A stretch of DNA of 64,000 bases from contig WSXX01000013.1 in NCBI GenBank assembly GCA_009773515.1, positions 1 through 64,000 on the forward strand, read 5' to 3'. The DNA is from Bacteroidota bacterium (GTDB lineage Bacteria > Bacteroidota > Bacteroidia > Bacteroidales > Lentimicrobiaceae). The notes under the pieces are model-generated. The model ran no database searches and was not told where the DNA came from. It was given only the letters and a program-made list of their open reading frames with translations. Below are positions 1 to 64,000 of this stretch, piece after piece (the first letter of the stretch is position 1; every line of letters starts with the position of its first letter). Both the position numbers and the translations under genes were made by a program.

Positions 1-1
1 T

Positions 2-3000
2 GGCATTGATGCAACCATCTGCGAAGGCAGCAGTTACACCCTTAGCACCGCAAGTGCTACAAATGCTGCAACCTACACCTGGAGCACCAGCGGAACCGGT
101 GCATTTGTAAATGCAAATGTTCTGAATGCCACTTATAACCCAAGCGCAGGCGATATCCTGAACGGTTCAGTAACCCTGACCCTAACAGTGACCAGCGCCG
201 CCGGTTGTGTAAATGCCACCGACTTTATGGTACTGACCATTAACCAGCAGGCAACCGTTAATGCCGGCGTTGATGCGACCATCTGCGAAACAGGCACTTA
301 TACTTTGAGCACCGCGACAGCTTCAGATTACACCAGTCTGTTGTGGACAACCTCAGGCACAGGAACCTTCAGCGATGCAACAGTCCTTAACCCGGTTTAC
401 ACACCTGGTGCAGGAGAACTCGGTACAGTTACCTTAACATTGACCGCTGAATCAGCTGGTCCATGTGTGGATGCAACAGATGCAATGGTTCTGACTATCA
501 GCCCACAGGCAACTGCCAATGCAGGAGTTGATGCCACCATTTGCGAAGGCAGCAGTTACACCCTTAACACCGCAAGTGCTACGAATGCTGTAACTTACAC
601 CTGGAGCACCAACGGAACCGGTGCATTTGTAAATGCAAATGTTCTGAATGCCACTTATAACCCAAGCGCAGGCGATATCCTGAACGGTTCAGTAACCCTG
701 ACCCTTACAGCGACCAGCGCAGCAGGTTGTGTAAATGCAACTGACTTTATGGTACTGACCATCAACCAGCAGGCCACAGTTAATGCCGGCGTTGATGCTA
801 CCATCTGTGAAACAGGCACTTACACTTTGAGCGGAGCAACAGCAAGTGATTACACTTCACTGACCTGGAGCACCAGCGGCACAGGAACCTTCAGCGATGC
901 AACAGCCCTTAACCCGGTTTACACACCAAGCCCAGCTGATATCACTGCAGGTTCAGTCACCCTGACATTAACTGCAACATCAGCCGATCCATGTGTGGAT
1001 GCAACAGATGCAATGGTTCTGACGATCAATCCACATCCAACAGTTGATGCTGGTGATGATGCGACCATCTGCGAAACTGATGGAAGTTACTTTATCTTCG
1101 ATGCATCTGCTACAAATGCTGTATCTATATTTTGGACCACCAGTGGTACGGGTTCATTTAATAATCCTACTGCTCAGAACCCGATTTATACACCTAGTCA
1201 GAATGACATCGATGATGGATTTGTACATCTGACCATGACCATTACCAGTGCATCACCTTGTTTGAATGTAACAGACCAGATGACCCTGTTCATCAGCAGG
1301 AATGTTGTGGTAAATGCCGGGCCTAATGCAAGCATTTGTGAAGGAGCTTCATACCTCCTTGAAAATGCATCTGCTCAGCATGCAGCTGGATTGCTCTGGA
1401 CCACCAGTGGAACAGGTACCTTTACCGATCCTTCAATTCTTAATGCGGTATATAATCCTTCAGTGGATGATATTTCCTCAGGTACAGTAATACTTACCCT
1501 CACAGGAACCCCATCATCGCCTTGCTTACCCGGATCAGATTTTATGGTACTTACCATTGATCGTCAATCCGTTGCGGATGCAGGCCCTGATGCTACCATT
1601 TGCGGATCAACGCCTTATCATCTGTCAGCCGCAACTGCACTGAACCAAACTTCTGTAGTATGGTCAACTTCGGGTACCGGTTCATTTAACAGTCCATTTA
1701 GCGTGAATCCGGTATATACACCGAGTCAGAATGATATTGACGACGGATCCGTTATCCTGACAATGACCACATTGTCAGCAGGAGTTTGCGTAATTGATAC
1801 TGATGAAATGGTACTCACAATCCTGGCTCCGGTAACTGTAAATGCAGGCATTGATGCTTTGATTTGCGAAGGATCTGTTTACCAGATTACCACAGCATCA
1901 GCAGTTAATACTGCAGGAATACTCTGGACAACTGATGGTACAGGAACATTTGATGATGCTACCATTATCAACCCGGTTTATACACCGAGTGCTGATGATA
2001 TAGTATCAGGAGTAGTAACCATCACTCTTACAGGTATTGCAAATGCTCCCTGCACTGATGTTACTGACCAGATGGTTCTCAGCATCAGCAGGCAGACCAT
2101 TGTTACTGCCGGAGATGATGCCACCATTTGTGAAGGCTCTTCCTATGAACTCACCGGAGCAACCGCAATTTATCAGCAGTCAATACTTTGGACAAGCAGC
2201 GGATCAGGTTTCTTCAGCAATGCCGGAGCAGTAAATCCGATCTATACACCAAGTGTATCTGATATTATCAATGGTTCTGTAATTCTTACCATAACCGGAA
2301 CTTCGGATTCTCCATGTACCACAGATCAGGATCAAATGTTGCTTACCATCAGCCGACAGGCTTACGTAAATGCAGGACCCGATGCCGCAACCTGCGGAAC
2401 TGAGCCTTATACCATTGCAGGAGCAACTGCAGGAAATTACACCAGCCTTTTGTGGACTACATCTGGTACCGGTACTTTTAATGATGCTACTTTACTTAAC
2501 CCGGTTTACACGCCTGGAGCCGGTGATCTGGCATTAGGTTCAGTAACCCTTACTATAACAGCACAGTCTGATTCACCTTGTGTATCATCAACGGATAGTA
2601 TGGTGCTTAATGTACTTATTGCTGCAACTGCCGATGCCGGCGATGATGCAACAATTTGTGAGGGTAATCCATACACCTTAAGTACTGCAGTTGTATCGAA
2701 TGCCACAACTGTTCTCTGGACTACCAGTGGTACGGGATTCTTTACAGATCCGACAGTAGTGAATGCAATCTACACACCGAGTGCATCGGATATTTTGAAT
2801 GGCATAGTAGTTCTTACTGTTAACGCATCTTCAGCAGCACCTTGTACCGGAGATTCTGATTCCATGACGCTGTTTATCAGTAGTCAGGCCGCAGTTAATG
2901 CAGGAGACGATGCCACCATCTGCGAAACAGGTACTTTCATTCTGAGTGGAGCCACAGCCAGCGATTACACATCGCTGACCTGGACTACCAGCGGTGATGG

Positions 3001-6000
3001 AACCTTCAGCAATTCAAGCATAATGAATCCGATTTACATACCGGGTGCTGCTGATATCTCTGCAGGTTCAGTTATCCTGACCCTGACAGCAACTTCAGCC
3101 GGACCATGTATCGATGTCAGCGATTCCATGATTCTCAGTATCAGCCAGCAGGCAACAGCTTTTGCAGGCGACGATGCTACCATTTGCGAAGGATCATCTT
3201 ACCTGATTGCAGATGCAATAGCTCCTGATGCTGTAACTGTGTTCTGGACCACAACAGGAACAGGTTCGTTTGACAATGCCTTTGCTGTAAACCCGGTTTA
3301 TACACCGAGTCCCAATGATATCCTGGACGGATTTGTTACCCTTTCCATGACAGTCACTTCAGCAACACCTTGTGTACAGGCCAGTGATCAAATGATATTG
3401 TTCATAAGCCGTCAGGCAGTAGTTAACGCCGGACCTGATGCCACCATTTGTGAATCTGGAACATATACCCTTTCAGGCGCGACTTCCAGCTTTGCTACCA
3501 GTTTGTTGTGGACAAGTAGTGGAACAGGAACATTCAGTGATGCTACCATTCTGAACCCAGTCTATACACCAAGTATTGCCGACATATCAGCAGGAAATGT
3601 AATTCTTACTCTGCAGGCAACATCTCAGACTCCTTGTGTTTTTGTAACAGATCAGATGACTCTGAACTTCTCACAGCAGTCAACCGCCAACGCCGGAGAC
3701 GATGCAACCATCTGCGAAGGTTCAACTTACACTTTGAGTACTGCAGTGGCCACCAATGCAGCCAGCATCCTCTGGACCACGAACGGAACCGGAACTTTTA
3801 ACAACGCAACGTTGCAGAATCCGGTTTATACTCCGAGTGCAAGTGATATTCTGAATGGTTCGGTAACGCTAACCATGACCGTAACATCAGCAGCGCCTTG
3901 CGGTAATTCAGCCGACCAGATGGTACTAACCATCAGTCAGCAAGCCGTTGTATATGCAGGACCAGATGCTTCGAGCTGTGGTACAACTCCTTATGCATTG
4001 GCAGGTGCCAGTGCATCAGATTATACCGGACTGCTCTGGACCACCAGTGGCACAGGTTCTTTCAGTGATGCAACTGCACTCAACCCGATTTACACACCGA
4101 GTGCTTCCGATGTATCTTCAGGTTCGGTTGTTCTGACTCTAACAGCTGCTTCAACAGCACCGTGCGGATCTGTAAGTGACGCCATGACACTGAATCTGCC
4201 ACAGCAGTCAACCGCCAACGCCGGAGACGATGCAACCATCTGCGAAGGTTCAACTTACACCTTGAGTACTGCAGTGGCCACCAATGCAGCCAGCATCCTC
4301 TGGACCACGAACGGAACCGGAACTTTCAACAACGCGACGTTGCAGAATCCGGTTTATACTCCGAGTGCAAGTGATATTCTGAATGGTTCGGTAACGCTTA
4401 CCATGACTGTAACATCAGCAGCGCCTTGCGGTAATTCAGCCGACCAGATGGTACTAACCATCAGTCAGCAAGCAGCAGTGAATGCAGGGCCCGATGCTTC
4501 AATTTGCGAAGGGGAAACTCATACACTTAGCGGAGCAACTGCATCAGATGTAATCGGTGTTGTCTGGACCACCAGTGGCACAGGAACCTTCAATAATCCT
4601 ACGGATGTTAATCCTGTTTACACACCAAGTCTTGCCGACCTTAACAACGGATCTGTAGTACTTACCATTACCGGAACTTCAGCAGCTCCTTGCGGAAATG
4701 TTTCCGATTTCATGGTGCTAAGCCTCAATCGCAATGCAATTGCAAACGCAGGTCCTGATGCAACAATTTGTGCAGGTAGCAGCCACACCTTATCGGGTGC
4801 ATCTGCATTGTTTGAAGCCTCAGTATTCTGGACAACTTCAGGCACAGGAACATTCAGCAGCCAGTATATGGTAAATCCGACCTATTCTCCAAGTCAGAAT
4901 GATATAGATGATGGTCAGGTTATTTTATCAATGACTGCTTATTCATCCGGCACCTGTCCTTCTTCAACCGATCAGATGGTACTGACCATAAGCAATACTG
5001 TATCAGTAAGTGCGGGTTCTGATGCTACTATCTGCGAAGGTTCAGTACACATGCTATTTGATGCTTCGGCAACCAATGCGACCTCTTTGTTGTGGTCAAC
5101 ATCAGGAACCGGAACATTTGATGATCCTACTGTATTGAATGCAGTTTACACACCAAGTCTGACCGACATAGTAAACGGAAGTGTTATACTTACGCTGACA
5201 GGACAAGCTCCGGAACCTTGTGATCCGGTAACCGATCAGATGGTTCTTACCATCAACAGGCAAACTGTTGTTAGTGCGGGAGTTGATACCTCCATCTGCG
5301 AAGGTTCTGCACATGCTTTAACAGGTGCAACTGCTGCATATGCTCAATCTGTTCTCTGGACAACCAGCGGGTCAGGTACATTCAGCAATGCAGGTCTTGT
5401 GAATCCGGTTTACACCCCAAGTGTTGCGGATATTCTGAATGGTTCAGTAATACTTACTCTTACCGGATATGCTCAGTCTCCTTGTCAGAATTCAGAAGAC
5501 GTAATGGTAATTACCATTTCCAAACAGGCGGTGGTTGATGCGGGTGTTAATGTCAGGATTTGTGAAACTGAATCACTGACATTAAGCGGTGCAACTGCAA
5601 ATAATGCTGTTTCTCTACTCTGGACCACCAACGGTGACGGAAGCTTTGATGATGCAACCCAACTGAATGCGGTTTACACACCAGGCACCAACGATATCAT
5701 TGCAGGTTCAGTTACACTCACACTTTCTGCTCAGTCAGCAGGTAATTGTGATCCGGTATCTGATCAGATGATTCTGTGGATCAGTCGTCAGGCCGTAGTT
5801 ACTGCAGGAGATGATGCCAACATTTGTGAAGGTGGTTCATACACACTCATAGGCGGTTCAGCGCAATATCAAACATCGGTTTACTGGACAACATCCGGAA
5901 CAGGAACTTTCAACAATCCGAATATCCAGAAACCGGTTTACACCCCAAGTGCAAGTGATATTGCCAATGGACAGGTTGTACTTACCATTACAGCAGAATC

Positions 6001-6315
6001 GGCACAGGGATGTACTCCGGTGGTTGACGAAATGGTACTTACTTTCAACAGGCTGCCATATGCAACTGCAGGTCCTGATATTTCAATATGTCAGGGTGAG
6101 CAATTTACTGTTCTTATGGCAACGGCCCTGCATTATTCTGATCTGCTATGGACAAGCTCCGGAACCGGAACATTGCTCAATGCAAACACCCTGACTCCTA
6201 CTTATATTCCGGGCTTGAATGAAGCCGGTCTTGTTGAACTGACGCTTACAGTTATGGGCGAAGGTGGATGCAGCAGCTTGAATGCAAGTGATAAGATGCT
6301 TCTGACCATCTACGA
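2..6315 (+). repeat. About 24 tandem in-frame repeats of ~255-264 bp
   Basis: Units are recognised by the recurring codons for DATICE. Most are diverged, but some pairs are nearly identical at two-unit spacing. Bases 3674-3945 match 4202-4473 (offset 528) with only a few silent-looking changes, and the unit at base 2 matches the one near 524 (offset 522). Recent unequal recombination or gene conversion is the likely cause. This stretch is a risk for assembly collapse. Confidence 0.9.
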
Positions 6316-7144
6316 AAGTGCAGTTGTGGATGCAGGTGAAGATCAGACCATAGCCTTCAACACCAACACCATGCTTGAAGTTGTTGCAAGCGGTGGTTCA
6401 GGTGCTTATGCGTTCAACTGGCAACCATCATCGCTGTTGTTCTATGCCAATACCAGCAATCCGGTAACGCGTAACTTAACCGACCATACCAGATTTCACG
6501 TGCTGGTTACCGATCTGATTACCGGCTGCCAGTCAACAGATTCGGTTATGGTATTCCTTGATGGAATTAACTATCCGCCTGTTGCCAATGATGATTACGA
6601 TACGACTGCATTTAACACATCTGTAACTGTAAATGTCCTCGGAAACGATTACGATCCGGAGAATGGTGCATTAAGTGTCAGTATCTGCGGCAATCCTTTG
6701 AATGGCCTGGTGGTTGTAAATTCCAACGGAACCATTACCTATACTCCTTACACCGGATACAGCGGCGTTGATTCTATCTGCTACCGTATCTGCGATAAGG
6801 GTGACCCGGTGCAGTGTGCAGAGGCAATGGTTTACATTCTTGTATTGCCCGAACCACAGATTGACGATCTGGTAATCTATAACGGTGTATCGCCCAATGG
6901 AGACGGAAATAACGACAGCTGGAAGATTAAGGGTATAGAAGGATTTCCTGACAATGAAGTTAAAATCTTCAACCGTTGGGGAACCAAAATCTGGGAAGGC
7001 AAACACTACGACAACAACAATGTCACCTGGGAAGCTACCAACAATCGTGGCGATCGGGTTCCTGACGGGACTTACTACTACATCCTTGAAATTAAAGATG
7101 TGAAAACATTTACAGGATGGATTTACGTAAGAAGTGAGGACTAA
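2..7144 (+). CDS. Giant repeat-containing T9SS type B cargo protein (SprB-like surface adhesin), 5' truncated by window edge
   Basis: The reading frame is open from base 2, so the gene begins outside the window; at least 2,380 residues are present. Most of it is about 24 copies of an 85-88 residue unit opening with NAGxDATICEG, then an LWTTSGTGTF core, NPVYTPS, and ending PCxxxTDxMxLTIS. Nearly every unit carries two cysteines (in TIC and before TDxM), suggesting one disulfide per repeat. After about base 6320 come a PKD-like segment and a cadherin/Big-type domain (PPVANDDYDT, about 6580-6850). The last ~90 residues (NGVSPNGDGNND, then VKIFNRWGTKIWEG) are the gliding-motility-associated T9SS type B sorting domain. 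Known for the family: such proteins are exported by T9SS and held at the surface with a PorP/SprF partner; the next gene is one. Adhesin function is inferred. Confidence 0.9.
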   Translation, partial: GIDATICEGSSYTLSTASATNAATYTWSTSGTGAFVNANVLNATYNPSAGDILNGSVTLTLTVTSAAGCVNATDFMVLTINQQATVNAGVDATICETGTYTLSTATASDYTSLLWTTSGTGTFSDATVLNPVYTPGAGELGTVTLTLTAESAGPCVDATDAMVLTISPQATANAGVDATICEGSSYTLNTASATNAVTYTWSTNGTGAFVNANVLNATYNPSAGDILNGSVTLTLTATSAAGCVNATDFMVLTINQQATVNAGVDATICETGTYTLSGATASDYTSLTWSTSGTGTFSDATALNPVYTPSPADITAGSVTLTLTATSADPCVDATDAMVLTINPHPTVDAGDDATICETDGSYFIFDASATNAVSIFWTTSGTGSFNNPTAQNPIYTPSQNDIDDGFVHLTMTITSASPCLNVTDQMTLFISRNVVVNAGPNASICEGASYLLENASAQHAAGLLWTTSGTGTFTDPSILNAVYNPSVDDISSGTVILTLTGTPSSPCLPGSDFMVLTIDRQSVADAGPDATICGSTPYHLSAATALNQTSVVWSTSGTGSFNSPFSVNPVYTPSQNDIDDGSVILTMTTLSAGVCVIDTDEMVLTILAPVTVNAGIDALICEGSVYQITTASAVNTAGILWTTDGTGTFDDATIINPVYTPSADDIVSGVVTITLTGIANAPCTDVTDQMVLSISRQTIVTAGDDATICEGSSYELTGATAIYQQSILWTSSGSGFFSNAGAVNPIYTPSVSDIINGSVILTITGTSDSPCTTDQDQMLLTISRQAYVNAGPDAATCGTEPYTIAGATAGNYTSLLWTTSGTGTFNDATLLNPVYTPGAGDLALGSVTLTITAQSDSPCVSSTDSMVLNVLIAATADAGDDATICEGNPYTLSTAVVSNATTVLWTTSGTGFFTDPTVVNAIYTPSASDILNGIVVLTVNASSAAPCTGDSDSMTLFISSQAAVNAGDDATICETGTFILSGATASDYTSLTWTTSGDGTFSNSSIMNPIYIPGAADISAGSVILTLTATSAGPCIDVSDSMILSISQQATAFAGDDATICEGSSYLIADAIAPDAVTVFWTTTGTGSFDNAFAVNPVYTPSPNDILDGFVTLSMTVTSATPCVQASDQMILFISRQAVVNAGPDATICESGTYTLSGATSSFATSLLWTSSGTGTFSDATILNPVYTPSIADISAGNVILTLQATSQTPCVFVTDQMTLNFSQQSTANAGDDATICEGSTYTLSTAVATNAASILWTTNGTGTFNNATLQNPVYTPSASDILNGSVTLTMTVTSAAPCGNSADQMVLTISQQAVVYAGPDASSCGTTPYALAGASASDYTGLLWTTSGTGSFSDATALNPIYTPSASDVSSGSVVLTLTAASTAPCGSVSDAMTLNLPQQSTANAGDDATICEGSTYTLSTAVATNAASILWTTNGTGTFNNATLQNPVYTPSASDILNGSVTLTMTVTSAAPCGNSADQMVLTISQQAAVNAGPDASICEGETHTLSGATASDVIGVVWTTSGTGTFNNPTDVNPVYTPSLADLNNGSVVLTITGTSAAPCGNVSDFMVLSLNRNAIANAGPDATICAGSSHTLSGASALFEASVFWTTSGTGTFSSQYMVNPTYSPSQNDIDDGQVILSMTAYSSGTCPSSTDQMVLTISNTVSVSAGSDATICEGSVHMLFDASATNATSLLWSTSGTGTFDDPTVLNAVYTPSLTDIVNGSVILTLTGQAPEPCDPVTDQMVLTINRQTVVSAGVDTSICEGSAHALTGATAAYAQSVLWTTSGSGTFSNAGLVNPVYTPSVADILNGSVILTLTGYAQSPCQNSEDVMVITISKQAVVDAGVNVRICETESLTLSGATANNAVSLLWTTNGDGSFDDATQLNAVYTPGTNDIIAGSVTLTLSAQSAGNCDPVSDQMILWISRQAVVTAGDDANICEGGSYTLIGGSAQYQTSVYWTTSGTGTFNNPNIQKPVYTPSASDIANGQVVLTITAESAQGCTPVVDEMVLTFNRLPYATAGPDISICQGEQFTVLMATALHYSDLLWTSSGTGTLLNANTLTPTYIPGLNEAGLVELTLTVMGEGGCSSLNASDKMLLTIYESAVVDAGEDQTIAFNTNTMLEVVASGGSGAYAFNWQPSSLLFYANTSNPVTRNLTDHTRFHVLVTDLITGCQSTDSVMVFLDGINYPPVANDDYDTTAFNTSVTVNVLGNDYDPENGALSVSICGNPLNGLVVVNSNGTITYTPYTGYSGVDSICYRICDKGDPVQCAEAMVYILVLPEPQIDDLVIYNGVSPNGDGNNDSWKIKGIEGFPDNEVKIFNRWGTKIWEGKHYDNNNVTWEATNNRGDRVPDGTYYYILEIKDVKTFTGWIYVRSED

Positions 7145-7171
7145 TTCTGAATAACGATAAAATTTAAAACT

Positions 7172-8089
7172 ATGAAAAAGTTAACCGGCTTAGTTTTCCT
7201 GTTCATCAGCATTTCGGCATTTGCTCAGCAGGATCCATTGTTTAGCCAGTATATGTTTAACAAACTGGTATTGAATCCGGGGTATGCCGGCAGCCGTGAA
7301 ATGCTGACCATTGATATGCTTAACCGGTATCAATGGGTGGGCATTGAAGGTGCTCCGCGAACATTTACTGTTGGTGCTCATATGTCAACCCGAAACAACA
7401 AGGTGGGTCTGGGCTTGTACGCATATCAGGATGTGCTCGGGCCTACCAGAAATCAGGGTTTGATGGCAACTTATGCTTATCGTTTGTTGCTGGGAAGGGG
7501 TAATTTGTCATTCGGTTTACAGGCCGGATTCAAATACTTCGATTTTGACTGGAGACAGATCAATGTTGAAGACCCTGACTATACTTTTAGTCCTCAGGAT
7601 ATTCAAAGGTTTACACCTGATGCCAATTTCGGCATTTATTATCAAAGCAACCGCTTTTTCGCAGGATTTTCCTCCAAGCAGTTGTTTCAGAATGAATACG
7701 GTGTAATAAAGGTTGATAATAAAACAACCTATTCAAAGTTGCTCCGCCATTTCTATGGAATGGCCGGAGTAGCCATTCCGATAGATGATAAAATTGTATT
7801 CAGACCTTCAGCTTTGGTTAAATTTGTAAAAAAGGCACCCCTGCAGGTGGATGTCAATGCAAGTGTAATCTTCGACAATGTTTTCTGGGTTGGTACTTCG
7901 TACCGATCGGAACATGCAATTGTTCTTATGACAGAGTTCAGAGTCACTGAAAAACTGAGGGTCGGATATTCTTATGATATCTATCTCAATGAATTGCAGC
8001 CGCACAATAAGGGCTCTCATGAATTCCGTCTTGGTTTTGACTTTGATATCTATCAGGACAGAATGCTGACCCCTCGATTCTTCTTTTAG
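7172..8089 (+). CDS. PorP/SprF family type IX secretion outer-membrane protein
   Basis: 305 residues with a signal peptide ending ISAFAQQ, followed by the family hallmark QDPLFSQYMFNKLVLNPGYAG. The rest alternates short polar and aromatic stretches typical of a 14-strand-like outer-membrane barrel and ends in RFFF, an aromatic C-terminus usual for barrel proteins. PorP/SprF paralogues are encoded beside type B T9SS cargo and are needed to export or anchor that cargo. It starts 27 bp after the giant adhesin stops and 52 bp before the OmpA-family gene, so it belongs to the same transcription unit. It is probably the dedicated partner of the upstream adhesin. Confidence 0.93.
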   Translation: MKKLTGLVFLFISISAFAQQDPLFSQYMFNKLVLNPGYAGSREMLTIDMLNRYQWVGIEGAPRTFTVGAHMSTRNNKVGLGLYAYQDVLGPTRNQGLMATYAYRLLLGRGNLSFGLQAGFKYFDFDWRQINVEDPDYTFSPQDIQRFTPDANFGIYYQSNRFFAGFSSKQLFQNEYGVIKVDNKTTYSKLLRHFYGMAGVAIPIDDKIVFRPSALVKFVKKAPLQVDVNASVIFDNVFWVGTSYRSEHAIVLMTEFRVTEKLRVGYSYDIYLNELQPHNKGSHEFRLGFDFDIYQDRMLTPRFFF

Positions 8090-8141
8090 TCTGTTGCATT
8101 TTGCTGATTTATTGACTGGTTTGTTCTGCTAAAAAATAAGT

Positions 8142-10538
8142 ATGATGAGAAAAATAATCTTCCTCCTTTCATTTTTAATTCTGGCATTTGCCTTTGATGG
8201 CTTTGCGCAGATTAAAAAAGCCAACCGCATGTATGATCTGTTCAAATATTCAAGAGCCATCCCTTATTATCAGAAGGCGGCAAAGAGTAACAAGGAGGAC
8301 GTACGCAAAGAAGCAACCATTAAACTGGCTGATTGCTACCGTTTTATCAATGATCCGCAGGAAGCCAGATCATGGTATATGCGCGCTGTAGAATTCAACA
8401 ATATTGATCCGGTCAATTACTTCTACCTTGGTCAGGCTGCACGTACTATGCAGGAATATGAGCAGGCTCGTGAAGCATTTCTCCGTTATGCAGAACTTGT
8501 ACCCGAAGACCCCAGGGGTGCTGTTTTTGCAGAATATTGCAACCTTATGGTGCAATGGAGTGCTTTCGGCGAAGCAGCAGAAGTCAAAAATGTAAAAAAC
8601 CTCAACTCCAAATACTCCGATTTTGGCCCTGCTTTTTTTGGGGATGGGCTTATTTATGTTTCTGACCGAAATCCAAGTTTGCTGGAAGACCAACGTTATG
8701 GATGGACTAATTTCAATTATCTGAATCTTTATCAGGCTGAACCACGTTTCTTTAAAGACTTCTGGCAAGATATGGATAATCCCGTTTCCATGTCAACCAG
8801 ATTTAATCAGACCTATCATGATGGGCCTGCATACTTTACACCAGACAATAAAATGATATTTCTGACACGCACCCGGATTGAAAAAGTAAAGCAGGGCAAA
8901 AGTGATATCATGACTTTTATGCTAAAAATTTATTACGGGGAACTCACTGACGGCAAAGTTGATTATAAAGATTTCCCCTTCAACAGCGATAATTATTCGG
9001 TTGGTCATCCAACTGTATCGCATGATGGGAATACCATGATTTTCGTTTCTGATATGCCCGGAGGCTTTGGCAGTTCTGATCTTTATCAAACAAAACTTTC
9101 AGGAGGGGTTTGGACTACTCCTGTTAACCTTGGCTCAACCCTGAATACTTTCGGGAATGAAGTATTTCCTACACTGGTAAACGACTCATTGCTTTATTTT
9201 GCTTCTGACGGGCATCCGGGTTATGGTGGTCTGGATATTTTTGTCTCCAGAAATATTAATGGCGAATGGTCAGTTCCTGTCAACCTATACGCGCCCATTA
9301 ACTCCTCCTTCGACGATTTTTCAATAGCTGTAAATAAAGATCTTTCCTCTGGTTTCTTTAGCTCAAACAGGCCTGGCGGACTTGGAAATGATGACATTTA
9401 CGCATTCAGGAATGCAAAACCGCCTGTTAAAACCATATCTATACCTCCGGTTTTATCTCAGCCATTGGTGATGCAAGGTGTAGTAAAAGACAAAAGCAGT
9501 GGTTTACCCCTTGATGGTGCAACAGTCTTTATTCTGAATACCAAAACCAACAAGGTTAAGGTTCTGCAGACAGGCCCTGATGGCATTTACTCCATGCCGG
9601 CAGAAAAGGAAATCCTTTATCTGAGCAAAGCTGTAAAACCTGATTTTATTGATGATTGCCTGAACTTCAGAATTGCCGAAAGTGATACGAATAATCAATT
9701 CAATATCCCGCGCGATCTTCTGCTCGATAAGCTCGAAGTTAACAAGTCATTCAGGGTTGAGAATATTTATTACGATCTTGATAAATGGTTTATTCGTGAT
9801 GATGCCAAACCGGCACTTGACAATCTGGTTGATATCATGAAAAAATACCCGATATCTGCAGAGCTTTCATCACACACCGATTCAAGGGCAACAAATGCTT
9901 ACAATGAAGAATTATCTCAAAAACGCGCTGAAGCTGCTGTAAGATATATTATTTTGCAGGGAATTGAACCTTCAAGGCTTGTAGCCAGGGGATATGGCGA
10001 AAACAATCTTGTCAACCAGTGTGCCGATGGTGTTACTTGTACCGAAGATGAACATCAGGCAAACCGGAGAACTGAATTTAAAATCCTAAGTATCGATAAA
10101 ACTATAACTAACGATGAATTTGATCCTTCTGTCTTCAAAGTCGGAGATGAAGTCGATGTTTATCTTTTTGATCCATCTTTTTTCCGCAGATGCTTTGGCG
10201 ATAACACTGTGAAGGCAGATAAGAAAGTAAGTGAACAGCCAAACGTGGTTAAAACAGAAATTTCACCCGCTGCCGAAGTTAAAAACCCTGACTCACCCGC
10301 TGCCTGCTTTGGCGTTCAGATTGCTGCGGTTCCCAATGTTATGCCGGTTAATGATCCCTGGTTTAAAGGGGCGAAGGATATTAAAATCTATAAATCAGGG
10401 AATCGGAACAAATATGTAGCTGGCTGCGAAACCACCATGGATGCCGCACTGGCTTTGCAGAAAGAAATCAGGAGCAAGGGTTTTGCTGAAGCTTTTGTTG
10501 TAAAAATTGAGAACAATCAGGTTTTATCAGCCAGATAG
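8142..10538 (+). CDS. OmpA-family outer-membrane protein with TPR, WD40-like propeller, carboxypeptidase-regulatory-like and OmpA domains
   Basis: 798 residues. A signal peptide (to about residue 22) is followed by TPR-like helices (about 30-150), a PD40/WD40-like propeller (about 160-430; VSDRNPS, FVSDMPGGFGSSDLY, FASDGHPGYGGLDIF, FFSSNRPGGLGNDDIY), a carboxypeptidase-regulatory-like beta domain (about 445-520) and an OmpA peptidoglycan-binding domain (about 540-660; SSHTDSRATNAYNEELSQKR, ARGYGENNL). The C-terminus has a SPOR-like segment (FGVQIAAVP). This order is typical of OmpA proteins found next to PorP/SprF and T9SS type B cargo. It probably tethers the export or adhesin assembly to peptidoglycan. 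A second ATG one codon in is an equally possible start. A strong terminator follows. Confidence 0.92.
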   Translation: MMRKIIFLLSFLILAFAFDGFAQIKKANRMYDLFKYSRAIPYYQKAAKSNKEDVRKEATIKLADCYRFINDPQEARSWYMRAVEFNNIDPVNYFYLGQAARTMQEYEQAREAFLRYAELVPEDPRGAVFAEYCNLMVQWSAFGEAAEVKNVKNLNSKYSDFGPAFFGDGLIYVSDRNPSLLEDQRYGWTNFNYLNLYQAEPRFFKDFWQDMDNPVSMSTRFNQTYHDGPAYFTPDNKMIFLTRTRIEKVKQGKSDIMTFMLKIYYGELTDGKVDYKDFPFNSDNYSVGHPTVSHDGNTMIFVSDMPGGFGSSDLYQTKLSGGVWTTPVNLGSTLNTFGNEVFPTLVNDSLLYFASDGHPGYGGLDIFVSRNINGEWSVPVNLYAPINSSFDDFSIAVNKDLSSGFFSSNRPGGLGNDDIYAFRNAKPPVKTISIPPVLSQPLVMQGVVKDKSSGLPLDGATVFILNTKTNKVKVLQTGPDGIYSMPAEKEILYLSKAVKPDFIDDCLNFRIAESDTNNQFNIPRDLLLDKLEVNKSFRVENIYYDLDKWFIRDDAKPALDNLVDIMKKYPISAELSSHTDSRATNAYNEELSQKRAEAAVRYIILQGIEPSRLVARGYGENNLVNQCADGVTCTEDEHQANRRTEFKILSIDKTITNDEFDPSVFKVGDEVDVYLFDPSFFRRCFGDNTVKADKKVSEQPNVVKTEISPAAEVKNPDSPAACFGVQIAAVPNVMPVNDPWFKGAKDIKIYKSGNRNKYVAGCETTMDAALALQKEIRSKGFAEAFVVKIENNQVLSAR

Positions 10539-10569
10539 AAACAGCAGAAATAAATCGAAAGCGTTAATG

Positions 10570-10616
10570 AACAAACCCCCGAAAATCTGATACAAGATAT
10601 TTCGGGGGTTTTGTTT
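10570..10616 (+). terminator. Rho-independent terminator of the adhesin-PorP-OmpA unit
   Basis: A perfect AAACCCCCGAAA / TTTCGGGGGTTT stem with a 17-base loop is followed by a T-rich tail, 32 bp after the OmpA-family stop. Confidence 0.88.
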
Positions 10617-10680
10617 AAGTTTTTGCCGGACTCTCTTCCGGAATAATCTCCGCTACCAAATGACAGATTGTTCGTTTTAT

Positions 10681-10898
10681 CCTTCGACTCCGCACAGGAG
10701 GACATCGTATAGAATTGATCATTAATGCATTAAGATGATGCAGTGTACACTCTAGACGAATGTCACACTGAGCGGTCGAAGTGTTTAAAAGCTTGATTTA
10801 ACTGTCATCTCCGCATTATGCTCAATTTTTTTTGAGTTTCGACTCAGTCTGACAACTAAAAATCAAAGCAATGTCATATTGAGCGGAGTCGAAATATG
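10681..10898. repeat. Three copies of a dispersed intergenic repeat (core CTGAGCGGAGTCGAAG)
   Basis: The 388-bp gap before trpS holds no gene. Copies of a short element occur at 10681-10698 (reverse), 10761-10783 and 10872-10898 (forward, varied ends). The flanking bases vary so that each copy remains partly palindromic. The same element recurs at 23205, 37897, 48340 and 48421. Its function is unknown; it resembles REP-like intergenic repeats. Confidence 0.75.
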
Positions 10899-10926
10899 AA
10901 CATTCACATGCTTATTAAAACAGCGT

Positions 10927-11922
10927 TCAGAACTTCTTAAATCCGATAATTTCTCTTACTTCCTTTATGGTTTTTGAAGCACTTTCGTGGGCTTTATCTC
11001 TGCCAAGTTTTACAACATTGCTAAGGTAAGTTTCGTTGGAGCCGATTTCTTTTATTTTTTCCCGGAAAGGTTCGGTAAAGATAATTGCATCCTCGGCCAG
11101 TTGTTTTTTCATATCGCCGAAGCGGATGCGGCATTCGTTGTATTCTCCCTCGAAAAATGAAAGGGTTTCGGGCTTTGAGAGTGCTTTCATCAAAGCAAAA
11201 ATATTCTCAATGGCCTGAGCCTTGGGCTGATTGGGTTCGGTGGGACCACTGTCAGTCACAGCTTTCATAATTTTCTTCCTGATAACCGTCGGATCATCAT
11301 TCAGGAAAATTGCATTGCCTTCGCCCTCTGATTTACCCATCTTGGTACTGCCATCCAATCCAGGAATTTTAACCAATTGCTCTCCGAAATTATAAGCAAC
11401 AGGCTCAGGGAAATATTCCACATTATACAATCGGTTAAAGCGGTTTGCAAAGGTACGTGTCATTTCGAGGTGTTGCTCCTGATCTTTGCCAACCGGCACT
11501 TTGTGGGCTCTGTGGATAATGATATCAGCCGCCATAAGTGTAGGGTAGGTAAGCAGGCCGGCATTGATATTGTCGGGTTGCGTTCTGGCTTTGTCCTTGA
11601 AAGAGGTAACGCGCTCAAGTTCTCCAAGATACGCATTCATATTCAGAAACAGGTAAAGTTCAGCAGTTTCCGGAACATCGCTTTGCAGATATAGAGTTGC
11701 CTTTTCGGGATCAAGTCCGGCAGCCAGATAATCTATCAATACACTTTTTACATTGCCATGAAGATCGGCAGGAGTGGGGTGGGTAGTGAGCGAATGATAA
11801 TCTGCTATAAAGAAATAGCAGTTGTTTTCATTCTGCATTTTTATAAAATTGCGCAATGCGCCAAAATAATTTCCAAGGTGTAAATTTCCTGTAGGCCTTA
11901 TTCCACTGACAACTGTATCCAT
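10927..11922 (-). CDS. trpS: Tryptophanyl-tRNA synthetase
   Basis: Class I aminoacyl-tRNA synthetase that charges tRNA-Trp. The HIGH-type motif is GNLHLGN (after SGIRPT) and the KMSKS-type motif is KMGKSEGEG. The protein is 331 residues from the chosen start, normal for bacterial TrpRS. An in-frame ATG lies 16 codons upstream (11970), but the conserved family N-terminus (DTVVSGIRPTG) begins at the 11922 ATG, and a -7 element at 11968-11975 would place the transcription start downstream of 11970. It lies 105 bp downstream of rng, with no visible terminator between them. Confidence 0.95.
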   Translation of the reverse strand: MDTVVSGIRPTGNLHLGNYFGALRNFIKMQNENNCYFFIADYHSLTTHPTPADLHGNVKSVLIDYLAAGLDPEKATLYLQSDVPETAELYLFLNMNAYLGELERVTSFKDKARTQPDNINAGLLTYPTLMAADIIIHRAHKVPVGKDQEQHLEMTRTFANRFNRLYNVEYFPEPVAYNFGEQLVKIPGLDGSTKMGKSEGEGNAIFLNDDPTVIRKKIMKAVTDSGPTEPNQPKAQAIENIFALMKALSKPETLSFFEGEYNECRIRFGDMKKQLAEDAIIFTEPFREKIKEIGSNETYLSNVVKLGRDKAHESASKTIKEVREIIGFKKF

Positions 11923-11967
11923 TTGAAAAAGAGTTATTGATTTGAGCAACGTTTGATTTTCCGGCTG

Positions 11968-11975
11968 CAAATTTA
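11968..11975 (-). promoter_or_regulatory. Putative -7 element for trpS (TAAATTTG)
   Basis: On the - strand this matches the Bacteroidota -7 consensus TAnnTTTG. No convincing TTTG -33 box is seen at the usual distance, so support is moderate. Confidence 0.4.
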
Positions 11976-12027
11976 CGGGTAAATGCGGCAGGAATAAGAA
12001 AAATTAAGTAATTGAAACTGGGGAAAA

Positions 12028-13578
12028 TCAGATTTTGATCTCGTCGTCAACCTTGTTGAAGAAACGGTATTCGAGGAAATGATAAGATGGCATAGGACGA
12101 AGCTGAACCCATCGTTTGTATTTGAAAAACCATTTCATTCTTAAAGAAGGGAATCCGTTGGTAAGATAAGCATACATAAATGGATGCAGAGAAATTCTGA
12201 CATATGCTTCATTTTGATCCTGAACGAGATAACGGAGATTATTCTCTATCTGATCAATAATAATGATACTTGGTTTGATTTCACCGGTACCTCCGCAGGC
12301 AGGGCATTTTTCAAGTATCTGAACATTCATTTCGGGTCTGACCCTTTGACGGGTAACCTGAACCAGTCCAAATTTGCTTGGAGGAAGTATGGTATGTTTG
12401 GCATGATCCTTACCCATTTCCTCTTTAAGTTTCTGATAGAGCTTCCGGCGGTTGGTGCCTTCGTGCATATCGATAAAATCGATCACAATAATGCCGCCCA
12501 TATCTCTCAATCGAAGCTGTCGCGCTATTTCAGCTGCAGCTTCAAGGTTAACGGCAAGCGCATTCATCTCCTGAGAAATCTCGGAATTTACCCGGTGACC
12601 GCTGTTTACATCAATTACATGAAGTGCCTCGGTATGTTCAATAATCAGGTAAACTCCGCTTTTGATGGTAATAATTTTACCAAAAGAGTTCTTTATCTGT
12701 TTGTCGATACCAAAATGCTCGTAAATGGGTATTTTGCCTTTATAAAGCTTTACGATGTCAATCTTATCGGGGGCAATGGTTCGGATGTAGGTCCTTATTT
12801 CCTCAAACAAACCTGGCTCATTGATATGAATATTGTTGAATGATTCATTGAGCAGATCTCTGAGGATGGCTGAAGTGCGGTCAATTTCGCTCAGAATTTT
12901 CTGAGGAGCTTTGGCGCCTGCAAGTTTAGCCAGACAGGTATCCCATTTAACAATCAGGCTGCGCAGGTCTGCATCCAGATCGGCAACTTTTTTGTTTTCG
13001 GCAACGGTACGGATAATAACACCGAAATTTTTTGGCTTAATGCTGGTAATTAGCCGTTTGAGGCGGTTTCTCTCTTCTGCACTCTTGATCTTCTGCGAAA
13101 CAGAAACCCGTGTTGAGAAAGGTACTAAAACAAGATACCTTCCGGCAAAAGAAATTTCAGAAGAAACCCTTGGGCCTTTGGTAGAGATTGGTTCTTTGGC
13201 AATCTGAATCAGAACCTGCTGATTGGATGTCAGCACATTTGTGATTTTTCCTGTTTTCTCAATATCCGGGTCTGGTTCAAAATCAGCCATTGAAGGCAGA
13301 TCAGGTCTTCCGGTGAGATACAGTTTAAGGAGTTTGTTAAGAGAATTGATTTGAGGGCCAAGGTCAAGGTAATGCAGGAATGCATCTTTTTCGTAACCAA
13401 CATCAACAAAAGCGGCATTCAGCCCGGGCATAATCTTCTTAACCCTGCCCAGGTAAATGTCTCCTACTGCAAAACTGCTGTTACTTTTTTCCTTGTTTAA
13501 CTCAACGAGATCCCTGTCTTCCAGAAGTGCGATATTAACTTCGGAAGGACCTGCATCGATAATCAGCTCCTTGTTCAA
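12028..13578 (-). CDS. rng: Ribonuclease G / RNase E family endoribonuclease
   Basis: 516 residues. An N-terminal S1-like RNA-binding domain (about 35-120; GDIYLGRVKKIMPGLNAAFVDVG) precedes the RNase E/G catalytic domain. The metal-binding aspartates are in HVIDVNSG and IVIDFIDM, and the Zn-link cysteines are in CPACGG near the C-terminus. It lacks the long degradosome scaffold of RNase E, so it is RNase G type. The family processes the 5' end of 16S rRNA and decays mRNA in the cytoplasm. It lies downstream of the small ribosomal protein and HU genes on the same strand, a common Bacteroidota arrangement. Confidence 0.94.
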   Translation of the reverse strand: MNKELIIDAGPSEVNIALLEDRDLVELNKEKSNSSFAVGDIYLGRVKKIMPGLNAAFVDVGYEKDAFLHYLDLGPQINSLNKLLKLYLTGRPDLPSMADFEPDPDIEKTGKITNVLTSNQQVLIQIAKEPISTKGPRVSSEISFAGRYLVLVPFSTRVSVSQKIKSAEERNRLKRLITSIKPKNFGVIIRTVAENKKVADLDADLRSLIVKWDTCLAKLAGAKAPQKILSEIDRTSAILRDLLNESFNNIHINEPGLFEEIRTYIRTIAPDKIDIVKLYKGKIPIYEHFGIDKQIKNSFGKIITIKSGVYLIIEHTEALHVIDVNSGHRVNSEISQEMNALAVNLEAAAEIARQLRLRDMGGIIVIDFIDMHEGTNRRKLYQKLKEEMGKDHAKHTILPPSKFGLVQVTRQRVRPEMNVQILEKCPACGGTGEIKPSIIIIDQIENNLRYLVQDQNEAYVRISLHPFMYAYLTNGFPSLRMKWFFKYKRWVQLRPMPSYHFLEYRFFNKVDDEIKI

Positions 13579-13601
13579 AATCCTGTAATTTTATAAAGTG
13601 G

Positions 13602-13609
13602 CAAAACTA
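13602..13609 (-). promoter_or_regulatory. Possible -7 element for rng (TAGTTTTG)
   Basis: A TAnnTTTG match about 24 bp upstream of the rng start; there is no clear -33 partner. The match alone is weak evidence. Confidence 0.3.
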
Positions 13610-13688
13610 CTTCCAGGAACCATGGTAATTTAATACCCGATACTTGAAAGGGAGGACCCAATAATAATCAGGGACAATTCCATCACAT

Positions 13689-13707
13689 GTCCGCTTAATA
13701 CGGACAC
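13689..13707. other. Inverted repeat TGTCCG-CTTAATA-CGGACA
   Basis: A perfect 6-bp stem with a 7-bp loop, with imperfect extension (CATCAC / GCGATG) on both sides, between the small ribosomal protein and rng. No T-tract follows it on either strand, so an attenuator, processing site or operator is as likely as a terminator. Confidence 0.4.
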
Positions 13708-13735
13708 GCGATGGCTTTTCCCGAATCAAGAAAAC

Positions 13736-13825
13736 CTATTTCTTTTTGTGTCTGTTCTTGCGCAAACGTTTTTTCCGTTTGTGCGTTGCCATTTTATGTC
13801 TTTTTCTTTTTTTTCCGCTGGGCAT
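13736..13825 (-). CDS. AURKAIP1/COX24-domain small basic ribosomal protein (mS38/bS22-like), 29 aa
   Basis: A 29-codon frame from the ATG at 13823-13825 to TAG at 13736-13738 encodes an extremely basic peptide beginning MPSGKKRKRHK, with THKRKKRLRKNRHKKK at its end. This matches the short C-terminal domain shared by mitochondrial mS38 (AURKAIP1/COX24) and small bacterial ribosomal proteins such as mycobacterial bS22. Bacteroidota commonly carry this peptide beside HU and rng, as here. It probably binds the decoding region of the small subunit; the assignment rests on sequence recognition, not experiment. It is easily missed because of its size. It lies 28 bp downstream of the HU stop. Confidence 0.82.
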   Translation of the reverse strand: MPSGKKRKRHKMATHKRKKRLRKNRHKKK

Positions 13826-13853
13826 GGTAAATATTTTTAAAGATGAACAACTA

Positions 13854-14138
13854 CTATTTAACCTTGTTCTTAACTTCGCTTACGAAGGTCTTTGCAGGTT
13901 TAAAAGCGGGAATGTTATGAGCAGGGATGATAATGGTAGTGTTTTTTGAAATGTTTCTACCGGTTTTTTCAGCCCTTTTCTTAGTAGTGAAGCTGCCAAA
14001 GCCCCTTAGGTAAACGTTTTCGCCGTTAGCCAGAGAGTTTTTTACTGCGTCCATAAAAGCCTCAACAGTCTGCTGTACAGCAACCTTTTCAATGTTGGTC
14101 TTACTAGCAATTTCAGCTACAATTTCTGCTTTTGTCAT
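13854..14138 (-). CDS. HU/IHF-family DNA-binding protein
   Basis: 94 residues beginning MTKAEIVAEIASKTN, the standard HU length and N-terminus, with the DNA-binding arm motif GFGSFTTKKRAEKTGRN and the C-terminal KPAKTF segment. HU dimers bend and compact DNA. The frame stays open upstream to 14270, but that extension is not HU-like and would precede the -7 element at 14188-14195, so the internal ATG at 14138 is chosen. The gene is divergent from mutY and probably co-transcribed with the 29-aa ribosomal protein and rng. Confidence 0.93.
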   Translation of the reverse strand: MTKAEIVAEIASKTNIEKVAVQQTVEAFMDAVKNSLANGENVYLRGFGSFTTKKRAEKTGRNISKNTTIIIPAHNIPAFKPAKTFVSEVKNKVK

Positions 14139-14187
14139 GTTGATTAGAAGTTTTAATGATTTGAGAATAAATTTTTTAAACGGGGTG

Positions 14188-14195
14188 CAAATATA
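14188..14195 (-). promoter_or_regulatory. -7 promoter element (TATATTTG) for the HU operon
   Basis: An exact TAnnTTTG match on the - strand, 50 bp upstream of the HU start, identical to the ssb -7 box. The -33 region is only TTTCG-like at the expected spacing. Confidence 0.55.
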
Positions 14196-14275
14196 CAGGT
14201 TTTTAAAACAAAACGAAAAATTCTGATTAAAAAATAATGGCAACCGCCTCAATTTAAGTGAATTTCGCAATTATT

Positions 14276-15334
14276 ATGGATTTTAACCGGATTATTACTG
14301 AGTGGTATCGCATCAACAAGCGTGATTTGCCGTGGCGCAAAACCCGTAACCCATATTTTATCTGGGTTTCTGAAATTATTCTTCAGCAAACCAGGGTAGA
14401 GCAGGGGCTAAGTTATTATCTCAGGTTTGTTGATACTTTTCCTGATGTGTCTGCTCTTGCCAAAGCTTCAGAACAACAGGTACTTGAAGTGTGGAAAGGA
14501 TTAGGCTATTATAGCAGAGCCCGAAATATGCACTTCACTGCAAAGCAGGTGATTCAGGAGTTTAACGGCGTTTTCCCTTCCTCTTTTCAAACACTTATTA
14601 CCCTGAAGGGAATCGGCCAATACACAGCTGCGGCCATTGCTTCTATTTGTTCTGATGAAGCAGAACCCGTTGTTGATGGTAATGTGGTCAGGGTTTTTTC
14701 AAGAATCTTCGGGTTTGAATCTCCTGTTGGAAGTACAAAGATTTTTAAAGGTGTCAGGGAGAAATCGAAGAGCTTTATCACAGATACAGACCCTGGTACT
14801 TATAATCAGGCCGTTATGGAGTTTGGAGCATTGTTTTGTAAACCAAAAAATCCCGAATGTGAGCGCTGTATTTTTAAAAACGAATGTTATGCTTTTAAAA
14901 ATAATCTGGTTGACAAATTGCCTCTCCCCAAAACAGATAAACCAAAACGCGACAGGTGGCTGAACTATCTGGTGATTGTTACTTCTGAAGGAATGGTTAT
15001 GCATCAGCGTGGTATCAAGGATATCTGGGCAAGTCTTTGGGAATTTCCTTTGCTGGAATCGGACAGACTAATTACTGTTAATGAGTTAATTGAATGGAGT
15101 TTAAACGAAGAATTGTTGCCAACGGAAATCGAGATTGTTCAATTCGAAAAAGATTTTCAGCACATTCTGACGCATCAGCGGATTTTTGCAAGATTTTTCA
15201 TTGCCCTGCCTAAGCAGGAAGTCATACTTCAGGCTTCAGCCAAATGGACTATTATTCATAAAGACAGTATTTCAGATTTGCCGGTTAGCCGGCTAATTGA
15301 TAAATTCATTGCTGATTCATCGATAATTGATTAG
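14276..15334 (+). CDS. mutY: A/G-specific adenine DNA glycosylase
   Basis: Removes adenine mispaired with 8-oxoguanine in base-excision repair. Seen: the helix-hairpin-helix region LKGIGQYTAAAIASI, the catalytic Asp context VVDGNVVRVFSR, the QQTRVEQG motif, and the four [4Fe-4S] cysteines in CKPKNPECERCIFKNEC (C-x6-C-x2-C-x5-C). The C-terminal ~110 residues are the NUDIX-like 8-oxoG recognition domain. An upstream in-frame ATG at 14258 exists; the start at 14276 (MDFNRIITEWY) fits the family N-terminus better. Confidence 0.95.
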   Translation: MDFNRIITEWYRINKRDLPWRKTRNPYFIWVSEIILQQTRVEQGLSYYLRFVDTFPDVSALAKASEQQVLEVWKGLGYYSRARNMHFTAKQVIQEFNGVFPSSFQTLITLKGIGQYTAAAIASICSDEAEPVVDGNVVRVFSRIFGFESPVGSTKIFKGVREKSKSFITDTDPGTYNQAVMEFGALFCKPKNPECERCIFKNECYAFKNNLVDKLPLPKTDKPKRDRWLNYLVIVTSEGMVMHQRGIKDIWASLWEFPLLESDRLITVNELIEWSLNEELLPTEIEIVQFEKDFQHILTHQRIFARFFIALPKQEVILQASAKWTIIHKDSISDLPVSRLIDKFIADSSIID

Positions 15335-15355
15335 TGTTGATGAAGGAATCAAGCA

Positions 15356-15387
15356 TTTGTTTTTATTTAAGTTTCGATGTATATTTG
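15356..15387 (+). promoter_or_regulatory. Bacteroidota-type promoter of ssb (TTTG-N20-TATATTTG)
   Basis: TTTG at 15356-15359 and TATATTTG at 15380-15387 are separated by 20 bases, an exact fit to the Bacteroidota -33/-7 consensus. The ATG of ssb follows 33 bp later. Confidence 0.85.
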
Positions 15388-15419
15388 TACTGTAGTAAGG
15401 ACAAAAAAACTAAAAAATT

Positions 15420-15845
15420 ATGGCACGAGGAATCAACAAAGCGATTTTAATCGGAAATCTTGGAAAGGATCCGGAAATCCAAAATTTTGAAAAGGGAGTT
15501 AAGAAAGCCTCTTTTTCACTGGCAACCACTGAAACTTACCGAAACCGCGAAGGGCAGGAGATGGAGCAAACTGAATGGCACAATATTGTTCTTTGGAGAG
15601 GCCTTGCTGACATAGCAGAGAAATATCTCAGAAAAGGCTCGCAGGTATATATAGAAGGTCGTATCCGCAACCGTTCTTACGAGAAAGATGGTCAGAAAAG
15701 ATACATCAGCGAAATTGAATGCGACACACTGAATCTTTTGGGCGGAAACCGTCAATCTGGCGATTCTTCTTATCAGGAGAATTCTTCATCAAATCAACCA
15801 ACACCGCCTCCGGCCAAAACCGGAGAGGATGATCTTCCGTTTTGA
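15420..15845 (+). CDS. ssb: Single-stranded DNA-binding protein
   Basis: 141 residues. The N-terminal OB fold begins ARGINKAILIGNLGKDPEI and carries WHNIVLWRGLADIAEKYLRKGS and VYIEGRIRNRSYEKDG. A short Gln/Ser/Pro-rich linker follows, ending in the acidic tip EDDLPF that recruits replication and repair partners. Functions as a tetramer coating ssDNA. It has its own promoter and terminator. Confidence 0.96.
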   Translation: MARGINKAILIGNLGKDPEIQNFEKGVKKASFSLATTETYRNREGQEMEQTEWHNIVLWRGLADIAEKYLRKGSQVYIEGRIRNRSYEKDGQKRYISEIECDTLNLLGGNRQSGDSSYQENSSSNQPTPPPAKTGEDDLPF

Positions 15846-15865
15846 TTTGTAATATCATTTAACGT

Positions 15866-15902
15866 AAAACCCCTGCTTCAATATAAGATGCAGGGGTTTT
15901 TA
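15866..15902. terminator. Bidirectional terminator between ssb and the lyase-like gene
   Basis: An AAAACCCCTGC / GCAGGGGTTTT stem with a T-run on the + side and, by symmetry, a U-run on the - side. It serves convergent genes ending at 15845 (+) and 15919 (-). Confidence 0.88.
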
Positions 15903-15918
15903 TGTTTCTGAATGTCTT

Positions 15919-16929
15919 TCAATCTCTGCCACTCAGAGACTTTGGAATTCTTCCGTTTTTGATGGATTCTGACCTGAGCCTGTGACCAACTATCCGTTCA
16001 ACCATATTTCCTGTTTCCAGGATCCGGTCAATATCCAGATTGGTTTCTATGCCCATTTCATCCATCATTACCACCATATCTTCGGTACAAACAAGTCCCG
16101 TAATGCCCGGATCTTTATAATAGTATGCGCCTGTGCCAGCCACCGGAACACCATCAACAAAATTGGCTGGTTGTCCGCCTATTCCGCCTAAAGTTGATTC
16201 GTAATTGGTCATGCCTGCCTGCAATGCAGCCAATACATTGGCCAAACCCCAGCCGCGGGTTGAGTGGAAGTGTACGATGTGTTTTTCTGGATTTGATATG
16301 CTGTCGAGCAACATAGAATAATACCTGTAAACCCGGTCGGGTGAAGCAGATCCGTCGTGGTCAGCGTGCTCAACATCATTGGCGCCAATATCCAGCCACC
16401 GCTTCGTGAAATCAATGGCTTTCTCCATTTTTGTTGGGCCCTCAATGGGGCAACCCCAAATGGTGCTCACGGTTCCGTTTACTTTCAGTCCGGCATCCTG
16501 AGCCAGGGGAATATATTTTTCGGCCATTTTCCAATAATCATCCAGCGAAAGCCCTGAATTTTTCCGGTGATGCGATTCGCTGGTAGATACCATCAGAAGA
16601 ATGCGGTCGGGTCCCCAACCTTCTTTGCGGGCTTCAATGGCACGCTCTATGGCTTTTTCGCGAATGGTTACCGCAGTGAGGCTTACATCCTGCATCAGAT
16701 GTGCAATGGTTTTACTTTTTCGGATCTTTTTCATTATTTCATCGGCGTCTTTAAACTGCGGCATCCCGGTGGGATTGCCGAAGTTGGTGACTTCAATGTG
16801 TTTAAATCCCGATAAAATCAATTGTTCGGCTACCCAAAGCTTGGCTTCGGTAGGGATAAATTTTTCTTCGTGCTGAAATCCATCGCGGACAGTAATATCG
16901 CCAATGGTTACTTTTTTTGGGTAATTCAT
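15919..16929 (-). CDS. HMG-CoA lyase-like (DRE-TIM) aldolase lacking the canonical catalytic cysteine
   Basis: 336-residue TIM-barrel protein of the pyruvate carboxyltransferase/HMG-CoA lyase superfamily. The N-terminal metal and substrate motif is DITVRDGFQHEE (R15-D16) and the metal histidines are in HFH (H220, H222). The G-loop reads GGIGGQPAN, with Gln253 where true HMG-CoA lyases have the catalytic Cys of GGxGGCP. The HMG-CoA lyase at 53635-54486 in this window keeps that Cys. The protein is therefore a paralogue with a probably different C-C bond cleavage or condensation reaction; its substrate is unknown. It stands alone, convergent with ssb and divergent from the hybrid regulator. Confidence 0.8.
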   Translation of the reverse strand: MNYPKKVTIGDITVRDGFQHEEKFIPTEAKLWVAEQLILSGFKHIEVTNFGNPTGMPQFKDADEIMKKIRKSKTIAHLMQDVSLTAVTIREKAIERAIEARKEGWGPDRILLMVSTSESHHRKNSGLSLDDYWKMAEKYIPLAQDAGLKVNGTVSTIWGCPIEGPTKMEKAIDFTKRWLDIGANDVEHADHDGSASPDRVYRYYSMLLDSISNPEKHIVHFHSTRGWGLANVLAALQAGMTNYESTLGGIGGQPANFVDGVPVAGTGAYYYKDPGITGLVCTEDMVVMMDEMGIETNLDIDRILETGNMVERIVGHRLRSESIKNGRIPKSLSGRD

Positions 16930-17319
16930 AATAAATAACTTTTGCTGATTAACATCATAAATGAAGACTTGTTCAGGTTAAAGATACCGCTTTTTACATA
17001 TATATGCGGTGTGAACCTATAAATCGCATAAATTATCATGCTTTTGGATTAAACCACAAATCGCGCAAAGGCTTGCTTGCACTTCGTAGCATCGGGCAGG
17101 TGGCGACCCCTGACAGGGTTACAAACCCTTTTAAAATTGGCAGCCAGGCAGATACACGCTAACCTCTTGTTAGATAACAAAACCTTATCAGGGGTTGTGG
17201 GTTGAAAACAGAATTCCGGGATATAAATCCCGGCAAAAACTTTGAAGTGCTTTGAAGTCCTCCCATTCGCTTTTTTATACTATTTTTACTTCCGGTCAAC
17301 GAATACGACCTTATCACTT
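16930..17319. other. 390-bp intergenic region with inverted repeats, no gene seen
   Basis: Contains CCGGG-ATATAAAT-CCCGG at 17216-17233, just before the hybrid regulator, and a longer imperfect inverted pair: ACCCCTGACAGGGTT near 17107 facing AACCTTATCAGGGGT near 17181. The latter resembles the palindromic acc-tgacaggtt intergenic repeats common in Bacteroidota. No convincing promoter or RNA gene was recognised. Confidence 0.45.
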
Positions 17320-20300
17320 ATGCGACACTGGTTTAACTTATTATTGCTTTCTTTAATACTGATTCCGGACACATTCGCCGGGTTTCGAACCACTGTTCAT
17401 TCCATTTCGCGGCGCGAAGGTTTGTCAAATGGTGCAGTAAATACAATTGCAAAAGATGCTGAAGGCTACATCTGGCTGGGAACCTGGAATGGGTTGAACC
17501 GTTACAACGGTCATTCCATCGAAACTTTCCTTCCGGGAAGCAAACCCTATTCCATCCATAACCATGTTATCAGAGAATTGTATCCAACCTCAGCAGGACC
17601 GGTTTGGATGCTTACCAACAAGGGGATTGCCCGTTATGACAACATTCGCGACCGGTTTTCTGCTTATTTTACCAACGAACCGGAGCAGATCAATTATGAG
17701 AATGACATCGCGTTAACACATTCGGCGAAATACGGAACGCTGGCGTCGGTTTTTGGCCGCGGGTTGTTCCGTTATAATGAGCAGACAGACCTGTTTGACC
17801 CACTGATTCTTAACGAATTTTCTACAGGCGCATCCCTGAATGTCAAAAGAGTACATCTTGTTGATGAACAACTTTTTTGTATCACCGCAACCGGAGAATT
17901 GCTCCGACTAAACAGCGACCGGCTTGAAACGCTGATGCAATTGCCCGTTACCGGTACCCTCACTTCTTCCTCGCTTTTGAATTTCGGCGGCAAGCCATAC
18001 CTTTTTGTTACCCAGCGTTCCGGTGCTGCACTGATGGTTGATCCTGAAACCTCACAAACCCTGCGACTTAGAATTCCTGATGATGTGATCACTTCCATTA
18101 CCGTATCCCGTCAATCCGGCAAACTGTGGGCAGGCACTGAAAAAGGCCGGATTTACAGCTATAATCTGCAAACCAATAAGTTTGAAGAGCTTAATATTGT
18201 AAATGATTTGTATTCAGGAAATCCCATTGCAACCCGCATTCTCAGCATTTATGAAACGGAACCCGATATCCTGTGGATCGGTACCGATGGCAACGGGGTT
18301 TTCACCCTGAAACTGACCGAATTTCCGGCAACCGGCTTATCTTCAGGGCAGCTTTCCTACCCGATTGTGCGAAGCATTCTGGTTACCCGAAATAAGGATG
18401 TGCTTGTCGGAACCAAAGGAGGTGGAATCGATATTTTTGATGCCAATGGAAATCTTATCAGGCAGCTATCGGTAAAAGACGGGTTGAGCAATAATTCAGT
18501 GCTCTCCTTCCACGAAAGGAAAGACGGTTCCATTTGGGTGGGAACAGATGGCAGTGGTATTGATATACTATCGCCAGACTACCGGCGCATCCGCAATTTC
18601 CCCGGTGACTTTAAAGAGACAACTGCGCTTCCGTTTTCATCCGTATACAGGATTCTGGAGGACAGCGACGGAAAAATTTATCTCGGCACCAGCGGCTTCG
18701 GGGTTATTGCGATTGACTTCGACATACAGGATGCTTCCCTGCCTTCAGGATGTTCGCAGTTGCTCCTCGACCGCAGCATTGAAACGGGGCAGCAAAAACA
18801 GATCGTGTATGCACTTTCAGTGGAAAAGCCCGGAATTATCTGGATAGGTACCCGTGGTTTTGGCGTTTATCGTTACAATACCATCACAAAAAGGGTAATA
18901 GCGCAATACACCTCAGCTTCCCACCCGGAATTTATCCGTAACGATGATATTCTCACGCTGTTTACTGATCTGAAGGGAGTTGTATGGGTTGGAAGCAGCA
19001 GCGGAATTTTCAGCTTGAGTCCGGTTTCGGCCGATTCGGCAAAAGTCGGCGGGCTAAGTGTTCAGTCCGATCTCTTCAGTACCAGCATTCATACCATTCA
19101 GAATGACAATTCGGGCAACCTTTGGGCGACCACCAACCAGGGTTTGTCGCTCATCGACAACAGCCGAAGAAATGTGCAGAGTTTTAATGTAAACGATGGG
19201 CTGATCAACTTTGAATACAGCGACGGAGCTTCATTTTTTGATGCAGCAGACGGGAGACTTTTTGTGGGCGGCACCATGGGTGTGGATATCGTGCAAACGG
19301 AAGCCATCCGCTTATCTTCTTACTTCCCTCCTTTGGCCTTTAACCAGTTGATGATCAGAAATCTGCCGGTTGAAATCGGAGAAGAAAGTGTACTTCAAAG
19401 CCGCATCAATCATCAGAAAAATCTGGAATTAAAATACAACCAGAATGCTTTCAGCTTTTCTGTTTCGCCGCTGGCTTACTGGGGGCAGGAGCGGCACAGG
19501 ATTTCTTACAGACTCGTAAATTTTAATGATCAATGGACACTAAACCCGCTTAATCAACCCATTGCATTTTCCAATCTTGAAGCCGGAGAATATCTGCTTC
19601 AGGTGAGGGTAAGTGATGAAAACGGGGTTTGGTCGGAGGAGGTGAGAGAAATCGGAATTGTAATCAACCCGCCGTTCTGGCGCACTACCTGGGCCATAAT
19701 TGGTTATGTGGTTTTGTTTTTCCTGATTCAGTATCTCATTTTTTCTGCTTACCGCAGGCGTGCTGTGCGTAAAAAAGAGGCTGCACTCCGCGAATTTGAA
19801 CAAAAGAAAGAAGAAGAACTTCAGAGTTATAAAATTGAGTTTTTTACCAATGTAGCCCATGAGTTCCGCACACCACTCACATTGATTACCTCGCACATTC
19901 ACGCCCTGATAGAGGATAAGAAACTCACTACGGCGAATCCCAGGCTTTTGAAAGTATATAACAACAGCCTGAAGTTACAGAAGCTGGTGCTGGAGATTAT
20001 GCAGTTCCGAAAACTTGAAAAGGGAAAGGAGCCACTCAATATACAAGAAGTCATGCCATTTAATCTGGTTCAGGAAGTAGTATCTGACCTGGAATTGCTG
20101 GCTCAGCAGCGCAACATCCTTTGCCGGGTTGAAGCTGAAAATGAAGAAATGGTTTTCAAAACCGATGCCGATAAATTCCAGCGGATACTTACCAATCTGA
20201 TTTCTAATGCGATAAAGTACAACAAAGAAGAAGGGTCTGTAAGCATAAAGCTAAGGATGGATGGCAGCGCTCTGGCGGTTGAGGTTGAAGATGAAGGTGT

Positions 20301-21375
20301 GGGCATAACGGCGGAATATCTGTCCAGGGTTTTTGAACCCTTCGGAATCTCATCCGCTAAAAAGCGCGGAAGTTTTCCGGGTTACCGCTCTACGGGAATA
20401 GGGCTTGCGGTAACCAAGGGATTGGTAGAATTGTTGAAAGGCACAATATCCCTCGAAAGTCATCCCGGCAAAGGCACCATATTTACCTGCATTTTTCCGG
20501 ATGTGCATCAGGTAAATTCGCCCGAACTGGTGAATGAGCCAACTGAAAATGAATCTGGTCCGGACTTTATAGATCCCGATGCAGGAGAAAGGGAGATCAG
20601 CGACATAATTTCTGCCGAAGGAAAGCCCTTGTTGCTGCTGGTGGATGACGATCCGGAGATACTGATTTTGCTGCGTGATTTTCTGCAATCGGATTACAAT
20701 ATTATTTTCGCTGAGAACGGTTCAGAAGCTTACCGCAAGATTCTTTCAGAAAAGCCCGATCTGATTGTTTCCGATGTTATGATGCCCGAAACGGATGGCA
20801 TTGAACTGTGCAATAAACTGCGCGAAAACTTTGACACCAGCCACCTTCCGTTTATTCTGCTGACTGCCAAAGCCGAAATTGAAGACCGCATAGCAGGACT
20901 TAAAGCCGGGGCTGATTCTTATATTCCCAAGCCGTTTCACCCCGATCATCTGAAGATTCGCATTGAGAAACTGCTGCATTTGAGAACCGGTATCAGAAAC
21001 CGCTTCGGAAAGCAGGACGATAACCCTACGCTGATCAAGGAAATTCCCGATCCGTTCTTTATAAAAATGCTGGCTTATATTGATGAAAACCTTGACGATG
21101 AATCACTTTCGGCTGAGAAACTCTGCGACAAAATGGCGATCAGCAAATCATCGCTTTACAACAAAACCAAATCGGTGCTCGGAACCACGCCACACGGGCT
21201 GATTAACCAGCAGAGACTTAGCAAAGCAGCTTCGCTGATGCTGACCACACAGTTAACCGTAAGCGAAATCATTGACCAGACAGGTTTTGCCAGCCGCACA
21301 CATTTTTATGATTTGTTTGGCAAAGCGTATGGTTGTTCTCCATCGGAGTACAGAAGCAAGGCGAATGGGGATTAA
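17320..21375 (+). CDS. Hybrid two-component system regulator (HTCS): sensor kinase, receiver and AraC domains in one protein
   Basis: 1,351 residues from the ATG at 17320, which begins a good signal peptide; the frame is open from 17242 but that extension is not signal-like. Order: periplasmic propeller (about 22-700; repeats such as IWLGTWNGLNRY, LWIGTDGNGVF, IWVGTDGSGID), Y_Y_Y domain (about 700-785), TM helix (about 790-810), HisKA with H847 in FFTNVAHEFRTPLTLI, HATPase (about 945-1060), receiver with phospho-acceptor D1152 in VSDVMMPETDG, and a C-terminal AraC HTH. HTCSs bind an oligosaccharide in the periplasm and activate the neighbouring PUL. The GH130-MFS-SusCD genes start 690 bp downstream on the same strand and are its likely targets. 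Confidence 0.95.
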   Translation: MRHWFNLLLLSLILIPDTFAGFRTTVHSISRREGLSNGAVNTIAKDAEGYIWLGTWNGLNRYNGHSIETFLPGSKPYSIHNHVIRELYPTSAGPVWMLTNKGIARYDNIRDRFSAYFTNEPEQINYENDIALTHSAKYGTLASVFGRGLFRYNEQTDLFDPLILNEFSTGASLNVKRVHLVDEQLFCITATGELLRLNSDRLETLMQLPVTGTLTSSSLLNFGGKPYLFVTQRSGAALMVDPETSQTLRLRIPDDVITSITVSRQSGKLWAGTEKGRIYSYNLQTNKFEELNIVNDLYSGNPIATRILSIYETEPDILWIGTDGNGVFTLKLTEFPATGLSSGQLSYPIVRSILVTRNKDVLVGTKGGGIDIFDANGNLIRQLSVKDGLSNNSVLSFHERKDGSIWVGTDGSGIDILSPDYRRIRNFPGDFKETTALPFSSVYRILEDSDGKIYLGTSGFGVIAIDFDIQDASLPSGCSQLLLDRSIETGQQKQIVYALSVEKPGIIWIGTRGFGVYRYNTITKRVIAQYTSASHPEFIRNDDILTLFTDLKGVVWVGSSSGIFSLSPVSADSAKVGGLSVQSDLFSTSIHTIQNDNSGNLWATTNQGLSLIDNSRRNVQSFNVNDGLINFEYSDGASFFDAADGRLFVGGTMGVDIVQTEAIRLSSYFPPLAFNQLMIRNLPVEIGEESVLQSRINHQKNLELKYNQNAFSFSVSPLAYWGQERHRISYRLVNFNDQWTLNPLNQPIAFSNLEAGEYLLQVRVSDENGVWSEEVREIGIVINPPFWRTTWAIIGYVVLFFLIQYLIFSAYRRRAVRKKEAALREFEQKKEEELQSYKIEFFTNVAHEFRTPLTLITSHIHALIEDKKLTTANPRLLKVYNNSLKLQKLVLEIMQFRKLEKGKEPLNIQEVMPFNLVQEVVSDLELLAQQRNILCRVEAENEEMVFKTDADKFQRILTNLISNAIKYNKEEGSVSIKLRMDGSALAVEVEDEGVGITAEYLSRVFEPFGISSAKKRGSFPGYRSTGIGLAVTKGLVELLKGTISLESHPGKGTIFTCIFPDVHQVNSPELVNEPTENESGPDFIDPDAGEREISDIISAEGKPLLLLVDDDPEILILLRDFLQSDYNIIFAENGSEAYRKILSEKPDLIVSDVMMPETDGIELCNKLRENFDTSHLPFILLTAKAEIEDRIAGLKAGADSYIPKPFHPDHLKIRIEKLLHLRTGIRNRFGKQDDNPTLIKEIPDPFFIKMLAYIDENLDDESLSAEKLCDKMAISKSSLYNKTKSVLGTTPHGLINQQRLSKAASLMLTTQLTVSEIIDQTGFASRTHFYDLFGKAYGCSPSEYRSKANGD

Positions 21376-21445
21376 ATGGGATTGCTAGAATATTATTAAC
21401 CGCGAATTACATGAATTTAGTGGATGAAGTTTCCCGGCTTGGCTA

Positions 21446-21878
21446 AGCGGAATTTAGCTTCGCTGAGCTCCCTTCGGTCGGTTGTAATTCCGCTTTGAAC
21501 AACATTGAATTTGTAATTCAATACATTTAGTTGGTTAATTTTCTTTTCTACATCCGCTGATAGAAAGTTTTTATCCCCGGATTCCCCGCCTGCTGATCCA
21601 CGCGTCAGGGGACGCGCGGAAACAGCATTCGGAGTCTCAATTCGCCTAATTTGCGATAAAAATATCCCCCCTCGGCTAAGCGGAATTTGCAATTCCGCTT
21701 TGAACACTATTGAATTTGCAATTCAATAGACCAAATGTAAGATACATCCGCTGATAGAAAGTTTTATCCCCGGATTCCCCGGATTCCCCGCCTGCTGATC
21801 CACGCGTCAGGGGATGCGCGGAAACAGCATTCGGAGTCTCAATTCGCCTAATTTGCGATAAAAATATTTCCCCCCCCA
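21446..21878. repeat. Tandem pair of ~200-bp intergenic repeats
   Basis: Copy one (about 21446-21669) and copy two (about 21672-21878) share a long segment (copy 2: about 21750-21868) with an internal 10-bp duplication in copy two (ggattccccggattcccc). Inner palindromes include AATTTGCAATT. Reading frames on the - strand in both copies resemble each other only because the DNA is repeated; I do not regard them as genes. The remaining gap to 22068 holds no gene. Confidence 0.75.
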
Positions 21879-22018
21879 AGGTGAATATCTATGTGTTTAC
21901 TGGATATTCATTGCTTTTCCCACCATTTCCGGACTCCACCGGACAAGATTTGTAACCCACCGGACACGGTTTTCCGCAATCGATTGTAATTTTGTTTCAG
22001 GCTTTAGATTTCGGATTC

Positions 22019-22061
22019 TCCCGACCTCTTACTTCTTACCTCTTACCTCTTACCTCTAAAA
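22019..22061. repeat. Short array of TTACCTC-type 7-mers (gene-free)
   Basis: CTTACCTC-type heptamers are repeated just upstream of the GH130 start. The same motif class flanks the four-helix-bundle gene at 60500-60874 in inverted orientation; here there is no passenger gene. Confidence 0.6.
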
Positions 22062-22068
22062 CAACCCT

Positions 22069-23112
22069 ATGGACATCGCAAAACGCTTCACCCAAAACCC
22101 CCTGCTTCGCCCGGCCGATCTTAAACCCGGTATCGAAGGAATGGAAATTCTTTGCCTGCTTAATCCTGGTGTTTTCAGGTTTGATGGCAAAATATGGTTA
22201 TTGTTGCGCGTTGCCGAAAGACCCAAACAAATTGAAGGAAAAATCAGTTTCCCTGTCTATAATAGTAATGGTGAAATTGAAATTCTGAGTTTCGATAAAA
22301 ATGACCCCGATCTGGATGCTTCTGATCCTCGGGTAATCAATTACAAGAAGAAGGATTACCTTACTACACTTTCCTATTTACGACTCGTTTGCAGCGAAGA
22401 TGGGGTTCATTTTATCGAGCCGGAAGGCTATCCTCCCATCTTTGGCAAAGGAGAACTGGAAACTTTTGGCATTGAAGATTGCCGTGTTGCAACTATGGAA
22501 GATGGTTTTAGTCTCTCGTTTACCGAAGTATCGGAGTTTGGTGTTGGCGTTGGCCTTATCCGCACCAAAGACTGGAAAAATTTCAGCCGCGAAGGCATGA
22601 TTTTCCCGCCACACAATAAAGACTGTGCGATTTTCGAAGAAAAAATCAACGGGAAATACTACGCCCTGCATCGCCCAAGCAGTCCCGAACTTGGTGGTAA
22701 CTATATATGGATAGCTGAATCACCCGATCTTATTCACTGGGGTCAGCATAAATGTATTGCTGTGGTAAGGCCCGATAGCTGGGATTCAGCAAGGGTAGGC
22801 GCAGGTGGCGCACCCATACGCACCGAAAAAGGCTGGCTCGAAATTTACCACGGAGCCAATAAAGATCATCGTTATTGCCTTGGCGCTTTGTTGCTCGACC
22901 TCAATGATCCATCAAAAGTTCTGGCGCGAAGCATAGAACCCATTATGGAACCTACACAAACCTACGAACAAACCGGATTTTTTGGAAATGTGGTTTTCAC
23001 CAACGGACATTACGTGGAAGGTGATGACATATTCATTTACTATGGAGCCAGCGACGAAGTAATCTGTGGTGCCCGTTTCTCAATCAAGGAAATTCTTTCC
23101 ACACTTGAATGA
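22069..23112 (+). CDS. Glycoside hydrolase family 130 (beta-mannoside phosphorylase-type) enzyme
   Basis: 347 residues with the five-bladed propeller signatures of GH130: NPLLRPADL at the N-terminus, LLLRVAERP, GIEDCRV with the putative catalytic Asp137, PPHNKDCAIF, YALHRPSSP, GAGGAPIRTEKGWLEIYHG and YYGASDEVICGA. GH130 enzymes phosphorolyse, or in some subfamilies hydrolyse, beta-mannosides such as mannosyl-glucose or mannobiose. No signal peptide is visible, so it is cytoplasmic, consistent with phosphorolysis after import. IEDCR replaces the commoner EDPR. It is the first gene after the HTCS and lies upstream of an MFS transporter that could deliver its substrate. Confidence 0.88.
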   Translation: MDIAKRFTQNPLLRPADLKPGIEGMEILCLLNPGVFRFDGKIWLLLRVAERPKQIEGKISFPVYNSNGEIEILSFDKNDPDLDASDPRVINYKKKDYLTTLSYLRLVCSEDGVHFIEPEGYPPIFGKGELETFGIEDCRVATMEDGFSLSFTEVSEFGVGVGLIRTKDWKNFSREGMIFPPHNKDCAIFEEKINGKYYALHRPSSPELGGNYIWIAESPDLIHWGQHKCIAVVRPDSWDSARVGAGGAPIRTEKGWLEIYHGANKDHRYCLGALLLDLNDPSKVLARSIEPIMEPTQTYEQTGFFGNVVFTNGHYVEGDDIFIYYGASDEVICGARFSIKEILSTLE

Positions 23113-23204
23113 CCGATAAACTAACAGATAATTTTTTGGGGAAAGTTTCTTTCCTGAAATCTATAAAAAGTGTCTCAGTTCTTTTAACGATCATTTTAAA
23201 CAAC

Positions 23205-23229
23205 TGTCACCCTGAGCGGAGTCGAAGGG
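23205..23229 (+). repeat. Copy of the dispersed CTGAGCGGAGTCGAAG repeat
   Basis: A full-length forward copy, with CCCT/AGGG making the ends complementary, lies in the 150-bp gap between GH130 and the MFS gene. Confidence 0.7.
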
Positions 23230-23262
23230 TACTTTTAACTTTAAACTGTCAGATTTAACCCT

Positions 23263-24522
23263 ATGCTAGCCAAATTAACCTCTGAATATCGCTTTTTCCA
23301 GACCATGCCCCACAGCATGAGGGTACTGCTGATCACCAACATGCTCTACGCGCTGGTGTTGCCAGTTGTGGAGATTTTTATGGCGGCATACATCATGCGG
23401 TTCTTTAACGACACCAGCTATGTGGCCATTTTTCAGGTTGCGATGTACACCGGAATTATTATTACTTCGCTGGCCAATGGTTTTTTACTGAAGAGTTTTA
23501 AAGTGGCTCATCTTTACAGTTTTGGCATTCTGCTGAGCGGTGTTGCCATGGTTGGGATGATGTTTGTTGAAAATATTGCACTTACCGGACTGATTGTTGC
23601 AGGGACTCTTATTGGTGCTGCTTCCGGATTTTTCTGGACCAACCGTTATCTGATGGCCCTTAATTCGACCGCCGATGAAAACCGCAACTACTTTTTTGGA
23701 CTGGAGTCCTTCTTTTTTACCATTTCGAATATTGGCGTACCGGTTATAATCGGAGTTTTACTGGCCTCTATCGACGGAGTTCAGTTTATGGGGATTACAT
23801 TCGACATTTATAAGGGATACCGTATTGTAACGCTTATGGTTTTCCTTATTACAATCCTGGCCACGTATTCACTTTCACGCGGCAAGTTCGATAATCCGGT
23901 GCAGAAAGACTTTCTGTACTTCCGTTTTGATAAGCTCTGGAATAAGCAGATACTACTTGCAGCACTCAAGGGATTGGTTCAGGGATTTTTAGTTACAGCT
24001 CCTGCCATGCTCATTATGAAATATGTGGGTCAGGAGGGTTCACTTGGAATAATTCAGGGTGTCAGCGGTGGATTGACAGCCATTCTGATCTACCTGCTGG
24101 GGCGGTTTGCCAAGCCTAAACACCGCATTCTGATCTTTGGTGTCGGCATTACCATCTTTCTGATTGGTACAATTATCAACGGAATTGAGTTGTCGATGAT
24201 TGGTGTGATGGTGTTTGTGCTGTGTAAGGTATTTTTTCAGCCACTTCACGATCTGGCTTACTATCCCATTATGATGAAGGTAATCGATGTTGTGTCGAAA
24301 CGCGAAAACCGTAACAACTACGCTTACATTCTCAATCACGAATTCGGTCTTTATGCCGGAAGGGTAATCGGACTAGGAATGTTCATATTTCTGGCATTCT
24401 ATGTCTCGGAAAGTTTCGCCCTCCGATACTCACTGATCATTGTTGCCGTATTACAGATGCTTAGCATACCGCTGGCAAAAAACATAATGAAAGAATCTTA
24501 TCTGGAAAAAGATGAAAAATAA
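23263..24522 (+). CDS. Major facilitator superfamily transporter (YqgE-like group), probable sugar importer
   Basis: 419 residues with about 12 hydrophobic helices and a central cytoplasmic loop (about residues 205-225, SRGKFDNPVQKDF). Helices such as VLLITNMLYALVLPVVEIFM and the FFWTNRYLMAL segment recall the MFS group annotated YqgE-like putative transporters. Located in the inner membrane; from its place between a cytoplasmic GH130 and SusCD it probably imports the oligosaccharide. Its last 11 bp overlap the next gene's start, indicating translational coupling. Confidence 0.82.
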   Translation: MLAKLTSEYRFFQTMPHSMRVLLITNMLYALVLPVVEIFMAAYIMRFFNDTSYVAIFQVAMYTGIIITSLANGFLLKSFKVAHLYSFGILLSGVAMVGMMFVENIALTGLIVAGTLIGAASGFFWTNRYLMALNSTADENRNYFFGLESFFFTISNIGVPVIIGVLLASIDGVQFMGITFDIYKGYRIVTLMVFLITILATYSLSRGKFDNPVQKDFLYFRFDKLWNKQILLAALKGLVQGFLVTAPAMLIMKYVGQEGSLGIIQGVSGGLTAILIYLLGRFAKPKHRILIFGVGITIFLIGTIINGIELSMIGVMVFVLCKVFFQPLHDLAYYPIMMKVIDVVSKRENRNNYAYILNHEFGLYAGRVIGLGMFIFLAFYVSESFALRYSLIIVAVLQMLSIPLAKNIMKESYLEKDEK

Positions 24523-26233
24523 AACCTTGATATTCATTGCATTGATTGTTCTGGCCGGATTCTCGTCCTGTAAACAGGAGACATCTGATCCGGTGGCGCA
24601 GACTTCAATCCCCCGCATCGACCAGATGCCTGAATTGCCGCAACCTCTCAAAATCATCGACTGGAAGCAAAAGGCATTGCAGTTCGACAGCCTGGTTTTT
24701 GATTTTGACAATACAGCCGCAATGGGCCCTTACATCTGGCTCGACAGCGCAAAACGCAATATTGATCAGGTAACTTTCGGATTGTTTACTGTGATTGGTG
24801 ATGTACGTCAGGGACCCGGGAAGTACAATGGCGAATTCCATGAAGCACTTACAACTCTAAATTCGCTGGTAAGTGCCGGATTGCTTGGCATTGACAAGAC
24901 CAGTCAGCATGGCTACAATTTTGTGAAGATGTCGCAGAATTACTTCAACAGCGACACAGAATGGAACATTGTAATGAACAACACCAACCCCGAAGTGGCG
25001 ATGGCCGGCGGTGGTTATGGCCGCGACTGGTGGTATGATGTTTATCCAAACGTTTTGTATTACGGTGTTGCCGCGCTTTATCCAGATGTTGAAAACACTG
25101 AATTTATCCAGCGCACGGTTGCTGAACAGTTTTACAAGGCAGATTCGGTGCTTCAGGGCAATTATGATTATTCTTATTTCGATTACGCTCAAATGAAAGG
25201 CATGCGCAACCACATTCCCTGGCAACAGGATGCAGCCGGCGGACATGCTTATGTGCTTTATTCGGCTTATCAGAAATTCGGGGATGAACGTTACCTTGAA
25301 GGTGCAAAGAGTGCTACCGAAGCACTTGTAAACCAGAAGGAAAGCCGTTTCTACGAAATACTGCTGCCCTTTGGCGCATATACGGCTGCGCGTTTGAATG
25401 CCGAACAGGGAACCACTTACGATGTTACAAAATTACTGAACCATACCTTTGACGGCTGCCAGTCAAAAGATGGCCGCTACGGATGGGGTGTGATTGCCGA
25501 AAAATGGGGCGACTTTGATGTTTCAGGAATGCAGGGAAGCATCACCGATGGCGGAGGTTATGGTTTCTTTATGAATTCTGTGGCTATGGCCTGGCCGCTG
25601 GTTCCAATGGTAAAATATGAACCTCAGTATGCAAAAGCAATCGGCAAATTTATGCTGAATGTGGTCAATGCTTCGCGGCTTTTTTATCCCGATCAGGTTG
25701 AAGAAAAATACCAGTGGCTGCCTGGTAAAAAGAACATTACCAATGGCATTATCGGGTACGAAGGCGTAAGAAAAACCGACGACATGAATAATCCTGCTCT
25801 GGTGGGCGTTTCTCCGGTTTCGCTTGGCGACGGTCCAAAATGGGTAGCCGGACAGCCGGAAGAAGCCATGTTCAGTCTTTACAGCACTTCTATTGCAGGG
25901 GTTTTTGGCGCCATCGTTCAAACTACCGATGTGGAAGGTATACTTTCATTGGATTGCAATGCAACCGATTTCTATGCTGAAAATAAGTACCCGGTGCATT
26001 TGTATTACAATCCTTACAAAGAGGTGAAAATCATTACTGTAAATCAGGAAAATGCTTCCGATCTGTATGATCTGGTATCAGGCACATACCTGGCAAAAAA
26101 TATCACGGGAAGTGCTTCAATTGAGATTCCTGCCGCAGAAGCAGTGCTTGTAGTTACACTTCCTTCAGGAACAAAGTTGAAAAAAGATGGCAAAAAGCTG
26201 AAAGCCGGTGATGCGGTGATCGCTTACCAATAA
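24512..26233 (+). CDS. Unclassified hydrolase-like lipoprotein of a SusCD locus (paralogue of 45211-48327)
   Basis: 573 residues with a lipoprotein signal (AGFSSC, Cys20). The mature part looks like an (alpha/alpha) barrel: repeated helical hairpins with DWWYD (172-176) in GGGYGRDWWYDVYPNVLYY, PWQQDAAGGHAY, LPFGAYTAARLNAEQGTTYD and DVSGMQGSITDGGGYGF. It ends in a beta domain. The secreted protein at 45211-48327 shares these blocks in the same order over its first ~560 residues. I do not recognise the CAZy family; a glycoside hydrolase or lyase is inferred from fold impression and context (coupled to the MFS gene, 46 bp before SusC). Confidence 0.65.
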   Translation: MKNKTLIFIALIVLAGFSSCKQETSDPVAQTSIPRIDQMPELPQPLKIIDWKQKALQFDSLVFDFDNTAAMGPYIWLDSAKRNIDQVTFGLFTVIGDVRQGPGKYNGEFHEALTTLNSLVSAGLLGIDKTSQHGYNFVKMSQNYFNSDTEWNIVMNNTNPEVAMAGGGYGRDWWYDVYPNVLYYGVAALYPDVENTEFIQRTVAEQFYKADSVLQGNYDYSYFDYAQMKGMRNHIPWQQDAAGGHAYVLYSAYQKFGDERYLEGAKSATEALVNQKESRFYEILLPFGAYTAARLNAEQGTTYDVTKLLNHTFDGCQSKDGRYGWGVIAEKWGDFDVSGMQGSITDGGGYGFFMNSVAMAWPLVPMVKYEPQYAKAIGKFMLNVVNASRLFYPDQVEEKYQWLPGKKNITNGIIGYEGVRKTDDMNNPALVGVSPVSLGDGPKWVAGQPEEAMFSLYSTSIAGVFGAIVQTTDVEGILSLDCNATDFYAENKYPVHLYYNPYKEVKIITVNQENASDLYDLVSGTYLAKNITGSASIEIPAAEAVLVVTLPSGTKLKKDGKKLKAGDAVIAYQ

Positions 26234-26279
26234 TCAAGAGTTTGAATCTCAGTATTGTAAACCATTCAATAACTAAAAG

Positions 26280-29200
26280 ATGAAAAGACTGATACTACTG
26301 GTAACTTTACTTCTGGCAACCGGGCTCATATACGCCCAAAAGGTTGTAGAAGGAACTGTATCCGATGCCAAAACGGGAGAAACCCTGATTGGTGTAACGA
26401 TACAGATTAAGGGAACTGTCATCGGCACAACCACCGACATTTACGGCAAGTATCAGTTGTCGTCCGATCAGCTGACTGCTACGTCTGTTGTCGTATTCTC
26501 ATATATAGGTTACACACCATCAGAACAAATTCCGGGCAGCCGCACAGTGATTGACGTGAAGCTCACACCCGAACAAACCATGCTTGATGAGCTGGTGGTG
26601 ATTGGTTACGGAACCGCCAAAAAACGCAATGTTCTGGGAGCTGTTTCAACAGTCAACAGCAAAGACCTTATCAAACTGCCTGTGGCTGATGTTTCGCAGG
26701 CATTGCAGGGAAGGGCTGCCGGGGTATTGGTTACCCAAAATACCGGTGCGCCGGGCGAAGGAGTTTCGGTTCGTATCCGCGGTACAGGTTCCATCAATTC
26801 CAGCAATGCACCTCTTTATATTGTTGACGGAATTGCTACCACCGATGCGCTTAACATTCTCTCACCGGGAGATATAGAAACCATGACGGTGCTGAAAGAT
26901 GCTTCGGCAGCGGCTATTTACGGCTCCCGCGCCAACAACGGTATTGTGCTGATTACCACCAAAAAAGGTAAAAAAGGCGAAAATAAAATCACCTATCGCG
27001 GACAAACCGGATTTCAGAAAGGTACCCGCTTAACCCCGATGGTAAATACTGCCGATTATATCACCATATACAACGAAGCAGCCACCAACGACAATGCTTA
27101 CCTGCCAGCTGGTTTGCACCGCAGGCTTATAACACCGGAAGATTCAGAGGGATTTGCCGATGTAAATCACATTGAAGAACTTCTTCAGATTGCACCCATC
27201 AATTCGCATGAACTTTCTCTTTCAGGAGGAACGGAAACGACAAATTATATGATTTCGACTTCGTTTTTCGATCAGAAGGGAATCATTAAAGGTTCAGGTT
27301 ATTCTCGCGGAACTGTAAGGCTGGATGTAAATACCGAAGCCAACAAATGGCTCACCGTTGGAGTAAGTATGCTGGCTGGTCTCTCAAGCACCGATATCAT
27401 CGGAAGTTCGGGCGACGGAGCTGGTGGCAATGGCGGAAGTGTAGTTCGTTACGCTTTCTTCCGCAATCCGGCAATTCCTGTTCGTTTTGATGATGGCCGC
27501 TTTGTTGACCGCCCGGCAGAATATTTCGGAGATCAGCGCTTTGATTCATTTCTGGGCGATGGTTATAATCCCATCGGCATGAGTGAGTTGAACGACAACA
27601 ACCGCAAAGACGACAGCTATCTGGGAAAGGCTTATTTCACCGCCAAAATTACGGAGAAATTAAAATTTACAACCAATCTTGGAGTTGATTTCCGCAATTC
27701 AAACAGTCGAAAGTTTAGTCCCACCTGGGGAACGCTGAATCGTATAAATGCCAGAAATGGATTGGATATCAGCAATATCCGAACCTCAAACATAATGATG
27801 AATAACCTGCTGAATTACGAAACCAGTTTCGGTGAATCACATACTTTTTCTGCCTTGCTGGGTTTTGAAGCCATTAAAAACGGTGGAAAATCGATGTATG
27901 CCAGTGATTCTGATTTCCCCATTGAACAGGAGGAACTTATCTACATCGGCAATGGCCTCGGAAACAAAATCAGCAGTCAGGGCGAATGGGCCTCATCATT
28001 GGCTTCAGTCTTTGGCAGGGTAAACTACGATTTTAAAGGCAGGTATTATGCATCGGCTACACTACGTCGTGATGGTACTTCAAGGTTTATAGAAGATAAA
28101 AAATGGGGAACATTCTTTTCCTTATCAGGAGGCTGGGTAATGAAAGAAGAAGCATTCCTTCAGGATGTTGACTGGCTTGAAAATCTCAGGGTGCGTGCAG
28201 GATACGGCGCCATCGGAAATCAGGAAATCGGGCTTTATGCATACAGTGACAGAATATCACCATATTACAACTATCCATTTGGAGGAGTAAGTAGCAGCGG
28301 ATATGCGCAAAATGCACTTGGAAACAGAGATCTGCAATGGGAAACAAGTTTCCAGTATAATGCAGGTGTTGATGTTGAACTCTGGAAAGGTGCACTTGCT
28401 TTTTCGCTCGATTACTTCTATAAAGTAACGGATAATATGCTGGTTAAAGCGCCAAACCCACCTTCGGTTGGTTATGCGGCAGCTCCCTGGATCAACAGCG
28501 GATCAATATTGAATACGGGAATTGAGCTTGAAGCGCTGTATCGTCAGAACAAAACCGACTGGGGATATACCATTGGCGGAAATGTAACTTTTCTTAAAAA
28601 TGAAGTACTTGAACTTGATGCGCCAGTCTTTGGCGGAAGGGTAGAAACCGGAATCGACATCACCAGAACAGAAGTCGGGCATCCGATAGGTTCATTCTAT
28701 ATGCTTGAAATGGACGGCATTTTTCAGAATGAAACCGAGATACTGCTTTCAGCTTTTCAGGGAAACAACATACATCCGGGCGATGTTAAATTCAAGGATC
28801 AGAATGGTGATGGCCGCATAGACAATAACGACCGTGTTCATTTGGGCAGTGCCATTCCGAAACTTATTGCCGGACTCAACTTTATGGCCAATTATAAGAA
28901 TTTTGACCTCAGTCTTTTCTTCCAGGGAACTTACGGCAATAAAATCTATGTTCAGGTTAACCAGGATATTGAAGGATTTTACCGCGGATTCCCGGTAACA
29001 CAACGCTATTTTGACGAACGATGGACCGGAGAAGGAACTTCAAACACACAACCCCGGGCTTCGTGGACTACCAAATCGAACAACGCAAGGCCGTCATCGC
29101 GTTTTCTTGAAGACGGGTCATACGTCAGGCTGAAAAATCTTCAGTTGGGCTATACCCTTCAACCAAACACGCTCAAGTTTGCCGGATTTTCACAAACAAG

Positions 29201-29372
29201 GATTTATGTATCAGGTTCCAACCTGTGGACATTAACCAAATTTTCAGGGCTTGACCCGGAAATGACAGTAAGCGACAACTCAAAAAATGAAGGCGACCGT
29301 TCAGCGGGCATAGAATGGGGAACTTATCCTTCGGCAATGACAATCATGGTTGGAATCGACATCACATTTTAA
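26280..29372 (+). CDS. susC: SusC/RagA-family TonB-linked outer-membrane transporter
   Basis: 1,030 residues. Signal peptide (to about residue 19, LIYAQ), a carboxypeptidase-regulatory-like domain (about 22-100; VEGTVSDAKTGETLIGVTI), and a TonB plug with ELVVIGYGTAKKRNVLGAVS, LQGRAAGVLVTQNTGAPGEG and SNAPLYIVDG, followed by a 22-strand barrel. Imports oligosaccharides across the outer membrane with its SusD lid. It is followed 12 bp later by susD. The symbol is by family; the substrate is not starch-specific by this evidence. Confidence 0.96.
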   Translation: MKRLILLVTLLLATGLIYAQKVVEGTVSDAKTGETLIGVTIQIKGTVIGTTTDIYGKYQLSSDQLTATSVVVFSYIGYTPSEQIPGSRTVIDVKLTPEQTMLDELVVIGYGTAKKRNVLGAVSTVNSKDLIKLPVADVSQALQGRAAGVLVTQNTGAPGEGVSVRIRGTGSINSSNAPLYIVDGIATTDALNILSPGDIETMTVLKDASAAAIYGSRANNGIVLITTKKGKKGENKITYRGQTGFQKGTRLTPMVNTADYITIYNEAATNDNAYLPAGLHRRLITPEDSEGFADVNHIEELLQIAPINSHELSLSGGTETTNYMISTSFFDQKGIIKGSGYSRGTVRLDVNTEANKWLTVGVSMLAGLSSTDIIGSSGDGAGGNGGSVVRYAFFRNPAIPVRFDDGRFVDRPAEYFGDQRFDSFLGDGYNPIGMSELNDNNRKDDSYLGKAYFTAKITEKLKFTTNLGVDFRNSNSRKFSPTWGTLNRINARNGLDISNIRTSNIMMNNLLNYETSFGESHTFSALLGFEAIKNGGKSMYASDSDFPIEQEELIYIGNGLGNKISSQGEWASSLASVFGRVNYDFKGRYYASATLRRDGTSRFIEDKKWGTFFSLSGGWVMKEEAFLQDVDWLENLRVRAGYGAIGNQEIGLYAYSDRISPYYNYPFGGVSSSGYAQNALGNRDLQWETSFQYNAGVDVELWKGALAFSLDYFYKVTDNMLVKAPNPPSVGYAAAPWINSGSILNTGIELEALYRQNKTDWGYTIGGNVTFLKNEVLELDAPVFGGRVETGIDITRTEVGHPIGSFYMLEMDGIFQNETEILLSAFQGNNIHPGDVKFKDQNGDGRIDNNDRVHLGSAIPKLIAGLNFMANYKNFDLSLFFQGTYGNKIYVQVNQDIEGFYRGFPVTQRYFDERWTGEGTSNTQPRASWTTKSNNARPSSRFLEDGSYVRLKNLQLGYTLQPNTLKFAGFSQTRIYVSGSNLWTLTKFSGLDPEMTVSDNSKNEGDRSAGIEWGTYPSAMTIMVGIDITF

Positions 29373-29384
29373 CAACATCGGGAT

Positions 29385-30932
29385 ATGAAAACGAAAATGA
29401 TAAATATATCAGACACTTTCAGGAACCGGATCGGGAATGTAAAAAATTCCGGTATGAGAAGTTTTAAACACGCTCCCGCAATAATGCTGATGGTTCTGTC
29501 AATGACGCTGCTGTCTGCTTGCACTGATTTCCTGACCGAAGAACTGAAGGGTGAATTTTCTTCAGAAACCTTTTACAAAAACGACAAACAAGCCATTCAG
29601 GCGGTAAACGGGGTTTATCACGCCATTACATTCAGTCGGTTTGATAATGCAATCTGGATTTTCGGAGATATTGCTTCTGATGATGCGGTAAAAGGAGGAA
29701 ATCCGGGCGATCAGGCGGAAATTACCTATATCGATGAATTTAATGTTGATGCCAACAACGGAATAATCAACAATTACTGGCTCTATGCCTATGAAGCCGT
29801 AGCCCGCGCCAATAATGTTATTGACAATGTTCCAGCCGTTTCTATGGATGAAACATTAAAAAACCGCATCATAGGTGAAGCCAAATTTATCAGGGCATAC
29901 ACTTATTTCAATCTGGTAAATGTGTTTGGTAAGGTTCCGCTAAAACTACTTCCTCAGATTTCGCAGGAAACCGTTCACGTACCATTGAGCGAAGTATCAG
30001 ACATTTATCTTCAGATAGAAAAAGACCTTGCCGATGCGGTGGCTGTTCTGCCAGAATCTTATGGTTCTACTGATGCCGGCCGTGTAACCCGCGGTGCTGC
30101 TCTTGCTATGCTGGGGAAAGTGAATCTTTATCAACAAAAATGGCAAGTGGCTCTGGGATATTTTCAGCAGGTTGATGGTCTGGGAATTTACGGATTGTTG
30201 CCGGATTATGCCGATAATTTCAAGTTGGCATACGAAAACAGTAAAGAATCTATTTTTGAAATTCAGCATCTGTCCAACCAGAATCCCTTCACGGGAAATG
30301 CCTTAAACCAGTGGTTCGCACCTCCGGCAGAAGGCGGATATTACTTTAATGCGCCAACTCAGAGTCTGGTAAATGCCTTTGAAAGAAGTGCTACCGGAGA
30401 AGTTGATCCACGCCTTGATGCATCTATCGGTCGCGATGGGCAACCCTGGTTTAACGGAGTAACATTTAGTGCGTCATGGTCTCCGACCGGTTACCTGACC
30501 AAAAAGCACCAGCAGCCGCTTTCCGAAGTTTCGTCCTCACTTAAAGGCGATGGCGACCTCAATTACATTTATATGCGATATGCTGATGTGCTGCTGATGA
30601 AAGCAGAAGCATTTAATGAGACTAACAATGCCGATTCAGCCAGAGCCAACCTGAACAAGGTAAGGCAGCGCGCAAGAGCAAGTTACGATGGAACTCCACC
30701 TGATGATTTGCTTGCCGACATAACCACCGACAACAAAGATCAGTTGCGTGTGGCCATTCAAAAAGAGCGCAGGGCTGAACTTGCACAGGAGTTTCACCGC
30801 TATTTCGATCTGATGCGGTGGGGCAAATCAGTTGCAGAAACGGCACTTGGCTCTGACTTTAATTTTGAAGCCAAAAGATATTTACCATTACCTCAGGCCG
30901 AAATTGATGCAAATCAGGCCATTAATCCATGA
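29385..30932 (+). CDS. susD: SusD/RagB-family surface glycan-binding lipoprotein
   Basis: 515 residues. The lipobox LLSAC puts the lipidated Cys at residue 46 from this start; an internal ATG at 29454 would give a more usual 22-residue signal and is a plausible true start. SusD hallmarks: DFLTEELKGEFSSETFYKND, WLYAYEAVARANNVIDNVP, GEAKFIRAYTYFNLVNVFG, RVTRGAALAMLGKVNLY, YADVLLMKAEAFNE and RRAELAQEFHRYFDLMRWG. Forms the lid of the SusC channel and captures glycan at the cell surface. Confidence 0.95.
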   Translation: MKTKMINISDTFRNRIGNVKNSGMRSFKHAPAIMLMVLSMTLLSACTDFLTEELKGEFSSETFYKNDKQAIQAVNGVYHAITFSRFDNAIWIFGDIASDDAVKGGNPGDQAEITYIDEFNVDANNGIINNYWLYAYEAVARANNVIDNVPAVSMDETLKNRIIGEAKFIRAYTYFNLVNVFGKVPLKLLPQISQETVHVPLSEVSDIYLQIEKDLADAVAVLPESYGSTDAGRVTRGAALAMLGKVNLYQQKWQVALGYFQQVDGLGIYGLLPDYADNFKLAYENSKESIFEIQHLSNQNPFTGNALNQWFAPPAEGGYYFNAPTQSLVNAFERSATGEVDPRLDASIGRDGQPWFNGVTFSASWSPTGYLTKKHQQPLSEVSSSLKGDGDLNYIYMRYADVLLMKAEAFNETNNADSARANLNKVRQRARASYDGTPPDDLLADITTDNKDQLRVAIQKERRAELAQEFHRYFDLMRWGKSVAETALGSDFNFEAKRYLPLPQAEIDANQAINP

Positions 30933-30986
30933 TAATTCTAATCAACCAACCCAATTATTAACAACCAAACTAAAAACCAAAAGAAA

Positions 30987-32054
30987 ATGAAAAATTTAAT
31001 GAAATTGCACACTTTGTTGCTGATGCTTTTCGTAAGCTCCGCGCTGATCCTTGGATCGTGTAAGGACGATGACGATGACATTGTTGAAGGCGACAAAACC
31101 GAACTCAATGCACTGATAGCAGAAGCTGATGCTCTTGCTGCCGGCGCAACTTCTTCCGATTATCCTCAATCGGCCATAGATGCTTTTAAAGCGACTTTGC
31201 AAACCGTAAAAACTGCAGCAGCAGACAAACTTACACAGGTATCGATCAACAACCTGATAACCCAGCTAACCGAAGCCATGAATACTTTTGATTCACAGGC
31301 TTTCGGATTTATCGATGAAACCCTCTACCTGAATGCAGGATGGAACTTCGACGAAGGAACCGGTACTACTGCAACGGCTTATTCAACCGTTAAGCATGTA
31401 GCTACTTTCTTCAGAGGAAACACTGTTATTCTTGGCAACGATGCAATGATGCCAAGCTGGACCGACGGCGTAAAAGGTGGTAAAGCCATTATGTTAAATA
31501 AAGGCGCTCACCTTGAAGTTCCTTATACAACATCATTTTTGCCTTCAAACCTTACCATTTCAGTATGGGTAAAACCTGATGAATTATATGAGGACAACTA
31601 CATCGTTTCCCAGAATTACTGGCAAGGCTACAAACTGCAGACTCAGAGCGGTGGAAAACCATTCTTTACTTTCAAAAAAGCGGATGGCGAAATTATTAAT
31701 GCCGATAATGAAACTGATAACTCCATTCAGGTTGGTAACTGGACTCATTTAGTGGTTTCATTAAATAGTACAACCAAGGAACTGAAATTTTACGTAGATG
31801 GACTGCTTACCAAAACATGGACAGAAGAACTCAAAGGCATAGGCCCACTTACACAAACCCTTACTGCTCCTGATCCTCAGCCGTTTATTATTGGAGGCGT
31901 AGCTACCGATGCCGAACTGGCCGCGAACTTCATGGAATGGACCAATGCCGACAACCTCGGATATTTCAAAGGCGCAATAGATGAGTTAAAAATCTACAAC
32001 ATTGCCCTTGCAGATGGCCAGGTTGCGAAACTTTACAATGATGAGAAACCTTAA
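30987..32054 (+). CDS. Surface lipoprotein with LamG/concanavalin-like domain (probable surface glycan-binding protein)
   Basis: 355 residues. The lipobox ILGSC (Cys25) is followed by KDDDDD, an acidic run matching the Bacteroidota surface-export signal. A small helical region (about 40-105; FIVAR-like, LNALIAEADALAAG) precedes a LamG-type jelly roll (about 120-355; SNLTISVWVKPDE, GNWTHLVVSLNS, LKFYVDGLLTKTW, GAIDELKIYNIAL). It is the last gene of the SusCD operon, the position usually held by a surface glycan-binding protein. No catalytic motif is seen. Confidence 0.82.
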   Translation: MKNLMKLHTLLLMLFVSSALILGSCKDDDDDIVEGDKTELNALIAEADALAAGATSSDYPQSAIDAFKATLQTVKTAAADKLTQVSINNLITQLTEAMNTFDSQAFGFIDETLYLNAGWNFDEGTGTTATAYSTVKHVATFFRGNTVILGNDAMMPSWTDGVKGGKAIMLNKGAHLEVPYTTSFLPSNLTISVWVKPDELYEDNYIVSQNYWQGYKLQTQSGGKPFFTFKKADGEIINADNETDNSIQVGNWTHLVVSLNSTTKELKFYVDGLLTKTWTEELKGIGPLTQTLTAPDPQPFIIGGVATDAELAANFMEWTNADNLGYFKGAIDELKIYNIALADGQVAKLYNDEKP

Positions 32055-32084
32055 TTGGTTGGTTGGATTGTGTGTGTGAAAAAG

Positions 32085-32140
32085 TGGCTGGCTCAACAAT
32101 TCCGAACAGTGGTTGGCGGAAGGTTGAGCCGCCATTTTCT
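32085..32140 (+). terminator. Probable terminator of the PUL operon
   Basis: GGCTCAAC (32090-32097) faces GTTGAGCC (32123-32130) with a 25-base loop, partly extended by TGGC/GCCA, and is followed by ATTTTCT. It lies 35 bp after the last PUL stop. Confidence 0.6.
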
Positions 32141-32275
32141 CATTATTTGGTTGTTACATTTTAAATAATTTACTTAAACTTAGAGTACCAGTTTTTATTT
32201 AAAGGATGCTTAATCTTACAGATAGTTGTTTAATAATATTATTTATGTTTTTAGATATTATAAAATATAATATTG

Positions 32276-32283
32276 TACTTTTG
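32276..32283 (+). promoter_or_regulatory. Putative -7 element (TACTTTTG) before the Fn3-like lipoprotein
   Basis: A TAnnTTTG match in an AT-rich stretch, 126 bp upstream of the start at 32409; the -33 region is only T-rich (TGTTTTT). The rest of 32141-32408 shows no gene. Confidence 0.4.
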
Positions 32284-32408
32284 CGATTCTTGTAATCCAT
32301 CAGAATAAAATCAATTGGTTTATGAGAGTTATCGGATACATTGCTTATAGAAATTACCTTGATACGCATAAACTTTGAATTTATTAATTCACACTAATCC
32401 TAATTAAA

Positions 32409-34208
32409 ATGAAAAACAAAATGAAAATTAGAATGATAATGCTTTTGCTAATAGGAATCCCAATTTTTTTTACATCTTGTAAAAAGGACGAAAATTCTAT
32501 AAAAACTATTGCTGAAACAAATTCGTTAAAATCAAAACAGGCAACATCAACCCCCACTGTTGCTACAACAGTAGTGACTTCAATTGGTGCTAATAGTGCA
32601 ACAAGTGGAGGTAATATAATCGACAATGGAGGAGGTTACATAGTTGATCGTGGGGTTTGTTGGAGCCTAACTCCTAATCCAACAATCTTAAATAATAAAG
32701 TTGGGAACACTGGAGGTGGTACAAGTTTCATATGCAACATAACAGGACTTTCACCATTGACAACATATTATGTCAGAGCCTATGCAATTAGTGCTCCAGA
32801 AGGTTATACTGGCTATGGGAATGAAATAAGTTTTACTACTACAACAATGGATTTTCCAGTCTTAACTACTTCGGCTCCTTATTTAATTACAGCAACGACA
32901 GCTAACAGTGGCGGTAATGTTACATATAACGGATCTAGTTATGTTATAGCAAAAGGAGTTTGTTGGAGTCCCGCTGCAAATCCAACTATCGCTGATAATA
33001 AAACCTCCCAAGGTTCGGGTGCAACATCTTTTACCAGCTCAATTACAGGTCTTTCACCATTTACTACCTACCATGTGAGAGCTTATGCAACAAATATCGG
33101 AGGGTATACAGCTTATGGTATTGATTATAGCTTTACAACCTATTCAGTGTATCCTGTTCTTACCACAAACAATGCATCAGCTATATCTGCGACCTATGCA
33201 ACAAGTGGAGGGAATGTTGTTTATGGAGGTGATAGCTATGTTATATCAAAAGGAGTTTGTTGGAGCATAAATTCAAATCCAACTATTGCTAATAGTAAAA
33301 CTTCACAGGGTTCAGGATCAATTCCTTTTACAAGCAACCTTACAAATCTTGCTCCCACAACTACTTATTATTGCAGAGCTTATGCAACTAATATATCTGG
33401 GAATACCGGTTATGGTAATGAAATATCCTTTACAACAACAGCAATAACAAATCCAATACTTACTACTACTCCTGCTACTTCAATATCCTCTACATCTGCT
33501 ATTTCTGGTGGAAATATAAGCGATGATGGTGGATTACCTGTCACAGCTAGAGGTGTTTGTTGGAATACTACCGGTAATCCAACAATTGGAAACAGTAAAA
33601 CTACTGACGGTTCAGGAACTGGGACTTTTACAAGTTCAATAACTGGATTAACATTGGGAAACTACTATTCTGTGAGAGCTTATGCTTCAAATAGTATTAA
33701 TACTACTTATGGAAATGAAATACGCTTCAGGGCTGTCAAGATAGGGGATAACTTTCAAGGTGGAATAATAGCGTATATTTTTCAGCCTGGCGAGCCGGGA
33801 TATGTTTCAGGGGCAACAAAAGGCATAATAGCTGCACTAAGTGATCAAAGCTCTGGATTAAGATGGAATAATGGAAGTAACAAACATATTACAACTAGTT
33901 CATCATTATATTCTGGAAGCACTAACACTTCTGAAATTATATATCAACAAGAAGCAGGTACTTATGCTGCTTCTTGTTGTAGGAACTATCAAGGAGGAGG
34001 ATATACAGATTGGTCTTTACCAAGTAAAAATGAGCTGCACAAACTTTTTATTAATAAGACATCTATTGGTGGTTTTGAGGAGGCATACTATTGGAGTTCA
34101 ACCCAGTATAATATCAGCAGCGCCCATTTTCAGAACTTTTATAATGGTTCTACAAATGCTTCATCGAAAGACCAAACCTATCATGTCAGGGCGATTCGGT
34201 ATTTTTAA
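32409..34208 (+). CDS. Lipoprotein with four fibronectin-type-like repeats and a C-terminal DUF1566 (Lcl-type) domain
   Basis: 599 residues. The lipobox IFFTSC (Cys24) is followed by KKDEN. Four ~95-residue beta repeats each contain GVCW followed by NPTI, and a T-T-Y-x-V/C-RAYA strand. The C-terminal ~150 residues carry GGIIAYIFQPGEPGYV, DWSLPSKNELHKLF, YYWSSTQ and VRAIRYF, hallmarks of the DUF1566/Lcl C-terminal (FGE-related) domain of surface proteins. Codon use is visibly more AT-rich than the PUL genes on its left, suggesting separate ancestry. The role is unknown; a surface adhesin or binding protein is the likeliest guess. Confidence 0.75.
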   Translation: MKNKMKIRMIMLLLIGIPIFFTSCKKDENSIKTIAETNSLKSKQATSTPTVATTVVTSIGANSATSGGNIIDNGGGYIVDRGVCWSLTPNPTILNNKVGNTGGGTSFICNITGLSPLTTYYVRAYAISAPEGYTGYGNEISFTTTTMDFPVLTTSAPYLITATTANSGGNVTYNGSSYVIAKGVCWSPAANPTIADNKTSQGSGATSFTSSITGLSPFTTYHVRAYATNIGGYTAYGIDYSFTTYSVYPVLTTNNASAISATYATSGGNVVYGGDSYVISKGVCWSINSNPTIANSKTSQGSGSIPFTSNLTNLAPTTTYYCRAYATNISGNTGYGNEISFTTTAITNPILTTTPATSISSTSAISGGNISDDGGLPVTARGVCWNTTGNPTIGNSKTTDGSGTGTFTSSITGLTLGNYYSVRAYASNSINTTYGNEIRFRAVKIGDNFQGGIIAYIFQPGEPGYVSGATKGIIAALSDQSSGLRWNNGSNKHITTSSSLYSGSTNTSEIIYQQEAGTYAASCCRNYQGGGYTDWSLPSKNELHKLFINKTSIGGFEEAYYWSSTQYNISSAHFQNFYNGSTNASSKDQTYHVRAIRYF

Positions 34209-34348
34209 TTAATGGACTTGCGTAATAAAAGTTCGGTTTGCGAAAAATAAAAATCTAGATCATCTAGATTATCGATGGTTAATTTTCGAAGCATTAGAAT
34301 TATGAATAACTTATTAGGTTGATTAATAAGTAATGTTTGTGGACAAAT

Positions 34349-34388
34349 TGCCCAACCGGTCCTTAATATGGCTGGTTGGGCATTCCTT
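34349..34388 (+). terminator. Probable terminator downstream of the Fn3-like lipoprotein
   Basis: TGCCCAACC (34349-34357) and GGTTGGGCA (34374-34382) form a perfect 9-bp stem, followed by TTCCTT. It sits about 140 bp after the stop. No gene is seen in 34209-34590. Confidence 0.6.
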
Positions 34389-34591
34389 ATACTCTGCGTT
34401 GTTTAACAAAGATTGTGTATTAGCCGATTACTTAATTTTCCATTCCAATATATTAAAAATAATGGGAATTTCTATTTCCTATATATTTGTTTTTACACTT
34501 TAAAGCAACCATACTTCACAGGTTAAACAACTAGACATGATGTGACGGATAGAAAAACCCAGTTGAACTTTATCCCGGGTAGGGAAATTTA

Positions 34592-34632
34592 GTTACCAAA
34601 AAAACAGAGCCGGCCAATATAAGCCGGCTCCG
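34592..34632 (-). terminator. Terminator of the DUF6266 gene
   Basis: On the - strand, GGAGCCGGC-loop-GCCGGCTC is followed by TGTTTTTTT, 20 bp after the stop of the gene at 34652-35314. Confidence 0.85.
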
Positions 34633-34651
34633 TTCATAACTAGTCAATGCT

Positions 34652-35314
34652 TTAGGAAAGAATCACAGAACCGCCATAAACGGTTTTGGATACCCTTGCT
34701 GCCGGCTTTAACTCACTCGCAGGAAGTGCAGATACAAAGAAGCAGAATACTTCAATGGTTTGTCCTGTCCACTCCGGAGGAATTGCCAGGGAAACCGTTT
34801 CGTCCTCGCGTGAGGCGCATTCTTCGTACCATGCTGCTTCGCCGGTTGCAGGGTTATACAGGCTTACCATCAACTTATCGTTGACTGTTGGCTTGCCCAA
34901 TACCCCGGCAGAACTCCAGTTCAGAAGAAGCGCATTGTTTTCTTCTGCCACGGCCGACACCACAGATGGCGGTGTAAGTGATCCGCGGCTGAGTTGCGCT
35001 CTGCTGAAATCGATTTCCTGCGCAGGATATTCACCCTGTACAGCATTTGACAGATTGTATGCCATGGCCGCATTTACAGCCGACATACCTTTGTTATGAG
35101 ATTTAAACCCTTGTTGCACTGCTTCCAGATTTGCATTCACAAACCTTCCGGCTATGCCAAATTTACACCGCTGGCTTTTCTGGCCTTTGGTTTTTGGGTT
35201 GGTTACTGATGTTGGTAAGGCTCTCATAATGTCCTTACCTTTCCATGAAGAGCCGACTACTTTGCCGACTCTTCCACTGAATCCACCGAGGATTCCCTGG
35301 CGTAATTGTGCCAT
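34652..35314 (-). CDS. DUF6266 family protein (copy 1)
   Basis: 220 residues. The N-terminal block ILGGFSGRVGKVVGSSWKG, followed by MRALPTSVTNPKT and QKSQRCKF, is characteristic of DUF6266, a Bacteroidota family of unknown function. An all-beta second half (LLLNWSSAGVLG, KLMVSLYNPATGEA, IEVFCFFVSA) looks like an Ig-like fold. No signal peptide is visible. A homologue lies at 36840-37487, and each copy sits next to one of two paralogous HTH genes. It has its own terminator. Confidence 0.82.
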   Translation of the reverse strand: MAQLRQGILGGFSGRVGKVVGSSWKGKDIMRALPTSVTNPKTKGQKSQRCKFGIAGRFVNANLEAVQQGFKSHNKGMSAVNAAMAYNLSNAVQGEYPAQEIDFSRAQLSRGSLTPPSVVSAVAEENNALLLNWSSAGVLGKPTVNDKLMVSLYNPATGEAAWYEECASREDETVSLAIPPEWTGQTIEVFCFFVSALPASELKPAARVSKTVYGGSVILS

Positions 35315-35605
35315 TGTTTTGGTTTTTTAGTGATTATTAAATTAACATCCTCACTTGCGCAAATACCGGGTCAAACTGAAAAAGCGCACCAATTTGATTC
35401 GATTTGCATCCACCTGGCTCATTCTGAGTTTTTGAAGTAATGACATTGCAATGCAGATCAGGTCAAAACGCATTCATTTTATATGACAGGCTGCCTGATC
35501 CTGACATCAATTTTCTCCTCCAGCCAGGGTTCCGGTTTTATAATTATTTGGAAATGACTGCAAGCCCGAAAATCATATATTCACCTGATAAACATGCAAT
35601 ATTGT
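35315..35605. other. Intergenic region upstream of DUF6266 copy 1, no gene seen
   Basis: This is the left part of the divergent region between DUF6266 copy 1 and HTH gene A. No promoter match of good quality was found for the - strand gene, and no RNA gene was recognised. Confidence 0.3.
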
Positions 35606-35690
35606 CTGAAATCCTTTATTTACAGCATGTGCAGCAAGTTGCATAAAAGTGTCCTTTCGTAAAACTTAATTCGTATATTAATTAGCGGGC
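35606..35690 (+). promoter_or_regulatory. Conserved upstream block of HTH gene A
   Basis: This 85-bp block is alignable without gaps to 36228-36312. Both begin CTGAAA-CCTTTATT, both have GTCCTTT-GTAAA exactly 45 bp later, and both end GGGC 40 bp after that, 60-61 bp before their ATGs. The spacing from TTTCG/TTTTG to the TATTxA-type element is promoter-like. Probably a shared promoter/operator. Confidence 0.6.
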
Positions 35691-35749
35691 TAAAACCAAT
35701 CCGTTGGCGTGAATGCAAACAATTCATACCAGCGCAAAAAGAAAGCCCC

Positions 35750-36172
35750 ATGAAAGAAAAAATTGTAATCACAACGATTATGAAGCTGAGTATGACCAGC
35801 GCTGAAATTAAAACATACACCCGACTGTTCAGGTTTATTGAAAAAAACAAGGAGAAAGAACCTTATCGGTTATTGTTCAGTAAAATAACTGAAGACAGGA
35901 TTTTAAGAATTGTCTTTAACGTGGCCTTTGAGTTGGCACCAAAATCACTTCCTTCAAATAAAAACACAATGACAACCGCGCAGGTTTCAAAGGCCCTTGA
36001 TGTTTCAGTGCGCACGCTGTCTCAATGGAGAAAAGATGGAGTATTGCCCTGCACCATCTGGAAAGGAAAGGCACATTACGACATTGCTCAGATCCATAAA
36101 ACAATAGAAGCAGGTTTGCAATCACCTTCCCGAAACCAGAAAAAAAATAGTTTGAATCCTGCCGGAAGTTGA
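35750..36172 (+). CDS. Helix-turn-helix (MerR/excisionase-type, HTH_17-like) protein A
   Basis: 140 residues. The C-terminal half has a winged-HTH signature, MTTAQVSKALDVSVRTLSQW followed by RKDGVLPCTIWKGKAHYDI, like the HTH_17 proteins of Bacteroidota mobile elements and excisionases. The N-terminal half is helical and basic with no recognised domain. ATGs also occur at 35780 and 35792, but 35750 keeps the same distance to the conserved upstream block as the paralogue at 36373. Probably a DNA-binding regulator; its target may be the shared upstream block (inference). Confidence 0.65.
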   Translation: MKEKIVITTIMKLSMTSAEIKTYTRLFRFIEKNKEKEPYRLLFSKITEDRILRIVFNVAFELAPKSLPSNKNTMTTAQVSKALDVSVRTLSQWRKDGVLPCTIWKGKAHYDIAQIHKTIEAGLQSPSRNQKKNSLNPAGS

Positions 36173-36227
36173 GGTTCTGAAAAATGAAACAGGATTTTCC
36201 GGACTTTGGCAATTTTCGGGCAATCTT

Positions 36228-36312
36228 CTGAAACCCTTTATTCACAAGGGTTATAAAGCGTTATAAACATTTGTCCTTTTGTAAAGGAGTTTTTGTTACT
36301 TTATTTACGGGC
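36228..36312 (+). promoter_or_regulatory. Conserved upstream block of HTH gene B
   Basis: Gap-free counterpart of 35606-35690 with the same internal spacing. It contains TTTG-N20-TATTTACG, close to the Bacteroidota promoter consensus. Confidence 0.6.
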
Positions 36313-36372
36313 TTTTTTCAAGTGAAAAGAGCATTGGCTTCGGCCAATCGGTAAAAATTAAAAACTACTGCC

Positions 36373-36774
36373 ATGAGCACCAACAAAAACGCTGAATTCA
36401 CTGAACTGATAAATGGTTCGGTAAACAAAAACGAAGACTGGGAAAAACTTTTAAGATTGATTTCTGACAAAGATCATTTTAATGAACCGGTTAGTGAAAC
36501 AACACTTAAAAATGTGATCGCATCCTTAAGAAAGCTTACTGATTTTGCCGGCAATTTATTGCAGGAGGATAAGAAAGAGGCTGACCTTGGCTGGATGGAT
36601 ACTTACAACGCCTTAAAATACCTGACCATTTCCAAAGGGAAGCTGCGTAAGTTACGCGACACCGGCAAATTGCCAGCCTATAAACTGGATGGCAAACAGT
36701 ATTACAAAAAAACGGATTTACAGAAAATGTTCAAACTTCTGAATCCGTCAGAATTAATGAAACCGGAAGATTAA
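36373..36774 (+). CDS. Helix-turn-helix (HTH_17-like) protein B
   Basis: 133 residues. The C-terminal HTH block is WMDTYNALKYLTISKGKLRK followed by LRDTGKLPAYKLDGKQYYKK, the same architecture as protein A (helical N-terminus, C-terminal excisionase-like HTH) though diverged in sequence. It is convergent with DUF6266 copy 2, with only 65 bp between stops and a shared hairpin there. Likely a DNA-binding regulator of a small accessory element. Confidence 0.65.
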   Translation: MSTNKNAEFTELINGSVNKNEDWEKLLRLISDKDHFNEPVSETTLKNVIASLRKLTDFAGNLLQEDKKEADLGWMDTYNALKYLTISKGKLRKLRDTGKLPAYKLDGKQYYKKTDLQKMFKLLNPSELMKPED

Positions 36775-36790
36775 AAATAGTTTCCGGAAA

Positions 36791-36840
36791 AGGCAACCTG
36801 GCAGTAAGTGTAAACCAATCATTCCACTGCCGGTTGTCTT
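36791..36840. terminator. Bidirectional hairpin between HTH gene B and DUF6266 copy 2
   Basis: AGGCAACCTGGCAGT (36791-36805) faces ACTGCCGGTTGTCTT (36826-36840) with one bulge, between convergent stops. Confidence 0.55.
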
Positions 36841-37487
36841 TAAAATACAACACTTCCTGCATATCTGCTTTCAGAAACCGAGGGCAGCGCCTGCAGGTTT
36901 GCCCTGAATTCGCGGGGTGATATGCTGATGTAGGCATGCACTGCGAATCCGGCTGCTTTTTCAGGCAGATCAATTGTTGTTTGTTTGTCGCCGCTTTCGG
37001 CAATGGCTTGATAACATGTAGTTTTACCGGTGGTTTCATTTGCCAGTATCACCGCTACCAGATCAGTGGGATTTCCGGCATTACATTCCCACACAATCCT
37101 GATTTTTCCATTCTCCTCTTTTTCAATACCTGCGCTCACAGTACCGGGATATTTCCCGATCGAAAACATCAGTTTCGGGTAAAGCACCTTCACCCCTTCA
37201 TCTCCTGTTTCGGTAGCATGTTTCAGATTATATGACACCGCGGCATTATAAGCCGACATTCGGATTGAGCCCGATGCAAAACCAACACGGATAAAATCAG
37301 TTATAGGGCTGATGATATTCATCACGGTCTTAAACCTATTCCGGTTTAGCGTTTGCGCCGGGGTACGCGGGTTGTTTACGCTTTCCGGCCTGGATCTTAT
37401 ATAACCTATCCCCTTCCAGCTTGAATAAATCAGGTTTCCAACCTTGCCCGCAGGTATCGCGGTAAAGTGTCCGTTAACTTTTGCCAT
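36840..37487 (-). CDS. DUF6266 family protein (copy 2)
   Basis: 215 residues. The N-terminal block (IPAGKVGNLIYSSWKGIGYI, RSRPESVNNPRTPAQ) and the middle MSAYNAAVSYNLKHA align with copy 1 at 34652-35314 (MSAVNAAMAYNLSNA). The second half is beta-rich. No signal peptide or catalytic motif is seen. Function is unknown. The neighbours suggest that DUF6266 genes and HTH_17 genes travel together here. Confidence 0.8.
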   Translation of the reverse strand: MAKVNGHFTAIPAGKVGNLIYSSWKGIGYIRSRPESVNNPRTPAQTLNRNRFKTVMNIISPITDFIRVGFASGSIRMSAYNAAVSYNLKHATETGDEGVKVLYPKLMFSIGKYPGTVSAGIEKEENGKIRIVWECNAGNPTDLVAVILANETTGKTTCYQAIAESGDKQTTIDLPEKAAGFAVHAYISISPREFRANLQALPSVSESRYAGSVVF

Positions 37488-38183
37488 TGTAAGTGTGTTT
37501 TTAGGTGCATATTGTTTCTCACTGCATCATTTCTGTCAAAAACTATGCTTAGTGGTTTCTGTCAGTCTTTTGCCGGACATCATGCATCATTTTGCTACCA
37601 TTTGCACTCCGGCGTCATGACAGCAACCAGCAAAAAGTAGCAAAAGCTGCACTTTGTCTGAGATTGCTCTTGGGTAAGTCTGGTACAAATCCCTTTCAAA
37701 TCCGAACCTCATCATTAACATGTAGTATTCATCTCCTTACCAACTCCCATTTTAATCGGACTTGGTAAGGAGTTGAATATACTTAGAATACAATCAGAAT
37801 GGGATCAGATACGGGCTTGCACCAGCCCAATACCAGAGGAATACCGGGGGAAGATCAGGCTTCAAGTTGGATTGGAACATAAAAATAAATAAGTATCCTT
37901 CGATTCCGCCTGTCTGACTGCGCGGCAGGCAGACTACAAATGACAGATTATTCGTTTTTTCCCGCAGGTGCGTGAAAGGTGTTTAAACGCTTGTTACCTG
38001 TCATCTCCGCATAATGCCATAATCTTATTACATTGAGAAGCATCTAACTTTCTCTCCTTGAGAGGCCTAGGGTGTGATTAAATGAAACACAAAGGAAGTT
38101 GAGATGCCCGGTTGTGTTTAGTGCCTGAGATTTTAACCCGTCGTTCCTTCGAGGGATAATTTAATGATATTTGATTAATTCAG
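37488..38183. other. 700-bp gene-free region with short inverted repeats
   Basis: An 11-bp inverted repeat CTCCTTACCAA / TTGGTAAGGAG at 37733-37743 and 37762-37772; a damaged copy of the dispersed CTGAGCGGAGTCGAAG element (reverse) from 37897; and a GC-rich palindromic segment around 37910-37935. No credible ORF. Confidence 0.45.
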
Positions 38184-38708
38184 ATGTATGTAGCATTACT
38201 TAACAAACCGATAGAATTACATACCAGTTCGATAGAATTACATTATAGTTCGATAGCATTGAATAACAGTTCGATAGCACGGCATAATAGTTTGATAGCA
38301 ATGTATATCAGATAGATAGTATTTCATGATAGTTAGATAGCATTGAAAGAGAGTTAGATTGCATTTCATGATAGGTAGATAGGATATAAATAGAGATTAA
38401 TAGCATCGCATATCAGTTCGATTGCATCGCATATCAGTTCGATTGCATAAAAAATCAATTGGATAGCATAAATAAATAGTATGATAGCATAACAAGGCAG
38501 TTCAATAGCATTACATAGCAGTTCGATAGCATAGCATAATAGTCTGACCGCATATAATAACTACAAGATAGTATTGCATTATGTTTCGACAGCATTATAT
38601 GATTATATGATAGCATTGCATGGATATTAGATAGCATAATACTGAATCATATATGCATATAAACGCAATACGGATGCACAACATTATAATCCGCTAGCAT
38701 AAAATTAT
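38184..38708. repeat. Degenerate 21-bp tandem array, 25 units in strict register
   Basis: From 38184 every 21 bases begins a unit of form AGTTCGATAGCAT plus eight variable bases. I counted 25 consecutive units with many substitutions but no insertion or deletion, the most conserved core being GATAGCAT. Stops occur in every frame of both strands, although one - strand frame reads as MLSxxxx heptads for 60 codons. It is not CRISPR: there are no constant repeats with unique spacers of standard size. A 21-bp period is two DNA helical turns, which would put each core on the same face. Confidence 0.85.
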
Positions 38709-38777
38709 TAAATGGATGTGTATAAATATAGACATATAGTTCAACATACAATCAAGCTTATAAATATTAAAAAATCT

Positions 38778-38807
38778 GTTGTATCATTTAAAATACCCAT
38801 ACCTTTG
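38778..38807 (+). promoter_or_regulatory. Promoter of the HTH/coiled-coil gene (GTTG-N18-TACCTTTG)
   Basis: The -7 box TACCTTTG at 38800-38807 matches TAnnTTTG exactly; a GTTG at 38778-38781 is a weak -33 at 18-bp spacing. The ATG follows 23 bp later. Confidence 0.5.
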
Positions 38808-38830
38808 CTGATCAACTTTAATCCTTAATT

Positions 38831-39286
38831 ATGGCCGCTCCAAACCCATTTAAATCAATAAATGCCATTACAATGATATCACGAGAGGTTGATAAACAGA
38901 ATTTAACCCCTTCAGAGTTTGCCCGATTGATAAACCGCCATCCAAGTACAATTACTGTGATGATGAAGCAGAAAGATCTGGCGGTTACTAAGCTTATCTC
39001 TTGTAGCGCAGCCCTCAAATATAATTTCTTTCAGGAGATTGCCTATCAGCTTCATTTTCCCGGTCCTCCTGATCCTAATATAAAGTCCAACCCTTTAGCA
39101 ATGGAAGCAGCAGCCCTCACCCAGGAAGTATTGAAACTTAAAGGTGAAATTAAAAGCAGGGATGCTGAGATAGGCAAACTTAACAGCCAGTTACATGAAG
39201 CTGGCATTGATCGCAGAATACTTGAAACGGAGTTAAATACCATTAAGCAGATAATGAAAGACCTGTTGGCATCAAACAGAATATAA
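38831..39286 (+). CDS. Small putative HTH DNA-binding protein with C-terminal coiled coil
   Basis: 151 residues. Residues about 25-55 (LTPSEFARLINRHPSTITVM) resemble an XRE/phage-type HTH. Residues about 90-148 (ALTQEVLKLKGEIKSRDAEI, ETELNTIKQIMKDLL) form a strong heptad coiled coil, suggesting oligomerisation. It lies immediately downstream of the 21-bp array, which could serve as its binding-site array (inference). I do not recognise a named family. Confidence 0.6.
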   Translation: MAAPNPFKSINAITMISREVDKQNLTPSEFARLINRHPSTITVMMKQKDLAVTKLISCSAALKYNFFQEIAYQLHFPGPPDPNIKSNPLAMEAAALTQEVLKLKGEIKSRDAEIGKLNSQLHEAGIDRRILETELNTIKQIMKDLLASNRI

Positions 39287-39307
39287 AAGATTCATTTCCG
39301 GGTTAGA

Positions 39308-39521
39308 TCACCTCACCCTGCCCTCTCCTCTGGTGCCTGAGCTTTTGTCGAAGGCAAGGACAGGGTTCTGGCATCCTACTGTATCAGGCGTTTGCGCTTT
39401 TTAAGAAACTAATGCATAAATTTAGCAGGATCTAACTCCCTCTCCTTTGGTGCCTGAGCTGATTGGTGAGCTTTTCGTCGAACCATCGTCGAATGCAGGA
39501 GAGGGCTGGGGTGAGGTGCAG
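39308..39521. repeat. Inverted repeat pair (CACCTCACCCTGCCCTCTCC type), gene-free
   Basis: A 20-21 bp sequence at 39308 faces its near-perfect complement ending at 39521. Between them a GGTGCCTGAGCT-containing segment occurs twice (about 39332 and 39450) as a direct repeat. No coding potential is seen. It may be an empty version of the repeat-bracketed modules found at 51-61 kb. Confidence 0.6.
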
Positions 39522-39564
39522 TAATTTTCCCAATTAAAAACCTTTCACTTTAACGATTTTTTCC

Positions 39565-39572
39565 TAATTTTG
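39565..39572 (+). promoter_or_regulatory. Putative -7 element (TAATTTTG) for the second T9SS cargo gene
   Basis: A TAnnTTTG match preceded by TTTC at 18-bp spacing, 108 bp upstream of the GTG start at 39680. Confidence 0.4.
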
Positions 39573-39679
39573 ATGTTACCACTATTCCGGTAGTTACATT
39601 GCTCCCGTTTGAAAATAAATGTTAAACGCATAGCCTGTTGTTCCTGATCAATATCCAATAATCTGCTAATCAAAAAAAA

Positions 39680-42600
39680 GTGAAACAGATTCTACTATTG
39701 TTAAGCATTCTATCACTTTCCGCTGGAAACGTTTTTTCCCAGGGCAAACAAGCCAATTACTGGTATTTTGGAGGATATGCTGGCTTAAATTACAACACTG
39801 GCTCCCCTCCGTCTGTCTTATCAGATGGGAATACATGGCTAAGTTATCCAGGAACCGGAGGAAGTGCAAGTATTTCAGATGCTGAAGGCAATTTGCTTTT
39901 TTATTCAGATGGCAGGGTAATTTGGAATAAAAATCATAATATTATGCAGAACGGGTCTGATATGGGCAACTCTTCAACTCAAGGAGCCATGATAGTCCCC
40001 TATCCTGGTAATAATAATTTATACTATTTCTTCAATTTTGAATGGGATCCTATTGCGTGGCAAACTAATTTTTTGTACTCTGTCATTGATATGACGCTTG
40101 ATAACGGGCTGGGAGGAGTTATTCCTTTCAGTAAATCAATTCTTCTGCTTGAAAATACAACTACACATTTAAGCGCTGTTTTCCATAAATATGGGGAAAA
40201 TATCTGGGTTCTAACGCATGGATCTGGTGATAACCTATATTATAGTTATATAGTTACACCTTTAGGTTTATCACTGATACCGGTAGTTTCAAGCGCCGGC
40301 ACTATATGTGACTCTGAAGTAGGGTATCTGAAAATATCCCCTAATGGTAAAAAAATTGCTGTATCACAAATGTTTTCTTCCTTAGGTACATTTTTCGATT
40401 TGGTTGATTTTGATAATGAGACAGGTGTAATAAGCGATGCGAACCTTGTGCATAGTTCTCCTGGTCCGTTCGGCCTTGAATTCTCTCCCGATAATAGCAA
40501 ACTATATGGTAATGGAGGTGGCACTACTCTGTGTCAGTATAATCTGAATGCAGGTACTCCGCAACAAATTCTGGATTCCCGATATCAACTTATAAATTTT
40601 AATGTACAAGACGGGGCACTCCAACTTGGGCCGGATGGGAAGATAGTCTGTGCAACAGATGATCATTCTGTGGGCATTATACATAATCCAAATGAGTTGG
40701 GTAGTGCCTGTAATTATGAACATCAGTCAATAGATTTGGCACCAGGTACACTTTGTTATGAGAACCTGCCGTCATTTATTCAGTCTTATTTAAACGATCC
40801 TGAATTCACAACCAATCAATATTGCTTTGGCCAACCTACCCAATTCAACATCACCAGCATCAATGGTATAGATTCGGTTAAATGGAAGTTCAAAGATTTT
40901 GGCAATATGCCCAATGATACATCATCGCTCTTCAATCCGTTGTATACTTTCTCTGCTCCGGGAACATATTATCCTGAGCTGACCGTTTGGTCGGGTTTAC
41001 TGCCACCAAAAACTGTAAAGGATACCGTAGTTATTTATGCCAGCGCATCGCCTAACCTTGGCAATGATACCACCTTTTGCCCCAATGACCCCATCAATCT
41101 TACCCTTGATGCCGGCCCCGGAGAACAATACGCATGGAACAATAATTTACCAACTGTTGATAGTACTTTTATTGTAACGGATACCGGCACCTACTGGGTT
41201 CGTGTAAATGCTAACGGGTGTTTTGGCAGGGATACCATCAATATTTCACGGTATGATGCTGCAACAGCTGATCTTACCAACTTAGATATCACTCCATCCA
41301 ATTGCGGATCAAGTGATGGTGCCATCACGGGAATTCAATTCTCTGCACCTGATCCTTTTACAGTTACGTGGCTGGATATCTATGGGAGTCAGGTTGGCTC
41401 AGGCAATGATTTGCTAAACGTTTCTGCCGGAAGCTACTTTGCAGAGGTCACTTTTGGCAATAACTGCATCCAAACGTTTGGCCCTTATTCCATTGCCGAT
41501 AACAATGCTCCTGTGATTGCAAGTGCATTGCCCGGCGATGATGACCACTGCCTGCAGGGAATGGGCAGCATTATTGTTACTCCTGAATCTGGCAATGTTA
41601 CCGATTATCAATATAGTTTTAATGAAACGGATTTCTTTCCTTTAACTGCTGAAATTACCGAACTAATTGGCGGAACATACGACATCACCCTCAAAGATCA
41701 GTTTGGTTGTATCAGTTTACCGGTTTCAGTGGAGGTGCAAAATGTTGAAGGCCCTGAAATCTACTGCAACCATACAAATACAACAGGAGGTAATGCCAAC
41801 GGCACAATAACAGTTGATTCTCAAGTTACCAACCTAACCTACCAGCTTAACAGTGGTCAGGTGCAAACAAGCAATGAATTCACCGGACTTGCGGCAGGTA
41901 ACTACACAATTACAGTAACCGATGAATTTGGCTGTGAAACTCAATGTGAGGTAAGCATTGAAAACAATCCGGGAATTCCTTTGTCAGCCATGGCAGGGGA
42001 TGACAAAAAATGTTTGAATGAACTTGCCAACTCCAACATAAGGGTAAGCGGTGTTTCAGGAGTGAAGGAATTTACGGCTTCGCTTGCATTTGACGGTCAG
42101 AAACTGCAGTGTATTCACTTCAATGATTCACTGCCCGGCATAATATCAACCGTTTATCCCGGCACTTCACGCGTGGTGCTGGAGTGGTATGGCACTGTAC
42201 CATTAACCAACAATGACACAATCTCATTGGGTGAGCTGGTGTTTGAGACCCTTGAATCCGGTTTTGCTGATATAAACTGGGATTCGCCGCCTGTAACCCG
42301 TTTTCTGGATGAGTATGGCAATATCATTATCCCCAATCTTATGCCTGAGAAAATAATTGTACACGACTTACCTGTACTTGAACTTAATGAAAAGAATACT
42401 TACTGCCAGGGCGAAAGCATACACCTGACACCAGTGATAGCAGGAGGCACAGAACCTATGATAGGTCAGTGGATTACACCCACCGGCAGCCATTCCCTTG
42501 CAAGCATAGATATTGACAGCGCAGGGGAAAATCACTCAGGGCAATACAGCTACAGCATACGCGATTACTTTGGCTGCGCTGACACCGTAATAAAAGCAAT

Positions 42601-43102
42601 ACAGGTAGTTCCCCTGCCAGCCGCTAACTTCCCAGCCACCAACCCAACACATGACACCATCTTCTACGAACAAACCTTTCTGCTCGAAGCCACACCCGGT
42701 TATACATCCTATGAATGGAACACCGGCGATACTACCTACTATATTACCGTCACCGAGGAAGGCGCATACAGTTTACTGATGGAAACCACCGAAGGTTGCC
42801 TTAAACTCGAAAATATAATGATGATCGACACCTTTCTGCCGGTGCTGGTACCCAACGCCTTCACCCCCAACAACGACGGCCTGAACGATACCTTCCGCCC
42901 GGTAGTTGATTACGAAAGGGTGCGCATGTTCAGCATGGTAATCTACAACCGCTGGGGGCAACTAATCTTCGAAACGACCAACCCTGCAGAGGGTTGGAAT
43001 GGTAAAGATGCACCGGCGGGAGTGTATAGCTGGGTGATCAGTTATTCGGATATGGTGGGGAAGGTTGCGAAGATGAGGGGTGGGGTGACGTTGGTTAAGT
43101 AA
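39680..43102 (+). CDS. Secreted T9SS type B cargo protein with propeller-like N-terminus, PKD and cohesin-like domains
   Basis: 1,140 residues from a GTG start that gives a clean signal peptide (ILLLLSILSLSAGNVFSQ). N-terminal ~370 residues are propeller-like (ANYWYFGGYAGLNY, LLFYSDGRVIWN, LKISPNGKKIAVSQM), seen in other Bacteroidota cargo. A PKD domain (about 375-450) and SprB-like/Ig repeats follow, then a cohesin-like stretch (about 770-895; FTASLAFDGQKLQ) and the C-terminal type B sorting domain (VPNAFTPNNDGLNDTFRPV, VIYNRWGQLIFET, APAGVYSW). Exported by T9SS and surface-linked or released. No PorP/SprF gene is adjacent, unlike the first cargo. Confidence 0.88.
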   Translation: MKQILLLLSILSLSAGNVFSQGKQANYWYFGGYAGLNYNTGSPPSVLSDGNTWLSYPGTGGSASISDAEGNLLFYSDGRVIWNKNHNIMQNGSDMGNSSTQGAMIVPYPGNNNLYYFFNFEWDPIAWQTNFLYSVIDMTLDNGLGGVIPFSKSILLLENTTTHLSAVFHKYGENIWVLTHGSGDNLYYSYIVTPLGLSLIPVVSSAGTICDSEVGYLKISPNGKKIAVSQMFSSLGTFFDLVDFDNETGVISDANLVHSSPGPFGLEFSPDNSKLYGNGGGTTLCQYNLNAGTPQQILDSRYQLINFNVQDGALQLGPDGKIVCATDDHSVGIIHNPNELGSACNYEHQSIDLAPGTLCYENLPSFIQSYLNDPEFTTNQYCFGQPTQFNITSINGIDSVKWKFKDFGNMPNDTSSLFNPLYTFSAPGTYYPELTVWSGLLPPKTVKDTVVIYASASPNLGNDTTFCPNDPINLTLDAGPGEQYAWNNNLPTVDSTFIVTDTGTYWVRVNANGCFGRDTINISRYDAATADLTNLDITPSNCGSSDGAITGIQFSAPDPFTVTWLDIYGSQVGSGNDLLNVSAGSYFAEVTFGNNCIQTFGPYSIADNNAPVIASALPGDDDHCLQGMGSIIVTPESGNVTDYQYSFNETDFFPLTAEITELIGGTYDITLKDQFGCISLPVSVEVQNVEGPEIYCNHTNTTGGNANGTITVDSQVTNLTYQLNSGQVQTSNEFTGLAAGNYTITVTDEFGCETQCEVSIENNPGIPLSAMAGDDKKCLNELANSNIRVSGVSGVKEFTASLAFDGQKLQCIHFNDSLPGIISTVYPGTSRVVLEWYGTVPLTNNDTISLGELVFETLESGFADINWDSPPVTRFLDEYGNIIIPNLMPEKIIVHDLPVLELNEKNTYCQGESIHLTPVIAGGTEPMIGQWITPTGSHSLASIDIDSAGENHSGQYSYSIRDYFGCADTVIKAIQVVPLPAANFPATNPTHDTIFYEQTFLLEATPGYTSYEWNTGDTTYYITVTEEGAYSLLMETTEGCLKLENIMMIDTFLPVLVPNAFTPNNDGLNDTFRPVVDYERVRMFSMVIYNRWGQLIFETTNPAEGWNGKDAPAGVYSWVISYSDMVGKVAKMRGGVTLVK

Positions 43103-43234
43103 CACCTCAGCTAGCCCTTCTTAGAAATACCTTTTTAAAATTAGTAAGATCAAGCCCCACTTCTTCAGAGCCCTGTCCCGATTTTTTATCTGGGAAAAGA
43201 GGACTTTTGCTTTTTAATATGTTTATTATAAGAC

Positions 43235-44857
43235 ATGAATCGGATAATTCTATGCTGTTTGTTTTTATTTTACTTCATGACCGGGTTTACCCAGACTGAT
43301 CATGAGCCAGTTCCGGCTGTTTGGTGGAAAGAAACAGTATTCTACCAGATCTATATGCCGTCTTTTCAGGATAGTGATGGAAATGGAATCAGCGATTTTG
43401 CCGGTATGACTTCGCGCCTGGATTATCTTCAATCGCTGGGAATCAAAGGCATTTGGCTTACACCTTTTTTAAAATCTCCCAAAGTTGACAATGGCTATGA
43501 TGTTGCCGATTATTATAAGATAGATTCCGTTTACGGCAACCTTGCCGATTTCAGAAACTTTTTGGACGAGGCCCACCGCAGGGGTATAAAAGTCATCATC
43601 GATATGGTGGTGAATCACACTTCCACTGACAGCCGCTGGTTTCAGGAATCAAGAAAATCGCGTGATAATCCATACCGTGATTATTATATTTGGCGAGATC
43701 AGCCCAACAACTGGGAATCATTTTTTGGCGGAAAAGCCTGGGAGTACGACAGTGTGACTGATCAGTATTATTATCACAAGTTCGATGTCCGGATGGCCGA
43801 TCTTAACTGGTCGAATCCGCGTGTGGTCGAAGAAATTCAGAACGTATTGCGCTACTGGCTTGAGCTCGGGGTTGATGGTTTCCGAATGGATGTGATTAAT
43901 TTTCTGACCACCGATGGAATTCTCAGCGATAATCCAATGAAGGATGGTAATCAGCAGCACATTTACGACATTGATCAGCCGGGAGTGAAAGAAGCCATGC
44001 GCATCATAAAAGCCACCATCGATGAATACGACAACAGGTTTGTAGTTGGTGAGATTGGCAGTGATAAACTTAAGGTGCTTCGGCAATATCAGTCACCTGA
44101 AATGATGGATGTTGTCTTCAACTTCAACTTTGGAAGTATTCCTGAGTTTTCGCTTGACAGAATTTTTAAAGAGCTTCAGCAGATGGAAAGCAGTTTATCT
44201 GATTATCCTACGCTGTTTTTCGGAAGCCATGATATGCCGCGTTTGATGGATCGGTTGGCAGGAGGAAATCCCGAAAGGGCAAAATCGCTGGCGGCGCTGA
44301 TATTGACGGCCAGAGGCGTTCCGTTTATTTACTATGGTGAAGAGATTGGAATGCAGAATATTTATGCTGAGACGTTTGATGAAATTGTTGACATCCAGGG
44401 AAAAACCCACTACAAGCTTGCACTTGATTCAGGCAAAACTCCCGAAGAAGCGCTGGCAGAAGGCAACCGGCACAACAGAGACAAATCGCGCAGCCCAATG
44501 CAATGGAACGATGAAGTAAATGCCGGATTTTCAAGCGGCAGGCCATGGATAAAGGTTCACCCTGATTACATGAAAGTAAATCTGCAACAATCCCTGAGAC
44601 AGGAAAATTCTATCCTGAACACCTACAAATCTCTGATAAGCCTAAGGAACAAAGAGAAAACTCTTCAGTATGGCACTTATGGAAAGCTGGAGCAATCCGG
44701 AGATCAAATCCGGTTTACCCGGACATTTCAAAATGAAAAAATTACGGTGATCATCAACTTTGGTGAAGGTTTGAACATTGATTTGCCTCAAGGCGCTGAA
44801 GTACTGATGGGACAACCATATTTGAATATCAATGAATTTTTGATTTACCGGCATTGA
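43235..44857 (+). CDS. Glycoside hydrolase family 13 alpha-glucosidase/alpha-amylase-type enzyme (exported)
   Basis: 540 residues with a signal peptide (FYFMTGFTQ), hence periplasmic or outer-face. GH13 regions: DMVVNHTS (I), GFRMDVINF with nucleophile Asp219 (II), VVGEIGS with acid/base Glu273 (III) and GSHDMPR with Asp333 (IV). YQIYMPSFQDSDGNGISDFAGM and QWNDEVNAGFSS place it near the oligo-1,6-glucosidase/alpha-glucosidase/trehalose-synthase subfamilies. The usual Asn of NHD in region IV is Ser here. It opens a second carbohydrate cluster with the two genes that follow. Confidence 0.88.
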   Translation: MNRIILCCLFLFYFMTGFTQTDHEPVPAVWWKETVFYQIYMPSFQDSDGNGISDFAGMTSRLDYLQSLGIKGIWLTPFLKSPKVDNGYDVADYYKIDSVYGNLADFRNFLDEAHRRGIKVIIDMVVNHTSTDSRWFQESRKSRDNPYRDYYIWRDQPNNWESFFGGKAWEYDSVTDQYYYHKFDVRMADLNWSNPRVVEEIQNVLRYWLELGVDGFRMDVINFLTTDGILSDNPMKDGNQQHIYDIDQPGVKEAMRIIKATIDEYDNRFVVGEIGSDKLKVLRQYQSPEMMDVVFNFNFGSIPEFSLDRIFKELQQMESSLSDYPTLFFGSHDMPRLMDRLAGGNPERAKSLAALILTARGVPFIYYGEEIGMQNIYAETFDEIVDIQGKTHYKLALDSGKTPEEALAEGNRHNRDKSRSPMQWNDEVNAGFSSGRPWIKVHPDYMKVNLQQSLRQENSILNTYKSLISLRNKEKTLQYGTYGKLEQSGDQIRFTRTFQNEKITVIINFGEGLNIDLPQGAEVLMGQPYLNINEFLIYRH

Positions 44858-44877
44858 ATGGACTTGCCAGGTTTATC

Positions 44878-45150
44878 ATGGACCTACCAGGTTTTCTTCA
44901 AACCTGTGAGGTCTGGAAAAAAGAACCGACGGCGAACCCAACAAGTTTAAAATGGACCTACCAGGTTTTCTTCAAACCTGTGAGGTCTGGAAAAGAAAAA
45001 CGACCATTGGAAAATATCCAAAAAACAACAAGATAACCTGGCAGGTTATTACATCGGATCAAACCGAAGCTACCGGAAAATCTGGTGGGTCTGGAAAAGA
45101 AAACTTATAGGTTGAGAAAACCTCACAGGTTTGAAGAAAACCTGGTAGGT
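44878..45150. repeat. Repeat cluster: two direct copies and one exact inverted copy of a ~30-40 bp element, gene-free
   Basis: The element at 44878-44919 (contains ACCTACCAGGTTTTCTTC) recurs at 44952-44992 (offset 74). Bases 45121-45150 are the exact reverse complement of 44882-44911. Degenerate related segments (CTGGCAGGTT, GGTGGGTCTGG) lie between. No gene is seen in the 353-bp gap. Confidence 0.85.
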
Positions 45151-45210
45151 TAGGAAAGGGAAACCTGTTAGCTTACTACACCGATTAACCAATCTTAAAA
45201 TACAACACCG

Positions 45211-48200
45211 ATGAAAAACACATATCTCATTCCCATATTAACGCTGCTTGCTTTTTCGGGGTTCGCCCAGACCGGGCAATTGAACATCAACCGCATAAGC
45301 CAGATGCCTGATCTTCCAACTCCATTGTTGATAAGAAACTGGGATGAAGTGACCATCAACTACGATAATTTCGTTTTTGATATGGAGAAAACTGGTCAGT
45401 ATCTTCCGCTGTCAAGATTGGGAACGCAAGGCCAGTTTAACTATCCCGATAATATCCCGATTTTCCTCGACTCTTATGTTGGTGCAAATAGCCACCTGAA
45501 TCAAGCCGAAGCCATCAACATAATGCCCGCCATTGTCGGGGCTTCGCTGGTGGGTGTTGATAAAAGCAATCAGAACGGCATAAACTGGGTTGCAAAGACG
45601 AAAGATTTTTTCAATTCCAAAAACGGGCAGAATGTCTATCTGAATGGTTACTCAACCACATCGGGCAGCGACTGGTGGTATGATATGATGCCCAATGTTT
45701 ATTTTTATCAGTTAAAGTCATTGTATCCCGATGGCGCGCCGGAATTCAGCAGTCAGTTTACCACGGTTGCCGACCGCTGGTTGTGGGCTGTTGAACAGCT
45801 CGGAGGCAGCACCACACCATGGACGGTTCCTTACATGAACTACCGCGCTTTTAACCTGGCAACCGGACAGCCGCTGAGTCAAAGTGTTCCGGAGCCGGAA
45901 TCGGCTGGCAGTATCGCTTGGCTGCTTTACAATGCTTATGTAGAAACGGGTGAGAGAAAATACATTGAAGGCGCTCAGCTTGCCATGGATTTTCTGGCAG
46001 ATTGGGAGACCAATCCATCATACGAACTTCAGTTACCTTATGGAACACTTGCCGCAGCCCGCATGAATGCTGTGGAAGGCACAAATTATCCATTGCAGAA
46101 ATTCCTTGACTGGTGTTTTGACCGGGGCGCGTTGCGCGGATGGGGCTCCATAGTCGGAAACTGGGGCGGTTATGATGTTTCGGGATTAATCGGTGAAGCA
46201 AACGATGGAGGCAACGATTACGCATTTATCATGAACGGATTTCAGCAGGCCGCAGCACTTGCGCCATTGCCAAAATATGATAAACGTTACGCAAAAGCCA
46301 TCTCTAAATGGATACTGAATGTTACCAATGCCAGTCGGCTGATGTATTGGAACGGTCTGCCACAGGATAAGCAGGATTCTTATGCATGGGCATCGGCCAA
46401 CGATCCTCAGGCTTGTATTCCTTATGAATCGATGAAGGAAGTATGGACCGGGAAAACTCCTTTTGCCACCGGCGACGCCATCAGGGGCGGTTGGGCGGCA
46501 ACCAATCTTTCGCTTTACAGCGGATCAAGTGTTGGTTATCTGGCCGCCGTGGTCAAAACAACCAATGTGCCTGAAATTTTGCGGATTGATTTGAATAAAA
46601 CAGATTTCTATGGTCATAATAACCTGATATCATACATGTATTTCAATCCAACGACAAGCAGCAAACAGGTTCAGGTTAACCTGCCTGCGGGTACTTTCGG
46701 CATGTATGAAGCCATTACCGAAATCATTTCACCATCTACCTATACCGGTTTCATGCAATTGACCATTCCGGCTGGAGAAGTCAGACTGATACGCTTTTAT
46801 GAATCAGGTTTGATTCCGGAAGTTAATGATGGAAGGCTTTATGTGGGAGAAGATATTCTCGATTACCATTACCAGTATGATTTTTCCGAAAATCTACGTA
46901 TAAAAGCACTTTCAACGGATCAGAATCCTGTGATTACCAATGCTGTATTCACTGCTTATTGCGAACCAGGAAATATCAATGCCGGCGATCCGGTGCAGTT
47001 TGAGTGGTTTTTTGATGATGTTCTGATTGCAGGTCAGAATCAGGCACAGGCTGTTTTGACTGCACCTGCCGATGAAGGTGTGGTTGTGCTGAAGTGCAGG
47101 ATTACAGCCAACGGACAAACTTCCGAAGATACCCTTCACATTCAGGTAGTTGACCGGATTCCGGTACCTCCTGTGGTGAATGGAATTCAGGCGGCAAGCA
47201 GTTATACGGTGATAGGAGAACAAAATACTTTTACAGCATTAGTTGTTCCTGCCCCCGGTGAAATTCTGGAATATAACTGGACTGCAAGCACCGGAATTCT
47301 GAATCAGACCACCGGGAATCCTGTTACCTGGCAGGCACCGGAAACGCCATCGGTAGGAACAATTTCTTTGACAGTTTCCAATCAGGATATGCTTTCCACC
47401 ACTGTTACAACCGGGGCGTTGGTGAAAGATACTACTATGGCCGTTCAAACACCGCTGATCTGGTACCCCTTTGATCAGGACAATAACAATGCTGTCGCCA
47501 ACCAGTTTCATGCAACAGTTTCCGGAGCAAGCAAAACAGCAGATCCCCGGGGAGCTCCATCGCTGGCTTACCGTTTTACAGCGGGATCAAACATCATTTA
47601 TACAGATAACCATGCAGACCTCAATTTTACCGATGCGGTAAGTCTGAGTTGTTGGGTAAAATGTGAAGAGTTTGGGACAGAGCGGTTTATCATTTCGCAT
47701 GGATCGTGGCAGCAGCGGTATAAATTGTCCGTCACACCGGAAGGTTACCTTCGCTGGACTGTGAAAACAAGCACAGGCGTTGCCGATCTGGATGGTTCAG
47801 CGCCCATTGAACTGAACAGGTATTATCATGTGGCCGTTCTTTTTACCGGGTACTCAATGGAAATGTATGTGGATGGTATCCTCGATATGTTTAAAGAGTT
47901 TTCAGGGACTATTCAACCCTCCACAAGGCCAATTACCATCGGCAGGATGGATAACGCAGAAACGCTTTATTCGCTTCGCGGAAGCGTGGATGAATTTAAG
48001 CTGTGGGACAAGGAAATTTCAATTCCTCAGATTGAAAAGTTGAAAACTTTGTGGGCAACACCGATTGGAATTGAGGAAATTGATCCGGTGGCTCGAATTT
48101 ATCCTAATCCTTCAAACGGGGAATTTATCATTGAATTTACCAACAATGAAAAGATTCTCGGCATTACATTAGCTGCAACGGATGGCAGGCAAGTGGTTGT

Positions 48201-48327
48201 TGGTCATTTTAATAATTATGATGACAGGATAAGTGTAAACATTCCGCAGATTGCGCCTGGGTTGTATTCTCTGAGCATTGTGATGGGCAATGGAAAGGTT
48301 ACCAACCGGAAGATTTTAGTAAAATAA
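45211..48327 (+). CDS. Secreted unclassified hydrolase-like protein with Ig-like, LamG and T9SS type A sorting domains
   Basis: 1,038 residues. Signal peptide (LLAFSGFAQ); a catalytic-like region (about 25-560) homologous in order and motifs to the PUL lipoprotein at 24512-26233: ISQMPDLPTPLLIRNWD, GSDWWYDMMPNVYFY (D154-W-W-Y-D158), LPYGTLAAARMNAVEGTNY, YDVSGLIGEANDGGNDYAF and ASRLMYW. Two Ig/PKD-like domains (about 570-740), a LamG domain (about 755-945; LSCWVKCEEFG, MYVDGILDMF, GSVDEFKLWDKEI), and a C-terminal type A sorting domain (IYPNPSNGEFIIEF, ending NRKILVK). Secreted by T9SS. The enzyme class is unrecognised; glycan degradation is inferred from neighbours and paralogy. Confidence 0.75.
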   Translation: MKNTYLIPILTLLAFSGFAQTGQLNINRISQMPDLPTPLLIRNWDEVTINYDNFVFDMEKTGQYLPLSRLGTQGQFNYPDNIPIFLDSYVGANSHLNQAEAINIMPAIVGASLVGVDKSNQNGINWVAKTKDFFNSKNGQNVYLNGYSTTSGSDWWYDMMPNVYFYQLKSLYPDGAPEFSSQFTTVADRWLWAVEQLGGSTTPWTVPYMNYRAFNLATGQPLSQSVPEPESAGSIAWLLYNAYVETGERKYIEGAQLAMDFLADWETNPSYELQLPYGTLAAARMNAVEGTNYPLQKFLDWCFDRGALRGWGSIVGNWGGYDVSGLIGEANDGGNDYAFIMNGFQQAAALAPLPKYDKRYAKAISKWILNVTNASRLMYWNGLPQDKQDSYAWASANDPQACIPYESMKEVWTGKTPFATGDAIRGGWAATNLSLYSGSSVGYLAAVVKTTNVPEILRIDLNKTDFYGHNNLISYMYFNPTTSSKQVQVNLPAGTFGMYEAITEIISPSTYTGFMQLTIPAGEVRLIRFYESGLIPEVNDGRLYVGEDILDYHYQYDFSENLRIKALSTDQNPVITNAVFTAYCEPGNINAGDPVQFEWFFDDVLIAGQNQAQAVLTAPADEGVVVLKCRITANGQTSEDTLHIQVVDRIPVPPVVNGIQAASSYTVIGEQNTFTALVVPAPGEILEYNWTASTGILNQTTGNPVTWQAPETPSVGTISLTVSNQDMLSTTVTTGALVKDTTMAVQTPLIWYPFDQDNNNAVANQFHATVSGASKTADPRGAPSLAYRFTAGSNIIYTDNHADLNFTDAVSLSCWVKCEEFGTERFIISHGSWQQRYKLSVTPEGYLRWTVKTSTGVADLDGSAPIELNRYYHVAVLFTGYSMEMYVDGILDMFKEFSGTIQPSTRPITIGRMDNAETLYSLRGSVDEFKLWDKEISIPQIEKLKTLWATPIGIEEIDPVARIYPNPSNGEFIIEFTNNEKILGITLAATDGRQVVVGHFNNYDDRISVNIPQIAPGLYSLSIVMGNGKVTNRKILVK

Positions 48328-48339
48328 TTACAAGATAAG

Positions 48340-48445
48340 CCCTTCGACTTCGCTCAGGGTGACAAGTTGCTGCTGAAAGCTTAGTGAATTATTCAGATAC
48401 TTTTTCCTCATCTTAAACGATGTCACGCTGAGCGGAGTCGAAGCG
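48340..48445. repeat. Two opposed copies of the dispersed CTGAGCGGAGTCGAAG repeat
   Basis: A reverse copy at 48340-48364 and a forward copy at 48421-48445 fill most of the 143-bp gap, so the pair itself forms a large inverted repeat. Confidence 0.75.
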
Positions 48446-48470
48446 CGTTCCCATTTAAAATTCCAACATT

Positions 48471-50936
48471 ATGACTCATCTTAAAATCAAGTTTTCGTCT
48501 TTTATTCTCTGTCTGGCGCTTTTGATAACCAGTCAATACGTTTTAGGTCAAAAGCTTTCACTAAAAGTTGCCGGCGATGAAATGTCTGGTTTCCGTGTTG
48601 AAATTTACAATGGCACAGAGTTACTTGTCAACAACACCGGAGAATTTTCATTACAACTGAGCAACCTCGACCTGAGTACCATTGCAGATTTACCTGACTG
48701 GAAAGGAAAGCAGTGGGAAGGGAATGAAAACCGCATCACACTGAAAAGGGATTCCTACATCCCTGAGTTTGATGCAAACCTTATGGTGGCTGTTACTTAC
48801 GAAGTGGTGAATGCCAATATCGTGAAGAAAACGGTTGAACTATTCCAGCCATCTATGCCGGGCATGTATTATATTTTGCAGCAAACTTCAGTACCTGCCG
48901 AAAAACCATTGCGTTATGTCAGTTTCGAATACGATAATTTTCCGGGTGGATTTGTTCACGAAATATATCCCGCCGCCGGATTTATAACTTCTAAAAACGA
49001 TGTTGTCGGTTTTCTGACCGATGCCGGTTATAAAAATCAGTTTACACGAAACACCCGTCGCCGTTTCAGCGGAAGAGGCGGAGGATTTGTTGGCATAAGG
49101 CGTTTACCGGATGTCAATCTGTTTGCCGTTGCTACATCGGTGGAACAATCAGAAAACAAACATTATATCCGGCAAACATTTGGCGAAATGCTCAATGTGG
49201 ATGCCGGGACAGAAACTATCTTGCCAGTAACGGACAAATATCAGAAAGAAGGCAACTCAGAAGTGCAGTGGAAAGACGGACTGATCACCATCACCGGCCA
49301 CCCGGGCGGAAGGGCAGGGGTTGAGTTTATCACACCCTTTAAGGATCAGAAACTTTACACGATTTCATTCCTCTGCAAAGGCAATACAGGGGTGGCGATG
49401 AAACTTTTCAGGATGAAAAACAGAGTAAAAACCATCGAACTGGAACATGGCGTAAAATACATTGATAACTTTCCGGCAAACGAAGATGAATGGACTCAAT
49501 TTAAAGGCAGCATCCTTGTGCCTTATATCGAAAATGACAGCGTTTCCATGTTTATCGGCTCTCAATCGGGGAAGGAATGTAATCTTCAGATAATGGATCT
49601 GCAATTTACCGAACATCAGCCGCAGCAGGAACCTTACAACCTGCTTCCATTGGGCGAAAAGGTGGAGAAAACCACCTATATTTTTGTAGAACCCTGGAAA
49701 TCGCATCAGCAGTTTATGATTTCCGCACAATCGCGTCTAGCCGAAGCCAAAGGTTTTCAAGGATCGCAGATTGAGAAAATGTTGTATGCAAATTTCAATA
49801 TGCTCACCTGGATTACTGATACACGGGATTTTACACCCTTCAATGTGCCCAATATGAATTATGCGCCGGATATGTACAACCGGGATTCATTTTTTGCGAC
49901 GGTGTCAACTTATAACAAGCAGTTAAATCTTTCCATCTGGGAACAGTGGGGCAAAACCCAGACTCCTGAAGGTGGCGTTGGAACCATCATTACTCCATTG
50001 ATGGGCTCTGTTGAAGCAAAGGACAACGAAGCCACCATTCATTGGCTCATCTGGGCCATGCTCAATAAGCGAAGGTTTGGGGTTGAACTTCCGCAGGAGA
50101 AAATTCGAAAGGCAGTTGATTATGTCTTAAACGAATTTGATGCTGACCGCGATGGGAAATGCACTGCACGTTTTTCGCTCAGTCAGGTGGATATTGTTGA
50201 TTTTGACCCAAAAACTGATCGCCTTGACGTGAATCAGGGAATGCTGGCCATTGCGCTCCGAACGATAAAAGAGCTTGGGTTCGATATTTCGGAAGACTAT
50301 ATCCTGAAAGCAGAAGCAGAATACCGTAATTTTTACGATACTGAAAGGAAGCATCTGATGTTTGACCGCAATTTTCCCGACATCATCACCCACACCGATC
50401 TGGAACCTGAATTTTTCTCACTCTGGCTTTTTGACCGGCCAATCCTTACCAATGAAATGGTTAAGAATCACCTGGATCAGATGCCGGTTTTGAACAAAGT
50501 TTCAAACTCACCACATCCTGAATACGGCACCACAGCGCCCATTTGCGTGAGAAAAACCAGAGATGAAAAGGGGTTTACTTACCTTACCGGTGACTATCAG
50601 CCATTCGAAAAATTCGGTGAAGACAATTACAGCGATGGCAAAAGTGACGGATTTTACTACAATGGCGGCAGTTGGTTCAGGGCGGAGTATTGCGCCTATG
50701 TGGTGGGATTAAAACATGGTTGGACAAAGGCCGAAAAACTGATGGAGAACAGGATATGGGCTGAGATTTATCTTCATCCTGAATGGCCTTTCAGCAAAGA
50801 ATTCATCCCGACAAAATATACAACAATCGATAGCTGGTGGCCTTCTTCCCGTGGCTTGTGCTGGAATGTTTTTATTTTGATGGCTAATGAAGTGGCGGGG
50901 TTGAGGGTACCGGAGATGGATCCGGATTTTAGATGA
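48471..50936 (+). CDS. Putative exported (alpha/alpha)6-barrel glycoside hydrolase, 821 aa
   Basis: Signal peptide (ILCLALLITSQYVLGQ). The first ~400 residues are beta-rich (sugar-binding-like). The C-terminal ~400 (NYAPDMYNRDSFFATVSTYN, EGGVGTIITPLMGSVEAKDN, DVNQGMLAIALRTIKELGF, FDRNFPDIITHTD, SWWPSSRGLCWNVF) resemble alpha/alpha-toroid glycosidases of the trehalase/GH63/GH15 type, with acidic residues in RD, EAKDNEA and TDLEPE as candidate catalytic groups. I cannot assign a family. Its stop codon is followed at once by a GGTTAA repeat array. It forms a cluster with the GH13 and LamG genes upstream. Confidence 0.65.
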   Translation: MTHLKIKFSSFILCLALLITSQYVLGQKLSLKVAGDEMSGFRVEIYNGTELLVNNTGEFSLQLSNLDLSTIADLPDWKGKQWEGNENRITLKRDSYIPEFDANLMVAVTYEVVNANIVKKTVELFQPSMPGMYYILQQTSVPAEKPLRYVSFEYDNFPGGFVHEIYPAAGFITSKNDVVGFLTDAGYKNQFTRNTRRRFSGRGGGFVGIRRLPDVNLFAVATSVEQSENKHYIRQTFGEMLNVDAGTETILPVTDKYQKEGNSEVQWKDGLITITGHPGGRAGVEFITPFKDQKLYTISFLCKGNTGVAMKLFRMKNRVKTIELEHGVKYIDNFPANEDEWTQFKGSILVPYIENDSVSMFIGSQSGKECNLQIMDLQFTEHQPQQEPYNLLPLGEKVEKTTYIFVEPWKSHQQFMISAQSRLAEAKGFQGSQIEKMLYANFNMLTWITDTRDFTPFNVPNMNYAPDMYNRDSFFATVSTYNKQLNLSIWEQWGKTQTPEGGVGTIITPLMGSVEAKDNEATIHWLIWAMLNKRRFGVELPQEKIRKAVDYVLNEFDADRDGKCTARFSLSQVDIVDFDPKTDRLDVNQGMLAIALRTIKELGFDISEDYILKAEAEYRNFYDTERKHLMFDRNFPDIITHTDLEPEFFSLWLFDRPILTNEMVKNHLDQMPVLNKVSNSPHPEYGTTAPICVRKTRDEKGFTYLTGDYQPFEKFGEDNYSDGKSDGFYYNGGSWFRAEYCAYVVGLKHGWTKAEKLMENRIWAEIYLHPEWPFSKEFIPTKYTTIDSWWPSSRGLCWNVFILMANEVAGLRVPEMDPDFR

Positions 50937-50940
50937 GGAT

Positions 50941-50998
50941 GAGGTTAAGGTTAAGGTTAAGGTTAAGGTTAAGGTTGAGGTTAAGGTTAAGGTTGATG
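50941..50998 (+). repeat. GGTTAA hexamer array, left flank of module 1
   Basis: About nine AAGGTT units (two with GGTTGA), beginning directly after the upstream stop codon, on the left of a four-helix-bundle gene. Confidence 0.9.
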
Positions 50999-51054
50999 GT
51001 AGAGACAAATCCAATTCTTTGTATTTTTACCTGATAATTTTTAATCTCAGATAT

Positions 51055-51411
51055 ATGTATAGAAGTTTTACCGAAATGCCAGTATGGCAAAAAGCACATC
51101 AACTTTCAATTGAGATCTTCAAAATAACAGCCAATCTGCCCAGATCAGAAGATTATGGTTTGACATCACAGATCAGACGTTCGTCAAACAGTGTTCCCGC
51201 TAATATCGCAGAAGGATTTGGGCGAAATACAAAAAAGGACAAAGCCAATTTTTATATTATTGCCCGCGGCTCGTCTTATGAAACCCAGAATCACCTGTTA
51301 TATGGCCGGGCAGTAGGTTATTTTGATGAATTGATCACAGAAAAACTTTTCAGTGAGTATTCTGATCTTATCTATGAACTGAATAAAATAATAAATGCGT
51401 TTACAAGGTAA
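51055..51411 (+). CDS. Four-helix-bundle protein (S23/IVP, TIGR02436-like), module 1
   Basis: 118 residues from MYRSFTEMPVWQKAHQL. An ATG at 51019 is in frame, but the family N-terminus starts at 51055. The signature QIRRSSNSVPANIAEGFGRN is diagnostic of the S23/intervening-sequence four-helix-bundle family (related in fold to Avd of diversity-generating retroelements). Its biochemical role is unknown. The stop codon lies inside the right-hand GGTTAA-type array (51405-51474), and a left array begins at the upstream gene's stop. One of four members of this family in the window, each bracketed by a different simple repeat. Same direction as the upstream hydrolase gene. Confidence 0.88.
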   Translation: MYRSFTEMPVWQKAHQLSIEIFKITANLPRSEDYGLTSQIRRSSNSVPANIAEGFGRNTKKDKANFYIIARGSSYETQNHLLYGRAVGYFDELITEKLFSEYSDLIYELNKIINAFTR

Positions 51412-51474
51412 GGCTGAGGTTAAGGTTAAGGTTGAGGTTAAGGTTAAGGCTAAGGAGGTTGAGGTTGAGGTGAA
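51405..51474 (+). repeat. GGTTAA/GGTTGA hexamer array, right flank of module 1
   Basis: Same unit and same strand as the left array; it overlaps the last codons of the four-helix-bundle gene. Confidence 0.88.
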
Positions 51475-51598
51475 GCAATGATTTATTAGAAAGACCATTA
51501 CATATAAAGAGAGTAAAGTAGTTTTTAAATTGCTTTTTTCTCCGAAAAGTGTGTCAAAATAATTCTCAATGATTCTACGATCAATAATTTCACGATTC

Positions 51599-51624
51599 CC
51601 TCAACCTTAACCTCAACCTCAACC
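51599..51624 (-). repeat. Inverted GGTTAA/GGTTGA array closing module 1
   Basis: CCTCAACCTTAACCTC and following bases are the reverse of the unit at 50941 and 51405, ending 5 bp before the stop of the next, convergent gene. Module 1 is therefore bounded by inverted copies overall. Bases 51475-51598 hold no gene. Confidence 0.85.
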
Positions 51625-51628
51625 CATT

Positions 51629-52009
51629 TTACCAGGTTCCGGCCGGAGAAAACAGAAAATCAGTCTGACTATCTATATCATATAGAAATTGATATCCTTT
51701 TGTCTCTTTGTTGCAAAATTGTTCCAACAGGGCAATCATTTGCTCATATCCTGCGATGGTGAGATCACAATAGAATTGCATTTTGTCGGAAGTGGTAATT
51801 CCTTCATCTTCATCTGCAATGCGGAGGGTGAGTCTGCAATTTCGTGCAATTATAAAGTTAATGGTTGAGAGATCGAGAGACTTTCTGTTCATAACGAGTG
51901 TTTCATGAACGATCTTCATGAATTTTTTCGCTTCGGCACTGTCAAAATCGTAAAGCCTGACGATATTGTCGCCATATTCGTTAATTTCATCAATGAAATC
52001 AAGGTACAT
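51629..52009 (-). CDS. Conserved-looking hypothetical protein at the end of the leucine operon, 126 aa
   Basis: No family recognised. Small, acidic, mixed alpha/beta (YGDNIVRLYDFDSAEAKKFM, NFIIARNCRLTLRIADEDEG, YEQMIALLEQFCNKE), no signal peptide or TM helix. Its ATG is 24 bp downstream of the scoB stop on the same strand, so it is probably the last gene of that operon. The Asp/Glu-rich middle could bind a metal or act as a small accessory protein, but nothing specific is seen. Confidence 0.6.
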   Translation of the reverse strand: MYLDFIDEINEYGDNIVRLYDFDSAEAKKFMKIVHETLVMNRKSLDLSTINFIIARNCRLTLRIADEDEGITTSDKMQFYCDLTIAGYEQMIALLEQFCNKETKGYQFLYDIDSQTDFLFSPAGTW

Positions 52010-52033
52010 ATTTAGTTTTTAGCAAAGTACAAA

Positions 52034-52690
52034 TTAAAACTGCATTTCCGGCACGTCTCCTTCCACAATCAATCGCGCTTCGGTTGCGGCTATAATTTCA
52101 TCCACACTTACGCCGGGAGCCCGTTCGAGCAGTTTAAATCCATTATCGGTAACTTCAATTACCGCCAGATCGCTGACGATTTTCTTAACGCACCGAACGC
52201 CGGTCAAAGGCAAGGTACATTCCTTCAGTAATTTCGATTGGCCATCCTTGCTGCAATGCTGCATGGCAACCACAATGTTTTTTGCCGAAGCCACAAGGTC
52301 CATGGCGCCACCCATACCTTTCACCATTTTGCCGGGAATTTTCCAGCTTGCGATATCGCCCTTGTCGGTAACTTCAAAAGCACCGAGCACTGTAAGATCA
52401 ACATGTCCGCCACGGATCATGGCAAAACTTGTTGATGAATCGAAGAACGATCCACCCGGAAGCACCGTAACAGTCTGTTTTCCTGCATTGATCATATCGG
52501 CATCAGCCTGGCCTTTTTCAGGGAACGGACCCATGCCCAGCATCCCGTTTTCTGACTGCAAAACAACTTCTATTCCATCCGGAACATAATTGGCCACCAG
52601 GGTTGGAATTCCGATTCCGAGGTTAACATAATAACCGTCTTTTAGTTCCTGCGCTATACGTTGCGCTATTTGTTCCTTTGATAGTGCCAT
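52034..52690 (-). CDS. scoB: 3-oxoacid (succinyl-CoA:acetoacetate) CoA-transferase subunit B
   Basis: 218 residues. The catalytic Glu is in SENGMLG; other family motifs are YVNLGIGIPTLVANY, GGHVDLTVLGAFEV and GMGGAMDLV. With subunit A it moves CoA from succinyl-CoA to acetoacetate, giving acetoacetyl-CoA, the end of ketogenic leucine breakdown. It is separated from scoA by a 191-bp repeat-filled gap rather than the usual overlap. Confidence 0.93.
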   Translation of the reverse strand: MALSKEQIAQRIAQELKDGYYVNLGIGIPTLVANYVPDGIEVVLQSENGMLGMGPFPEKGQADADMINAGKQTVTVLPGGSFFDSSTSFAMIRGGHVDLTVLGAFEVTDKGDIASWKIPGKMVKGMGGAMDLVASAKNIVVAMQHCSKDGQSKLLKECTLPLTGVRCVKKIVSDLAVIEVTDNGFKLLERAPGVSVDEIIAATEARLIVEGDVPEMQF

Positions 52691-52727
52691 GCTTGAATTA
52701 TTTTGATACTATTATTTTGAATTTGAT

Positions 52728-52881
52728 TTTAGGGGTCGGGGGACGAGGGTCGAGGGACGGCAATCCGCAATCCGAAATCCGCAATCCGAAATCAATGAGG
52801 GCGGGAGGGACGGAAGTCAGAAGTCGGAGATCAGAGATCAGAGCTTGGGAATCTGCAATCCGAAATCCACAATCCGAAATT
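52728..52881. repeat. Repeat-filled gap between scoB and scoA (empty or collapsed module)
   Basis: Two patches of AATCCGC/AATCCGA heptamers (about 52770-52794 and 52853-52879) in direct orientation, plus GGGGGACGAGG and GAGGGACGG motifs (52738-52759) like those of module 2, and short direct repeats around AGAAGTCGGAGATCAGAG. No gene remains inside. Confidence 0.7.
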
Positions 52882-53571
52882 CTACCTTTCCGTGAGTCTC
52901 TCAATCCTTTTCTCATAACCCTTTCCCTGAAAAATCCTTTGTACAAAAATTCCGGGTGTATGAATCTGGTTTGGATCGAGTTCGCCGGCCGGAACCAGTT
53001 CTTCAACCTCTGCAATGGTAATTTTGCCTGCCGTTGCCATAGCCTGATTGAAGTTATTCGCGGTGTGACGGTAAATCAGGTTGCCGTGGGTATCGCCTTT
53101 CCAGGCTTTTACGATGGCGAAATCGGAAGTTAGTGCAAGTTCGAGCAGATGTGGTTTGCCATTGTATTCGCGTACCTCTTTGCCTTTAGCAACTTCGGTT
53201 CCATAACCTGCCGGAACGAAAAATGCCGGAATGCCTGCGCCACCGGCTCTGCAACGTTCGGCCAGGGTTCCCTGAGGAATAAGGTCAACTTCAAGTTCTC
53301 CAGCCAGTAATTGTCGTTCAAACTCAACATTTTCGCCAACGTAAGAAGAGATCATCTTTTTGATCTGGCGTTTTTGCAGCAGCAGACCCAGTCCAAAATC
53401 ATCCACTCCGGCATTGTTCGAAATACAGGTTAGATCTTTAACTCCGCTTTCAACAAGCGCCATAATGCTGTTTTCCGGAATTCCACTCAGTCCGAAACCG
53501 CCAACCATAAGGGTCATTCCATCGGCAATTCCCTGAATGGCTTCACGGGCATCTTTCACTACTTTGTTCAT
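52882..53571 (-). CDS. scoA: 3-oxoacid CoA-transferase subunit A
   Basis: 229 residues, typical length. [18 protein letters not shown] and the segment [20 protein letters not shown] are signatures of CoA-transferase family I subunit A. The last codons merge with the AATCCG-type repeat patch, so the C-terminal tail (ERLTER) may have been altered by repeat insertion. It lies 63 bp downstream of the HMG-CoA lyase gene. Confidence 0.93.
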
Positions 53572-53634
53572 AGACTTATGCTTTTATAGTTCTTAACACC
53601 AATATCTTCCTTTGGTTCTGAAAGATACAAAAAA

Positions 53635-54486
53635 TCAATAACCGGTTTCAATGGCTTTGATTATGTGCTCTTTACTGAGATGGTGATTTGCAATTTTCTC
53701 TTCAAGGAAATCAATCAGCTTCATCGTATTCAGGTTTCCAACCAATTCATATCCAGTCATCGGACAACCGCCGATGCCATTGATAACTCCTTCATACCAG
53801 CGGCATCCGGCATTCCAGGCAGATTCTAATTTCTGGTGCCATTCATTGGGTCGGGTGTGAATATGAAGGCCAAATTCGTGGTCAGGAAATTTGTGAAGCA
53901 AAGCATTGTAAACTTCTGAAATCTGGCTGGAATCTGCAATGCCAATGGTATCTGCAAGGGTAATGGTGTGGATTCCTTTTTCTGCAAGAATCTCTATGTG
54001 TTCTTCCAGCAAACCTATACTCCATGGGTCTCCATAGGGATTTCCATAAGCCATGCTCATAAAGATGCGCAGGGTTTTATTGTTATCCTTGCATATTTCG
54101 AGCAAATCATCGATGGTTTTCAGTGCTTTCTCATGGTCGGAATTGATATTCTTCTGAAGAAAAGTTTCAGAAATGGAATAAGGAAATCCGATAATATCCA
54201 GCTTCTGATGTGTTGCCGCCTCAAGTCCTCCGCGCAGATTACCTGCAATAGCCATTAATTTAGTTTTGCTTTCTGACTTATCCACCAACGCAAGAACCTT
54301 ATCCTGGTCAGCCATCTGGGGAACTGCTTTTGGCGAAACAAAACTCCCGAAGTCAATCACATCAAAACCAACTTTCATCAAGGCATTGATATACGCGGCA
54401 CGTTTTTCAGGGGATATAATATAGGATAAACCCTGCTGAGCATCTCTGGGTGATTCTGTGAGTTTTATGGGAGTATTTTGGTTCAT
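53635..54486 (-). CDS. mvaB: Hydroxymethylglutaryl-CoA lyase
   Basis: Splits HMG-CoA into acetyl-CoA and acetoacetate. 283 residues from MNQNTPIKLTESPRDAQQG. The frame is open to 54600, but the extra 38 residues (PRPFSTSLVPL) are translated module 2 repeat, so the ATG at 54486 is the real start. Active-site features: ESPRDAQQG (R14-D15), FVSPKAVPQM, metal histidines in LHIH (H208, H210) and the catalytic Cys241 in GIGGCP. It lies between the acyl-CoA dehydrogenase and scoA, matching its step in leucine catabolism. Confidence 0.93.
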   Translation of the reverse strand: MNQNTPIKLTESPRDAQQGLSYIISPEKRAAYINALMKVGFDVIDFGSFVSPKAVPQMADQDKVLALVDKSESKTKLMAIAGNLRGGLEAATHQKLDIIGFPYSISETFLQKNINSDHEKALKTIDDLLEICKDNNKTLRIFMSMAYGNPYGDPWSIGLLEEHIEILAEKGIHTITLADTIGIADSSQISEVYNALLHKFPDHEFGLHIHTRPNEWHQKLESAWNAGCRWYEGVINGIGGCPMTGYELVGNLNTMKLIDFLEEKIANHHLSKEHIIKAIETGY

Positions 54487-54499
54487 TGGTGTTTTTTTA

Positions 54500-54595
54500 A
54501 GGGGGACGAGGGACGTTGAAAAGGGGCGGGGGACGATATTTAGGGGCGAGGGACGGTTTAGGGGGATGAGGGACGGTTTAGGGGCGAGGGACGTA
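54500..54595 (-). repeat. GAGGGACG-type repeat array, left flank of module 2
   Basis: Repeats of GGGGCGAGGGACGGTTTA and GAGGGACGTTGAAAAGG, the reverse complement of the 20-mer at 55081-55180, lie between the lyase start and the four-helix-bundle stop. Confidence 0.85.
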
Positions 54596-54617
54596 TGCAC
54601 CTCGAAATGAAATCAGC

Positions 54618-54983
54618 TTAGTGTTTCGTTTTGGATTCCAGAGTTTGTATTGCTTTAGTTTCCATCGCAATGATGGTGTCAAGTTTCGTAATTCTGGAAT
54701 TAATAATATCAGCATTTAGCAAATGGTTACTTCGCAAATACCATCCCTTTGATTCACGGGAAGAACCTCTGCTGATTCTTAGATACTGCGGATACTCTTT
54801 CCCGAATCCTCTTCCATAACCCTCTTCAATATTGGCGCTTATGGAACCAACAGATCTTACCAGCTGTCTGGCAATTTCTTTGCCTCTGAAATCAAGCATT
54901 AATATTTCGGTATCACTCCACATCTCATTCCAGATCTCCATAGAGAGCTTATAAAATCCGATTTCATCCAAACGATCGTTCAT
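54618..54983 (-). CDS. Four-helix-bundle protein (S23/IVP-like), module 2
   Basis: 121 residues from the ATG at 54983 (MNDRLDEIGFYKLSMEIWNE); the frame continues upstream into non-conserved sequence. The family motif is QLVRSVGSISANIEEGYGRG, then YLRISRGSSRESKGWYLRSN. Sits between the acyl-CoA dehydrogenase and HMG-CoA lyase genes, in the operon's direction, bracketed by inverted arrays of a 20-bp unit. It is a passenger rather than a pathway enzyme (inference). Confidence 0.85.
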   Translation of the reverse strand: MNDRLDEIGFYKLSMEIWNEMWSDTEILMLDFRGKEIARQLVRSVGSISANIEEGYGRGFGKEYPQYLRISRGSSRESKGWYLRSNHLLNADIINSRITKLDTIIAMETKAIQTLESKTKH

Positions 54984-55071
54984 TTTTCTTTTTGTTAATA
55001 GATGAATAATAATTTTGATAATCTTACCAGTTTCTACTTTCTTACTTTCTCTTCGTCCCTTTTCCATCGCT

Positions 55072-55180
55072 CCTCGTCCCTTTTCAACGTCCCTCGTCTC
55101 TTTTCAACGTCCCTCGTCCCTTTTCAACGTCCCTCGTCCCTTTTCAACGTCCCTCGTCCCTTTTCAACGTCCCTCGTCCC
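55072..55180 (+). repeat. Five exact-register copies of a 20-bp unit, right flank of module 2
   Basis: The unit TTTTCAACGTCCCTCGTCCC is tandem from 55081 to 55180 with a single T/C difference in the first copy, plus a partial copy before it. The array ends 3 bp from the acyl-CoA dehydrogenase stop. Confidence 0.95.
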
Positions 55181-55182
55181 AT

Positions 55183-56328
55183 CTAGCAACCAATATACCT
55201 TGAAATGACTAACCGTTGTATTTCGGAGGTGCCTTCACCAATCTGAAGCAATCGCTGATCGCGGTAAAATCTTTCAATGGGGTAATCTTTCATCAGGCCA
55301 TATCCACCATGAATCTGAACGGCTTCGTCGGCCACTTCTTTGGCTATTTCGGAGCAGTAAAGTTTGGCCATGGCTGATTCTTTGGCAAATGGCTGATTGG
55401 TATCTTTCAGCCAGCAAGCTTTATAGAGCAGGTTTCGGGCAAGTTCAATTTTCATAGCCATATCGGCAAGTTTAAAGGAAATTGCCTGAAATTTTGAAAT
55501 AGACTGCCCGAACTGCTTGCGCTCTTTTGCATATGCAAGGGCAAGTTCAAAGGCTCCCTGTGCGCAACCCAGCCCCATAGCAGCAATGGAAAGCCGGCCT
55601 GAATCAAGGGTTGAAAGCATGATTTTTGAGCCTTCACCAATCTTTCCAAGCACATTCTCTTCCGGAACGCGACAATCGTCGAAGAAAAGCTGTGCCGTAT
55701 CTGAAGCGCGCCACATCATTTTGCCGTGCATGGTTTGTCGGGTGAAACCAGGCGTATCTTTATCAACCAGAATGGTGGTAAATTCCTTTTTACCCTGTTT
55801 TTCACCGGTTACCGCCTGAACGGTTGCACCCATTGAAATATCGGCAGAACCATTGGTAATAAAAATTTTGGAGCCATTGATCACCCATTCACCGTTCTCA
55901 AGGGTAGCGCGTGTTTTTGAACCTCTGGAATCTGATCCGGCATCGGGTTCGGTTAAACCGAAGGCCCACAAAGCATCGCCGGAACAAAGTTGAGGCAGGT
56001 ATTTCATTTTCTGCTCTTCGGTGCCGTAATAATACAATGGCCCGACGCCCAGAGAGTTGTGTGCTGCCAATGTAGCTGCCTGAGAGCCGTCGATTCGGGC
56101 AAGTTCCTCTACCGCTATAATATAGGAAATGTAATCCATCTCCTGTCCGCCATATTTTTGTGGAAGGTAAATGCCAAACAAACCCAGTTCTCCCATTTTA
56201 CGGGTTAGTTCAACTGAGAACTCAGCTTTTTCGTCGAGTTCCTGTGCTACCGGCTTTATTTCACGCTCAGCAAAATTGCGAACGGTTTCCCGGATCATTT
56301 GATGCTCTTCACTCAGGTTAAAGTCCAT
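55183..56328 (-). CDS. Acyl-CoA dehydrogenase (isovaleryl-CoA dehydrogenase by context)
   Basis: 381 residues from MDFNLSEEHQMIRETVRNFA; an ATG at 56364 lies in the module 5 repeat and is rejected. FAD/acyl-CoA motifs: ALTEPDAGSDSRG, KIFITNG, RKQFGQSISKFQAI, QIHGGYGLMKDYPIERFYRD. The catalytic base is Glu365 in GEGTSEIQR, the short/medium-chain position. Canonical isovaleryl-CoA dehydrogenases have a non-acidic residue there and a Glu in LDLER, which here reads LDSGR. Placement between HMG-CoA lyase and methylcrotonyl-CoA carboxylase argues for isovaleryl-CoA (or another branched acyl-CoA) as substrate. Electrons go to ETF. Confidence 0.9.
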   Translation of the reverse strand: MDFNLSEEHQMIRETVRNFAEREIKPVAQELDEKAEFSVELTRKMGELGLFGIYLPQKYGGQEMDYISYIIAVEELARIDGSQAATLAAHNSLGVGPLYYYGTEEQKMKYLPQLCSGDALWAFGLTEPDAGSDSRGSKTRATLENGEWVINGSKIFITNGSADISMGATVQAVTGEKQGKKEFTTILVDKDTPGFTRQTMHGKMMWRASDTAQLFFDDCRVPEENVLGKIGEGSKIMLSTLDSGRLSIAAMGLGCAQGAFELALAYAKERKQFGQSISKFQAISFKLADMAMKIELARNLLYKACWLKDTNQPFAKESAMAKLYCSEIAKEVADEAVQIHGGYGLMKDYPIERFYRDQRLLQIGEGTSEIQRLVISRYIGC

Positions 56329-56340
56329 AATATTTAATTT

Positions 56341-56376
56341 TTTGCCACTAAGTCTCAAAGGCACAAAGGCTCACTA
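56341..56376. repeat. GCCAC-AAGGCACAAAGGCTC-type repeat, left flank of module 5
   Basis: TGCCACTAAGTCTCAAAGGC, then ACAAAGGCTCACTAAA. An inverted related copy lies at 56836-56862 across the GxxExxY gene. Confidence 0.75.
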
Positions 56377-56392
56377 AAATTTTTAAATGTTT

Positions 56393-56788
56393 TTACCTGA
56401 TAAACCTCTTTATTCCATCTTTAATTAAAGGAACATTAAAATTTATCAGATATCCGAGCCGTTTATCTGTTAAACGTAAGTGACTGATTACTTGTGATAC
56501 CCATACAGGATTTATTGTTTCAACCGCTTTTAATTCGCAAATTACCAAATCATTCACTATTACATCCAATCGCAACCCTTCTTCAAAAATAAGCCCATCA
56601 AAAACAATCGGTATATCGAGTTGTCGTTTTGTCTCAAAACCCGCTTTGGTGAGAACATGACAAAAACAAACTTCATATACTCTTTCCAATAGACAAGGTC
56701 CAAGTTCCTTATGAACAAGGTATACTGCTTCAACGACTGCTTTTCCAATTCTTTCTTCTTCTTCTGTAAGTTTATGATATTGAAGCAT
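56393..56788 (-). CDS. GxxExxY family protein, module 5
   Basis: 131 residues. The family hallmark is GPCLLERVYEVCFCHVL, with LRLDVIVNDLVICELKAVET and a C-terminal GYLINFNVPLIKDGIKRFI, the GxxExxY/PDDEXK_3-like fold. The D...ExK spacing (LDVIVNDLVICELK) is nuclease-like, but activity is unproven. It sits between the acyl-CoA dehydrogenase and carboxylase alpha genes in the operon's direction, bracketed by inverted short repeats like the four-helix-bundle modules. Confidence 0.88.
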   Translation of the reverse strand: MLQYHKLTEEEERIGKAVVEAVYLVHKELGPCLLERVYEVCFCHVLTKAGFETKRQLDIPIVFDGLIFEEGLRLDVIVNDLVICELKAVETINPVWVSQVISHLRLTDKRLGYLINFNVPLIKDGIKRFIR

Positions 56789-56835
56789 TTTAACTTAATT
56801 TAAGACGGATAATCTTGAAAATATCTTTGTGTAAC

Positions 56836-56862
56836 TTAGAGGCTTAGTGCCTTTGTGGCATA
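56836..56862. repeat. Inverted counterpart repeat, right flank of module 5
   Basis: GGCTTAGTGCCTTTGTGGCA is the reverse complement of TGCCACAAAGGCACTAAGCC, matching the 56341 flank with some rearrangement of the CACTAAG/CAAAGG subunits. It ends 5 bp from the carboxylase alpha stop. Confidence 0.75.
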
Positions 56863-56866
56863 AAAA

Positions 56867-58840
56867 TTATTCCAGCTGCACCAACCTTGCACTACCGTCA
56901 ACCATATCTCCTTCCTTCACCAAAAGTTTTTCAACCACACCATCTGCAGGGCAAAGGATATTGTTCTCCATTTTCATCGCTTCAACAACCATCAGAACCT
57001 GATTTTTACTGACTTCTTCTCCTTCTGAAACCATGATTTTCAGGACTCTTCCCGGCATAGGAGAAACAATGTTTTTGTTGTCAATGTTCATGGTTCCGGT
57101 TTCAGCAAATGTAACATTTTCAGGGCCGGCCATATCGGGGCGTTCCACCAGAAAATCAAAACCTTTATACGTAACCGGGAAACGTCCTTTCTCATCCTCC
57201 CCAATATAAATCAAGTGACTGACGCCATTCAGACTAAGCTTTGACTGTAAATTTGCCGAGGTAAGCACTGCTTCTCCTTCGGTTTCGCCCAGCATGAAGC
57301 GAATGTGCCCGTTTATATTTTTCAGTATCCTGATTTTAAAATTCTTACCATCCAAAGTTACAGCCGGTTGCTGAATGCTGCGCCAGTAACCTATGGTTTG
57401 CCAGATGTTACCGGGGTTTTCGTGTTTTACAGCAAGGCTTTTCATAAAACCAGCCATCAACGGAACCTCAGGGGTTAGTGAAGATTTCAGACCTTCGGCA
57501 AACTCAATTAAAGTTTCCAGATGATCATCAATATACCTTGTAGTGATTGTGTTTTCAATAAACGAAGGGTGATGCATCATACCAACAAGAAATGAAATGT
57601 TGGTGTGTATTCCCTGAACCGCATAATTTTCAAGAGCAGAGATCATCCGCAGCCTTGCTTCTTCGCGGGTTTCGCCTTGGGTGATAAGCTTGCCGATCAT
57701 CGGATCGAAAAACGAATGAATTTGTCCGCTGCCGGCAATCTCCATGCTGTCAACCCTTATGTGCGGGCCGTATGGTTCATGATAAAGATTGATAAAGCCC
57801 GGTGAAGGCATAAAGTTGTTGGCAGGGTTTTCAGCATAAATCCTGCATTCAATGGCATGGCCGCGTTGTTTCAGATCCTGCTGTTTATACCGTAGCGGTT
57901 CGCCGGCGGCTATGTGCAATTGTTCTTCAATCAAGTCAACACCTGTGGTCATTTCCGTTACCGGATGCTCCACCTGAATACGGGTATTCATCTCAAGGAA
58001 GAAATAATTCAGATCGCTGTCAACCAGAAATTCAATGGTTCCGGCGCTGTAATATCCGATTGAGGAAGCCAGTTTAACAGCCGAATTGCACATTTTTTCA
58101 CGGACTTCAGGTGTGAGGGTTGGCGAAGGAGCTTCTTCCACAATTTTCTGATGACGCCGCTGGGCAGAACATTCACGTTCAAAAAGATGAACCATATTGC
58201 CATGTTTATCGCCCAGCACCTGAACCTCAATATGGCGTGGATTTTCAACAAATCTTTCAATATAAATGGTTCCGTCGCCAAAGTAATTCAGGGCTTCACG
58301 CGAAGTGGTTTCAAGCGCCGAGGCCAATTCTTCTTCGGTGCGGACAATGCGCATCCCTTTTCCGCCGCCACCTGCAGCCGCTTTAATCAGCATCGGGAAA
58401 CCGACATTCGCATGGTTTTTCAGCAATTCATCAGGCGCACCCGTAATGCCATTGGTTACCGGCACTCCAAGCTTTACAGCAACCGCACGGGCGGCAATTT
58501 TATTTCCCATCGCCCTTACGGAATCCGCTGAAGGCCCGACGAAAAGGAAACCTTGGCGTTCGCAGGCTTCAGAAAACAAAGGGTTTTCGGAAAGGAAACC
58601 ATATCCGGGATGTACGGCTGTGGCAGCGGTTTTTTTGGCTGCAGCCAGAATAGCTTCAATATTAAGATATGTCTCCGCGAGGCTTTCACCCGGAAGCAGC
58701 ACAGCTTCATCGGCTTGCAGCACATGTTGCGCCGAACTGTCATATTGCGAATAAACTGCAACGGTTGAAATACCCATGTGGCGGGCAGTTCTTTGAATTC
58801 TGAGGGCGATTTCGCCACGGTTGGCTATTAATAGTTTCAT
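56867..58840 (-). CDS. mccA: Methylcrotonyl-CoA carboxylase alpha (biotin carboxylase/biotin carrier) subunit
   Basis: 657 residues. Biotin carboxylase domain (about 1-445): KLLIANRGEIALRIQRTARH, AAGGGGKGMRIV, ERECSAQRRHQKIVEEAPSP, FLEMNTRIQVEHPVTEM. A BT-type linker domain precedes the biotinyl domain, with VEAMKMEN carrying biotin on Lys623. With the beta subunit it carboxylates 3-methylcrotonyl-CoA to 3-methylglutaconyl-CoA. The assignment over propionyl- or acetyl-CoA carboxylase rests on the surrounding leucine genes. Confidence 0.92.
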   Translation of the reverse strand: MKLLIANRGEIALRIQRTARHMGISTVAVYSQYDSSAQHVLQADEAVLLPGESLAETYLNIEAILAAAKKTAATAVHPGYGFLSENPLFSEACERQGFLFVGPSADSVRAMGNKIAARAVAVKLGVPVTNGITGAPDELLKNHANVGFPMLIKAAAGGGGKGMRIVRTEEELASALETTSREALNYFGDGTIYIERFVENPRHIEVQVLGDKHGNMVHLFERECSAQRRHQKIVEEAPSPTLTPEVREKMCNSAVKLASSIGYYSAGTIEFLVDSDLNYFFLEMNTRIQVEHPVTEMTTGVDLIEEQLHIAAGEPLRYKQQDLKQRGHAIECRIYAENPANNFMPSPGFINLYHEPYGPHIRVDSMEIAGSGQIHSFFDPMIGKLITQGETREEARLRMISALENYAVQGIHTNISFLVGMMHHPSFIENTITTRYIDDHLETLIEFAEGLKSSLTPEVPLMAGFMKSLAVKHENPGNIWQTIGYWRSIQQPAVTLDGKNFKIRILKNINGHIRFMLGETEGEAVLTSANLQSKLSLNGVSHLIYIGEDEKGRFPVTYKGFDFLVERPDMAGPENVTFAETGTMNIDNKNIVSPMPGRVLKIMVSEGEEVSKNQVLMVVEAMKMENNILCPADGVVEKLLVKEGDMVDGSARLVQLE

Positions 58841-58846
58841 GATGGG

Positions 58847-58877
58847 AATTTCTAATTTCTAATTTCTAATTTCTAAT
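58847..58877 (+). repeat. ATTTCTA heptamer array, left flank of module 3
   Basis: Four ATTTCTA units directly upstream of the carboxylase alpha start; the reverse unit TAGAAAT flanks the other side of module 3. Confidence 0.9.
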
Positions 58878-58948
58878 GTCGATGTGTCGAACATTTGAAA
58901 TTGAAAATAGTAATGGGAGAATGATTAAACTATTTTTTGAAAAAAGTA

Positions 58949-59302
58949 TCATTTGGTTTTTGTTTTTTGGTAAATCGAATTGAAAATCAGGTTCAATTCA
59001 TGAGCTTCTTTTTGTAAGACAGAAGATTCCAATACTTTTTCAGGTACTGCAACATTGATCATTCTGAGAAAGAAGCTTGACTCTTTTGACTCTTTTCTGC
59101 AAATCGAAATTTTATGCCTGAAATCAGGTTTACTTTCGGCATTATCTGCTTCAGCATAATTTGCTCCAACGCTAGTACCTGCCTTAACTAACTGATATAT
59201 TAGAGGAGTTGTAACAACAGTTCTGGGCAGTGAAATACAGAATCTTATGATATTCTCCCCAAAAATAGATGTTCTCTCCAAAAGATCATAAGTCCTGTTC
59301 AT
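58949..59302 (-). CDS. Four-helix-bundle protein (S23/IVP-like), module 3
   Basis: 117 residues, the most diverged of the four. VKAGTSVGANYAEADNAESK stands for the family's SxxxxANIxEGxGR motif, followed by HKISICRKESKESSFFLRMI. Inverted TAGAAAT arrays bracket it. Its first ~10 codons are repeated twice more downstream of its start, at about 59407 and 59549, as part of a junction duplication. Same direction as the flanking operon genes. Confidence 0.82.
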   Translation of the reverse strand: MNRTYDLLERTSIFGENIIRFCISLPRTVVTTPLIYQLVKAGTSVGANYAEADNAESKPDFRHKISICRKESKESSFFLRMINVAVPEKVLESSVLQKEAHELNLIFNSIYQKTKTK

Positions 59303-59697
59303 CTCTACTATTGTTTAGAAATTAGAAATTAGAAATTCCATAGGGCTTTTCTTTTTTCCAAAAACGCCGCCATTCCTTCCTGTCCTTCTTCTGAGGCACG
59401 GATTTGTTCTCTCCGAAAGATCATAAGTCCTGTTCATCTCTACTATTTTTTAGAAATTAGAAATTAGAAATTAGAAATTCCATAGGGGTCTTCTTTTTTC
59501 CAAAAACGCCGCCATTCCATCCTGTCCATCTTCTGAGGCGCGGATTTGTTCTCTCCAAAAGATCATAAGTCCTGTTCATCTCTAATATTTTTTAGAAATT
59601 AGAAATTAGAAATTAGAAATTAGAAATTCCAAAGGGCTTTTCTTTTCTCCAAAAACGCCGCCATTCCTTCCTGTCCTTCTTCTGAGGCACGGATTTC
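59271..59697. repeat. Triplicated junction: 5' end of module 3 gene + TAGAAAT array + 3' end of the hydratase gene
   Basis: Three ~136-149 bp units (59271-59406, 59407-59548, 59549-59697). Each joins the first codons of the four-helix-bundle gene to the last ~23 codons of the hydratase gene through TAGAAAT repeats, with 3, 4 and 5 heptamers respectively. Only the outermost ends belong to intact genes. A tandem duplication initiated within the arrays explains this. Confidence 0.9.
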
Positions 59698-60411
59698 CGC
59701 TATCATTTTAGCAGTGTAGCTCAGTGCTTCTTCAAGTGTGATTTTATTGGATACCTGATCAATCAGAGTTTTGCATTGCGACATGGCTTTGGGGCCGCTG
59801 CTCATCAGCAGGGCAATCAGTTCATTGAGGTAGGTTTCCAACTCATCGGCTGAAAGCGATTTATTCACCAGCCGAAAACGTTCAGCTTCCGGTCCATTGA
59901 CTCTTTTTCCGGTGAGCATCAGTTCGCGGGCGCCATATTCACCAACACGCTTAATTACGTAAGGCGAAATACATGCAGGCACAATTCCGATTTTAACTTC
60001 CGAAAGTGAAAATACAGTTTCATTATCGCAAATGGCCATATCGCAAGCGGCAAGCAAACCGTTGGCACCGCCTATCGCAGCACCGTGAACCACTGCAATG
60101 GTGGGTTTGCTGCAACTGTATATGGCATAGAAACAGTCAGACAATTGCAGACTTTCTTTGTAATTCTGTTCGTAACTGTATTTTGCCACATCGCGCATCC
60201 AGTTGAGGTCAGCGCCTGCACAAAATGATTTTCCGTGACCACGGAGCAGAACAACCCTGATGTTGTCCATTTTGTTGATTTCAGTGAAAATCTCAAGCAC
60301 TTCCGAAATCATCACTTCATTAAATGCATTGTGTATCTGGGGGCGGTTAAGCCAAACGGTTGCTATTTGGTTCGTGATTTCAATTTCTATGGTGTTGAAT
60401 TTTGTGTTCAT
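59620..60411 (-). CDS. liuC: Enoyl-CoA hydratase family, probable methylglutaconyl-CoA hydratase
   Basis: 263 residues, crotonase fold. Oxyanion-hole segments GKSFCAGADLNWM and VVHGAAIGGANGLLAACDMA; the SLSEVKIGIVPACISPYV segment carries the catalytic Glu region typical of AUH-type hydratases. Hydrates 3-methylglutaconyl-CoA to HMG-CoA, between the carboxylase and HMG-CoA lyase steps. The last ~23 codons are present two extra times downstream as fragments in the triplicated junction, but the full-length gene is intact. Confidence 0.92.
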   Translation of the reverse strand: MNTKFNTIEIEITNQIATVWLNRPQIHNAFNEVMISEVLEIFTEINKMDNIRVVLLRGHGKSFCAGADLNWMRDVAKYSYEQNYKESLQLSDCFYAIYSCSKPTIAVVHGAAIGGANGLLAACDMAICDNETVFSLSEVKIGIVPACISPYVIKRVGEYGARELMLTGKRVNGPEAERFRLVNKSLSADELETYLNELIALLMSSGPKAMSQCKTLIDQVSNKITLEEALSYTAKMIAEIRASEEGQEGMAAFLEKRKALWNF

Positions 60412-60433
60412 GATTTGTTTTTTTTAAGAGTGT

Positions 60434-60477
60434 GAAGTAAGAATTATGAGGTAGGAAGTAAGAGGTAAGAAGTGAGT
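60434..60477 (-). repeat. GAGGTAAGAAGTAAG-type array, left flank of module 4
   Basis: Irregular heptamers (GTAAGAA, GTAGGAA, GTAAGAG, GTAAGAA) between the hydratase start and the four-helix-bundle stop; the inverted form is at 60908-60952. Confidence 0.8.
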
Positions 60478-60499
60478 TTTAGATTTAAGATGTAAGGAA

Positions 60500-60874
60500 C
60501 TACTTCCATCGTTCTTCGAGTCGCCAGAGTTTACCTCCTAAAGTTTCGTACTCTGGGAAAAAGGCATCGAATTGTTCTATAGAAATGTAATTGCAATCAC
60601 GGGCAAACATTAGCCAGGATTTTGTTTCTTCAAGAGAGCCATTGGCATCTACCAATTGTTTTTTAAAATAAAGCGGATATTTCCTTTTCCCCCACCCTTC
60701 GGCAATATTGGCAGCAACAGATCTCGATGATCGCCGGATTTGATCTGTCAATGAGTATCTTTCTTCAACCGGGAAGCTGGCGCTTATCCAAAAAATATCC
60801 ATTGCAAGTTTATGTGCTAAACGATACACTTCGAGATCCATAAATGATCTGATAGGCTTAAATCCTGTTTCCAT
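60500..60874 (-). CDS. Four-helix-bundle protein (S23/IVP-like), module 4
   Basis: 124 residues. DLEVYRLAHKLAMDIFWISA and the signature QIRRSSRSVAANIAEGWGKR are diagnostic; LVDANGSLEETKSWLMFARD completes the third helix. A second ATG 11 codons in (MDLEVYRLAHKL) may be the true start. Lies between carboxylase beta and the hydratase in the operon's direction, bracketed by inverted heptamer arrays. Confidence 0.88.
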   Translation of the reverse strand: METGFKPIRSFMDLEVYRLAHKLAMDIFWISASFPVEERYSLTDQIRRSSRSVAANIAEGWGKRKYPLYFKKQLVDANGSLEETKSWLMFARDCNYISIEQFDAFFPEYETLGGKLWRLEERWK

Positions 60875-60907
60875 AATATGCTGATTATTAATGATTAGCG
60901 GTTTTTT

Positions 60908-60952
60908 TCTTACCTCCTACCACTTACTTCCTACCTCTTACCTCCTACATCC
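60908..60952 (+). repeat. CTTACCTCCTACCACTTAC-type array, right flank of module 4
   Basis: Reverse-oriented version of the 60434-60477 repeat, ending at the carboxylase beta stop. A gene-free array of the same class is at 22019-22061. Confidence 0.82.
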
Positions 60953-60954
60953 GT

Positions 60955-62640
60955 CTACATCCTAAACACCCCAAACCTCGTCTCCTCCCAATGTTTATTC
61001 ATCGAAGCTGAAATGCCCATTGCCAGAATCTTCCGTGTATCAACCGGGTCAATAATACCGTCGTCCCACAGGCGTGCTGTGCTGTAGTAAGCCGAGCCTT
61101 CTTCTTCGTATTTTTTCAGGATAGATTGGCGAAGTGCTTCGCGTTCAGCATCGGGCAAAGTTTTTCCTTTTGCTTTGAGTTGATCTTCCTTTACAGTGAT
61201 CAGAACCCCGGCAGCCTGCTCGCCGCCCATCACCGATATTTTTGAATTTGGCCACATAAACAGAAGCCGGGGTTCGTAAGCGCGACCGGCCATCGCGTAA
61301 TTTCCGGCACCGAAACTGCCACCGAAAACCACCGTAAACTTTGGCACACGGGCATTTGCTACAGCATGTACCAGTTTAGCTCCGTCGCGGGCAATTCCTT
61401 TGCGTTCGTATTCGCGGCCAACAATAAAGCCGGTAATGTTTTGCAGAAACAGAATGGGAACTTTTCGTGATGTGCAGAGTTCAATAAAGTGAGCACCTTT
61501 CAACGCGGTTTCGCCGAAAAGCACGCCATTGTTCGCCAGTATTCCAACCGGAAATCCCATAATGTGCGCAAAACCGGTGGTGAGGGTAGGAGCGTAGCGG
61601 GCTTTAAATTCGTGAAAACGGCTGCCATCAACAATCCGGGCGATGATTTCTTTTGAGTCAACCGGTTTGCGCAGGTCAAGCGGAGCAATGCCGTATAATT
61701 CTTCGGGATTGTAATAGGGTTCTTCAATGGGCTGAAGATCAAGAGGCTGTCGGTCAGCAACTTTAAAAGTGCGGAAAATATCGCGGCAGATGCGAATGGC
61801 ATGCTGGTCATTCTCAGCCATGTGATCTGCAACTCCGGAGATGCTGGTATGAACATCCGCGCCGCCCAGCTCTTCGGCGGTGACTTCTTCGCCTGTTGCA
61901 GCCTTTACCAGTGGAGGTCCGCCAATAAAAATGGTGCCTTGATTGCGCACAATGATGGTTTCGTCGCTCATGGCCGGGACGTAAGCGCCGCCAGCTGTGC
62001 AACTTCCCATCACAATGGCAATTTGCGGAATCCCTTCAGCCGACATACGCGCCTGATTGAAGAAGAACCGCCCAAAATCATATTTATCCGGAAAAACCTT
62101 TGACTGTTCCGGAAGAAAAACGCCGCCCGAATCCACCATATACACGCAGGGTAGGTGGTTTTCCATGGCAATTTCCTGAGCCCGGACGTGTTTTTTTATG
62201 GTTTCCTGCACATAAGTTCCCCCTTTAATGGTGGCATCGTTGGCCACGATCATGGTTTCGCGGCCATGAACTACACCAATGCCGGTAATGATTCCGGCAG
62301 ATGGAAACTCATTGTTGTGAATGCCGTTGGCCGCCATGGCTGAGAGTTCCAGAAATGGCGTATTCGGATCAACCAGCAGATCGATGCGTTCGCGGGCCAG
62401 CAGTTTGCCTCGTTCTTTATGTTTTTTAACAGCTTGCTCAGGCGCACCGTTTATGGTATCGGCCATGCGCTGCCTGTATTGCCCCAGCAGTTGCTGGTAG
62501 GCTTCAAAATTTGAACGGAATTCCGCCGATTTTGTGTCAATTTTAGATTCTATCCTGTACAAAGCTGGGAGGGTTTTTGTGATTTCCTGATAACTGATTG
62601 CTAAAATAGGGAATTTAAGCTTCAAAGCATTAAACACCAC
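60955..62640 (-). CDS. mccB: Methylcrotonyl-CoA carboxylase beta (carboxyltransferase) subunit
   Basis: Up to 561 residues. Carboxyltransferase motifs: [94 protein letters not shown] and [19 protein letters not shown]. These closely fit methylcrotonyl-CoA carboxylases. The 62640 ATG gives about 25 residues more than the usual N-terminus; a TTG start just before [14 protein letters not shown] is a good alternative. It is the most upstream leucine-pathway gene of the run. Confidence 0.93.
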
Positions 62641-62671
62641 GAATTTTGCGTTGTTCAGGTTTGCTTCTTGA

Positions 62672-62808
62672 AAATATGGAAATCAGAAACCGCTAATGAT
62701 CATTTTTCTATTTATGGAGATGCTAGAAAAGAGGAATTCAGGGAAATATTAAATAATCTAAAGATCGATAATTGGATACGTTATGTTAACAAGGAATCAA
62801 TCAATTGA
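62672..62808 (+). pseudogene. Possible gene remnant (C-terminal coding fragment)
   Basis: A + strand frame with protein-like composition (IYGDARKEEFREILNNLKID, then NWIRYVNKESIN) ends in TGA at 62806-62808. It has no start or upstream body, because the carboxylase beta gene occupies that space, and it overlaps the HEPN gene's 3' end. May be the tail of a displaced gene; weak evidence. Confidence 0.25.
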
Positions 62809-63173
62809 ATAAACTTTCTGGCTTCAGGTATGAGGATATTGAGTTGAGATTCATCAAACTCAATAAAATCAGCGTAATCACCTTTTTGACGTAAAGCAAA
62901 AAGATCTGAATAAAAAGCGCCCCATCTTTTATCAATAATTCCTGTTACAATAAACATTAAACCAAATTGTGTTTTTACGCCGGAATGGGTGCGGGTTTTT
63001 ATACTTTGTTTTGAAAGTAAAGCTAGAACAGCGTAAAAGCATGCGTAATATACCCGGTTCATTGATGAATTCCAACTTCCTTCATGTGAAAGAATTTCTG
63101 CATCGCGAAGAGTCTCCCTGGCTTTATTAAGTCGGTAACGAATATATTCTTTTTCATTAAAAACACTAGTCAT
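62781..63173 (-). CDS. HEPN domain protein (UPF0332-like), partner of the MNT gene
   Basis: 130 residues, all-helical. YRLNKARETLRDAEILSHEG, NSSMNRVYYACFYAVLALL and RTHSGVKTQFGL match the HEPN/UPF0332 family. HEPN proteins paired with minimal nucleotidyltransferases form toxin-antitoxin-like modules in which HEPN may be an RNase restrained by nucleotidylation. Its ATG overlaps the upstream MNT stop by 4 bp (63170-63173), the classic coupled order MNT-HEPN. Toxicity is not demonstrable from sequence. Confidence 0.85.
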   Translation of the reverse strand: MTSVFNEKEYIRYRLNKARETLRDAEILSHEGSWNSSMNRVYYACFYAVLALLSKQSIKTRTHSGVKTQFGLMFIVTGIIDKRWGAFYSDLFALRQKGDYADFIEFDESQLNILIPEARKFIQLIDSLLT

Positions 63174-63487
63174 ACTGCAATACCTTCGTTAACAACATTC
63201 TGGTAAAAGTCGGTAACTTTAAATATGGCATTCCACTCAATCCTGTTAAAAACAAAAACTGAAAACGCCTCTCCCAGACTAAGCTCAAGGTCATAAAGAT
63301 GATGCCTGAATGTTCTTTCCCGTTCAAAAGTAGCTTCATCATCAATCAGAATCAGGATATCCCAGTCGGAATCTGTTTGCTCATCACCGCGTGCACGACT
63401 TCCATACAGGATAATTTCAGCCTGCGGATCAATCTGATTGACACTGTCCCTGATCAGATTCAGTATTTTCTTTGTTGATTCTTTCAC
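63170..63487 (-). CDS. Minimal nucleotidyltransferase (MNT), partner of HEPN
   Basis: 105 residues with the Pol-beta superfamily motif YGSRARGDEQTDSDWDILIL (GS...DxD). In MNT-HEPN pairs the MNT protein is the antitoxin or modifier that adenylylates the HEPN partner. Translationally coupled to the HEPN gene by a 4-bp overlap. The start is preceded by an AT-rich leader. Confidence 0.88.
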   Translation of the reverse strand: MKESTKKILNLIRDSVNQIDPQAEIILYGSRARGDEQTDSDWDILILIDDEATFERERTFRHHLYDLELSLGEAFSVFVFNRIEWNAIFKVTDFYQNVVNEGIAV

Positions 63488-63508
63488 AAAACAAAGATAA
63501 GTAAAAAA

Positions 63509-64000
63509 TCAGGATTGTGACTTAAGGTCCTTAGTCTTGAACGCCTTATCCACCTTAATCCCCTTCTCCGTCCTCACCAACGTGCAGCATTCGGTGTAAA
63601 AGTCATGTTCAAAGAACAACACATAGCCTTTGTCCACCGCTTCATCCAGAAAGAGTTCTTTTTCATCAAGTGTGATCAGCGGGCGGGTGTCGTAACTCAT
63701 TACCCATGGCAGGGGAAGGTGGGCGGCGGTGGGCAGCAAATCACTGGTAAACACAATGGTTTTGTCCTTGTATTTGACAAAAGGAATGGCCTGTCCATCG
63801 GTATGTCCGTTGTAAAACCGGACTTCAATGCCAGGGAAAAGTTCACCGGGGTAGTCAAAGAGTTTTAAGCGACCGCTTTCTTCAATGGGTTTTATGTTTT
63901 CTATGAGAAATGAAGCACTTTCGCGGCGGTTCGCATGCATGGCCCATTCCCACTGTGCTGTGCTTATCCAGTAAGTGGCATTTGGAAAAACAGTCTCAAA
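63509..64000 (-). CDS. Metallo-beta-lactamase-fold hydrolase, C-terminal part (runs off right edge)
   Basis: The frame is open to the window edge (NATYWISTAQWEWAMHANRRE precedes the first internal ATG at 63940), so the N-terminus with the HxHxDH metal site is outside. Visible: VRFYNGHTDGQAIPFVKYKD and TIVFTSDLLPTAAHLPLPWV, with the metal ligands His of GHT and Asp of SDL, and FFEHDFYTECC near the end. This pattern matches the AHL-lactonase-like/general MBL hydrolase group; the substrate is unknown. Codirectional with the MNT-HEPN pair 21 bp downstream. Confidence 0.85.
   Translation of the reverse strand, partial: FETVFPNATYWISTAQWEWAMHANRRESASFLIENIKPIEESGRLKLFDYPGELFPGIEVRFYNGHTDGQAIPFVKYKDKTIVFTSDLLPTAAHLPLPWVMSYDTRPLITLDEKELFLDEAVDKGYVLFFEHDFYTECCTLVRTEKGIKVDKAFKTKDLKSQS

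Follow-up and report, generated by a model that had tools for sequence, protein, structure and literature searches.

Why should a leucine-catabolism operon carry, at one gene junction after another, small genes bracketed by short tandem repeats? An earlier note had described five such genes in the 64,000-nucleotide stretch of Lentimicrobiaceae DNA analysed here (the window; contig WSXX01000013.1), and its observation is largely real. The boundaries of all five genes are as it had them, and profile matches bear out its assignment of four to the S23p/IVP four-helix-bundle family (PF05635/TIGR02436; IVP below) and one to the GxxExxY family (PF13366/TIGR04256). The genes occupy junctions within, or just past, the operon:

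51055..51411, forward strand: passenger 51, S23p/IVP four-helix-bundle gene (PF05635, 120.9 bits; TIGR02436, 116.9 bits)
54618..54983, reverse strand: passenger 54, S23p/IVP gene (PF05635/TIGR02436 match)
56393..56788, reverse strand: passenger 56, GxxExxY gene of the PD-(D/E)XK superfamily (PF13366/TIGR04256 match)
58949..59302, reverse strand: passenger 58, S23p/IVP gene (PF05635/TIGR02436 match)
60500..60874, reverse strand: passenger 60, S23p/IVP gene (PF05635/TIGR02436 match), in a cassette that appears to have moved between species
51629..62640, reverse strand: host operon, with carboxylase subunits, enoyl-CoA hydratase-like, acyl-CoA dehydrogenase, HMG-CoA-lyase-like and CoA-transferase A/B genes and a 126-aa gene

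The functions given for the host genes are presumed ones, in part after the earlier note; the 126-aa gene, the sole host gene scanned, has no profile match. It had also been claimed that every passenger points with host transcription, which fails for module 51: this module lies outside the leucine operon, past its end, and runs in the direction of the upstream 821-aa gene instead. The IVP reading frame is sense-oriented in four of the five modules, the fifth being the GxxExxY module. Two unrelated families do share one repeat-bracketed architecture, as proposed; the hhalign probability between them is 0.1, and a distant relationship was rejected on that result. A sequence search of the PDB with IVP matched 2gsc and 2rld, and one with GxxExxY returned no relative at an E-value of 0.1. 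IVP matches are present in 284 of 395 genomes of the phylum. No transposase was found in the modules, and Rfam gave no match across positions 48000-64000 of the window or in the 16 loci listed (of 80 named IVP loci), so that insertion into an rRNA gene was not seen there.

The arrays that bracket the passengers adjoin stop and start codons at the junctions and are arranged as follows:

50936..50996, forward strand: module 51, 5' array of AGGTTA/AGGTTG 6-mers, starting at the 821-aa gene's stop codon
51405..51475, forward strand: module 51, 3' array of AGGTTA 6-mers, oriented like the 5' array (direct)
51599..51624, reverse strand: inverted AGGTTA copy, a separate 26-bp stretch next to the 126-aa gene's stop, with 92% complementarity to 50967-50992
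52732..52880, no strand: scoA-scoB gap, at least three array units (GGATTTC, GTCAGA and GGGACGA types, named by eye), no passenger
54496..54593, reverse strand: module 54, 3' arm, GGGACGA-type 20-mer array (20-mer repeats at 54522-54593)
55053..55180, reverse strand: module 54, 5' arm, 20-mer array of 6.3 copies
56343..56376, reverse strand: module 56, 3' arm, GGCACAAAG-type, short and imperfect
56822..56860, reverse strand: module 56, 5' arm, GCCACAAAGGCACTAAGCC
58845..58880, reverse strand: module 58, 3' arm, TTTCTAA-type 7-mers
59595..59630, reverse strand: module 58, 5' arm, 97% complementary to 58845-58880
59270..59696, reverse strand: module 58, three copies of a 142-bp unit in which, by eye, the end of the enoyl-CoA hydratase gene, a TTAGAAA array and the start of passenger 58 are repeated
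60434..60476, reverse strand: module 60, 3' arm, GTAAGA-type 7-mers
60909..60952, reverse strand: module 60, 5' arm, 7/14-mers

The repeat unit does differ among modules, as had been noted: an AGGTTA 6-mer, a 20-mer and several types of 7-mer. TRF places the AGGTTA 6-mers of module 51 at 50942-50994 and 51405-51455, the AATTTCT/TTAGAAA 7-mers of module 58 at 58847-58877, 59315-59337, 59450-59479 and 59592-59628 and the 7/14-mers of module 60 at 60434-60473 and 60909-60952, and lists no array at module 56. The inverted arms of module 54 (54496-54575/55088-55167) match at 78%, those of module 58 (58845-58880/59595-59630) at 97% and those of module 60 (60434-60476/60909-60951) at 79%. When the RNA-duplex energy of both whole flanks of each passenger was compared with 200 shuffles, z was -4.5 for module 51, -8.4 for 54, -3.5 for 56, -7.7 for 58 and -5.5 for 60. 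The statement that an inverted repeat lies on both sides of each gene thus stands for four modules, module 56 with short and imperfect arms, and falls for module 51, which has direct arrays and gains complementary ends solely via the distant inverted copy. The 63-bp lyase-scoA gap and the scoB-126-aa gap are free of arrays, as stated before; the scoA-scoB gap, contrary to the earlier note, holds several array units yet no passenger.

The flank comparison with control genes that the earlier note had proposed gave a clear enrichment: an inverted-flank score of at least 16 in 350-bp flanks was reached by 36 of 59 IVP genes and by 3 of 177 control ORFs. The 59 remain after removal of loci L001, L002, L006, L007 and L008 (window duplicates or broken), flanks below 150 nt and identical copies. 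A recount that called flanks inverted at p ≤ 0.005 against 200 shuffles agrees, with 27 of 39 IVP genes of the same genus, 10 of 18 from other genera of the order, 13 of 30 in the phylum set and 50 of 77 named IVP records across phyla, and with 8 of 25 GxxExxY genes, as against none of the 27 HEPN genes. Other ORFs gave 7 of 175, and five of these seven are, by eye, GxxExxY genes left in the control. The named set comprises the 80 most similar of 581 confirmed loci rather than a random draw; within it, 18 of 25 loci judged from their titles to lie outside the Bacteroidota/Chlorobi group have inverted flanks. Flanks below 100 nt or containing N were excluded from the recount, which kept 57 of the 59 IVPs of genus and order, all 30 loci of the phylum set, 25 of 26 GxxExxY genes (29 loci at the outset), 27 HEPN genes (30 loci at the outset), 175 of the 177 ORFs and 77 of the 80 named loci. 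The strict score of at least 16, which misses degenerate arms, was reached by 7 of 30 phylum IVPs, 7 of 26 GxxExxY genes and 0 of 27 HEPN genes. Self-matching at period 7 peaks in IVP flanks and is absent from control flanks. Among genes with an ORF neighbour within 900 nt, both neighbours were co-directional for 33 of 36 IVPs of the genus, 13 of 17 of the rest of the order, 24 of 26 of the phylum and 60 of 72 named (from the best 80 of 581), and for 13 of 19 GxxExxY genes, against 13 of 26 HEPN genes and 77 of 153 other ORFs.

This architecture resembles that of the intervening sequences (IVSs) of rRNA genes, which have a sense S23p ORF, complementary ends and GACAGAT heptamers ahead of the ORF, are excised by RNase III in vitro and have been termed selfish or parasitic elements (PMC4990558, in the part available). 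Since the S23p gene, the stem and the tandem heptamers just before the ORF are shared with rRNA IVSs, we read the modules, with moderate confidence, as hairpin elements of IVS type within operon mRNA, and the comparisons with related genomes below suggest that they are a protein-operon counterpart of the rRNA-gene inserts. The S23p/IVP or GxxExxY gene would form the loop of the hairpin and self-complementary arrays with a unit of about 7-8 bases its arms; because the modules are sense-oriented between operon genes, they would be transcribed within the operon mRNA, where the arms may pair. If the parallel with rRNA IVSs extends to processing, RNase III would then excise the passenger or split the cistrons, and such cutting would render the insertion tolerable. 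We infer that pairing and processing take place in vivo and that the elements are selfish or near-neutral. Unlike rRNA IVSs, the modules lie in gaps between protein genes, vary in arm unit with passenger type and include a second passenger family.

Several counts weigh against the IVS-like reading. Direct arrays, as in module 51, make a hairpin of the proposed kind impossible, and direct arrays alone flank 4 of 39 IVPs of the genus, 1 of 77 named (from the best 80 of 581) and 2 of 25 GxxExxY genes. Neither direct nor inverted flanks at p ≤ 0.005 were seen in 8 of 39 genus, 8 of 18 other-order, 17 of 30 phylum and 26 of 77 named IVPs (same best 80 of 581) and in 15 of 25 GxxExxY genes. The arms themselves co-evolve in one orthologous set: among 24 same-junction IVP genes (of 28 rows, three duplicates and one row lacking the shared downstream start having been dropped), duplexes of a gene's own arms averaged -33.95 kcal/mol against -27.97 for swapped arms, and 0 of 5000 permutations did as well as the own pairing. 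Against the IVS-like reading, the own 3' arm ranked best in only 6 of the 24 and was 22nd and 24th in two genes, and covariation at fixed columns was weak: the 19 of the 24 genes used gave 8 consensus pairs, of which 2 show compensatory change, the other five genes having a 5' flank that is too long and lacks an anchor.

Comparison with sister genomes, likewise proposed earlier, found operon junctions empty, occupied or filled by a different passenger among 17 genomes of the same genus. Host-gene comparisons omitted the genes whose excised sequence contained in-frame stops (ECH in G000, MccB and MccA in G016, MccA in G017). By our own scoring of junction states, which gave one decayed copy at J3 a separate state, the host tree requires at least 6, 5, 5 and 6 changes at the four junctions (at least 22 in total). 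This contradicts, for this operon, the explanation by vertical inheritance of conserved small genes whose hairpins are of an ordinary regulatory kind, as do sister genomes G001 and G013, of which only one has passenger 60, and G005 and G016, whose passengers at J2 and J4 are unlike those of their sisters. Sharing of one passenger at one junction, which the earlier note had set against its own reading, is found in part: in a Flavobacterium-like genus, 24 genomes have an IVP at a single shared junction. This favours vertical inheritance, as do the array-free, resident-looking IVP genes of contigs C50 and C48 and GxxExxY gene of C36. We hold that explanation to be very unlikely overall. Turnover together with the shared junction of the 24 genomes indicates elements that do not move freely and yet are not passed on by vertical descent alone.

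At J2, J3 and J4, the three junctions where two different passenger types occur, the repeat unit tracks passenger type without exception, with passenger pairs 53-99% alike when they share a unit and 17-50% alike when they differ. At J1, where three non-passenger ORFs were included, same-unit pairs are 85-98% alike and others at most 67%. Units were scored with eight patterns derived from these same flanks, so that the scoring was not blind, and in G007 and G017 the J2 unit was detected on one side only. In passenger-free gaps with both array polarities, a unit common to both occurred in 1 of 14. Because the unit follows the passenger type at J2-J4, array and passenger act as one cassette, and on the IVS-like reading arms and passenger would be inherited, replaced and sometimes transferred jointly. 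The cassette of passenger 60 appears to have moved between species: fourfold sites of the passenger (n=44) are 70-77% identical to those in three species, as compared with 32-53% for the host genes of these pairs. The silent-site likeness of most passenger pairs at J2 and J4 is no higher than that of host genes, as expected under long residence. One sister pair, G001 and G013, fits allele exchange with relatives, the end of the swap lying about 45 bp inside the next gene. Of the mobile or duplicating cassette that had been envisaged, then, spread between species finds silent-site support for one cassette, and free mobility does not hold.

Arrays also occur apart from passengers, which bears on two further explanations. 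All 31 TTTCTAA loci sampled in this genome (among the first 100 places listed) lack a flagged IVP or GxxExxY gene. In 38 own-genome loci, the TTTCTAA ones again from the first 100 places listed, 58 of 73 intergenic arrays point away from the ORF closest to them (20 of 31 once the TTTCTAA unit is set aside), and left-then-right order is kept in 21 of 23 multi-array gaps and broken in 2. Xanthomonas and Nostoc heptamers are G-rich and polar and follow the identical strand rule, sense after stops and antisense before starts in gaps between aligned ORFs, two Xanthomonas genomes having 70 and 75 convergent pairs and Nostoc few (PMC4692102, in the part available). These data could mean that arrays of that type occur between genes in their own right and that passengers just occupy array-bearing gaps. 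We think this unlikely, given the lower adherence outside TTTCTAA, the shared unit that accompanies a passenger but seldom a passenger-free gap, the tracking of unit with passenger type across genomes, and IVP brackets that recur across phyla with ever different units. The units here are several and include the G-free TTTCTAA, and are thus not uniformly G-rich or of G-quadruplex type, whereas the available part of PMC4692102 describes one kind of unit per lineage and makes no connection to S23p or GxxExxY. Own-genus units scanned in other orders gave almost no arrays, since units differ there. TAACTGA repeats of Beggiatoaceae, Cyanobacteria and Bacteroidetes are likewise intergenic tandem heptamers in distant lineages; they are direct, lie mostly just ahead of start codons in the main genome and are described with no passenger in the part of PMC4679880 at hand. 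IVP genes between operon genes have been reported in cas loci, for instance cmr3/cmr2, flanking repeats being undiscussed in the available part (PMC3936711). The system is not wholly undescribed, rRNA IVSs (PMC4990558) and polar heptamer arrays (PMC4692102) having been published. The proposal that the bracketing repeat rather than the protein defines the element is not sustained: the unit varies with passenger type and arrays often stand alone, yet bracketed IVP genes recur across phyla.

The second explanation supposes that breaks between genes are healed by adding short repeats to both 3' ends, in a telomere-like or slippage-based manner, which would leave outward-reading arrays with passengers captured or encoding a partner. 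The left-then-right order and the passenger-free arrays agree with it, as does strand bias at IVPs, where G exceeds C on the 5' side and C exceeds G on the 3' side for 29 and 28 of 30 phylum genes and 33 and 31 of 39 genus genes (69 and 53 of 77 named ones, from the best 80 of 581). GxxExxY flanks are unbiased (12 and 6 of 25), the 3' bias of the other-order set is weak (9 of 18), and inheritance of the unit with passenger type also speaks against it. We know of no enzyme for such addition, which counts as a further point against. Avd is the partner of a reverse transcriptase, and passenger 60, the sole passenger listed, matches the Avd model weakly (22.9 bits against a cut-off of 80, E 7.8e-5); that score is far below the cut-off, and the only reverse transcriptase match of the genome lies away from the modules on contig C44, beside ORFs that look like a diversity-generating retroelement. 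Retro-mobility through Avd and a reverse transcriptase was considered as well, and repeat addition as a whole is given only a slight chance.

Least credible is a reading of the modules as ordinary MITEs or derivatives of insertion sequences, which end in terminal inverted repeats and lie between target-site duplications. Genome G012 does contain a multicopy element of about 700 bp with fixed ends (GGGTT...ACCC), 8-bp target duplications and a GxxExxY gene. The junction modules, by contrast, share no fixed ends, their ends being arrays that differ by passenger type, and the MITE reading was set aside for them as very improbable; no target duplication was noticed at array-codon borders in a non-systematic look that included no clean empty-filled pair. 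Module 56 alone matches PF13366, and the E and K of its D...E-x-K stretch, presumably a nuclease motif, are nearly invariant (alignment A4). It thereby resembles homing endonuclease elements in carrying a putative nuclease ORF with an intact motif, and homing driven by GxxExxY is our guess.

The IVS-like reading of these modules can be extended, improbably enough, to a bacteria-wide class of hairpin elements in operon mRNAs that carry S23p or GxxExxY and have repeat arrays as arms, of which rRNA IVSs would be the best-known special case. A process that adds repeats in a strand-polar manner or copies them from a hairpin template, and in which the passenger protein participates, would create or renew the arms, giving each element type new units while keeping the arms matched. 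S23p/IVP and GxxExxY are, to our knowledge, widespread small families without known function. If both are passengers of a single kind of repeat-armed hairpin element, rRNA IVSs, the unexplained polar heptamer arrays and these two families would merge into one testable subject, RNase III cleavage would be predicted for many operon mRNAs at marked places, and it would be understandable that such genes can sit inside conserved operons without harm.

The five small genes described in the earlier note as passengers of the leucine-catabolism operon are all present, as are most of the repeats reported around them; the claim that each gene lies between inverted arrays fails at module 51, where the immediately adjoining arrays are direct and an inverted copy is found at 51599-51624. 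Four passengers (modules 51, 54, 58 and 60) belong to the S23p/IVP four-helix-bundle family (TIGR02436) and one (module 56) to the GxxExxY family of the PD-(D/E)XK superfamily. Modules 54, 58 and 60 have flanking arrays, or arms, in inverted orientation, module 56 has short and imperfect ones, and flank pairing exceeds that of shuffled sequence in all five modules (z -3.5 to -8.4). An Rfam scan of window positions 48000-64000 gave no match. A 142-bp unit that spans the junction of the enoyl-CoA hydratase gene with passenger 58 occurs three times at 59270-59696, perhaps through recombination within arrays. A HEPN-domain gene lies directly upstream of the operon (62781-63173), with no adjoining array detected by TRF. 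Elsewhere in the window, outside the operon, there is a tandem 21-mer array of 16.8 copies (38191-38543), and a 7-mer array of ACCTCTT (22024-22057, 4.9 copies) where the IVP scan of the window found no IVP gene.

The operon region was compared across 17 genomes of the same genus and three others at four junctions, namely the gaps MccB-ECH (J1), ECH-MccA (J2), MccA-ACAD (J3) and ACAD-lyase (J4). Four of the 17 genomes (G003, G008, G009 and G011) carry no passenger ORF at any readable junction, and G056, from outside the genus, has none at J1 and J2. At J2, five genomes including that of the window have an IVP gene with TTTCTAA arms and six have a different, unrelated-looking IVP gene with GGATTTC arms; at J4, an IVP gene with GGGACGA arms and another with ACAAGG arms occur in six genomes each; at J3, four genomes have a GxxExxY gene with GGCACAAAG arms and four another GxxExxY gene, in some cases interrupted, with CGCAAAGA arms. 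Passenger pairs that share a repeat unit at J2, J3 or J4 are 53-99% identical, as against 17-50% where the units differ, and the two ranges never overlap at any one junction. J1 divides likewise (85-98% versus at most 67%) in a set that includes three non-passenger ORFs.

On the tree of host genes, in which four of 16 inner branches were weak in the rebuilt version, the four junctions require at least 6, 5, 5 and 6 changes of state, as scored by the author. In the sister genomes G001 and G013, whose host proteins are 94-100% alike, J1 holds passenger 60 in the former and a 187-bp gap with other arrays in the latter; the replaced segment runs from the carboxylase stop codon to about 45 bp inside the next gene and looks like an allele exchange. 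At fourfold sites, passenger 60 of the window shares 73, 77 and 70% identity with its counterparts in G001, G006 and G016, respectively (44 sites in each comparison), versus 32-53% for those host genes that were compared in these genome pairs. Fourfold-site identity of the J2 and J4 passengers is mostly host-like, with slightly raised values for two J2 pairs (G010-G012, 65% versus 36-55% for the hosts; G001-G018, 58% versus 37-47%). Transfer between species is supported for one cassette (a passenger with its arms) only, that of passenger 60.

The relationship between the two arms was followed at one junction outside the genus. In a search centred on genome G375, many genomes of its genus proved to have a close relative of one IVP gene, several of them at one junction; the flanking sequence recurs in a Flavobacterium pectinovorum locus (L240), and on this ground the genus is taken to be Flavobacterium-like. 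Over 24 genomes with an IVP gene at this junction, mean arm pairing was -33.95 kcal/mol for a genome's own arms, -27.97 for swapped arms and -13.25 for the reversed-arm control, and none of 5000 permutations matched the own-arm value; the own arm ranked first in only six of the 24. By eye, the unit drifts together with that of its partner arm (CTAAGATT, CTAAGGTT, CAAAGGTT), and slippage of the register leaves the column-wise covariation weak. Such matched drift would be expected both from selection for pairing and from hairpin-templated repair.

In the genome of the window, eleven TIGR02436 matches correspond to ten genes, one being split in two pieces. By eye, eight of these are flanked by repeats at both ends (four of them in the window, two on contig C65 and one each on C30 and C46), and two (C50 and C48) lack repeats. 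The C46 gene (108477-108793) is interrupted by an in-frame stop and lies between short AATTACG-type repeats. Of three GxxExxY genes, that of the window is armed, another, on C46, is flanked by repeats on the 3' side, and the third, on C36, lacks them, so that unarmed members of both families coexist with armed ones. The C36 gene (139932-140252) represents a second GxxExxY subfamily, for which the remaining 18 genomes of the genus have one match apiece (77-90 bits), and inverted arms are absent in the four cases examined (C36 by eye; L117-L119); it looks like a resident gene. The sole reverse transcriptase match of this genome (C44:136744-137334) lies in a 331-aa ORF, and the neighboring ORFs look, by eye, like the target of a diversity-generating retroelement.

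A GxxExxY gene, lying by eye between inverted ACACCA-type repeats, is also carried by a multicopy element of about 700 bp in genome G012. Twelve related stretches (L150-L163), some perhaps halves of one copy, are 79-96% identical in the comparisons made; the ends of the element are fixed (GGGTT...ACCC) and are bordered by target duplications of 8 bp, perfect in L160 and matching at seven of eight positions in L150 and L152, and several contigs start or stop within it.

Arrays also occur without passengers. Allowing one mismatch and counting overlapping places, TTTCTAATTTCTAATT has 237 matches in the genome of the window versus one for the reversed control, and the GGGACGA-type pattern 53 versus three; a script flagged IVP or GxxExxY genes at none of 31 sampled loci of the TTTCTAATTTCTAATT pattern. 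In 38 loci of this genome, 58 of 73 intergenic arrays point outward from the nearest ORF (TTTCTAA, 38/42; other units, 20/31), and the left-then-right order is violated in two of 23 multi-array gaps; the corresponding values are 11/14 and 1/3 in the window and 32/41 and 0/4 in the operons of the genus. One of 14 passenger-free gaps with both polarities has a unit common to both.

Across the phylum, IVP genes are present in 284 of 395 genomes. With a threshold of p<=0.005 against shuffled flanks, inverted arms accompany IVP genes in 27 of 39 loci of the genus, 10 of 18 from other genera of the order, 13 of 30 from the phylum and 50 of 77 named records from across phyla, and GxxExxY genes in 8 of 25, a set that takes in the resident-type L117-L119. 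The controls gave 0/27 for HEPN genes and 7/175 for other ORFs, five of these seven being GxxExxY genes by eye. Outside the Bacteroidota/Chlorobi group, as judged from names, 18 of 25 loci pass, many of them in MAGs whose contigs are possibly misplaced. Neither inverted nor direct arrays were detected at p<=0.005 in 26 of 77 named, 17 of 30 phylum and 15 of 25 GxxExxY loci. A period of 7 is prominent in IVP flanks, a weaker one of 8-9 is seen for GxxExxY, and there is none in controls; 60 of 72 named IVP genes, versus 13 of 26 HEPN genes, have both neighbors in their own orientation.

Among the papers listed, from a collection that lacks most subscription journals, none ties operon-borne IVP or GxxExxY genes to flanking arrays; passages of PMC4679880, PMC4853749, PMC8700078 and PMC11270868 were covered as well. 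Published accounts describe IVP genes within cas loci (PMC3936711), and heptamers of Xanthomonas and Nostoc that follow the same strand rule as the arrays here; convergent pairs number 70 and 75 in two genomes of Xanthomonas and are few in Nostoc (PMC4692102). The rRNA intervening sequence (IVS) described in PMC4990558 has a sense S23p ORF, complementary ends and GACAGAT heptamers preceding the ORF, and is excised in vitro by RNase III. The modules resemble rRNA IVSs in every feature visible in the sequence except place: IVSs sit in rRNA, whereas the modules do not and are therefore not members of the class as defined. The modules are best called an operon-borne variant of rRNA IVSs.
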